23,534 nt of DNA from a virus. The notes below the pieces were generated by a model, which saw nothing but the letters and a program-made list of their open reading frames with translations, had not been told where the DNA came from and did not search any database. The stretch spans positions 1 to 23,534 of IMG/VR virus record IMGVR_UViG_3300025303_000008; one strand, given 5' to 3'. The first letter of the stretch is position 1. Each line of letters opens with the position of its first letter. The translations under genes were made by a program, and so were the position numbers. Positions 1 through 23,534 of the stretch are shown here, piece by piece.

Positions 1-1716
1 ATCCGGGCCCCATTTACCGACAAGACCTTTGGACAGGAATACGACGAAATCCTTGGCTCGGTTAAGGATGCCCGGGAGCGCTACCAACGAGAGAACCCGC
101 GTTCGGCTGTGGCTTCTGCTATCGGTGGCGGCGTTATCGGTGGCGGGCAGTTGATGGGAGCAGCCGGCAATCTCGCGAGCCGCGCACTGCCGAACGTTGC
201 CAACCGCCTTAATCAGGGTCTGGCCGGGCGCACGCTCACGGATATCCTCGGCGGCGCTGGTTTCGGTGCTGTCTCGGGATATGGCTATGACGAGGGCGTA
301 CTGAAGGGCGCTGCAATCGGTGGTGGCCTTGGTGCTATAACCCGTCCACTTCTCGCCGCAGGCGGTTCTGTCATCAACTCTGTCGGCGGTCTCATGGGTC
401 TCGGCAATCAGGGCAGGGCGCAGACGGCTATTGCCGATGCTGTGGCTCGATCCGGCCGCTCGGCTCAGGATATCAGCGATGAACTCGCTCGCGCGGCCGC
501 AGCTGGCCAGCCAGAGTATATGGTTGCTGATGCCATGGGCAATGCTGGTCAGCGCATGCTGACGGGTGTTGCTCGGTCTCCGGGAGATATGCGGCAGACG
601 ATTGCAGAAACGCTTCAGGCACGGCAGGCGGGGCAAGCTGACCGCCTCGTCAACGCAGTATCCGAAGGCTTCAACGCTCCTCAGACCGCGGCGCAGGCGC
701 GAGATGCCATGACGGCGGGTCGTACAGCGGCGGCAAACGCCAACTATGGCGCCGCACGTCGCGCAGCCGGAACCGTTGACCCAACGGGAGCAATTCAGGC
801 GGCAGATGACTTCCTCGGCACGGCAGGAAGCATTTCGCGCACCAATATTGCAGATGACACAGTGGAAGGGGCAGTTCGCAGGGCTCGCAGCTTCCTTACC
901 GACGGCCAGAACATCGTCAATGACTTCGATACGGCTTTTCGTGCAAAGGTTGAACTGGACAGCATGATTGAAAATGCTCGTCCGACCGTCCAGCGCGAAC
1001 TGATCCCGATCCGAAACGCCCTAGACGACGCTCTTGCCTCGGCGTCTGATCTATATGCTGGCGCTCGTGACACGTTCCGGCAGCAGAGCCAGGCAATTAA
1101 CGCAATCGATCAGGGCACCGCGGCTTCGTCTAGTCGCGTTCGAGCCGGTGACAGCATCCCTGAATTCCAAGCGATGAATGCAGAGCAACAGGCGGCGTTC
1201 AGAACAGGCTATGCAGATCCGATCATCGGTCGGCTTGAGGCTGCCAGCACTTCGCCTACCACGAATAAGGCTCGGCAGCTTCTCACGACCAAGACGGCGC
1301 AGGAGTTCCCCGCCTTTGCGGCTCCGGGTCAGGGCCCGCAGCTCGGGGAGCGTATCGCCCGCGAACAGACGATGTTCGAGACAGCAAACGCTGCTCTTGG
1401 CGGTTCTCGTACGGCTGACAATCTTTCTGACATCGCTGACGTTGGCGGCTTCGATCCGACGATGATCGGCGCCCTGGCGAGCGGAAACATCAAGTCTGCG
1501 GCTCTACAGGCTCTCACGAGAAGTGCAAACGCCCTTTCTGGCAGGAATACCCAGACTCGCGACCTTATCGCTCAGGCATTGATGGAAACTGCACCGACGC
1601 GCGCCAATGCTCAGCTTCTGCAAGCTGTTCAGCGGGGCGAAAACCTGTCTCGCATCCAGCAGCAGCTAATCAGGGCGCTTATCACTGGCGGCACTTCAAA
1701 CGCCATCGCTAACTAA
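1..1716 (+). CDS. Large phage virion protein, possible DNA-ejection/internal protein (5' end missing)
   Basis: The frame is open from the first base of the window, so the true start lies upstream. A GTG at 109 is probably internal. About 571 residues are visible. The visible N-terminus is charged, followed by glycine-rich hydrophobic stretches (roughly residues 37-65 and 85-135) that could insert in a membrane. The rest is long, alanine/glutamine-rich and predicted helical, ending in a polar tail. No enzymatic motif is visible. The position directly before the tail-fibre genes and the glycine-zipper-like hydrophobic segment followed by a helical body resemble podovirus ejection (internal virion) proteins. 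That role is inferred from composition and context only. It could instead be another tail or head-interior protein. Coding is certain; function is weakly supported. Confidence 0.8.
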   Translation: MRAPFTDKTFGQEYDEILGSVKDARERYQRENPRSAVASAIGGGVIGGGQLMGAAGNLASRALPNVANRLNQGLAGRTLTDILGGAGFGAVSGYGYDEGVLKGAAIGGGLGAITRPLLAAGGSVINSVGGLMGLGNQGRAQTAIADAVARSGRSAQDISDELARAAAAGQPEYMVADAMGNAGQRMLTGVARSPGDMRQTIAETLQARQAGQADRLVNAVSEGFNAPQTAAQARDAMTAGRTAAANANYGAARRAAGTVDPTGAIQAADDFLGTAGSISRTNIADDTVEGAVRRARSFLTDGQNIVNDFDTAFRAKVELDSMIENARPTVQRELIPIRNALDDALASASDLYAGARDTFRQQSQAINAIDQGTAASSSRVRAGDSIPEFQAMNAEQQAAFRTGYADPIIGRLEAASTSPTTNKARQLLTTKTAQEFPAFAAPGQGPQLGERIAREQTMFETANAALGGSRTADNLSDIADVGGFDPTMIGALASGNIKSAALQALTRSANALSGRNTQTRDLIAQALMETAPTRANAQLLQAVQRGENLSRIQQQLIRALITGGTSNAIAN

Positions 1717-1910
1717 AACGGCCAGCCCACTCGGGCGAAATACAGGCCAGTAACAGTAACTATCCACGGCAGGGCATCCCATAGGGTGCGCTTCGATCCG
1801 TGAACTCGCTCCTCCCATGTCCGATCGAAGTCGGGAAGCATCTGCTTCTGCGGCTCGTTCGGATCGTGATCGATCGTCTTCAAGAAATCTCCAAAATCTG
1901 AGGTATCCAA
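1713..1910 (-). CDS. Possible small antisense-strand membrane-anchored protein
   Basis: This 65-aa leftward frame fills the only gap between the upstream virion gene and the collar gene. It would start at a TTG (the only usable start after an in-frame stop) with a GGGG-rich weak ribosome site just upstream. The protein has an acidic/charged first half and a tryptophan-rich C-terminal hydrophobic stretch (about residues 44-63, LWDALPWIVTVTGLYFARVG) that could be one membrane helix. Its stop overlaps the stop of the upstream rightward gene, a compact convergent arrangement. No family is recognised. The alternative is that the 193-base gap is non-coding leader for the collar gene. The natural-looking protein argues for a gene; the TTG start and lone reverse orientation among late genes argue against. 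Confidence 0.35.
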   Translation of the reverse strand: MDTSDFGDFLKTIDHDPNEPQKQMLPDFDRTWEERVHGSKRTLWDALPWIVTVTGLYFARVGWPF

Positions 1911-2734
1911 TGCCCCGCAACGGTTCCGGTGTGGCGAGCATCGTCAACACTTTTACACCATTGACGACCGCCGACGCAAATCAGGTGAACGCGAATTTCA
2001 CCGATGTAGCGACGATGATCACGGATTCTCTGCCCCGAGACGGCCAGGCCGGGATGACTGGGCAGTTACTTGCCATCTCTGGCGCGACCGGGGAACCAGG
2101 AATTTCGTGGACGGCGGATCCTGACACGGGTATCCGCAGGCCCTCTGGAAATGAGATGGCCCTGGTGTGCGGTGGCACTGATATCTTCTCCGTATCGACC
2201 ACAGTGGCGACATCTACCGTCCCCGTTGCCGTCAATGACGCCCCGACAACCGGAGACCACCTCACCAACAAGACCTACGTGGACGCGCAAAACGCCATTT
2301 GGTCTCCCATAGGCAAAGTTGACATGTTCGCGGGTAACTCGGCCCCTACTGGTTGGCTTGAGTGTGACGGGGCTGCCGTGTCCCGCACTACATATGCCGC
2401 CCTCTACGCCGTTATCGGCACTGTTTGGGGGGCGGGCGACGGATCGACAACCTTCAACGTCCCAGATCTCAGAGGTGAGTTTGTCCGAGGCTGGGATCAT
2501 GGGAGAGGCATCGACGCAAGCCGAGCCTTCGCTTCCGCCCAAGCGGACTCGATCAAGTCTCACGCCCACCCACTGACCGACTTTAAGCTTGTCAATGCTG
2601 ACATTATCCAGCCGCCACAGACAGGCTCAGAAATTTCCAAGGCCGGCCCAGGGAGTGCCGTAGACACCGGATCTTTCGGCGGCTCCGAAACGCGCCCTCG
2701 AAACATCGCCCTCATGTTTATCATTAAGACTTAA
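1910..2734 (+). CDS. Tail fibre protein with phage tail-collar domain
   Basis: A 274-aa structural protein, probably part of the adsorption apparatus. The start at 1910 is chosen because GAGGT lies just upstream and because the N-terminus (MPRNGSGV) matches that of the next gene (MPRDNSGV). Residues 1-50 form an N-terminal module shared with that neighbour. Residues 116-126 (DHLTNKTYVDA) resemble the segment found before fibre domains in many phage fibres. Residues 134-190 are a tail-collar domain, with W-L-x-C-D-G (149-154) and PDLRG (185-189). A SHAH segment follows (217-220), and the C-terminus ends with the typical RPRNIALMFIIKT-type strand. This domain is known from T4 short tail fibres and many phage fibres, where it forms the trimeric receptor-binding end. 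The family call is strong; the receptor cannot be inferred. Confidence 0.88.
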   Translation: MPRNGSGVASIVNTFTPLTTADANQVNANFTDVATMITDSLPRDGQAGMTGQLLAISGATGEPGISWTADPDTGIRRPSGNEMALVCGGTDIFSVSTTVATSTVPVAVNDAPTTGDHLTNKTYVDAQNAIWSPIGKVDMFAGNSAPTGWLECDGAAVSRTTYAALYAVIGTVWGAGDGSTTFNVPDLRGEFVRGWDHGRGIDASRAFASAQADSIKSHAHPLTDFKLVNADIIQPPQTGSEISKAGPGSAVDTGSFGGSETRPRNIALMFIIKT

Positions 2735-2744
2735 GAGGTCACAC

Positions 2745-3074
2745 ATGCCCAGAGACAACAGCGGCGTTGTGACGCTGCCGACAAACGATTCCTCCCCGGC
2801 TGCCCCTCGCAACGTCATCCGATCATCAGATTTTAACGAGCTGATGACCGACATTTCCTCGATGATGCAGGACAGCCTTTCCCGATCCGGCAAGGGAGGG
2901 ATGACCTCAGATCTAGATCTTGATGGCAACGACCTGCTCAACCCTGGGAATTTCGGCCTTTTGGTCAAAACATATTTAGACACTCTGCCGGTGGTGAACG
3001 ACGGCAACATATCAGGCCTCTCTGCTGGCGACTACTACTTCAACGGCGGTTTGCTCGCCAAAGTCCTCCCGTAA
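2745..3074 (+). CDS. Short fibre-associated protein sharing the collar protein's N-terminal module
   Basis: A 109-aa protein starting 10 bases after the collar gene, with AGAGGT upstream of the ATG. Its first 50 residues parallel the collar protein: the MPRxxSGV start, then D-I/V-x-x-M-x-x-D-S-L-x-R-x-G-x-x-G-M-T. After that it has a LDLDGNDLLNPGNF stretch, common in phage fibre shafts, and ends at an aromatic-rich sequence (GDYYFNGG). There is no collar domain. It could be an adaptor joining the following tail spike to the tail through the shared module, or a fibre reduced to its shaft-proximal part. This is inference from the shared N-terminus and location; no named family is recognised beyond fibre-like sequence. 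Confidence 0.72.
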   Translation: MPRDNSGVVTLPTNDSSPAAPRNVIRSSDFNELMTDISSMMQDSLSRSGKGGMTSDLDLDGNDLLNPGNFGLLVKTYLDTLPVVNDGNISGLSAGDYYFNGGLLAKVLP

Positions 3075-3089
3075 ATAGGTAAAATCACC

Positions 3090-4844
3090 ATGAAATCTGT
3101 ACGCTTCGCGCTCGCGGCGTTGACGGCGCTTGCCTACTCGTCTGCTGTTTTTGCCCAGCAGTTGCCGTCCCCGGCATTCAACAACCTGACGGTCAACGGC
3201 AATCTCAACCTGCCCTCCAAGTCGGCGAACAACTTCTTCGCCGCCCCGGATGGCAGTTCGGGCGCTCCGACGTTCCGCCCGCTTGTTGTGGGTGACATGC
3301 CGGCTGATATGTCGGCTATCGGTATCACGTCCCTTTCGCAGGCGAAGACGGCCGCTCAGTGGATCACCTATGTTGGCGGCAACGGCATCATTCCCGGTTG
3401 CGTTGGCAATGGGATCGCCGATGATACGACGTGCCTCACGGCGGCGATGACGGCGCGCCCCTTTGGCACTCTCCAGCTCGGCAACGGTATCTATCGCATC
3501 ACCAGCGGGATCACCATTCCGGCAGGCCTGACGGTTCTCGGCAACGGTGGCGGTGGTGGCCAGTACGATTTCACCTGTGATGTCGGTATCCGCGTGGCTG
3601 CCGCTGGCATTAACGCAATCACGATGTCGGCCGGCTCGAAGCTGCTGAACACCTGCATCGACTATGCGACGACGCCGACCAGCAACGCGGCGGTCTTTGC
3701 GGGCGCCAGTGCAAACAGCGTCGTCATTTCCGATGTGCAGATCAACAAGGCGTTTATCGGCATCGACATCACCGGGAGCGGTGGCACGCAGAACGTTGAT
3801 GGCGTCATCCGTCACAACGTCATCACTCCGCGCAACGTCTCCGGCGCGATGGGCATCCGCGTGGGGAACGCCTCGACGGGCGCCAGCACCGTAGACACGC
3901 AGATCCTCGGGAACACCGTTTATTGCTATGACGGTGGCCTTTCCGACGCGATCGGCATGAAGTTCCTCGACAGTGGCGGCTCACTTGTCACGGCTAACGC
4001 CGTCTATGGCTGTGGTGTCGGAACCCAGATCTACCCCGGCGCCAACCAGGCAGCCATCTGGAACTACTTCACCGGGACCGTGGTCGGCGACACCAGCAAG
4101 ACGAATGACCTTTACATCAACACCTTCGCGGCCTCTGCTCAGGTGCGTGGCAATCAGTTCGCTGGTTCGTGGACTTCGAGCGCCGCCGCTGAGGCCGTCT
4201 ACATCGATAACAGCGCAAGCGGTGTCGTCTACGGCAACCACTTCGTCGGCCACCGTGCTTACATCTCCACCAATCAGACCGGGTTCCGCGTTCGTGGCGG
4301 CGCTAAGTTCTCGCTGGACAGCAGCACGGTATGCGCGGGCGCCACCAGCACCGGGACGGCCGTTCTCATTGAGGCCTCGGCCAGCGATAGTGCTGTGCGG
4401 GGCAACTCGATCGGCGTCTGCGATAACGTCGGCGGCGGCACGCTGACCAACGGGATTTCGATCACCCAGAGTTCATCAAACCTTGTTGGCGTCGTCGCCA
4501 ATAACTCGATCATCGGGACGACGAACGCCTTCGTCTACACGCCGACTGGTGGCAATGCGACCTCTGCCATCATCCACGACAATCTGGGCGTTGATAACGC
4601 CGGGGGCGCCGTCACTGGCGGGACGACGATCACCTTGCCGGTGACGAAGTTTGTCGTCGTGAACGGCCCGGCGACCGTGACCACCATAAACGGCGGCTGG
4701 TCATCCAGAGAAGTCACGCTGTCGAACAATGGCACGATCACCTACAACACTGGCGGGAACATCTGCAACGCTCTCTCCGGCGCATCTGGAACCCTGACAA
4801 CCGCCATTTATGACGGTAGCTCTGCCTGCTGGCGCCTCAAATAG
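3090..4844 (+). CDS. Tail spike, pectate-lyase-like beta-helix protein with N-terminal signal peptide
   Basis: A 584-aa protein probably acting as the host-surface recognition or depolymerising spike. Residues 1-22 are a textbook Sec signal: MKSVR, a hydrophobic core (FALAALTALAYSSAV) and a VFA|QQ cleavage site. Residues 23-75 resemble phage fibre N-termini (FNNLTVNGNLNL, then PTFRPLVVGDMP). From about residue 100 to 500 there are repeated short glycine/asparagine/valine-rich strands (GNGIYRITSGITI, NSVVISDVQINKAFIGIDITG, VRGNQFAG and similar) typical of right-handed parallel beta-helices. The C-terminus has threonine/glycine-rich strands ending in SSACWRLK. Catalytic residues cannot be assigned. 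A start codon 15 bases after the previous stop and its location among fibre genes support a virion role. A signal peptide on a tail protein is unusual. Fold is confident; enzyme activity is unproven. Confidence 0.82.
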   Translation: MKSVRFALAALTALAYSSAVFAQQLPSPAFNNLTVNGNLNLPSKSANNFFAAPDGSSGAPTFRPLVVGDMPADMSAIGITSLSQAKTAAQWITYVGGNGIIPGCVGNGIADDTTCLTAAMTARPFGTLQLGNGIYRITSGITIPAGLTVLGNGGGGGQYDFTCDVGIRVAAAGINAITMSAGSKLLNTCIDYATTPTSNAAVFAGASANSVVISDVQINKAFIGIDITGSGGTQNVDGVIRHNVITPRNVSGAMGIRVGNASTGASTVDTQILGNTVYCYDGGLSDAIGMKFLDSGGSLVTANAVYGCGVGTQIYPGANQAAIWNYFTGTVVGDTSKTNDLYINTFAASAQVRGNQFAGSWTSSAAAEAVYIDNSASGVVYGNHFVGHRAYISTNQTGFRVRGGAKFSLDSSTVCAGATSTGTAVLIEASASDSAVRGNSIGVCDNVGGGTLTNGISITQSSSNLVGVVANNSIIGTTNAFVYTPTGGNATSAIIHDNLGVDNAGGAVTGGTTITLPVTKFVVVNGPATVTTINGGWSSREVTLSNNGTITYNTGGNICNALSGASGTLTTAIYDGSSACWRLK

Positions 4845-4876
4845 GAGTTGCGGCGCCAAAACCTCGCTTATAGTGT

Positions 4877-4909
4877 GCACGCCAGTTTCTTTTGGGAGAG
4901 TTGGCGTGC
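4877..4909 (+). promoter_or_regulatory. Inverted repeat overlapping the methyltransferase start codon
   Basis: GCACGCCA at 4877-4884 is the exact reverse complement of TGGCGTGC at 4902-4909, and the flanking T/A pair (4876/4910) makes nine pairs. The 17-base loop carries the purine-rich GGGAGAG ribosome site (4894-4900). The right arm contains the GTG start codon (4906-4908). In the mRNA this would bury the start codon while leaving the ribosome site in the loop. A role in limiting translation of the methyltransferase is inference; the repeat itself is directly visible. Confidence 0.5.
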
Positions 4910-5775
4910 AGGTTGAGGAAATCATCAACAAATACCGAGTGGCAGAAGGATATATCGAGACCCCGGAGGGTTGCTGGACGAACTTCCTCGGCCTTCACAC
5001 CAAGACGGATCTGTTCGTCGGCGGCGAGAAGCATAACGGCGAGTTTGTCCACAGGATGCCGATCCCTGATGATGGCTTCTATGGTGGCGCTTATGAGCAC
5101 GCCACGCTCCTGACGGCGATCGATATCCGCCGAGGCCATCACAAGTTCACGGCTGTAGAGCTTGGCGCTGGCTGGGGACCTTGGATTTCAGCTGCCGGCG
5201 TTGTCTGTGCCCGCGCTGGCTTCCCGAATATTCATCTTGTCGGGGTCGAAGCGGACGCTGGCAAGTATGAGCGCATGCGGGAGCATATGCGGATTAACGG
5301 CGTCGATCGTCGCTGTGATGTCAAGTTGATCCGCGGGGCCGCATGGGAAAGCGACACTACGCTCTCGTTCCCGAAGACAGAGGCGCTCGACTATGGCGGC
5401 TCCCCGACCGAGAGCAAGGGGAACACTGACTATCGCGGCAAGGAATACGAGACCGAGGAAATCCCGGCGTTCTCCTTCCAGACGATCTGCCGGGATCTCG
5501 ACATCATCGATTTTGCTCACTGGGATATCCAGGGTGCAGAGTGGAACGTGGCGCAGAGCTGCAAGGACTTCCTAGACGAGAAGGTCCGCTTCATGTTCAT
5601 CGGCACCCATAGCCGATACATCGAGGGCAATCTGCTGAACATGTTCTTCGAAATGGGTTGGGACGTGATGCACCAATCACCGTGCAGCATGCTCTACGAT
5701 CGCAACAGGGCAAATCTCGTGGCTATGACTGCCCAAGACGGGACGATGGCTCTCCGGAATCCCAAGCTCGCCTGA
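4906..5775 (+). CDS. FkbM-type SAM-dependent methyltransferase
   Basis: A 289-aa protein. The GTG at 4906 is preferred because GGGAGAG lies five bases upstream. An in-frame ATG at 4810 would overlap the spike gene and add a non-conserved leader. The SAM-binding motif is VELGAGWGPW (about residues 84-93), followed by the acidic motif LVGVEAD (about 112-118). An FkbM-like WDIQGAEWNV signature lies at about residues 206-215. FkbM enzymes typically O-methylate sugars or polyketides. Placement directly after the tail spike and before the terminator suggests either modification of a host surface glycan (changing phage receptors) or of a virion component. Methyltransferase identity is strong; substrate is inference. 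It is not essential-looking and may be a lysogenic-conversion or moron gene. Confidence 0.85.
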   Translation: MQVEEIINKYRVAEGYIETPEGCWTNFLGLHTKTDLFVGGEKHNGEFVHRMPIPDDGFYGGAYEHATLLTAIDIRRGHHKFTAVELGAGWGPWISAAGVVCARAGFPNIHLVGVEADAGKYERMREHMRINGVDRRCDVKLIRGAAWESDTTLSFPKTEALDYGGSPTESKGNTDYRGKEYETEEIPAFSFQTICRDLDIIDFAHWDIQGAEWNVAQSCKDFLDEKVRFMFIGTHSRYIEGNLLNMFFEMGWDVMHQSPCSMLYDRNRANLVAMTAQDGTMALRNPKLA

Positions 5776-5807
5776 CCAGGCCTCAAGTACAACAGACGCA
5801 CTCTCAG

Positions 5808-5833
5808 CCCCGCCATCGAGCGGGGTTTTTCTT
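5808..5833 (+). terminator. Rho-independent terminator after the tail/methyltransferase genes
   Basis: CCCCGC (5808-5813) pairs with GCGGGG (5820-5825) around a six-base loop and is followed immediately by TTTTTCTTT. It lies 32 bases after the methyltransferase stop and 22 bases before the endolysin start. It would end or attenuate transcripts of the tail genes before the lysis cassette. Confidence 0.85.
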
Positions 5834-5854
5834 TGCCATCATCAAAGGTGAACC

Positions 5855-6613
5855 ATGAACAGAGCCGCGTTCTACGCAGCACTGCGCCGACGCACGTCTG
5901 GCGTATTCGGAACTAGCTTGTCCACGAAGCAGGTTGCTGGCATCGAAGCCATCATCGATGAAGCCGAACGGCGCGGCACGAGCCTCTTTCACCTAGCGGC
6001 CATCCTTTCGGAAGCGTATCACGAGACGGGCGGCCAGATGGAGCCTGTCAAGGAAACCGTCTACGCCAGCAGCAAGGACCGGAATCCTTCTGACGCAACG
6101 GTTATCGCTCGCCTCGATGCTGCGTTTGCTAAGGGGAAGTTGCCTTGGGTGTCGAAGCCCTATTGGCGCTCGGGATGGTTCGGCCGAGGACTTATCCAGC
6201 TCACCCACGAGGCCAACTACGACAAGTTCGGGGTGACGAAGGAATCTGCCCTCGACCTCAAGACCTCGGTGCGGGTCATGTTCGACGGCATGTCAAAGGG
6301 CCTGTTCACCGGCAAGAAGCTGTCTGATTACGATTATCTCGTGACCAAGACGCCGGCAGTGCCAGGCTTCCGATATTACGCCTCCCGCGCCATCGTGAAC
6401 GGCGACACAGCCGCGAACGGGGCGAAGATCGAGGAATACGCCAAGGCCTTCGAAAGCGCTCTCAGAGAAGCCGGTTACAGGCAAACCGCGCCCATCCCCA
6501 CTCCCAAGCCTGAACAGCCCGTCAATCCGGAGCCGCAGCCGGCGCCAAGCAAAGGCGGATTCGCAAGGCTTCTCGAAATCATCCTCAACATCATCGCGAA
6601 ATGGAGAGCCTGA
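5855..6613 (+). CDS. Endolysin, glycoside hydrolase family 19 (chitinase-like muramidase)
   Basis: A 252-aa peptidoglycan-degrading enzyme for host lysis. Residues 45-60 (FHLAAILSEAYHETGG) hold the GH19 helix with the catalytic glutamate in HETGG (E57). GRGLIQLTHEANY (110-122) is the second family signature. AIVNGD lies near residue 180. There is no N-terminal signal peptide. After a proline-rich linker (about 208-232) there is a C-terminal amphipathic, hydrophobic helix (GFARLLEIILNIIAKWRA) that might associate with the membrane. AAAGGTG precedes the ATG, and the stop overlaps the next start (TGATG). The neighbours are a membrane protein and spanins, the expected lysis order. Known phage GH19 enzymes cleave peptidoglycan glycan strands. 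The call is confident; the role of the terminal helix is inference. Confidence 0.9.
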   Translation: MNRAAFYAALRRRTSGVFGTSLSTKQVAGIEAIIDEAERRGTSLFHLAAILSEAYHETGGQMEPVKETVYASSKDRNPSDATVIARLDAAFAKGKLPWVSKPYWRSGWFGRGLIQLTHEANYDKFGVTKESALDLKTSVRVMFDGMSKGLFTGKKLSDYDYLVTKTPAVPGFRYYASRAIVNGDTAANGAKIEEYAKAFESALREAGYRQTAPIPTPKPEQPVNPEPQPAPSKGGFARLLEIILNIIAKWRA

Positions 6614-6816
6614 TGGCTGCCGTCATTGCCCGCATCATCCTGCGCTATGGGGCCGGGTTCCTCGTCGCAAAGGGATTACTTGCTCCAGAGGCCGGGGCAC
6701 AGCTTTCCACGGACCCGGATATGCAAATGCTTCTGCAGGTAGGAGCGGGCGGTGTGGCCTTTGTGGTATCCGAGGGATGGTATTTCTTCGCTCGCCGGAT
6801 GGGCTGGGCGAAATGA
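6613..6816 (+). CDS. Small membrane protein, candidate holin
   Basis: 67 aa. The ATG at 6613 is preferred over 6601 because GGAGAG lies just before it and the junction with the endolysin is a TGATG overlap. Two hydrophobic stretches (about residues 3-25 and 43-60) are separated by a short acidic turn with LSTDPDM, and a basic RRMGWAK tail follows. This two-helix topology, size and position between endolysin and spanin genes fit a class II-like holin. No specific holin family is recognised. The next gene overlaps its stop by ATGA, suggesting translational coupling. Confidence 0.7.
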   Translation: MAAVIARIILRYGAGFLVAKGLLAPEAGAQLSTDPDMQMLLQVGAGGVAFVVSEGWYFFARRMGWAK

Positions 6817-7118
6817 TCGGTCTTCTCGACATTCCTAAGCTTCTCGCCGCTATGGCGCTTGGCATGGTCGTGGCTGGGCCTATCGCCTACTTCCAAGGCA
6901 AAGCTCACCAGCGCCAGGCTATGGCCGTCGAAACCCTCGAATCCTCCGTCAAGATCCTCCGCAAGAAAGGCGAGATCGATGCGCAAGTCTCTTCTTCTGC
7001 TGCCTCTGATCTGTGTGCCTCTTATGGCCTGCCAATCGACGACGAAAGGGAATGCGTGCGACGGCTTCAAACCGCTGCGGCCGAAACTGGAGACGACGGT
7101 CTACATTCTCCAGAATGA
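6813..7118 (+). CDS. Rz-like inner-membrane spanin (i-spanin)
   Basis: A 101-aa protein starting at the ATGA overlap with the candidate holin. An N-terminal transmembrane segment (about residues 7-27, PKLLAAMALGMVVAGPIAYF) is followed by a helical, charged periplasmic region (KAHQRQAMAVETLESSVKILRKKG) and the short motif LCASYGLPIDDERECVRRL. The architecture matches Rz proteins, which span the periplasm from the inner membrane and fuse the two membranes at the end of lysis. The decisive support is the lipoprotein gene nested in its 3' half in another frame, as in lambda Rz/Rz1. Confidence 0.78.
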   Translation: MIGLLDIPKLLAAMALGMVVAGPIAYFQGKAHQRQAMAVETLESSVKILRKKGEIDAQVSSSAASDLCASYGLPIDDERECVRRLQTAAAETGDDGLHSPE

Positions 7119-7185
7119 TCGCCCCTTTGCGAACGACGTAGCCGCTCACAACCGGCTTCTCCAAACCCTCAAGTGCAACAACTAA
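6979..7185 (+). CDS. Rz1-like outer-membrane lipoprotein spanin (o-spanin)
   Basis: 68 aa, beginning inside the Rz-like gene in a shifted frame (140-base overlap) and ending 67 bases after it. The ATG at 6979 is preceded by AAGGCGAG. The N-terminus is a lipoprotein signal: MRKSLLLLPLICVPLMAC, with a lipobox LMAC, so Cys18 would be lipidated and sent to the outer membrane. The mature part is short (50 aa) and ends in TLKCNN. In known systems the o-spanin pairs with Rz across the periplasm to disrupt the outer membrane. The overlapping arrangement plus lipobox make the call strong even without sequence family recognition. Confidence 0.82.
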   Translation: MRKSLLLLPLICVPLMACQSTTKGNACDGFKPLRPKLETTVYILQNDRPFANDVAAHNRLLQTLKCNN

Positions 7186-7195
7186 AGGACATCTC

Positions 7196-7525
7196 ATGCG
7201 TTCCATGGAAGAAATCGTAGCAGCCGGTGTAAAATGCCAAGCGGCAATCGATAAGCACCTCACGGCGGCTTATAAAGAGGCTCTGAAGTGCGCGAAGATC
7301 ACCGAGAAAGGTGTGGCTGCCGGGATGGTGTCGAAGGCCATCGCCGCCAAGACGATCATTGCAGACGCACGATCGATCCCAGGTCAGATTGCACTGGTTG
7401 CCGCGGCGGCTGCTCGCTTGCATGCTGAACAGACCCGTATTTGCCAAATGAACGGGGTTGATACCCCGGCTCCGGCATCAGTAGGCGGCGTTGAGATCAG
7501 TCCCATGGGCGGCGGAGGGCGATAG
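7196..7525 (+). CDS. Unknown alanine-rich phage protein
   Basis: A 109-aa protein with AAAGGAC seven bases before the ATG. It follows the spanin gene after ten bases and precedes a membrane-protein gene. Residues 1-85 are predicted helical and alanine/lysine-rich (for example AAGVKCQAAIDKHLTAAYKEALKC and KAIAAKTIIADA). The C-terminus is a flexible proline/glycine tail ending GGGGR. Cysteines occur at about residues 14, 32 and 82. No signal peptide or recognised domain is present. Location suggests a lysis-region accessory or a late minor protein; function is unknown. Confidence 0.7.
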   Translation: MRSMEEIVAAGVKCQAAIDKHLTAAYKEALKCAKITEKGVAAGMVSKAIAAKTIIADARSIPGQIALVAAAAARLHAEQTRICQMNGVDTPAPASVGGVEISPMGGGGR

Positions 7526-7528
7526 CCT

Positions 7529-8014
7529 ATGAACCAATACGAAGTGGCTCTCCTCATTAGCGCGATGGTAGCCGCATTCCTTGCCCGGGGTCTCCCTCGG
7601 GCTTGGCTCTGGATCGCTATCGGCGCCCTGTCATTCGTCGTTTCAGCCACATGGTGGCGGCTTGGGATGCCGTATCACCCAGCTGCGACACTCGCCTGTG
7701 ATGCCATGGTTTGCCTGGCCGTTTACTCTTTGGCCCGGGAAGAATTCGAGATCTGGATCTTTAATTTGTTCCGCTTGTCCGTCCTAGTCAGCCTCCTGAA
7801 ACTTTTTGGCGTAATTCAGGAGAATTGGATATACGCAGCAGCCTTGGAGTGTGTTAACTTCGCTGCGTTACTACTGCTGGGTGGTACTGGAATCTTGGCG
7901 GGGACTGCCAATGGAGGTCATACTTTCGGCTCTTGGTTTGGCAGTCTTCGTAGGGTTGGGGTGTCTTTGCGTTCGTCTAGAAAAACGCCTCCGTGGTTCT
8001 CGGTTCCGAGATAG
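7529..8014 (+). CDS. Multi-pass membrane protein of unknown function
   Basis: A 161-aa protein with GGAGGGCG upstream of its ATG. Four hydrophobic segments are visible: about residues 4-20, 26-43, 53-70 and 80-130 (the last long enough for two helices, with a charged break at QENW). A basic, serine-rich C-terminal tail follows (GSLRRVGVSLRSSRKTPP). No domain is recognised. Being next to the lysis cassette it might be an additional holin or holin regulator, or a superinfection-exclusion protein; these are inferences. The tail overlaps nothing and the next gene begins six bases later. Confidence 0.65.
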   Translation: MNQYEVALLISAMVAAFLARGLPRAWLWIAIGALSFVVSATWWRLGMPYHPAATLACDAMVCLAVYSLAREEFEIWIFNLFRLSVLVSLLKLFGVIQENWIYAAALECVNFAALLLLGGTGILAGTANGGHTFGSWFGSLRRVGVSLRSSRKTPPWFSVPR

Positions 8015-8019
8015 CCGAG

Positions 8020-8295
8020 ATGGAAGATAACCTCATTGCAAAGATCGTCGGCGTCCTTTCGGGCGCTTTCTTGTCTCTCTCGTACGACCCACCGCGCTCT
8101 AGGGCTGGATTCTTGCGGCGGGGCGCTTCCAGCATTCTGTTCGGCTGGGTCTTCGGCGAGCCCACCCTTATCTTTCTAGATTGGAAGACTGATTACAACA
8201 GCACGGTGGCAGCCTTCTGCCTGGCGTCTATGGCCTCATGGTCGGCGATCGGCGTGCTTAAAAGAGTGGTCGAGGCGTATAAGAGAGAAGGCTAA
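8020..8295 (+). CDS. Small membrane protein of unknown function
   Basis: 91 aa. The ATG at 8020 is chosen over an in-frame GTG at 7993 that would overlap the preceding gene, although no strong ribosome site is visible for either. Hydrophobic segments lie at about residues 5-21 (IAKIVGVLSGAFLSLSY) and 60-78 (TVAAFCLASMASWSAIGVL), with an arginine-rich loop (PRSRAGFLRRG) and a weaker segment between. It resembles the small two- to three-helix membrane proteins common near rhizobial prophage lysis genes. Its stop overlaps the stop of the leftward HNH gene by four bases, marking the end of the rightward late block. Confidence 0.6.
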   Translation: MEDNLIAKIVGVLSGAFLSLSYDPPRSRAGFLRRGASSILFGWVFGEPTLIFLDWKTDYNSTVAAFCLASMASWSAIGVLKRVVEAYKREG

Positions 8296-8897
8296 CGATC
8301 AATCCAAGACCACGATCTGCCCACCTGAATCGAAGAGATATGCGCCTGTTTTACCCCATATCTTTGTGCGGTATCTTCTTGCCTCTCCTTTCCTTTCAAG
8401 GCGATGATTTCTCTCACCTCTTTTTCCGTTAGTTTCGCATTTACGTGTCGTTCCCCTCGCATGTCTGTGCCATGAACAATTCGGTCAGCTTGGTTTTCGG
8501 CAGAAGTTTTCCAAGAGAGGTGCCTTTTCGTTACGCACCCAAGATGCCCATTGCCGCAGGAGTGAGCCGCCTCGTGCTCAGGGGTTGGCGGTGGGCCATT
8601 CTCCTCCTCGCAAGCCATTCTGTGCACTGACTCTAATTTAGAACCGATCATTATCCTTCCATAGCCGGCGCCCGTAGCGTAGGGCCATTTAAGACATTCA
8701 TCGCCATCATATTTCAAGACAACTTCCTTGTAGAATCTCATAGGCTCGCCTTTTGATGGCCTTAAGACCGCGTCAACGGAGCCGTATTTACTCAAACGTG
8801 TCTTGTGCTTTTGGCAATGGATGGTGCTTCCGCTCTTAGTCCAGTGAGCGTTGCCATTGCAGCCTGGAACGGCGCATGCCCTGAATTTATCGGCCAT
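8292..8897 (-). CDS. HNH endonuclease with zinc-ribbon-like N-terminus and C-terminal helix-turn-helix
   Basis: 201 aa, with AAGGAGG before the ATG. Residues 8-31 (C8, C13, C28, H31) could bind a metal. The HNH core runs from VHRMACEE (91-98) through AHSCGNGHLGCVTKRHLSWKT (111-131) to the conserved asparagine of SAENQADR. The C-terminal region (155-201, KLTEKEVREIIAL ... YGVKQAHISSIQVGRSW) looks like a DNA-binding helix-turn-helix as in free-standing homing endonucleases. It shares the core and C-terminal layout with the gene at 9168-9626. Such genes usually move themselves or neighbouring DNA between phages. It is the last gene of the leftward block, beyond the attachment site, and may have its own control through the hairpins over its start. 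Confidence 0.85.
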   Translation of the reverse strand: MADKFRACAVPGCNGNAHWTKSGSTIHCQKHKTRLSKYGSVDAVLRPSKGEPMRFYKEVVLKYDGDECLKWPYATGAGYGRIMIGSKLESVHRMACEEENGPPPTPEHEAAHSCGNGHLGCVTKRHLSWKTSAENQADRIVHGTDMRGERHVNAKLTEKEVREIIALKGKERQEDTAQRYGVKQAHISSIQVGRSWSWIDR

Positions 8898-8935
8898 TGA
8901 ACCTCCTTGCCTTCAGGTTCAATGAACCTGTTGAG
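8890..8935 (-). promoter_or_regulatory. Two mutually exclusive hairpins over the HNH gene start
   Basis: On the leftward transcript, CAGGTTC (from 8930) can pair with GAACCTG around a three-base loop. Alternatively ATTGAACCT (8923-8915) pairs perfectly over nine bases with AGGTTCAAT (8904-8896), with a ten-base loop. The second helix covers part of the AGGAGG ribosome site and the first two bases of the ATG (8897-8895). The two helices share the same ATTGAACCT strand, so only one can form. This is the layout of a translational on/off switch. The pairing is seen directly; regulation is inference. Confidence 0.45.
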
Positions 8936-8940
8936 AAATA

Positions 8941-8965
8941 CGTAAACGCGGCCACTAGGACCGCG
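8941..8965 (-). terminator. Weak possible terminator downstream of the attachment site
   Basis: On the leftward strand CGCGG (8965-8961) and CCGCG (8951-8947) can form a five-pair stem with inner TCC/GG pairing possible, followed by TTTACGTATTT. The stem is short and the T-run broken, so termination is doubtful. If real it would separate the HNH gene from transcripts of the integrase operon. Confidence 0.25.
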
Positions 8966-8993
8966 CAACGTCTTGATAAACAAGGAAGAAGGA

Positions 8994-9038
8994 TGGTGGG
9001 CGTGACAAGGATCGAACTTGTGACCCCTACGATGTCAA
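8994..9038 (-). other. attP: attP core: 3' part of a tRNA-Val(GAC) gene
   Basis: Read leftward, this 45-nt segment starts with a valine anticodon loop (TTGACAT, anticodon GAC; 9038-9032). It continues through the 3' anticodon strand CGTAG, a five-base variable loop and a perfect T-arm (ACAAG / CTTGT around TTCGATC), to the acceptor strand CACGCCC, discriminator A and CCA. The 5' half is absent: no D-arm and no matching acceptor or anticodon 5' strand follows beyond 9038. Tyrosine integrases often use such tRNA 3' fragments as the attP core, restoring the host tRNA on insertion. The integrase gene is about 650 bases away. Phage genes on both sides indicate attP rather than attL/attR. Confidence 0.82.
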
Positions 9039-9167
9039 CATTCTTCTCCCAGGTGAAACCACTGTATATCCGGGAAAGGAGCACTACACAATTCGCTGTT
9101 TCAGGCATCGGAATCATGTTTCGTTCTTATTCACAGGTTCGGCCGTGCCATGGAGCACTTCGCATTT

Positions 9168-9626
9168 CTACATCACGTCCTGATACGAGTGCCTAAGTAT
9201 TATCTTTCTGACAGAACCGTGCGTGATCGGGAAGTCCCGTGAGATAGAAGAAAGACTTTCTCCTTCACTGCCCCTCCTGCGTATTTCGCGTACGTCACCA
9301 TCGCTCAGCTTCCTTGCAGGACCCCTGCTATACGTGCCGTGCATGCGCTTGTCCTGCTCGTTCTCGCTTGGGGTCTTCCATGAGAGGTGGCGTTTGTTCA
9401 CGCACGCCCTAACGCCGCACTGATGCGAGGCGTGGTGTTTACTTGTTGGGGGCTTTCCATGCCTCATCTCGCAGATGCGCCTATGCGGCTTGTAAAAACC
9501 AACTGCATCCTGCGCTTGTGGGTATCCTCTCCGGTCAAGAGAGAAGGGCCATATAACGCATTCATCGGTTTCTTGTGAGAATGCTTCTGCAACGAATTTT
9601 GTAGTTGCGCCTCTAAGTACGCTCAT
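9168..9626 (-). CDS. HNH endonuclease (paralogue of the 8292-8897 gene)
   Basis: 152 aa. The ATG at 9626 is preferred, with GGAGAGG about eleven bases upstream; a TTG at 9668 would extend it by 14 residues. The core contains ECVIWPF (22-28), PHRR (47-50), SHQCGVRACVNKRHLSWKT (67-85) and SENEQDKRMHGT with the family asparagine. The C-terminus (106-148, KLSDGDVREIRRRG ... ITHGSVRKIILRHSY) is helix-turn-helix-like. The core KRHLSWKT and flanks match the other HNH gene, but this copy lacks the N-terminal metal-binding segment. It sits between the integrase and its attachment core, an unusual place because int normally abuts attP. It is probably a mobile free-standing endonuclease. Confidence 0.83.
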   Translation of the reverse strand: MSVLRGATTKFVAEAFSQETDECVIWPFSLDRRGYPQAQDAVGFYKPHRRICEMRHGKPPTSKHHASHQCGVRACVNKRHLSWKTPSENEQDKRMHGTYSRGPARKLSDGDVREIRRRGSEGESLSSISRDFPITHGSVRKIILRHSYQDVM

Positions 9627-9689
9627 TCGGTTTCTCGCCTCTCCGTTATGGCGCTCAGACTGTACCAAATGAACTACGTAAAGGGAATC

Positions 9690-10673
9690 CTAGAACGTCA
9701 GTGACGACGCGAGATTTCGCAGGTAATTCGGGCTGAACCGCGCATAGACCTTTTCGGTGATTTTCGTATTGCTGTGCCCGAGAAATTGGGCAATCTCTGA
9801 CATGCTGTGGCCGTCCTCGGCCATCCATACCGCCGCCGAGTGCCTGAGCACATGTGGCGAGACTTCCGGCAGCCCTGCTGCCTTCCCTGCGGCCTTCAGA
9901 CCCTTCTTAATCGACTTCACGCGATTGCCAGCCCATTCGATGACGAATGGCGACATGGCACCCTTCTTCGCGTCCAGCAGATCCTTCCGTAGCTGATCAT
10001 TCATCGGCACGGCGGCGCGTCCCTTCCTCCTGACGCGATCGAACGGATTCCGCAGGTTGATAATCCCCCTTTCGAAATCTACCCTATCCCATGTCAGCTC
10101 AAGAGCCGCGGTGCTCCGGGCCCCTGTGGCGATCAAAAGACGTATCGCCAGTGAGATATGAGGGACGTTCGCGCATGAACGCAGCCTGGCAGCCTCTTTC
10201 CTCGTAAGGTGATATTCCTTCGGGTCTGGCTTTGGCGGGCGCTCGATATGGGGCGCCTTGGTGATAAGGCCGTTATTCTCAGACCATTTCAGCACCATGC
10301 GAAGGTGGCCTAGCTCTGTGTGGATGGTCCCATCCTTAATGCCGGCGCTTCTGCGCTCTTCTGTATGGGCGCGGCAATCAGCTATCGAGACGGCAGAGCC
10401 TTCCAATCGCCCAAACCTTGGCTCAAGAGCCTTCCATGTGTGCTTCATGGTGCCGATGACAGCCAATCCCGTCTTATCGAGAACGTAGCTATCCCATAGG
10501 GCCTTAACGGTCGTTCCTACTGGACGCGTGAGTTCCGCGTATCTAGCCGGGGCGCGGCGGGACGCCTCCTGAGCGTCCGAGGTGCCAAGTCGATAACGTC
10601 TGCGGACTCCATCTTTGTCGTCCCAGGTGATACAGAACTCTCCTCGGAGTCTGGTAATCCGCCATTCTGGCAT
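9690..10673 (-). CDS. int: Tyrosine recombinase, phage integrase
   Basis: A 327-aa site-specific recombinase that would join attP to a host tRNA-Val gene. The ATG at 10673 is chosen for its GGAGAG site; the longer open frame only reads through the excisionase gene. Residues 1-45 are a basic arm-type domain (WRITRLRGEFCITW ... RRRYRLGT). Residues 50-140 form a SAM-like core-binding domain. The catalytic set is R186 (TGARSTAALELTW), H274-x-x-R277 (SPHVLRH), H300 (FLGH) and Y310 (KVYARF), with a candidate lysine at about 218. All key residues are present. It is the distal part of the leftward early operon, as int is in lambda, with the attachment core lying beyond an inserted HNH gene. Confidence 0.93.
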   Translation of the reverse strand: MPEWRITRLRGEFCITWDDKDGVRRRYRLGTSDAQEASRRAPARYAELTRPVGTTVKALWDSYVLDKTGLAVIGTMKHTWKALEPRFGRLEGSAVSIADCRAHTEERRSAGIKDGTIHTELGHLRMVLKWSENNGLITKAPHIERPPKPDPKEYHLTRKEAARLRSCANVPHISLAIRLLIATGARSTAALELTWDRVDFERGIINLRNPFDRVRRKGRAAVPMNDQLRKDLLDAKKGAMSPFVIEWAGNRVKSIKKGLKAAGKAAGLPEVSPHVLRHSAAVWMAEDGHSMSEIAQFLGHSNTKITEKVYARFSPNYLRNLASSLTF

Positions 10674-10828
10674 TCGAAACTCTCCACGTCTTCTTTTCGG
10701 ATTCTCAGCAGCTTGCCGCCAAGGCGGAACGAAGGCAATTCGCCCGATGATATCAGGTTGCGGACATGTCGTTCCGAACATTCCCAACGTTCCGCCAGTT
10801 TCGACGGTGTGAAAACAGATGTCGTCAT
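10517..10828 (-). CDS. Excisionase-like helix-turn-helix protein
   Basis: A 103-aa protein whose first 50 residues form a winged-helix/MerR-like DNA-binding domain: FTPSKLAERWECSERHVRNLISSGELPSFRLGGKLLRIRKEDVESF. This pattern is typical of the HTH_17/excisionase family, which directs integrase toward excision. The C-terminal half is serine/arginine-rich and is encoded entirely within the first 157 bases of int in another frame, so it may be an unselected tail. The start overlaps the preceding gene by ATGA. Position immediately before int supports an Xis role. It could alternatively regulate int transcription. Confidence 0.75.
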   Translation of the reverse strand: MTTSVFTPSKLAERWECSERHVRNLISSGELPSFRLGGKLLRIRKEDVESFECQNGGLPDSEESSVSPGTTKMESADVIDLAPRTLRRRPAAPRLDTRNSRVQ

Positions 10829-11082
10829 GCCTCAGACACCTCCATGACCTCAAAGGCTTTGCGGATGGCCCATTCGCGTTCGACTTGCGGTCGCATCAGC
10901 ATCCACTGCGGGCTATAAAGCGCGATCGCCGGTATCATTCCGCTTCCAAAATGATTGTCTTTCGATTTCTCAGACGCAGTCATGGTGTCACCATATCCAT
11001 GGCCAACAGTCATATCCGGGTCCGCGCCAATTGCGGCGCAGTACGCACGTGCTATGGCTTCGATCTGTTCATTCGTCAGCAT
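10825..11082 (-). CDS. Unknown small early protein
   Basis: 85 aa from the ATG at 11082, where AAGGAG has ideal spacing; an ATG two codons upstream sits directly against that site. It starts MLTNEQIEAIARAYCAAIGADP, an amphipathic helix, and has a mixed body ending ERE-W-AIRKAFEVMEVSEA. Small proteins beginning with 'eqIeaiAra.c...g.dpd' are common in rhizobial phage early operons and have no known function. Its stop overlaps the excisionase start (ATGA), so the two are probably co-translated. Confidence 0.65.
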   Translation of the reverse strand: MLTNEQIEAIARAYCAAIGADPDMTVGHGYGDTMTASEKSKDNHFGSGMIPAIALYSPQWMLMRPQVEREWAIRKAFEVMEVSEA

Positions 11083-11143
11083 TTTCATCTCCTTGCTTTG
11101 TTGTGCATTCCGACGCTAACCCGCTGTGGGATGAGGGGTGAGG

Positions 11144-11383
11144 TCATGGCACTCTCCTGACGCGGCGCCATTCCGCCAGAGCGCCTTCAATGTCGTAGCC
11201 AAACCGCTCGTACATATCCTGAATGTCAGCGTCCCAAGGGACACAAGCCTTGATTCCGTGGTGAATACCGTACCTCTGCCCGCAGTCGGGGCAGCCGATA
11301 TGCTCGGCCGCGCCGAACCGATTGATAACGTCAAGGCGCTTGTGCCAGCCAAGGCGGCAACGGATTTTGGTGATCAGCTTCAT
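11144..11383 (-). CDS. Small CxxC protein, unknown
   Basis: 79 aa. The ATG at 11383 has AGGAGG upstream and overlaps the previous stop by ATGA. The first part, MKLITKIRCRLGWHKRLDVI, is followed by IGCPDCGQRYGIHHG with a C-x-x-C pair (C30, C33) and nearby histidines, resembling a single zinc-knuckle half-site. The C-terminus is helical and arginine-rich (YDIEGALAEWRRVRRVP). This recalls short zinc-ribbon-like phage proteins but no exact family can be named. Possible roles are nucleic-acid binding or host-protein interaction; both are guesses. Confidence 0.65.
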   Translation of the reverse strand: MKLITKIRCRLGWHKRLDVINRFGAAEHIGCPDCGQRYGIHHGIKACVPWDADIQDMYERFGYDIEGALAEWRRVRRVP

Positions 11384-11640
11384 TCCCCCGCCTCCTTTCT
11401 TCCCTGCCGGAGGGCGTTGGTGGTGACAAACTGACGTGCCGGCGCGTGCTGGATGAAGCCGTGTTCGTCTAGAAATACGCACAGGAGCGTTTCGCCAGAT
11501 TGGTTGTATCCGAATGCGTCTCTGTGCTTGCCGAAGATGAAGGCGACGACGATACATTCGGTTTCGTAGTGCGACGGTTCGGAGAAGCCAGACGGCTTTC
11601 TCCACGTGCACTTCATGGGGAGCGTTCCGTGTTCAGCCAT
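11380..11640 (-). CDS. Unknown early protein
   Basis: 86 aa. The ATG lies after GGAGCAGAGCA, and the frame overlaps the upstream gene end by eight bases. The sequence is beta-rich in the middle (ETECIVVAFIFGKHRDAFGYNQSGETLLCVFLDEHGFIQHAPARQFVTT) with a polar N-terminus containing TLPMKCTWRKPSG. No signal peptide, membrane segment or recognised domain is present. The compact operon position and natural-looking composition support coding. Confidence 0.62.
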   Translation of the reverse strand: MAEHGTLPMKCTWRKPSGFSEPSHYETECIVVAFIFGKHRDAFGYNQSGETLLCVFLDEHGFIQHAPARQFVTTNALRQGRKEAGE

Positions 11641-12106
11641 TGCTCTGCTCCTGTCGCGTTTCAGAATGAGTCTGGGCCTTGGCTCCCCAAGTACGATCGA
11701 TGAATGAGATCAGCGCGTGGGCGTCTTCCATCGACCAAGTTTCACCGAAGGCCGCGTAGCAGACGCGATCTTTGTGCTTGGCTTCGGTCCACGGCATGTT
11801 CGACTGATCCCAGCCGGCCCATTTCGATAGGCCCTCAGGCTGGCGGCGTGCTTCGGCCAGCTCGCGCTCAAGCTTCTCGATGCGGTCGGCGGCTTCACCC
11901 ATGATGCGCATGTCAGCCCCGGTGCATTTATCCGGCCCCTCCTGTGCGTCATCCCCCTGCGCGGCGAGGGCGGCGAGCCAAATACTTTGACCGCATATAC
12001 AGCGGAACACGAATTCGTCATGGAGAAGCGCGCCTATTGGATTGCGAAATTCAAGCGCGGCGTGAATGAGGATTTTACGGGCGGTCCATCTCCTCATCCT
12101 CCTCAT
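11633..12106 (-). CDS. Unknown early protein with central coiled-coil
   Basis: 157 aa from the ATG at 12106, with GGAGAC upstream and an ATGA overlap with the preceding stop. A second in-frame ATG three codons later follows GAGGAGG and could be used. The basic N-terminus (MRRMRRWTARKILIHAALEF) is followed by a CICGQ segment, then a heptad-like coiled coil (about residues 67-90, GEAADRIEKLERELAEARRQ). The tryptophan-rich C-terminal part contains TEAKHKDRVCYAAFGETWSMEDAHALISFIDRTW. The coiled coil plus basic head suggests an oligomeric nucleic-acid or membrane-proximal protein. No family is recognised. Confidence 0.6.
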   Translation of the reverse strand: MRRMRRWTARKILIHAALEFRNPIGALLHDEFVFRCICGQSIWLAALAAQGDDAQEGPDKCTGADMRIMGEAADRIEKLERELAEARRQPEGLSKWAGWDQSNMPWTEAKHKDRVCYAAFGETWSMEDAHALISFIDRTWGAKAQTHSETRQEQSNG

Positions 12107-12918
12107 CTTTTTGTCTCCACAGAAATGCGGGCCATAGGATCTAGAAGAGCGCATAGAGCGTTCCAAGTGTCAGCCGCATCTTGTTGAACGGAAATCTCAA
12201 TTCCTTCGTGATGGCCTACAGCAGACCATGCCCGGCCGATATGATCCCGCATCGTGGCCCACTCTCCATCCGCCTCTGTCTTGGTGGTCGATAGGGCGTG
12301 GGAAGCTGCCTGCGACTCTGCAAGCTCATCTGCTGGGATGAGGGCAGACATGATGCGATAACCGTAGTCGTTCTGCGCTGATGCTTTGGCGGCTTCAAGA
12401 GAAGACCACGTCTTGCTGATGCCGAGATCCGTTCGCCAATACTCCATATCGCGCGTATCGAGGATGATGATATATTCGCCGAAAGCGTGTTTTGCTTTCC
12501 ATCGCGGCGCGCTTCGATCTCTATCGTGATAATCTACCCATTCCAATTCCCCCACGCCCACCGGTGCGACAATGGAGGGGGAGGCGAGCGCCGCTCTTGC
12601 CGCTTGAATGTCAGAGTGGCGGATGGAATAAGCCCCCGCGTTTCCATGCGGTTTTGCTGGTATTTCCAAGCGTGCCAACGGCTCAAGAGCTTGGCGGAGT
12701 TGTTCTGTATAGGCTCGATTGTCGTGGGTTTGTGATGCGAGCCGAGCGAACTTGCGCATCCGTTCACACCAGATGGCATAGTCCTTCGGCGTCATGTACT
12801 TGCGATTGTCCCAGTCGCATTCGCGGGCAAGCGCTTCGACTTGATCGTCTGTTCCGATAGGCCTCGACGCCAACGCCTCCACGGCGGCGACTTTCATTTC
12901 GTCGGTGATGTCGGTCAT
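12103..12918 (-). CDS. Unknown 271-aa early protein (Ea22-like layout)
   Basis: Starts at an ATG after AAGGATCGCTGAC and overlaps both neighbours by four bases. The N-terminus (MTDITDEMKVAAVEALASRP) and a middle listing helical segments (EQLRQALEPLARLEI, SDIQAARAALA) are typical of rapidly varying early phage proteins. A central domain contains GVGELEWVDYHDRDRSAPRWKAKHAFGEYIIILDTRDMEYWRTDLG and SLEAAKASAQNDYGYRI, a beta-strand/helix module seen at the ends of many rhizobial phage proteins. A third helical part follows. No catalytic motif is visible. It may be a mosaic of modules; function unknown. Confidence 0.65.
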   Translation of the reverse strand: MTDITDEMKVAAVEALASRPIGTDDQVEALARECDWDNRKYMTPKDYAIWCERMRKFARLASQTHDNRAYTEQLRQALEPLARLEIPAKPHGNAGAYSIRHSDIQAARAALASPSIVAPVGVGELEWVDYHDRDRSAPRWKAKHAFGEYIIILDTRDMEYWRTDLGISKTWSSLEAAKASAQNDYGYRIMSALIPADELAESQAASHALSTTKTEADGEWATMRDHIGRAWSAVGHHEGIEISVQQDAADTWNALCALLDPMARISVETKR

Positions 12919-13334
12919 GTCAGCGATCCTTCGGCCTTGGAGAACGTGCGAACGGTCACGACCTTTTCCTCTTCGGTGCAGGTCAGATCGTAGGCGCTAT
13001 CCATCCACTCGATTGCTTCAGGCTCGCCGTGCTTTCCGCCTCCGTACCAATAGGTCCAGCCGACCCAAGAACCGTCAGGGAGCTTTGCCGCGACGGCTTT
13101 GGATTCGTAGTGCCGAGACCAGTCGCACTTGAGACCGGTTTCGAATTCACCTTCGCGGACTTCGCTTTGTGCGTCCCAATGCTCGTCTGCATCGACAAGG
13201 CCTTGATACGCGTCGTCGATCTCTTCACCGGTCAAATCGGCCAACGGCGCAACCTCGCCGTCGTTGAACCTGGCATGGACGCCAAGAACGAGATACTTCA
13301 CCTTCTGCTCTGCGGTATGTTTCGTCTCGCTCAC
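12915..13334 (-). CDS. Unknown acidic early protein
   Basis: 139 aa from the GTG at 13334, supported by TAGGAG about seven bases upstream; a longer frame to 13382 has no ribosome site and an atypical leader. It is strongly acidic overall, with EEIDDAYQGLVDADEHWDAQSEVREGEFE in the middle and an aromatic strand segment SWVGWTYWYGGGKHGEPEAIEWMDSAYDL. No signal peptide or membrane helix. The fold could be a small alpha/beta protein. Acidic phage early proteins sometimes mimic DNA, but nothing here proves that. The stop overlaps the next start by ATGA. Confidence 0.6.
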   Translation of the reverse strand: MSETKHTAEQKVKYLVLGVHARFNDGEVAPLADLTGEEIDDAYQGLVDADEHWDAQSEVREGEFETGLKCDWSRHYESKAVAAKLPDGSWVGWTYWYGGGKHGEPEAIEWMDSAYDLTCTEEEKVVTVRTFSKAEGSLT

Positions 13335-13362
13335 TGTACTGCTCCTATGGGAATGAAGGGGG

Positions 13363-13767
13363 TCAACGGCCCTTGCGTGCATCGATGCGCGCCTGATTGA
13401 TCACTGCGGTTGCAAAATGAACGGCGTCGTCGCCCATGTCCGAAAAGAGGCCGTGAATGGTCAGGGCCAGGACGTGAGGATTGATGCCAGCCGCTTTCCA
13501 GAACTGCTCTTCGTTGCCCGAGTGCTGGCGGCTGTGTTCATCTGCGTGGAGCGGCAAAGCCCAACGATCCGGCGCCTTGCTGCCTTTTCCCCGGCCGTAA
13601 TGTCCGTATCGAGGCGCGGCATAAGACAGGTGCGCAGCCTGGACCGGTGACTTCCCGGAAACGACGCAAGGAAGCTCATGGATGAAGGACAGATAGTCCT
13701 TGTTCTTGGTCGGCTTCCTGTTCGGGAAGGTGTATGACTGCTGCGGCGCGACACGAAAACCACCCAT
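13363..13767 (-). CDS. DUF968/HNH-like phage nuclease
   Basis: 134 aa. The ATG at 13767 overlaps the upstream stop as TGATG. Key features are CVVSGKSPVQAAHLSY (34-49), a glycine/lysine stretch with KAPDRWALPLHADEHSRQH (64-82) and NEEQFWKAAGINP (85-97). Conserved H46, H74, H78 and H82 plus the FW and following helix match the HNH-type metal site of the DUF968 and Ref-like phage proteins, which act in DNA recombination. Placement in one operon with NinB, SSB and ERF agrees with a recombination or Holliday-structure-processing job. Enzyme activity is inferred from the motif pattern. Confidence 0.72.
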   Translation of the reverse strand: MGGFRVAPQQSYTFPNRKPTKNKDYLSFIHELPCVVSGKSPVQAAHLSYAAPRYGHYGRGKGSKAPDRWALPLHADEHSRQHSGNEEQFWKAAGINPHVLALTIHGLFSDMGDDAVHFATAVINQARIDARKGR

Positions 13768-13958
13768 CACGCACGCCCCGTCCAACGGCGGATATGCTTC
13801 ACAACGGCCAGCGGATGCGGCAACTGAGGCTCGGAAGGCTTGCGAAGTTCTTCCTTCCGCTCGGCGCGTTTCACCTGCCACAGGGCATTCCCGATCCGCG
13901 TATTCGGGTGGCGCTCGCAGATTGTTTCGAGCAACTTGATCTTCTGGGAATCGTTCAT
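13767..13958 (-). CDS. Small helical early protein, unknown
   Basis: 63 aa with GAGAGGTGCAGC upstream of the ATG. Both ends overlap neighbouring genes (ATGA with the NinB-like stop, TGATG with the next start). The first 25 residues, MNDSQKIKLLETICERHPNTRIGNA, look like a small helix-turn-helix-like pair, followed by a basic helix (LWQVKRAERKEELRKPS) and a basic tail (VVKHIRRWTGRA). It is basic and might bind DNA or a recombination partner. No family is recognised. Confidence 0.62.
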   Translation of the reverse strand: MNDSQKIKLLETICERHPNTRIGNALWQVKRAERKEELRKPSEPQLPHPLAVVKHIRRWTGRA

Positions 13959-14386
13959 GCTGCACCTCTCATGGGGTCGATAAAACCTTGGCGCTCGGCC
14001 TGGTGAAGCTCGACGCCGTTTTGCATGCAGAAGGCCAGGGTGTATTCAATGAGCGAGGCAGCGCGGCGCGTTGTCATTCGCGCGCTGCTTTCACGAATGG
14101 CGACAAACTCGCCTTCAAGGCCGGGGATAACTTCGCCCCCCGCTTTCGTTGCCACTCCATGACCGCTGATAAGCAGGGATTTCCACTCATCCGGCGTTCT
14201 GGTCTTCCCGGCCCACTTGACAGGCGACCTGGCAAGATCGGCCACGATGGCGTGAAACTTTGCGTTCTGGTCATTGGTCCGCTTCGGCTCCGATACGGAC
14301 ACAGAGAAGCCTTCAGGCGCCGACTGGACAGCCTTCAGAGCATTGTTGCGAACCCGGTCATTGATGAGGACGAAGCGCGAGGCCAT
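13955..14386 (-). CDS. ninB: NinB family recombination protein
   Basis: 143 aa. The ATG at 14386 is chosen for GGAGTG upstream; a GTG four codons earlier is possible. The family signature runs through KRTNDQNAKFHAIVADLARSPVKWAGKTRTPDEWKSLLISGH and the C-terminal REDS/S-type helix-strand region ESSARMTTRRAASLIEYTLAFCMQNGV. NinB (lambda Orf) binds single-stranded DNA and SSB and helps load annealing proteins. It lies in an operon with SSB and ERF, the partners it is known to work with. Length is typical for the family. Confidence 0.88.
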   Translation of the reverse strand: MASRFVLINDRVRNNALKAVQSAPEGFSVSVSEPKRTNDQNAKFHAIVADLARSPVKWAGKTRTPDEWKSLLISGHGVATKAGGEVIPGLEGEFVAIRESSARMTTRRAASLIEYTLAFCMQNGVELHQAERQGFIDPMRGAA

Positions 14387-14388
14387 GG

Positions 14389-14646
14389 CTATTCCCACTC
14401 CATGACGTACTTCTTGGCATCTTCCTTAGTCATGGGTTCGCCTGACCAATCGTTGACGATTTCACCATCAACAGCGTCTATCAGTTCGCAAAGAGCCTGT
14501 TTTTGCGCATCGGTGTCATGTTGAGCCATACAGCTCATGCTGACTTCCCCGCCCTCTACGTACTTACGCAGAGCTGCCATGCTGGCATCGCTTTCAAGGT
14601 CCCATCCTTTGAGCGTGCCCCACTTCAGAGTAAGATGCTCGCTCAT
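14389..14646 (-). CDS. Small acidic conserved-looking early protein
   Basis: 85 aa from the ATG at 14646, which follows GGAGGGG at good spacing; an ATG five codons upstream lacks one. The protein begins MSEHLTLKWGTLKGWDLESD, then has helices around AALRKYVEGG and KQALCELIDAVDGEIVNDWSGEPMTKEDAKKYVMEW. It is acidic and cytoplasmic. It lies between ssb and ninB with two-base gaps, so it is surely co-expressed with them and may modulate recombination. The family's biochemical function is not known to me. Confidence 0.68.
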   Translation of the reverse strand: MSEHLTLKWGTLKGWDLESDASMAALRKYVEGGEVSMSCMAQHDTDAQKQALCELIDAVDGEIVNDWSGEPMTKEDAKKYVMEWE

Positions 14647-14648
14647 GG

Positions 14649-15128
14649 TCAACCCCTCCATTCAGGGGCAAACGGAATATCGTCGTCCATGTCGCGGGCA
14701 TACGATCCACCGCGCGCCGGCTCATCCTGGCTGTCGTAACCTGTCTGTTCACGCTCTGGCTTTGCGGACTTCTCACCGCTCGGGCCATCCAGCATGATCA
14801 GCTTGGCGTCGAAGCCCTGCAAAACGAGTTCGGTCGAATATCGGTCATTGCCCGAAGTGTCCTGCCACTTCCTCGTAGCAATCTTGCCCTGAAGCAGAAC
14901 ATGGCTGCCCTTCTTCAGGTATTGCTCTGCGACCTTGCAGAGGCCTTCGGAGAAGATCACAACGGAAAACCATTCGGTCTTTTCCTTGCGTTCTCCGCTG
15001 TTGCGGTCTCGCCAAGTCTCGGCGCTGGCGACCCGCAAGTTTACGATCGGCGCGCCGTCCTGCTTTCTACGAACTTCAGGGTCAGCGCCGAGACGGCCGG
15101 TGATCGTGCATTGGTTAAGGTCGCTCAA
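14649..15128 (-). CDS. ssb: Single-stranded DNA-binding protein
   Basis: 159 aa. The start is a TTG at 15128: GGAGG lies at ideal distance and the protein then begins (M)SDLNQCTITGRLGADPEVRR, the usual SSB N-terminus. An ATG at 15140 has no ribosome site. The OB-fold spans about residues 1-108, including RDRNSGERKEKTEWFSVVIF, LKKGSHVLLQGKIATRKWQD and YSTELVLQGFDAKLIML. A disordered tail ends DDDIPFAPEWRG; DDDIPF is the canonical partner-binding tip, here followed by six extra residues. It protects ssDNA during phage recombination/replication and pairs with the upstream ERF protein. Confidence 0.9.
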   Translation of the reverse strand: MSDLNQCTITGRLGADPEVRRKQDGAPIVNLRVASAETWRDRNSGERKEKTEWFSVVIFSEGLCKVAEQYLKKGSHVLLQGKIATRKWQDTSGNDRYSTELVLQGFDAKLIMLDGPSGEKSAKPEREQTGYDSQDEPARGGSYARDMDDDIPFAPEWRG

Positions 15129-15129
15129 A

Positions 15130-15900
15130 TCAGCCTCCATTAAGCGGATGAAGCGAAAGAAGTCGGTCTTCGTGCCGGCGATACTTAGCCGCCAGCTCGT
15201 CGTAAGGAACCTTCTTCTCAAGGATCGCTTCTAGGTCGGTGAAAATATTGGTGAGATCGTCCACGTCCTTCGCAGCAGTCATTTGCTGCTCGGCTAGATC
15301 GAGACGGTTGAACTCAACGCGCTCCTTGGCGGCGGTGTAGTAGGACTCCGGCCAGATACCTTTGCGCTGCTCTATCTTCTCGGCCCAGTTATCCAGGCGT
15401 TTGAATGTCGTGCAGGAATCAATATCCTTTTGGATCTCTGCCCAGTTAATTTCCGTCTTTGCTTGGCTGGCGGACAGCTTGACCTTGGCACCTTCGCCCA
15501 CAGGGGCAGAGTCCGCGCCGTCCGTATCATCAACCGCGGCGACCCCGATAAGGGACGTGAGCGCATAGCGGCGCGCATAGGTCATTGCCGAGCCCATAGC
15601 CTGATGGTTGCCATTGAGGCTGCAAACGGGGTACTCGCTCTCCATGCTCTCGCCGGATGAATGAGCAAGGCGCGTGATGAGGATGATTGAACCGTCTCGA
15701 ATGGTCGTCGGCTGAGTGATTGCTAGGCCGTGCTTGGAAAGAACCGGCATCACCGCTTCGAGGACATCGCCAATATCGGCGTACATGTACTTGTACTTGC
15801 CAGTGTCAGCCGTCTTCGTCTTCTCAGGGTTCTTCAGCTCCCCCTGCGCCGCAGCAAGGGCTGCGAACAGATTGTCGTGAGTGATAACTTGCGCTTCCAT
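15130..15900 (-). CDS. erf: ERF-family single-strand annealing protein
   Basis: 256 aa, with GCAGGAGC upstream of the ATG. The N-terminal ERF domain covers about residues 1-130: an early helix FAALAAAQGELKNPEKTKT, KYKYMYADIGDVLEAVMPVLSKHGLAITQ, and the motif NGNHQAMGSAMTYARRYALTSLIGVAAVDDTDG. The C-terminal half is helical and charged and probably mediates oligomer or partner contacts. ERF proteins anneal complementary ssDNA, allowing phage circularisation and recombination. The gene precedes ssb and ninB, the classic module. The stop overlaps the ribosome site of ssb, suggesting coupled translation. Confidence 0.9.
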   Translation of the reverse strand: MEAQVITHDNLFAALAAAQGELKNPEKTKTADTGKYKYMYADIGDVLEAVMPVLSKHGLAITQPTTIRDGSIILITRLAHSSGESMESEYPVCSLNGNHQAMGSAMTYARRYALTSLIGVAAVDDTDGADSAPVGEGAKVKLSASQAKTEINWAEIQKDIDSCTTFKRLDNWAEKIEQRKGIWPESYYTAAKERVEFNRLDLAEQQMTAAKDVDDLTNIFTDLEAILEKKVPYDELAAKYRRHEDRLLSLHPLNGG

Positions 15901-15983
15901 TAGATTGCTCCTGCGGCAAGAAAGCCGATGTAGAAGAAGACAGCCATCGCAAAGGACAGCTCAGTTTGCGCGCTCCTAAGCAT
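15900..15983 (-). CDS. 27-aa single-helix membrane microprotein upstream of erf
   Basis: A tiny frame that exactly fills the gap between the 58-aa gene and erf. Its ATG overlaps the end of the upstream gene (GATGCTTAG), AAGGAT lies upstream, and its TAA overlaps the erf ATG (TAATG). The product MLRSAQTELSFAMAVFFYI plus GFLAAGAI has a polar head and one hydrophobic helix (about residues 9-27). The erf ribosome site lies inside it. It may be a functional microprotein or simply a coupling leader peptide that delivers ribosomes to erf. Confidence 0.5.
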   Translation of the reverse strand: MLRSAQTELSFAMAVFFYIGFLAAGAI

Positions 15984-16152
15984 CGGCTCGATCCTTTGCC
16001 TTGAGTGCTGCGTCGATCTCGTCCGCTGCGTCTGCGAGGCTGTCCCGCGTCGGGGGAAGGCCGCACTTGGCGTCTTCGTCCCAATGCCTGATCCATGCAC
16101 GCTGCATGCGGAGAGTGTTTTCGAGGCGGGTGATGCGTGCTTCCGGGGTCAT
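15976..16152 (-). CDS. Small coiled-coil early protein, unknown
   Basis: 58 aa from the ATG at 16152, which overlaps the previous stop as ATGA; the longer frame only adds a shadow of the upstream gene. The sequence MTPEARITRLENTLRMQRAWIRHWDED has leucine/isoleucine heptads. After a PPTRDSLADAADEIDAALKAKDRADA helix it ends. Proteins of this size and style (TRLExxLRxQRxWI...) recur in rhizobial phage early operons without known function. There is no strong ribosome site, consistent with translational coupling. Confidence 0.6.
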   Translation of the reverse strand: MTPEARITRLENTLRMQRAWIRHWDEDAKCGLPPTRDSLADAADEIDAALKAKDRADA

Positions 16153-16481
16153 CGCAGGTCCGCTCCCGAAACACGAAGACCAAGGGTCCGTTGATTGAGC
16201 GTCGAGTAAGCTGGCTTCCATGCCGGCGCTTCGAACTCACGTTCACGGTTGATTTCGAAATATGCTTCTCCGGCCAGCTCGGACGCCGGAACCGCTTCAT
16301 CTTGGAAAACCTTCGGATCACAGCCGAGATAGAAGCTCAGGGATGCAAGGTCCGAAAAGTAGCTCTTGAGGTGGAGACAAACTGCGGCCTCGCACTCTTC
16401 GTCCGAGGAATTGCCAGCGATGGCGCCGAACAGCTCTTCAATCCGGCGATGCATTGTGGCCTTTACGTCCATCATGCTCAT
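16149..16481 (-). CDS. Unknown 110-aa early protein
   Basis: An ATG at 16481 with AAGGA upstream. The N-terminal part is helical and acidic (MHRRIEELFGAIAGNSSDEECEAAVCLHLKSYFSDLASLSFYLG). The C-terminal half is extended and charged. No membrane segment or recognised motif is present. The upstream gap to 16509 is only 27 bases. Coding is supported by operon continuity and overlap with the next gene; function is unknown. Confidence 0.6.
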   Translation of the reverse strand: MSMMDVKATMHRRIEELFGAIAGNSSDEECEAAVCLHLKSYFSDLASLSFYLGCDPKVFQDEAVPASELAGEAYFEINREREFEAPAWKPAYSTLNQRTLGLRVSGADLR

Positions 16482-16508
16482 GTTAGTGGTCCTTGGGTTG
16501 TGGGGAGG

Positions 16509-16706
16509 TCAGGCGATCGGGTCCAACTCGGCAGCGATGTTCCGCATGATGTTGGCAAGCTCGGTCTTCGCCACCTGTGGGAGGTTGTCGACCTTCTCGG
16601 ACAAGATGCTGACGTTCGTGTATCCGTGGGCGTTGTTGCTCGTGCGGAACAGGATCAGGCCGCGCTCGATATCCTTGCGACGGAAAGGCAATTCATGATC
16701 TGACAT
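16509..16706 (-). CDS. Small unknown early protein
   Basis: 65 aa from the ATG at 16706, joined to the upstream zinc-ribbon gene by a TGATG overlap. The sequence starts MSDHELPFRRKDIERGLILFRT and ends with the helical segment KVDNLPQVAKTELANIMRNIAAELDPIA. It is polar and cytoplasmic with no cysteine. No family is recognised. The longer open frame upstream is the shadow of the zinc-ribbon gene and was not used. Confidence 0.6.
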   Translation of the reverse strand: MSDHELPFRRKDIERGLILFRTSNNAHGYTNVSILSEKVDNLPQVAKTELANIMRNIAAELDPIA

Positions 16707-16894
16707 CACGCGGTCTCCCTTGCTTCTTCGCGAGCCTTTGCGCTGGCCTTCAGACGCTTGTCTGCGCATTTCTTGCAGTGGATGCCGTAGCTTTCGTTGG
16801 TGACACCCATCAGCGTTCCATGGCCGCGCTTGCCGCACTGACGGCAGTTGAAGTTCTCCTCTCGGAACCATCTGAGGCTCTTTGTCTCTGCCAT
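16706..16894 (-). CDS. Small zinc-ribbon-like protein
   Basis: 62 aa with GAGGA six bases before the ATG. Two cysteine pairs, CRQC (about 17-20) and CKKC (about 40-43), spaced 19 residues apart, form a likely four-cysteine zinc site, with glycine after the first pair (CGKRGHG). The C-terminus is a basic/acidic helix (KRLKASAKAREEARETA). Such ribbons usually bind nucleic acid or protein. It lies near the start of the leftward operon. Confidence 0.65.
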   Translation of the reverse strand: MAETKSLRWFREENFNCRQCGKRGHGTLMGVTNESYGIHCKKCADKRLKASAKAREEARETA

Positions 16895-16975
16895 CGGTAT
16901 TCCTCGTTTATCTCCCCCGTGGGGGTGTGGAGTGGTTGGATATCCGCCGCAGTGAAGGGCGGATGCCGAAACACT

Positions 16976-17269
16976 TCAGGCAGCGCGGAGGCGGTCGCGA
17001 GCCGCTCGGTCTTCGTTGTCGATCTCACGAGCGCGGAGGAGGTACTGTTCGCAGAAGTCGCGGTCTTCGTCGGTCAGGGCTGCTGCGAAGAACGAGGACT
17101 TCGACATGAACGACGGGTCGCGGATGATCGCGATCATGTCGTCGGTGTAGTCGTTGTTCCAGAACTCGTGATCCGTGACCGCCGGACGGGCGACCTCAGC
17201 CAAATGGCGAGCCTTACGGAAGGCCTCCATGTGAGTGAGGTTGTATGTGACCTTCGACTTTTCCATCAT
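16976..17269 (-). CDS. First gene of the leftward early operon, unknown
   Basis: 97 aa with GGAGA before tandem ATGs (17269/17266). The sequence MMEKSKVTYNLTHMEAFRKARHLAEVARPAVTDHEFWNNDYTDDMIAIIRD is followed by MSKSSFFAAALTDEDRDFCEQYLLRAREIDNEDRAARDRL. It is helical and acidic with no membrane segment. As the first gene behind the repressor-controlled leftward promoter it occupies the place of early regulators such as lambda N, but it lacks the small arginine-rich appearance of an antiterminator. Function is unknown. Confidence 0.65.
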   Translation of the reverse strand: MMEKSKVTYNLTHMEAFRKARHLAEVARPAVTDHEFWNNDYTDDMIAIIRDPSFMSKSSFFAAALTDEDRDFCEQYLLRAREIDNEDRAARDRLRAA

Positions 17270-17343
17270 CGTTCTCCGTTCGGTTGACTGTCTCAGCGGG
17301 CAGATCGTCCTGGTGGAGTCTTCGTGGCCGCTGCTGATGGTTG

Positions 17344-17374
17344 AAGATTAGCCTTCGACTGAAATTCAGTCAAT
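17344..17374 (-). promoter_or_regulatory. Leftward early promoter (pL-like) overlapping an operator
   Basis: On the leftward strand TTGACT (17374-17369) is a good -35 box; 17 bases further a TAATCT (weak -10) follows, preceded by GGC. The -35 overlaps the perfect palindrome GACTGAA-A-TTCAGTC (17357-17371), so repressor binding would block RNA polymerase. It drives the operon starting with the 97-aa gene. Confidence 0.55.
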
Positions 17375-17396
17375 CAAAAAATTCGTTGTGACTGAA
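17356..17396. promoter_or_regulatory. Left operator cluster (OL-like) with GACTGAA sites
   Basis: A perfect 15-bp inverted repeat GACTGAAATTCAGTC (17357-17371) is followed by a third half-site GTGACTGAA (17388-17396). The same half-site occurs three times between the repressor and Cro-like genes. The cluster lies between the divergent leftward operon and the winged-helix gene, covering the -35 region of both. Binding by the phage repressor and/or Cro-like protein is inference from this duplication. Confidence 0.65.
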
Positions 17397-17422
17397 AATT
17401 ATTCGTGCGATAACGCGGCATG
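17386..17422 (+). promoter_or_regulatory. Promoter of the winged-helix gene, probably leaderless
   Basis: TTGTGA (17386-17391) and GATAAC (17409-17414) are separated by 17 bases. Transcription would begin about seven bases later, at the ATG itself (17420). No ribosome site precedes the ATG, agreeing with a leaderless transcript. The GTGACTGAA operator half-site overlaps the -35. Confidence 0.45.
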
Positions 17423-17737
17423 GATATCAGGAACGACAATGGTGACGCCGCTGCGGCGTTCTACGAAAAGCGCCGAAAATGGCTCGACTACACATGCGAC
17501 CTGGCCTCGATCTCTGATCGAGCGTTTCGCGTCGGCTATTGGCTAGCGAAGAAGATGAACGGCCAGAACCAGTGCTGCTGGTATACGATTTCGCAGATAG
17601 CAAACCGCCTCAGCATTTCCCAAGACACGGTTATCAGGGCTATTGCCGAGCTGGAGAAAGAGGGGATTTTGATAGTCGTCAGGAGCCACAGAAAGCCGAA
17701 CGTCTACTACATCCGACTACCCTTCGAATGGGGCTAG
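17420..17737 (+). CDS. Winged helix-turn-helix protein, candidate replication initiator/regulator
   Basis: 105 aa. Residues 30-100 form a winged helix: SISDRAFRVGYWLAKKMN, then the helix-turn-helix ISQIANRLSISQDTVIRAIAELEKEG and the wing ILIVVRSHRKPNVYYIRLP. This layout is shared by HTH_36-type phage proteins and by N-terminal domains of phage/plasmid replication initiators. The gene lies between the two operator clusters and directly precedes two tandem 18-bp repeats, which would be natural binding sites. There is no ribosome site before the ATG. It could be a replication initiator or a second regulator of the lysis/lysogeny switch. Confidence 0.72.
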   Translation: MDIRNDNGDAAAAFYEKRRKWLDYTCDLASISDRAFRVGYWLAKKMNGQNQCCWYTISQIANRLSISQDTVIRAIAELEKEGILIVVRSHRKPNVYYIRLPFEWG

Positions 17738-17777
17738 GGTCGCAAATATGCGTATTAAAAGGGTCGCAAATATGCGT
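17736..17777. repeat. Two tandem 18-bp repeats, candidate iterons
   Basis: AGGGTCGCAAATATGCGT occurs at 17736-17753 and again, identically, at 17760-17777, a 24-base period. Each copy contains the imperfect dyad CGCA-AATA-TGCG. They start on the stop codon of the winged-helix gene and lead into AT-rich DNA. Such repeats fit binding sites for that protein, for example replication-origin iterons or an operator. No third full copy is seen; GGGTCGC recurs alone at 17899-17905. Confidence 0.6.
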
Positions 17778-18046
17778 GTCCAATTTATAAAGCTGAATTT
17801 CTAAATGGTTACGTTTGTTTTAAGGTTCTTGCTCTGAGGGTAGTTAATAGAAGGGCAGGAGTTTCAGAAAAGAGCACTAATACGAACTCGTTTCAAAACG
17901 GGTCGCCTGATCTGAAAACCATCAACCATAAACCCGAATGTGACGACTTTCGAAACAGCTGATGCACGATCTTGGGTATTGCCAGCCCCCTATTCGCCCT
18001 TATCGTGTTCCCGAAGGGGACAAAACACGAAGGGGGTGCTCCCAAA
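17778..18046. other. AT-rich intergenic region with no convincing gene
   Basis: About 270 bases between the tandem repeats and the Tat-like small gene. The left part is the most AT-rich in the window (for example CAATTTATAAAGCTGAATTT and GTTTGTTTTAAGGTTC). The only open frames are short and unconvincing. Near the right end GTTCCC-GAA-GGGGAC (18007-18021) can form a tight hairpin, flanked by CGTGTT/AACACG, just before the next gene. With the neighbouring repeats it is a candidate unwinding region of an origin; this is inference. Confidence 0.4.
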
Positions 18047-18247
18047 ATGCTCAGAAGAGAATTTTTATCGGTGACGGCTGGGGCTGCAATTGGCCCGAAG
18101 GCTGTTCGCGGTGCTCGCCTGGACGAGCTTATAAGCCAGCTTGAACCTCTCGTAAGAGCCCAAATACCTGGCATCAAATCTTTTGAAATCACATACGACC
18201 CAGAAGACCCAAAGGTTCCGCTAGTCATCCTAGCGATGAGGGTTTAG
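18047..18247 (+). CDS. Small protein with Tat-like N-terminus
   Basis: 66 aa from the ATG at 18047, with GGGGGTG about ten bases upstream; the longer frame from 17972 has no support. The N-terminus LRREFLSVTAGAAIGPKAVRGA matches a twin-arginine signal (R-R-x-F-L, weakly hydrophobic core, A-x-A-like end). The remaining 45 residues contain a helix (LDELISQLEPLVRAQI) and two strands (SFEITYDPEDPKVPLVILAMRV). It is convergent with the repressor gene, the stops overlapping by four bases. The role is unknown; export is inference. Confidence 0.6.
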   Translation: MLRREFLSVTAGAAIGPKAVRGARLDELISQLEPLVRAQIPGIKSFEITYDPEDPKVPLVILAMRV

Positions 18248-18585
18248 CCCGTCTTCAGCATGGTCTCCACAACGGCGATAATCTGCACCCGACGCTCGGG
18301 AGTGGCCATCCTCAATTGCTGTTCTATGGACCAAACTGCTCCCTCGCGAAGAGGATCGCGCATCAAGAGATCGGCCGGCTGGCAGCCAAGAGCATCTGCC
18401 AGCGCCTCAAGCATAGGCTGACTATAGCCCTGCTTCCCTGTTTCGAGTTGGGAAATCGTCGAGGTGGCTACGTCCACACGGCTCGCCAACTGTTCCTGCG
18501 TCAACGCGCGGTGCTTCCGCCATTGCTTGATGAAATGGCGGGGGCCAGCGTCTGGTTTGAAGTTCGTGCGGACTCGCGTTCCCAT
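18244..18585 (-). CDS. XRE-family phage repressor (short, CI-like)
   Basis: 113 aa. An HTH_3 domain covers about residues 18-72: FIKQWRKHRALTQEQLASRVDVATSTISQLETGKQGYSQPMLEALADALGCQPADLL. The remainder is a short helical tail (EQQLRMATPERRVQIIAVVETML), probably for dimerisation. There is no LexA/CI-type peptidase domain, so RecA-stimulated self-cleavage is not expected. It is transcribed leftward, opposite the Cro-like gene, with three operator half-sites between them, the arrangement of a lambdoid immunity region. There is no clear ribosome site before the ATG. It most likely maintains lysogeny. Confidence 0.82.
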   Translation of the reverse strand: MGTRVRTNFKPDAGPRHFIKQWRKHRALTQEQLASRVDVATSTISQLETGKQGYSQPMLEALADALGCQPADLLMRDPLREGAVWSIEQQLRMATPERRVQIIAVVETMLKTG

Positions 18586-18627
18586 GTCTTGAATTTTCGC
18601 CCTGATAAAAAAATCAATCCATAGCGG

Positions 18628-18671
18628 CTGACTGAAAACTTTTCGCTTGACTGAATTTCGTTTTGACTGAA
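18628..18671. promoter_or_regulatory. Right operator cluster (OR-like) with three TGACTGAA repeats and rightward promoter
   Basis: CTGACTGAA (18628-18636), TTGACTGAA (18647-18655) and TTGACTGAA (18663-18671) are direct repeats between the divergent repressor and Cro-like genes. The middle one provides TTGACT as a -35; AATATG 17 bases later is a weak -10 ending six bases before the Cro-like ATG. This is the same geometry as at the winged-helix gene. The sites match the left cluster at 17356-17396. Confidence 0.68.
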
Positions 18672-18680
18672 TATGGGGGT

Positions 18681-18884
18681 ATGGAAAAGCTAATCGAATT
18701 CTTCAAAGCAAATCGCGGAATGCAAAAGAGGCTTGCCGACCATCTCGGCTTGCAGCCTTCGACAGTCTCGCAATGGCGCTCTGTGCCGGTCGAGCATCTC
18801 GCCGAGGTCGAGGACTTCACAGGCATTCCTCGCGCACAACTGCTTCCTGATGCGTTCCGGTCGGCGAGGGAGAGCGCAGCATGA
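18681..18884 (+). CDS. YdaS/Cro-like helix-turn-helix regulator
   Basis: 67 aa from the ATG at 18681. GGGGGT abuts the ATG (too close for a normal ribosome site), and a TTG start upstream would run through the operators. The sequence MEKLIEFFKANRGMQKRLADHLGLQPSTVSQWRSV is a compact HTH, followed by PVEHLAEVEDFTGIPRAQLLPDAF, the characteristic C-terminal pattern of YdaS-like Cro repressors. Cro-type proteins turn off the repressor promoter and favour lytic growth. It is the first gene of the rightward early operon and overlaps the next gene by ATGA. Confidence 0.82.
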   Translation: MEKLIEFFKANRGMQKRLADHLGLQPSTVSQWRSVPVEHLAEVEDFTGIPRAQLLPDAFRSARESAA

Positions 18885-19486
18885 GCGCCAAGCACATCTA
18901 CTTCATCAAGCCAGTCGGAAGCGTGGGACCGATCAAGATCGGATGCTCCATGTTCGTCGATAACAGGCTGAAGGCAATCGCTCTTTGGTCGCCCTATCCG
19001 CTTGAGGTCATTTACCAGGAAGAAGGGGGGCACGATGTCGAGCGCAAGCTCCATAAGTGCTTCGCCGATCTTCATTCTCACCACGAGTGGTTTCATCCCG
19101 GCGAACGGCTTCTCAAGGCAATATCTCTGCTCAAGGAAGGGATGAAGATATCCGAGGCGATCGATCTCTCTGATGAGAGAGGGATTATCAATCACGGAGG
19201 ACTCGGGAAGGGGTCCAAGCCTGAAACTGAGATACGCAAAGGGTTCCGGAGCTATAAGGCCAAGGTTCGGTGCGCTGTAGATAGGGCTCAGAGGGTGACA
19301 AAAACCAGAAGGTTCACGCCCGAAGACATCAAGGCAATCATCGATAAGTGGGACGGCTTTGTTGATTGGGGGCAACCGCATAACCCAATACGACCGAGCG
19401 CCGAAGAGTTCCGACGCCTCGATGAGTTCGTTGCTGATCCTGTTCTTCATTGCCTCACTTATCGCCAGTGGAGGGCCGCAGCATGA
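18881..19486 (+). CDS. GIY-YIG-like nuclease domain protein (T5orf172/MUG113 type)
   Basis: 201 aa. The N-terminal domain (about residues 5-72) carries the expected series: HIYFIK, GPIKIGCS (the YIG-equivalent strand), R29, then YPLEVIYQEEGGHDVERKLHKCFADLHSHHEWFHPG with the metal-binding glutamate region. This is the compact GIY-YIG variant common in phages. The C-terminal part is charged with a second helical module (RRFTPEDIKAIIDKWDGF), perhaps DNA-binding. It may process DNA or act as a mobile endonuclease; specific function unknown. It is translationally coupled to the Cro-like gene. Confidence 0.78.
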   Translation: MSAKHIYFIKPVGSVGPIKIGCSMFVDNRLKAIALWSPYPLEVIYQEEGGHDVERKLHKCFADLHSHHEWFHPGERLLKAISLLKEGMKISEAIDLSDERGIINHGGLGKGSKPETEIRKGFRSYKAKVRCAVDRAQRVTKTRRFTPEDIKAIIDKWDGFVDWGQPHNPIRPSAEEFRRLDEFVADPVLHCLTYRQWRAAA

Positions 19487-19821
19487 CCGACACAGTAACC
19501 CTCGTTAACGAAGAGGCCGGCGTCGATTGCTGGAGCAAGGACATAGATTCCGCTCCCTGCGGTCATTGGCGACACTCTGAGCAGAAGTCTGGCGAAAAGG
19601 TGAAGGTCGTCACGGAGCATGTTCATGAGAACGTTTGGCTCTGGACGAAGTGCGGCAAGAAACTTCTGTCGCGCTGGCTGCCGCCGAACAAGTTCACGCC
19701 TAAGGGCAGGTGGGACGGCCTCGGTACTCATGAGCAACCTGTGGCTTGGCATCCGTATTTCATCCCGGCCGATCCTATCTTCTCCAAAGCCATTACTGCG
19801 GCAGAGGAGGCGGATCGATGA
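19483..19821 (+). CDS. Unknown 112-aa early protein
   Basis: The ATG at 19483 overlaps the previous stop (ATGA); the upstream-extended frame lacks a ribosome site. The sequence is rich in tryptophan and histidine (DCWSKDIDSAPCGHWRHSEQ, HVHENVWLWTKCGKKLLSRWLPPNKF, WHPYFIPADP). Cysteines and histidines are scattered, so a structural metal site is possible but no clear motif is seen. No membrane segment. The next gene again overlaps by four bases. Confidence 0.65.
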   Translation: MTDTVTLVNEEAGVDCWSKDIDSAPCGHWRHSEQKSGEKVKVVTEHVHENVWLWTKCGKKLLSRWLPPNKFTPKGRWDGLGTHEQPVAWHPYFIPADPIFSKAITAAEEADR

Positions 19822-20018
19822 GCGAGGCCATACCCGACGACATCATGGAAGCGGCCGAAGAGGCTCTGGATAACCTTCTCTGCAATTGCGCCGAGTCTTG
19901 TGGCGGTTCTGCCGGTCTCCGCGCTGCTTCGATCAAGGAAATAGCCTTGGCAATTCTCGCCGAACGCAACCGCCGTCAACCGGAAGAACCTTCGACCTTT
20001 GAGAGGATCATGAAATGA
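19818..20018 (+). CDS. Small helical early protein, unknown
   Basis: 66 aa from the ATG at 19818 (ATGA overlap), with GGAGGCGGATCG just upstream. The sequence MSEAIPDDIMEAAEEALDNLLCNCAES is followed by SIKEIALAILAERNRRQ. The pattern 'IpddimeaA..al.....ia.AilAER.r' is frequent in small rhizobial phage proteins and may be a helical bundle. Function is not known. Coupled at both ends. Confidence 0.65.
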   Translation: MSEAIPDDIMEAAEEALDNLLCNCAESCGGSAGLRAASIKEIALAILAERNRRQPEEPSTFERIMK

Positions 20019-20236
20019 GCGAACAACTCGCCCTGAATATCTATCAGTTCCTTGCATGGTCATTCATCTGCGTTGTCTGCGGCATGTTCTTTGGCGCTGG
20101 CGTCTATGCGTTCCTATGCCATTGGCTCGAAAGCCGAGGCTACAAGGCGCAGGACCACGACGCTCAGCAGCAGGAATACGATGATCTTTTCGGCACAGGA
20201 ACGGTCGTAGAGGCCGGTACGCTGCGCATCCAATAA
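20015..20236 (+). CDS. Small single-pass membrane protein
   Basis: 73 aa, ATGA overlap with the previous gene. One strong hydrophobic segment (about residues 13-36, LAWSFICVVCGMFFGAGVYAFLC) is followed by a charged cytoplasmic-looking tail with QQQEYDDLFGTGTVVEAG. An early-expressed single-helix protein could act in superinfection exclusion or membrane targeting; nothing in the sequence decides this. It ends the first part of the rightward operon, before a hairpin-rich gap. Confidence 0.65.
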   Translation: MSEQLALNIYQFLAWSFICVVCGMFFGAGVYAFLCHWLESRGYKAQDHDAQQQEYDDLFGTGTVVEAGTLRIQ

Positions 20237-20245
20237 TTCATCTAC

Positions 20246-20275
20246 CTGCCGGCGCCCCTCCCTCCGAACCGGCAG
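20246..20275. terminator. Hairpin between convergent genes, possible bidirectional terminator
   Basis: CTGCCGG (20246-20252) pairs exactly with CCGGCAG (20269-20275) around a 16-base loop. It lies precisely between the stop of the rightward membrane-protein gene (20236) and the end of a leftward frame (20276). No strong T-run follows on either side, so termination would be partial. Confidence 0.4.
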
Positions 20276-20327
20276 TTAGGCTAGCCCGTCTCCTCTGTCT
20301 CCCTCCGAAGAGTTGAGATGGGCTAGC
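20258..20327. repeat. Direct and inverted repeats downstream of the membrane-protein gene
   Basis: CTCCCTCCGAA is repeated exactly at 20258-20268 and 20299-20309. GCTAGCCC (20280-20287) and GGGCTAGC (20320-20327) form an eight-base inverted repeat, extended by TTAGG on the left and CCCTAA after a short bulge on the right. The two overlapping structures could be RNA hairpins or protein sites. Their role is unknown. Confidence 0.5.
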
Positions 20328-20476
20328 ACCCTAATCCGGGGCAAGTCGCTAGAAAGTCTCATTACGACCGCGTGAGTGACCTGACCCAGTGAAATGAATG
20401 AGGAATCCTCGGCGTCATGATTGGCGTCTGCGCCTTTGGATTCCTGGTCGTCAGTGTGAATGCTCCTGAGGTTCAT
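20276..20476 (-). CDS. Possible small leftward gene inside the rightward early region
   Basis: 66 aa from the ATG at 20476, preceded by AAAGGACGGAAGCT. The protein begins MNLRSIHTDDQESKGADAN, has an acidic first half and then a well-formed amphipathic segment (SFISLGQVTHAVVMRLSSDLPRIRVLAHL). It is divergent from the gene at 20526, leaving a 49-base promoter-sized gap, and convergent with the gene ending at 20236, with a hairpin exactly between the stops. These positions favour a real gene over a shadow. No family is recognised. Being antisense in an early operon, it may be a regulator or moron. Confidence 0.45.
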   Translation of the reverse strand: MNLRSIHTDDQESKGADANHDAEDSSFISLGQVTHAVVMRLSSDLPRIRVLAHLNSSEGDRGDGLA

Positions 20477-20525
20477 AGCTTCCGTCCTTTCTGACGGTTT
20501 CAGTGAACCACAGGGAGTTTCGGAA

Positions 20526-20906
20526 ATGTCCGAAAAGGATTCGGAGAAGTCCAAAATGTCAGTAGCTGTTTTTTGCCAAGGCGCGTTGAAGAACGAGATA
20601 GCTCCTCCGAGCCTCGGGAACATGCAGCGGCGCATTCAGATCGCAGCCACCAAACTCAGGTGGTCGTACAGCAGAACCAAGGATGCTTGGTATGCTGACC
20701 CCCGTATATCAATCAAACCCGAAGAGCTGTTCCGCATCGAGGAAGTCAGCGGGCTTGTCTACGAAGCACGTCAGGAGGTGCGGAAGAATGATGACGCAAT
20801 CGCAAGAGCCGAAGCTCTCCTCGGGAGCCAGGATCCGCATCTCCTTGGCGAGATTGTTGCTGCGTTGCTCCAGATGGTTGGCATTCAAAATCGCACCGGA
20901 GCTTAG
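20526..20906 (+). CDS. Unknown early protein, possible DNA-binding
   Basis: 126 aa from the ATG at 20526, with GGGAG upstream; the longer frame from 20460 is unsupported. A basic central part (GNMQRRIQIAATKLRWSYSRTKDAWYADPRISIKPEELFRIEEVSG) is followed by a helical acidic C-terminus (EARQEVRKNDDAIARAEALLGSQDPHLLGEIVAALLQMVG). The basic/aromatic 'LRWSYSRTKDaWYaDPR' segment looks like a DNA-binding element and recurs in rhizobial prophages as far as I recall, without assigned function. It opens the second part of the rightward operon, with a ten-base gap to the next gene. Confidence 0.68.
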   Translation: MSEKDSEKSKMSVAVFCQGALKNEIAPPSLGNMQRRIQIAATKLRWSYSRTKDAWYADPRISIKPEELFRIEEVSGLVYEARQEVRKNDDAIARAEALLGSQDPHLLGEIVAALLQMVGIQNRTGA

Positions 20907-20915
20907 GGACGAAGA

Positions 20916-21344
20916 ATGAAGAGGCGCGGCTTTCTCGGATTCCTAGGTGGCGCGGTAGCGGTTGGACCGGCGACAGCAAAGGCTGCTGTGGCTGAACTGC
21001 CGAAAGGTCTTGGCGCCATTGGCCCTATGCCGCCAATGGGTGGCTTTTATGGCAATACCATATCGCAGGCGGTTGACGGTGGTGACTGGCGCCTGAAGGA
21101 GATAGCCAGCCTCAAGCGGTTCCTTTCCGGTGAACTGACCGACGAGGAGAAAGAGCAAGAGAAGCGTCGGCGTCTGAATTTCGTTTACAACTCGATAAAT
21201 CAGAACGTCGCTGGCCTCCATTCTGTGTCGGGCGTCCACAAGATGCGCATGTTCGATGAGCAGATGTTCCGCCTCAATGCCAGGATCGAGCGTTCAGAGC
21301 GCAAGGGATATCTGGCTCGGCTGCTTAGAGAGGCGGCTCAATAA
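20916..21344 (+). CDS. Protein with Tat-type signal sequence, unknown
   Basis: 142 aa, with GGGACGAAGA upstream of the ATG. The N-terminus MKRRGFLGFLGGAVAVGPA then TAKAAVAEL is a classic twin-arginine signal: K-R-R-G-F-L, a moderately hydrophobic glycine/alanine core and an A-K-A cleavage-like site near residue 23. The mature part has a flexible proline/glycine stretch (GAIGPMPPMGGFYGN), then charged helices (LKEIASLKRFLSGELTDEEKEQEKRRRLNFVYNSINQNV and MFRLNARIERSERKGYLARLLREA). An exported early phage protein could act in the periplasm, for instance blocking infection by other phages. Equally, the signal-like start might only mimic one. The stop overlaps the next start (TAATG). Confidence 0.65.
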   Translation: MKRRGFLGFLGGAVAVGPATAKAAVAELPKGLGAIGPMPPMGGFYGNTISQAVDGGDWRLKEIASLKRFLSGELTDEEKEQEKRRRLNFVYNSINQNVAGLHSVSGVHKMRMFDEQMFRLNARIERSERKGYLARLLREAAQ

Positions 21345-21523
21345 TGCCGGCCCGCGTCCCTGAAAAGATCGCCTTCCTTAACGACGAGCTTACCGGCCTC
21401 CGGTCTCGCATGGCAGGAGAGCCGAACGCCACGCAAAGGCAGAAGCTGGAGATGTGGACCGATATCCGGGACGACTACGCGAAGTCTATGGAAGCAGCGC
21501 GCAAGCGTGAGGAGGCGGCATGA
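21344..21523 (+). CDS. Small 59-aa helical early protein
   Basis: A short gene that fills the space between the Tat-like gene and rusA, with TAATG and ATGA overlaps at its two ends. The product starts MPARVPEKIAFLNDELTGL, continues with a charged helix (TQRQKLEMWTDIRDDYAKS) and ends ARKREEAA. It is entirely helical, cytoplasmic and coiled-coil-like. No family is recognised. The GAGGAGG inside its last codons is the ribosome site for rusA. Confidence 0.65.
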   Translation: MPARVPEKIAFLNDELTGLRSRMAGEPNATQRQKLEMWTDIRDDYAKSMEAARKREEAA

Positions 21524-21882
21524 TCAAGCTTGAACTCCCGTTTCCGCCATCTGTGAACTCTGCCTATGCCAACGGCGGCAATAAGCGCGGCCGGCACAAG
21601 ACAGCACAGTATGTCGATTGGATCCGCCTTGCCTCCACAAAGGTCAAGGAAGGCCATCGCCAGGGAATGGGGCCATACAGCCTACAGATCGCGTTAGAGC
21701 GCCCAGACAAGCGCGCTCGGGACCTTGGGAATTACGAAAAGGCCCTGTCTGATTTTCTCGTCATGCACGGCATCGTGAAGGACGACAGCTATTGCCGGCG
21801 CCTCACGATGTACTGGACGGAAAACCTGCCGGCGCCGTGTGTGCTCATCATTCAACCCGCAGAAGAAGGTTTGGCAGCATGA
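21520..21882 (+). CDS. rusA: RusA-family Holliday junction resolvase
   Basis: 120 aa with GAGGAGG upstream. The family pattern is clear: PFPPSVNSAYANGG (7-20), RPDKRARDLGNYEKALSDFLVMHGIVKDDSYC (61-92). Candidate metal ligands are D68, D78, D88 and D89 with K74. The usual D-x-D-N motif reads D-L-G-N, so the second aspartate is glycine; this variation seems common among alphaproteobacterial phage homologues, to my recollection, but should be noted. RusA cuts four-way junctions made during phage recombination or replication before packaging. It lies in the rightward operon next to the DNA methyltransferase. Confidence 0.88.
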   Translation: MIKLELPFPPSVNSAYANGGNKRGRHKTAQYVDWIRLASTKVKEGHRQGMGPYSLQIALERPDKRARDLGNYEKALSDFLVMHGIVKDDSYCRRLTMYWTENLPAPCVLIIQPAEEGLAA

Positions 21883-22547
21883 ATGCGCCTGTATCAGCAC
21901 GTGGCCTATTCCGCGCCACCGGCAAGAAATCGAAGCCAGTCGCCATGCTTGACCTAGAGGGCAATATCGTCAAGGGCGCAGCATTGGAGCGTGAGCCTGA
22001 TGAATTCTACCCGACGCCGCCAGAGCCGACGCGCGCCTTCCTCCATGCAGAGCTGAACCAGATTCGCTCATACGGCAAGGTGTGGGAGCCAGCAGCAGGC
22101 GACGGTGCGATGGTCCGAGAAATGCAGGTCATGGGTCTCGATGTCTTTGCATCCGATCTGGTTGACCGTGGCTGCGGCGCTGAAATCGCCTCGTTCTATG
22201 ACTTCGATGAGGCTCCAGCGCCGGCCATAGTGACAAACCCGCCCTTCGCTGAATGCAATGAGCGCGACGGTAAAGGCCGCTGGATTTGGCACGCACTCGA
22301 TAATCTCGGCGTCGATTACATGGCGCTTCTGATGAACTGGTCATGGCCGGGGGCAGGCGGACATGCTGGCTTGTGGGCCAAGCATCCCCCGGCACGTGTC
22401 TATCTCATGCGCTGGAAGATCGATTTCACCGGGCAGGGCGCCCCGCCAATGCTCAATGGCTGGTTTGTCTGGGACAAGCGGCACAAGGGCGAAACGGTTC
22501 TGCGCATGCTCGATCGCAACGATGCAAGACAGGGAGAATTGCTGTGA
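21879..22547 (+). CDS. DNA N6-adenine methyltransferase-like protein
   Basis: 222 aa from the ATG at 21879 (ATGA overlap with rusA). Motif I is WEPAAGDGAM (69-78) and an acidic ASDLVDRGCG follows. Motif IV is NPPF (120-123), typical of adenine-N6 methyltransferases. An early EFYPTPPEPTRAF segment, common in phage versions of this fold, lies at 42-53. The C-terminal part has GGHAGLWAKHPPARVYLMRWKIDFTGQGAPPMLNGWFVWDK. It probably methylates phage DNA to evade restriction or mark replication. The target sequence cannot be told, and no partner endonuclease is present, so it is an orphan methyltransferase. Confidence 0.83.
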   Translation: MNAPVSARGLFRATGKKSKPVAMLDLEGNIVKGAALEREPDEFYPTPPEPTRAFLHAELNQIRSYGKVWEPAAGDGAMVREMQVMGLDVFASDLVDRGCGAEIASFYDFDEAPAPAIVTNPPFAECNERDGKGRWIWHALDNLGVDYMALLMNWSWPGAGGHAGLWAKHPPARVYLMRWKIDFTGQGAPPMLNGWFVWDKRHKGETVLRMLDRNDARQGELL

Positions 22548-22915
22548 CCAAGGAAGAACAATTCGAATCGTTCTGGAAATCGTACCCGCGCCGCGTAGCC
22601 AAAGGCGCAGCCCGTAAGGCTTGGGATAAGGCCATCAAGAAAACCACCCTCGAAAACATGCTCAAGGCGATCACCGAATACGTCGCCAAGAAGCCCGAGA
22701 AGATTGACTTCAAGCACCCTGCGACTTGGCTCAATGGGGAGTGCTGGGATGACGAGTGGGAACCGGTTCAAGCGCGTGTCCAGCGCCCATCGTTCGCCAA
22801 CTACGGCCGTCCAGAGCCTATCAAGCCTCAAGAGCCCGCATCAGCCAAGATTGATCCCGAGCGTCGGCGTAAGATTGCTGAACTGGCCCGCCAAGCAGTG
22901 AGGACCATGCAGTGA
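22544..22915 (+). CDS. Phage replication-associated protein (FWxxYPRR module)
   Basis: 123 aa from the GTG at 22544 (GTGA overlap), with AGGGAGAATTGCT upstream. The first 70 residues, QFESFWKSYPRRVAKGAARKAWDKAI ... KPEKIDFKHPATWLNGECWDDEWE, match the module found at the C-terminus of many phage replisome-organiser proteins. Here it stands alone with a proline-rich linker (GRPEPIKPQEPASAKIDPE) and a basic terminal helix (RRRKIAELARQAVRTM). It may complete a split initiator together with a protein encoded elsewhere, for example the winged-helix protein. That link is inference. Confidence 0.75.
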   Translation: MTKEEQFESFWKSYPRRVAKGAARKAWDKAIKKTTLENMLKAITEYVAKKPEKIDFKHPATWLNGECWDDEWEPVQARVQRPSFANYGRPEPIKPQEPASAKIDPERRRKIAELARQAVRTMQ

Positions 22916-23283
22916 AGGTCAACGAAGAGGCTCTAGATAAGGCAGCCCGCGAGGGATACGCAGTTCGGTGCAAAACAAATGGTCCGCGCGTCCTCGCTCG
23001 ATACGCCTCAGATGACATCATGGCGATGCAGTTGAAAGACGATCGCACGATCATTCAAGCCTACCTCGATGCGACGTCCGAGGCGAATTGGCAACCAATC
23101 GAGACCGCGCCGAAGGATTGGACCGACATTCTCCTGTTTGATCCCGATTACCCCAGTGACCATAGGAAGGTATTTGAGGGGTATTTCGACGCAGATTTAG
23201 AGTGCTGGCGTGCTGCGGACACTGGTCTTCGGCGGGAGATATTTCCGACCCACTGGCAACCCCTCCCGGAGCCACCGAAATGA
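22912..23283 (+). CDS. DUF551-domain protein, unknown
   Basis: 123 aa from a GTG at 22912 (GTGA overlap). The N-terminal half (VNEEALDKAAREGYAVRCKTNGPRVLARYASDDIM) is a small helix-strand module. The C-terminal half is a DUF551-like domain framed by ANWQPIETAPKDWTDILLF and THWQPLPEPP. Such domains are widespread in phages and have no established role. No catalytic motif or membrane segment is present. The next gene overlaps by ATGA. Confidence 0.75.
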   Translation: MKVNEEALDKAAREGYAVRCKTNGPRVLARYASDDIMAMQLKDDRTIIQAYLDATSEANWQPIETAPKDWTDILLFDPDYPSDHRKVFEGYFDADLECWRAADTGLRREIFPTHWQPLPEPPK

Positions 23284-23474
23284 AAGACCTCCGCCAATCC
23301 CAACTCTCCCAAATGCACAGAGAGAAAAGAGCCCTCATAGCCTCGGGCGTGGATAGGGACCGGTGGCTAGCGAAGGGCAAAGCGAAAGAGTTCCCGCCAG
23401 GCAGTACGCATGCATGGGCGAGAGATGAAGTCTGGGGCCCTATCGGCTCGAAGGAGAATATCAATGCAGCATGA
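23280..23474 (+). CDS. Small basic early protein, unknown
   Basis: 64 aa from the ATG at 23280 (ATGA overlap). The sequence MKDLRQSQLSQMHREKRALIASGVDRDRWLAKGKAKEFPPG is strongly basic and helical at first. It ends with an extended STHAWARDEVWGPIGSKENINAA segment. The size and charge suggest a nucleic-acid-interacting or partner-binding protein, but no family is recognised. The last bases also carry the ribosome site of the following gene. Confidence 0.62.
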   Translation: MKDLRQSQLSQMHREKRALIASGVDRDRWLAKGKAKEFPPGSTHAWARDEVWGPIGSKENINAA

Positions 23475-23534
23475 CACACAGTTTGCCAAGCAGGTACATC
23501 ACTACGCCGCGGTACGTGATAGGATCATGAACCC
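23464..23534 (+). CDS. Start of a further early gene, cut by the window end
   Basis: An ATG at 23464 follows a strong GAAGGAG site and opens a frame MQHDTQFAKQVHHYAAVRDR and on to the last base. It overlaps the preceding gene by 11 bases. An ATG at 23471 would close after 19 codons and is not favoured. About 23 residues are visible, too few to identify the protein. Confidence 0.55.
   Translation, partial: MQHDTQFAKQVHHYAAVRDRIMN

Follow-up and report, generated by a model that had tools for sequence, protein, structure and literature searches.

Integrated elements reside most commonly in tRNA genes, yet little is understood of how integrases switch between tRNAs. In lambda, the arm-type and the core-type sequences recognized during integration are unrelated to each other. 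Phage HP1 uses an anticodon-loop site in a tRNA gene (that for tRNA-Leu), with the stem serving as core half-sites. The rhizobial tyrosine integrase IntS of ICEMlSymR7A (Mesorhizobium) acts with several arm motifs flanking the core (arm consensus TGKTGGTATC) and with a helix-turn-helix directionality factor (PMC11963761). For the tRNA attB sites of mycobacteriophages, cores of 30–45 bp comprising the 3′ half rebuild the tRNA, and attP may lie in inverted orientation with respect to the genome (PMC10865867).

The window analysed here, an entire, linear IMG/VR record of 23,534 bases, contains, by comparison with its relatives, the attP of a temperate phage of rhizobia, the target of which is a tRNA-Val(GAC) gene (Table 1). 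Positions 8994–9039, read on the minus strand (GTTGACATCGTAGGGGTCACAAGTTCGATCCTTGTCACGCCCACCA), are a 46-nt 3′ fragment of tRNA-Val(GAC); the fragment lacks the 5′ half, ARAGORN called no tRNA in the 23,534 bases, and an Rfam search of the window gave no meaningful match. Complete tRNA-Val(gac) genes in five other sequences (L008, L011, L013, L016, and L200) end in the identical 46 nt, an agreement judged to be far beyond chance. One of these, L013, is attL: it is 100% identical to window positions 1–9039, after which the tRNA is completed, and ARAGORN found an intact tRNA-Val(gac) at this place, that is, the tRNA is rebuilt. Another contig, L007, is attR: it is 100% identical to positions 8993–18022 and then continues into different DNA that matches a rhizobial genome (G076; 89% over 995 nt). 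At locus L200 of this genome (attB), nothing interrupts the complete tRNA-Val(gac) gene, its left flank having 53 nt also present in L013 and its right flank opening with ∼46 nt also present in L007.

Table 1. Features of the window around the attachment site.
Feature	Position	Strand	Remarks
Endolysin gene	5855–6613	+	phrog_181
Paralogous HNH-like gene, P′ side	8292–8897	−	phrog_59; 40% identity over 117 residues to the 9168–9668 gene
Dyad AGGTTCATTGAACCT beside P′	8915–8929	−	Sole perfect copy in window; same place in relatives
Arm element P′, CGTATTTCTC, other side of core	8933–8942	−	
G+C-rich hairpin	8947–8965	−	Read by eye from the sequence
attP core, 3′ part of tRNA-Val(GAC)	8993–9039	−	47 bp common to attL (L013) and attR (L007); empty attB, L200
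Arm element P2, TGTAGTGCTC, then TTTCCCGG	9079–9088	−	Kept in 18 relatives
Degenerate GGTTC/GAACC dyad beside P1	9135–9149	−	
Arm element P1, CGAAGTGCTC (CGTAGTGCTC in the close relative L041)	9153–9162	−	
HNH endonuclease-like gene between int and P1	9168–9668	−	PF13392
int, tyrosine integrase, 327 aa	9690–10673	−	Pfam PF00589, phrog_1; likely ATG at 10673
xis-like HTH_17 protein gene	10517–10828	−	PF12728, E 8.9e-11

Because the partial matches of L007 and L013 overlap by exactly positions 8993–9039, the core is 47 bp long (the 46-nt fragment plus a shared T at 8993), extending from one base before the anticodon loop (a G of the stem) to CCA and one further base. The attachment site is thus proved, at the level of sequence, by the complete quartet of attP, attB, attL, and attR. 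As the left end of the core lies one base before the loop, integration is at the anticodon-loop position, where the predicted crossover is placed by the boundary of identity. Recombination with the host tRNA-Val(GAC) gene splits the 47-bp core common to attP and attB, and an intact tRNA is rebuilt at attL. The features of tRNA-dependent lysogeny were not found: the 47-bp core rebuilds the tRNA, and ARAGORN detected no tRNA gene in the window. The original prediction, made from the letters alone, had proposed a tRNA-Val(GAC) 3′ fragment without its 5′ half, an integrase gene ∼650 bases away (the stop of int, at 9690, is 650 nt off), lysis and tail genes on the far side (an endolysin and tail-fibre genes are found there), and a tRNA-Val(GAC) target with a boundary at the anticodon loop; all of this agrees with the data, with the correction that identity starts one base 5′ of the loop and runs one past CCA. 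The comparison it had suggested, of the core with tRNA-Val genes and with prophages bearing attL or attR, yielded the three partner sites. Host genes beyond the 8.9-kb side, which it had named as a counterargument, do occur in L007, but as attR of the same phage in its integrated state, that is, as the expected partner. The same core without the 5′ half was also observed in Sinorhizobium and Rhizobium isolates (L002–L006), which are ruled out as hosts of the present phage, their best integrases being only 29–32% identical; given this distant relationship, unrelated elements share the tRNA-Val(GAC) site.

To the left of the core, the plus strand encodes tail-fibre, endolysin, and unknown phage genes; to the right lie int, the helix-turn-helix gene, and genes for NinB, Erf, SSB, a CI-like regulator, a methyltransferase, and a replication protein. 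Because attP is intact and has phage genes on both sides, the molecule is not a single simple prophage; the arrangement would fit the unsplit form, be it an excised circle, virion DNA, or tandem copies. A free or circular genome, a phage-plasmid, or tandem phages had been proposed before; these options were well chosen, and a linear fragment without end repeats is compatible with each. No end repeats were present in the 23.5-kb record, which is itself a fragment: L013 runs 3.3 kb past its left end, and the contigs of many relatives measure ∼38–52 kb. The plasmid form was set aside, only three plasmid integrases having been found, all of them distant. The window is one metagenomic contig, and a 47-bp repeat is short enough for an assembler to bridge, so that two prophage ends could have been joined artificially and no attP molecule have existed. 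This is very improbable, however: in a second, different contig (L041/L014), the core is flanked on either side by phage DNA, many relatives carry int mid-contig with phage genes on either side, and a false join would require both ends to be present in the same sample.

Alignment of relatives revealed the invariant catalytic residues of int (R186, K217, H274, R277, H300, and Y310), and its structure model (pLDDT 86.7) comprises three domains: an N-terminal three-stranded sheet with a helix (residues 4–49; strands E4-9, E12-18, and E24-28), a helical core-binding part (56–133), and a catalytic part (158–324). As modeled, the N-terminal part is a classical arm-binding domain, which may read the dyad beside the arm elements. 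For the catalytic domain, the nearest solved structures with phage names are 1aih (HP1) as well as 5c6k and 5dor, which we take to be P2 integrase. The xis-like open reading frame, in the +1 frame, and the start of int share 157 nt. Among the 76 relatives with an overlap found (within L040–L119), 75 use the same frame and have an overlap of 112–178 nt; across these sequences, the overlap is unusually long and conserved.

Relatives with integrases of 43–100% identity were collected in two scans with alignments; 21 of the 395 rhizobial genomes surveyed carry one. In almost all cases, what lies closest to the 3′ end of int is a tRNA 3′ fragment that starts at the anticodon loop and derives from tRNA-Val (GAC, TAC, or CAC) or, in more distant members, from tRNA-Thr(GGT), tRNA-Met(CAT), or tRNA-Arg(CCT). 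Mapped onto trees, the tRNA loop changed at least 8 times among 49 members and 12 times in the larger set. Relative to int, the attP cassette points either way, its orientation having changed at least 6 times on the 49-member tree and at least 10 times in the larger set; it is inverted in L059, L061–L064, L067–L073, L087, L090, L094, L103, L104, and L112, and also in L213, L225, L229, L230, and L232. In the inverted class, int adjoins the rebuilt tRNA (5/5 "−" isolates have the complete tRNA at the int end); in the other class, int is at the far end, and nearly all "+" isolates have a partial tRNA at the int end. Five members (L099, L102, L116, L133, and L198) carry a complete tRNA-Val beside int and a second anticodon-loop-like core, which in L116 reads TTCACAC and has flanking inverted repeats; going by this layout, they possibly represent tRNA-dependent lysogeny or a phage-borne tRNA.

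Around the core, P1 and P2 on one side and P′ on the other are direct repeats of a 10-bp element (consensus NNNAG-TGCTC), and the dyad AGGTTCR..YGAACCT comes after P1 as well as after P′. This layout is retained in relatives, the non-coding DNA of which has otherwise much diverged (alignment A3). The repeat GGAGCACT had earlier been proposed as possibly arm-type, and both of its copies (P2 and P1) indeed proved to be part of the conserved arm element: of the three GAGCACT copies in the window (9079, 9153, and 17872), the first two are conserved sites in relatives.

The first five letters of the element are identical or nearly identical to the anticodon stem (3′ strand) of the tRNA targeted by the respective phage. 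In the first set, the phage's own stem was held exactly at 34 of 45 sites versus 15 by permutation. The prediction that arms and stems covary was written down before 18 new sites from more distant integrases were scanned; at these (nine stems), the own stem matched at 4.17 of 5 letters and other stems at 3.17, and 0 of 20,000 permutations gave a value as high. Over all 65 sites and 12 stems, the mean best match was 4.57/5 for the own stem versus 3.37/5 for other stems (p < 5e-5), an effect that persisted with one site per distinct stem, and a third set of 17 isolate (host-genome) sites again behaved alike (4.41 versus 3.33). Covariation was limited to the 3′ anticodon stem in direct orientation (z 7.9); the loop, the variable loop, the T stem, the acceptor, and the reverse complement of the stem did not covary with the arms. 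In 18 aligned P arms, the middle letter agreed with the stem at P1 in all 18 cases and at P2 in 16, the P1 letter being T for 10/10 CGTAG targets and A for 8/8 CGAAG targets. tRNAs with a GAC anticodon and a CGAAG stem (L049, L055, L066, and L221) go with arms carrying GAAG; thus, the arms follow the stem rather than the isoacceptor or codon. Altogether, 52 of 56 sites agreed. The four that disagreed include the window's own P1, which lies beside the inserted HNH gene; the near-identical L041, which is without this gene, has CGTAG at P1.

Such agreement might also arise if the arms were of the ordinary lambda type, that is, if an N-terminal arm-binding domain read the NNNAGTGCTC repeats while int, arms, and core were inherited and exchanged as one module. 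The lambda-like three-domain plan, with its N-terminal β-sheet domain, is in keeping with this explanation, and since related integrases have arms as well as targets in common, kinship alone gives an association. Supported contrasts are few: the best integrase tree has eight stem changes, and in a phylogeny-corrected test of the A/T letter, 4/4 pairs on well-supported branches agreed, a number of contrasts that cannot reach p 0.05. However, close relatives that differ in the stem differ in their arms at the same letter, rare stems (GGGAG, TGAAG, TGGAG, and CGGTC) recur in the arms of their own phages, and covariation is absent for the other tRNA segments that are inherited along with the module. 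Arms of the lambda type are independent of the core sequence, whereas here the arm letters track the core stem. Ordinary lambda-type arms are therefore regarded as unlikely, though by no means far-fetched.

What the elements correspond to is suggested by the host site. Read outward from the crossover, the left half-site of the host (GAGCACTACG, bordering TTGACAT) yields CGTAGTGCTC, which is the complete element to the letter; the right half-site read likewise yields CGTAGGGGTC. The left half-site consists of the D-stem and the 5′ strand of the anticodon stem and has no counterpart in the core of attP itself, the own left half of which (ending in GAAGAATG) is degenerate. The five letters following the stem fit the D-stem complement YGCTC better (3.73/5) than the own right half (2.17/5). 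Nearly all tRNAs have GAGC in the D-stem, so that the TGCTC portion of the match is beyond the reach of covariation. Because of the outward match of CGTAGTGCTC and the degenerate left half of attP, the repeats are read as spare core-type half-sites. A rhizobial temperate-phage attP with stem-tracking repeats of this nature, presumably bound by the integrase, is the best explanation of the sequence data, and we consider it probable. Loaded onto the P1, P2, and P′ repeats beside the weak core half, the integrase would build up the recombination complex; the N-terminal domain or the excisionase would recognize the dyad, which does not depend on the tRNA; and a phage switching its tRNA would have to change arms and core together. 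Alternatively to half-site binding, the N-terminal domain could have evolved the same specificity. The stronger proposition, that attP is built of several direct copies of the host-tRNA half-site, that core and arm belong to a single class of site, and that each change of target requires the arms to be rewritten, has in our view an even chance of being correct. If true, tRNA stem, arm letters, and integrase residues would be connected by a code that could be read off and applied to the prediction of insertion sites.

The arms loosely resemble pieces of tRNA (the stem, then GGTTC at about the distance of the T loop), and might accordingly be functionless fossils of older tRNA fragments, left by past target switches or duplications. 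It is highly improbable that they are, since the three elements keep fixed places across integrases of 43–100% identity, match the present target and not a past one, and do not track the letters of the T stem. Copies of the whole tRNA 3′ half, considered because of the same GGTTC, were likewise rejected, as letters of the T stem, variable loop, and acceptor do not covary. The stem-reading residue was sought by mutual information between int columns and the target stem. The columns differing most between CGTAG and CGAAG targets are residues 71, 74, 86, 103, and 112 (numbered from 10673), all in the core-binding region; they are candidate specificity residues partly confounded with the isoacceptor, and as stem-reading residues they were retained as a lead only, 86 and 103 following the isoacceptor.

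The hairpin between P′ and the core is a possible terminator replacing that of the host tRNA gene in the lysogen. Of 41 phage P′ flanks, 9 have hairpins at this location, versus 1.7 of the shuffled flanks, the window's own P′ not being among the nine; replacement of the host's terminator in all members was thus dismissed as a general rule. L041, L044, L076, L083, L085, and L183 have a terminator-like hairpin just past the core on the phage side, and in some members the hairpin resembles the host tRNA terminator to be replaced. The HNH gene between int and P1 is absent from L041/L021, the int of which is 99% identical. HNH open reading frames between int and P1 were also observed in L051 and L128, and a GIY-YIG-like one in L088 (by eye); from these cases, endonuclease genes seem to insert repeatedly at this position.

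An attP in a tRNA gene is ordinary; arms that copy the half-site of the target and follow its switches, as the alignments suggest, are unusual. In the literature covered, largely that outside subscription journals, arm sites resembling core or tRNA were not found described, an absence which amounts to weak evidence. For the present integrase family, the textbook division into core-type and arm-type sites is called into question. As the family switched between tRNAs for Val, Met, Thr, and Arg, with matching marks in the arms, the rule of recognition is testable, and the set of four att sites is a ready substrate for recombination assays.

The system shares with lambda and HK022 the three-domain tyrosine integrase, the excisionase gene adjoining int, and an attP with flanking arms and a short core. 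It differs from them in that the target is a tRNA anticodon loop, in that the arm repeats carry core half-site sequence, and in that xis and int overlap by 157 nt rather than by the short stretch seen in lambda and HK022. From HP1 and P2 it differs in the arm sequences, and HP1 targets tRNA-Leu instead of tRNA-Val. ICEMlSymR7A is the best-studied rhizobial counterpart, but its TGKTGGTATC arms are unlike those described here. The mycobacteriophages Omega and Gaia have an inverted attP and tRNA-dependent lysogeny, whereas here the tRNA is rebuilt; compared with the mycobacteriophages, orientation flipped at least 10 times within a single integrase family, and the arms covary with the tRNA. The closest named phages by integrase are Synechococcus phage Sc-Yong805-1 (47%) and Podoviridae sp. 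ct2G2228 (39%). Like the present phage, both have a tRNA-Val core beside int, and their arms carry GAAG; unlike it, both use the TAC isoacceptor, and attP is inverted in Sc-Yong805-1.
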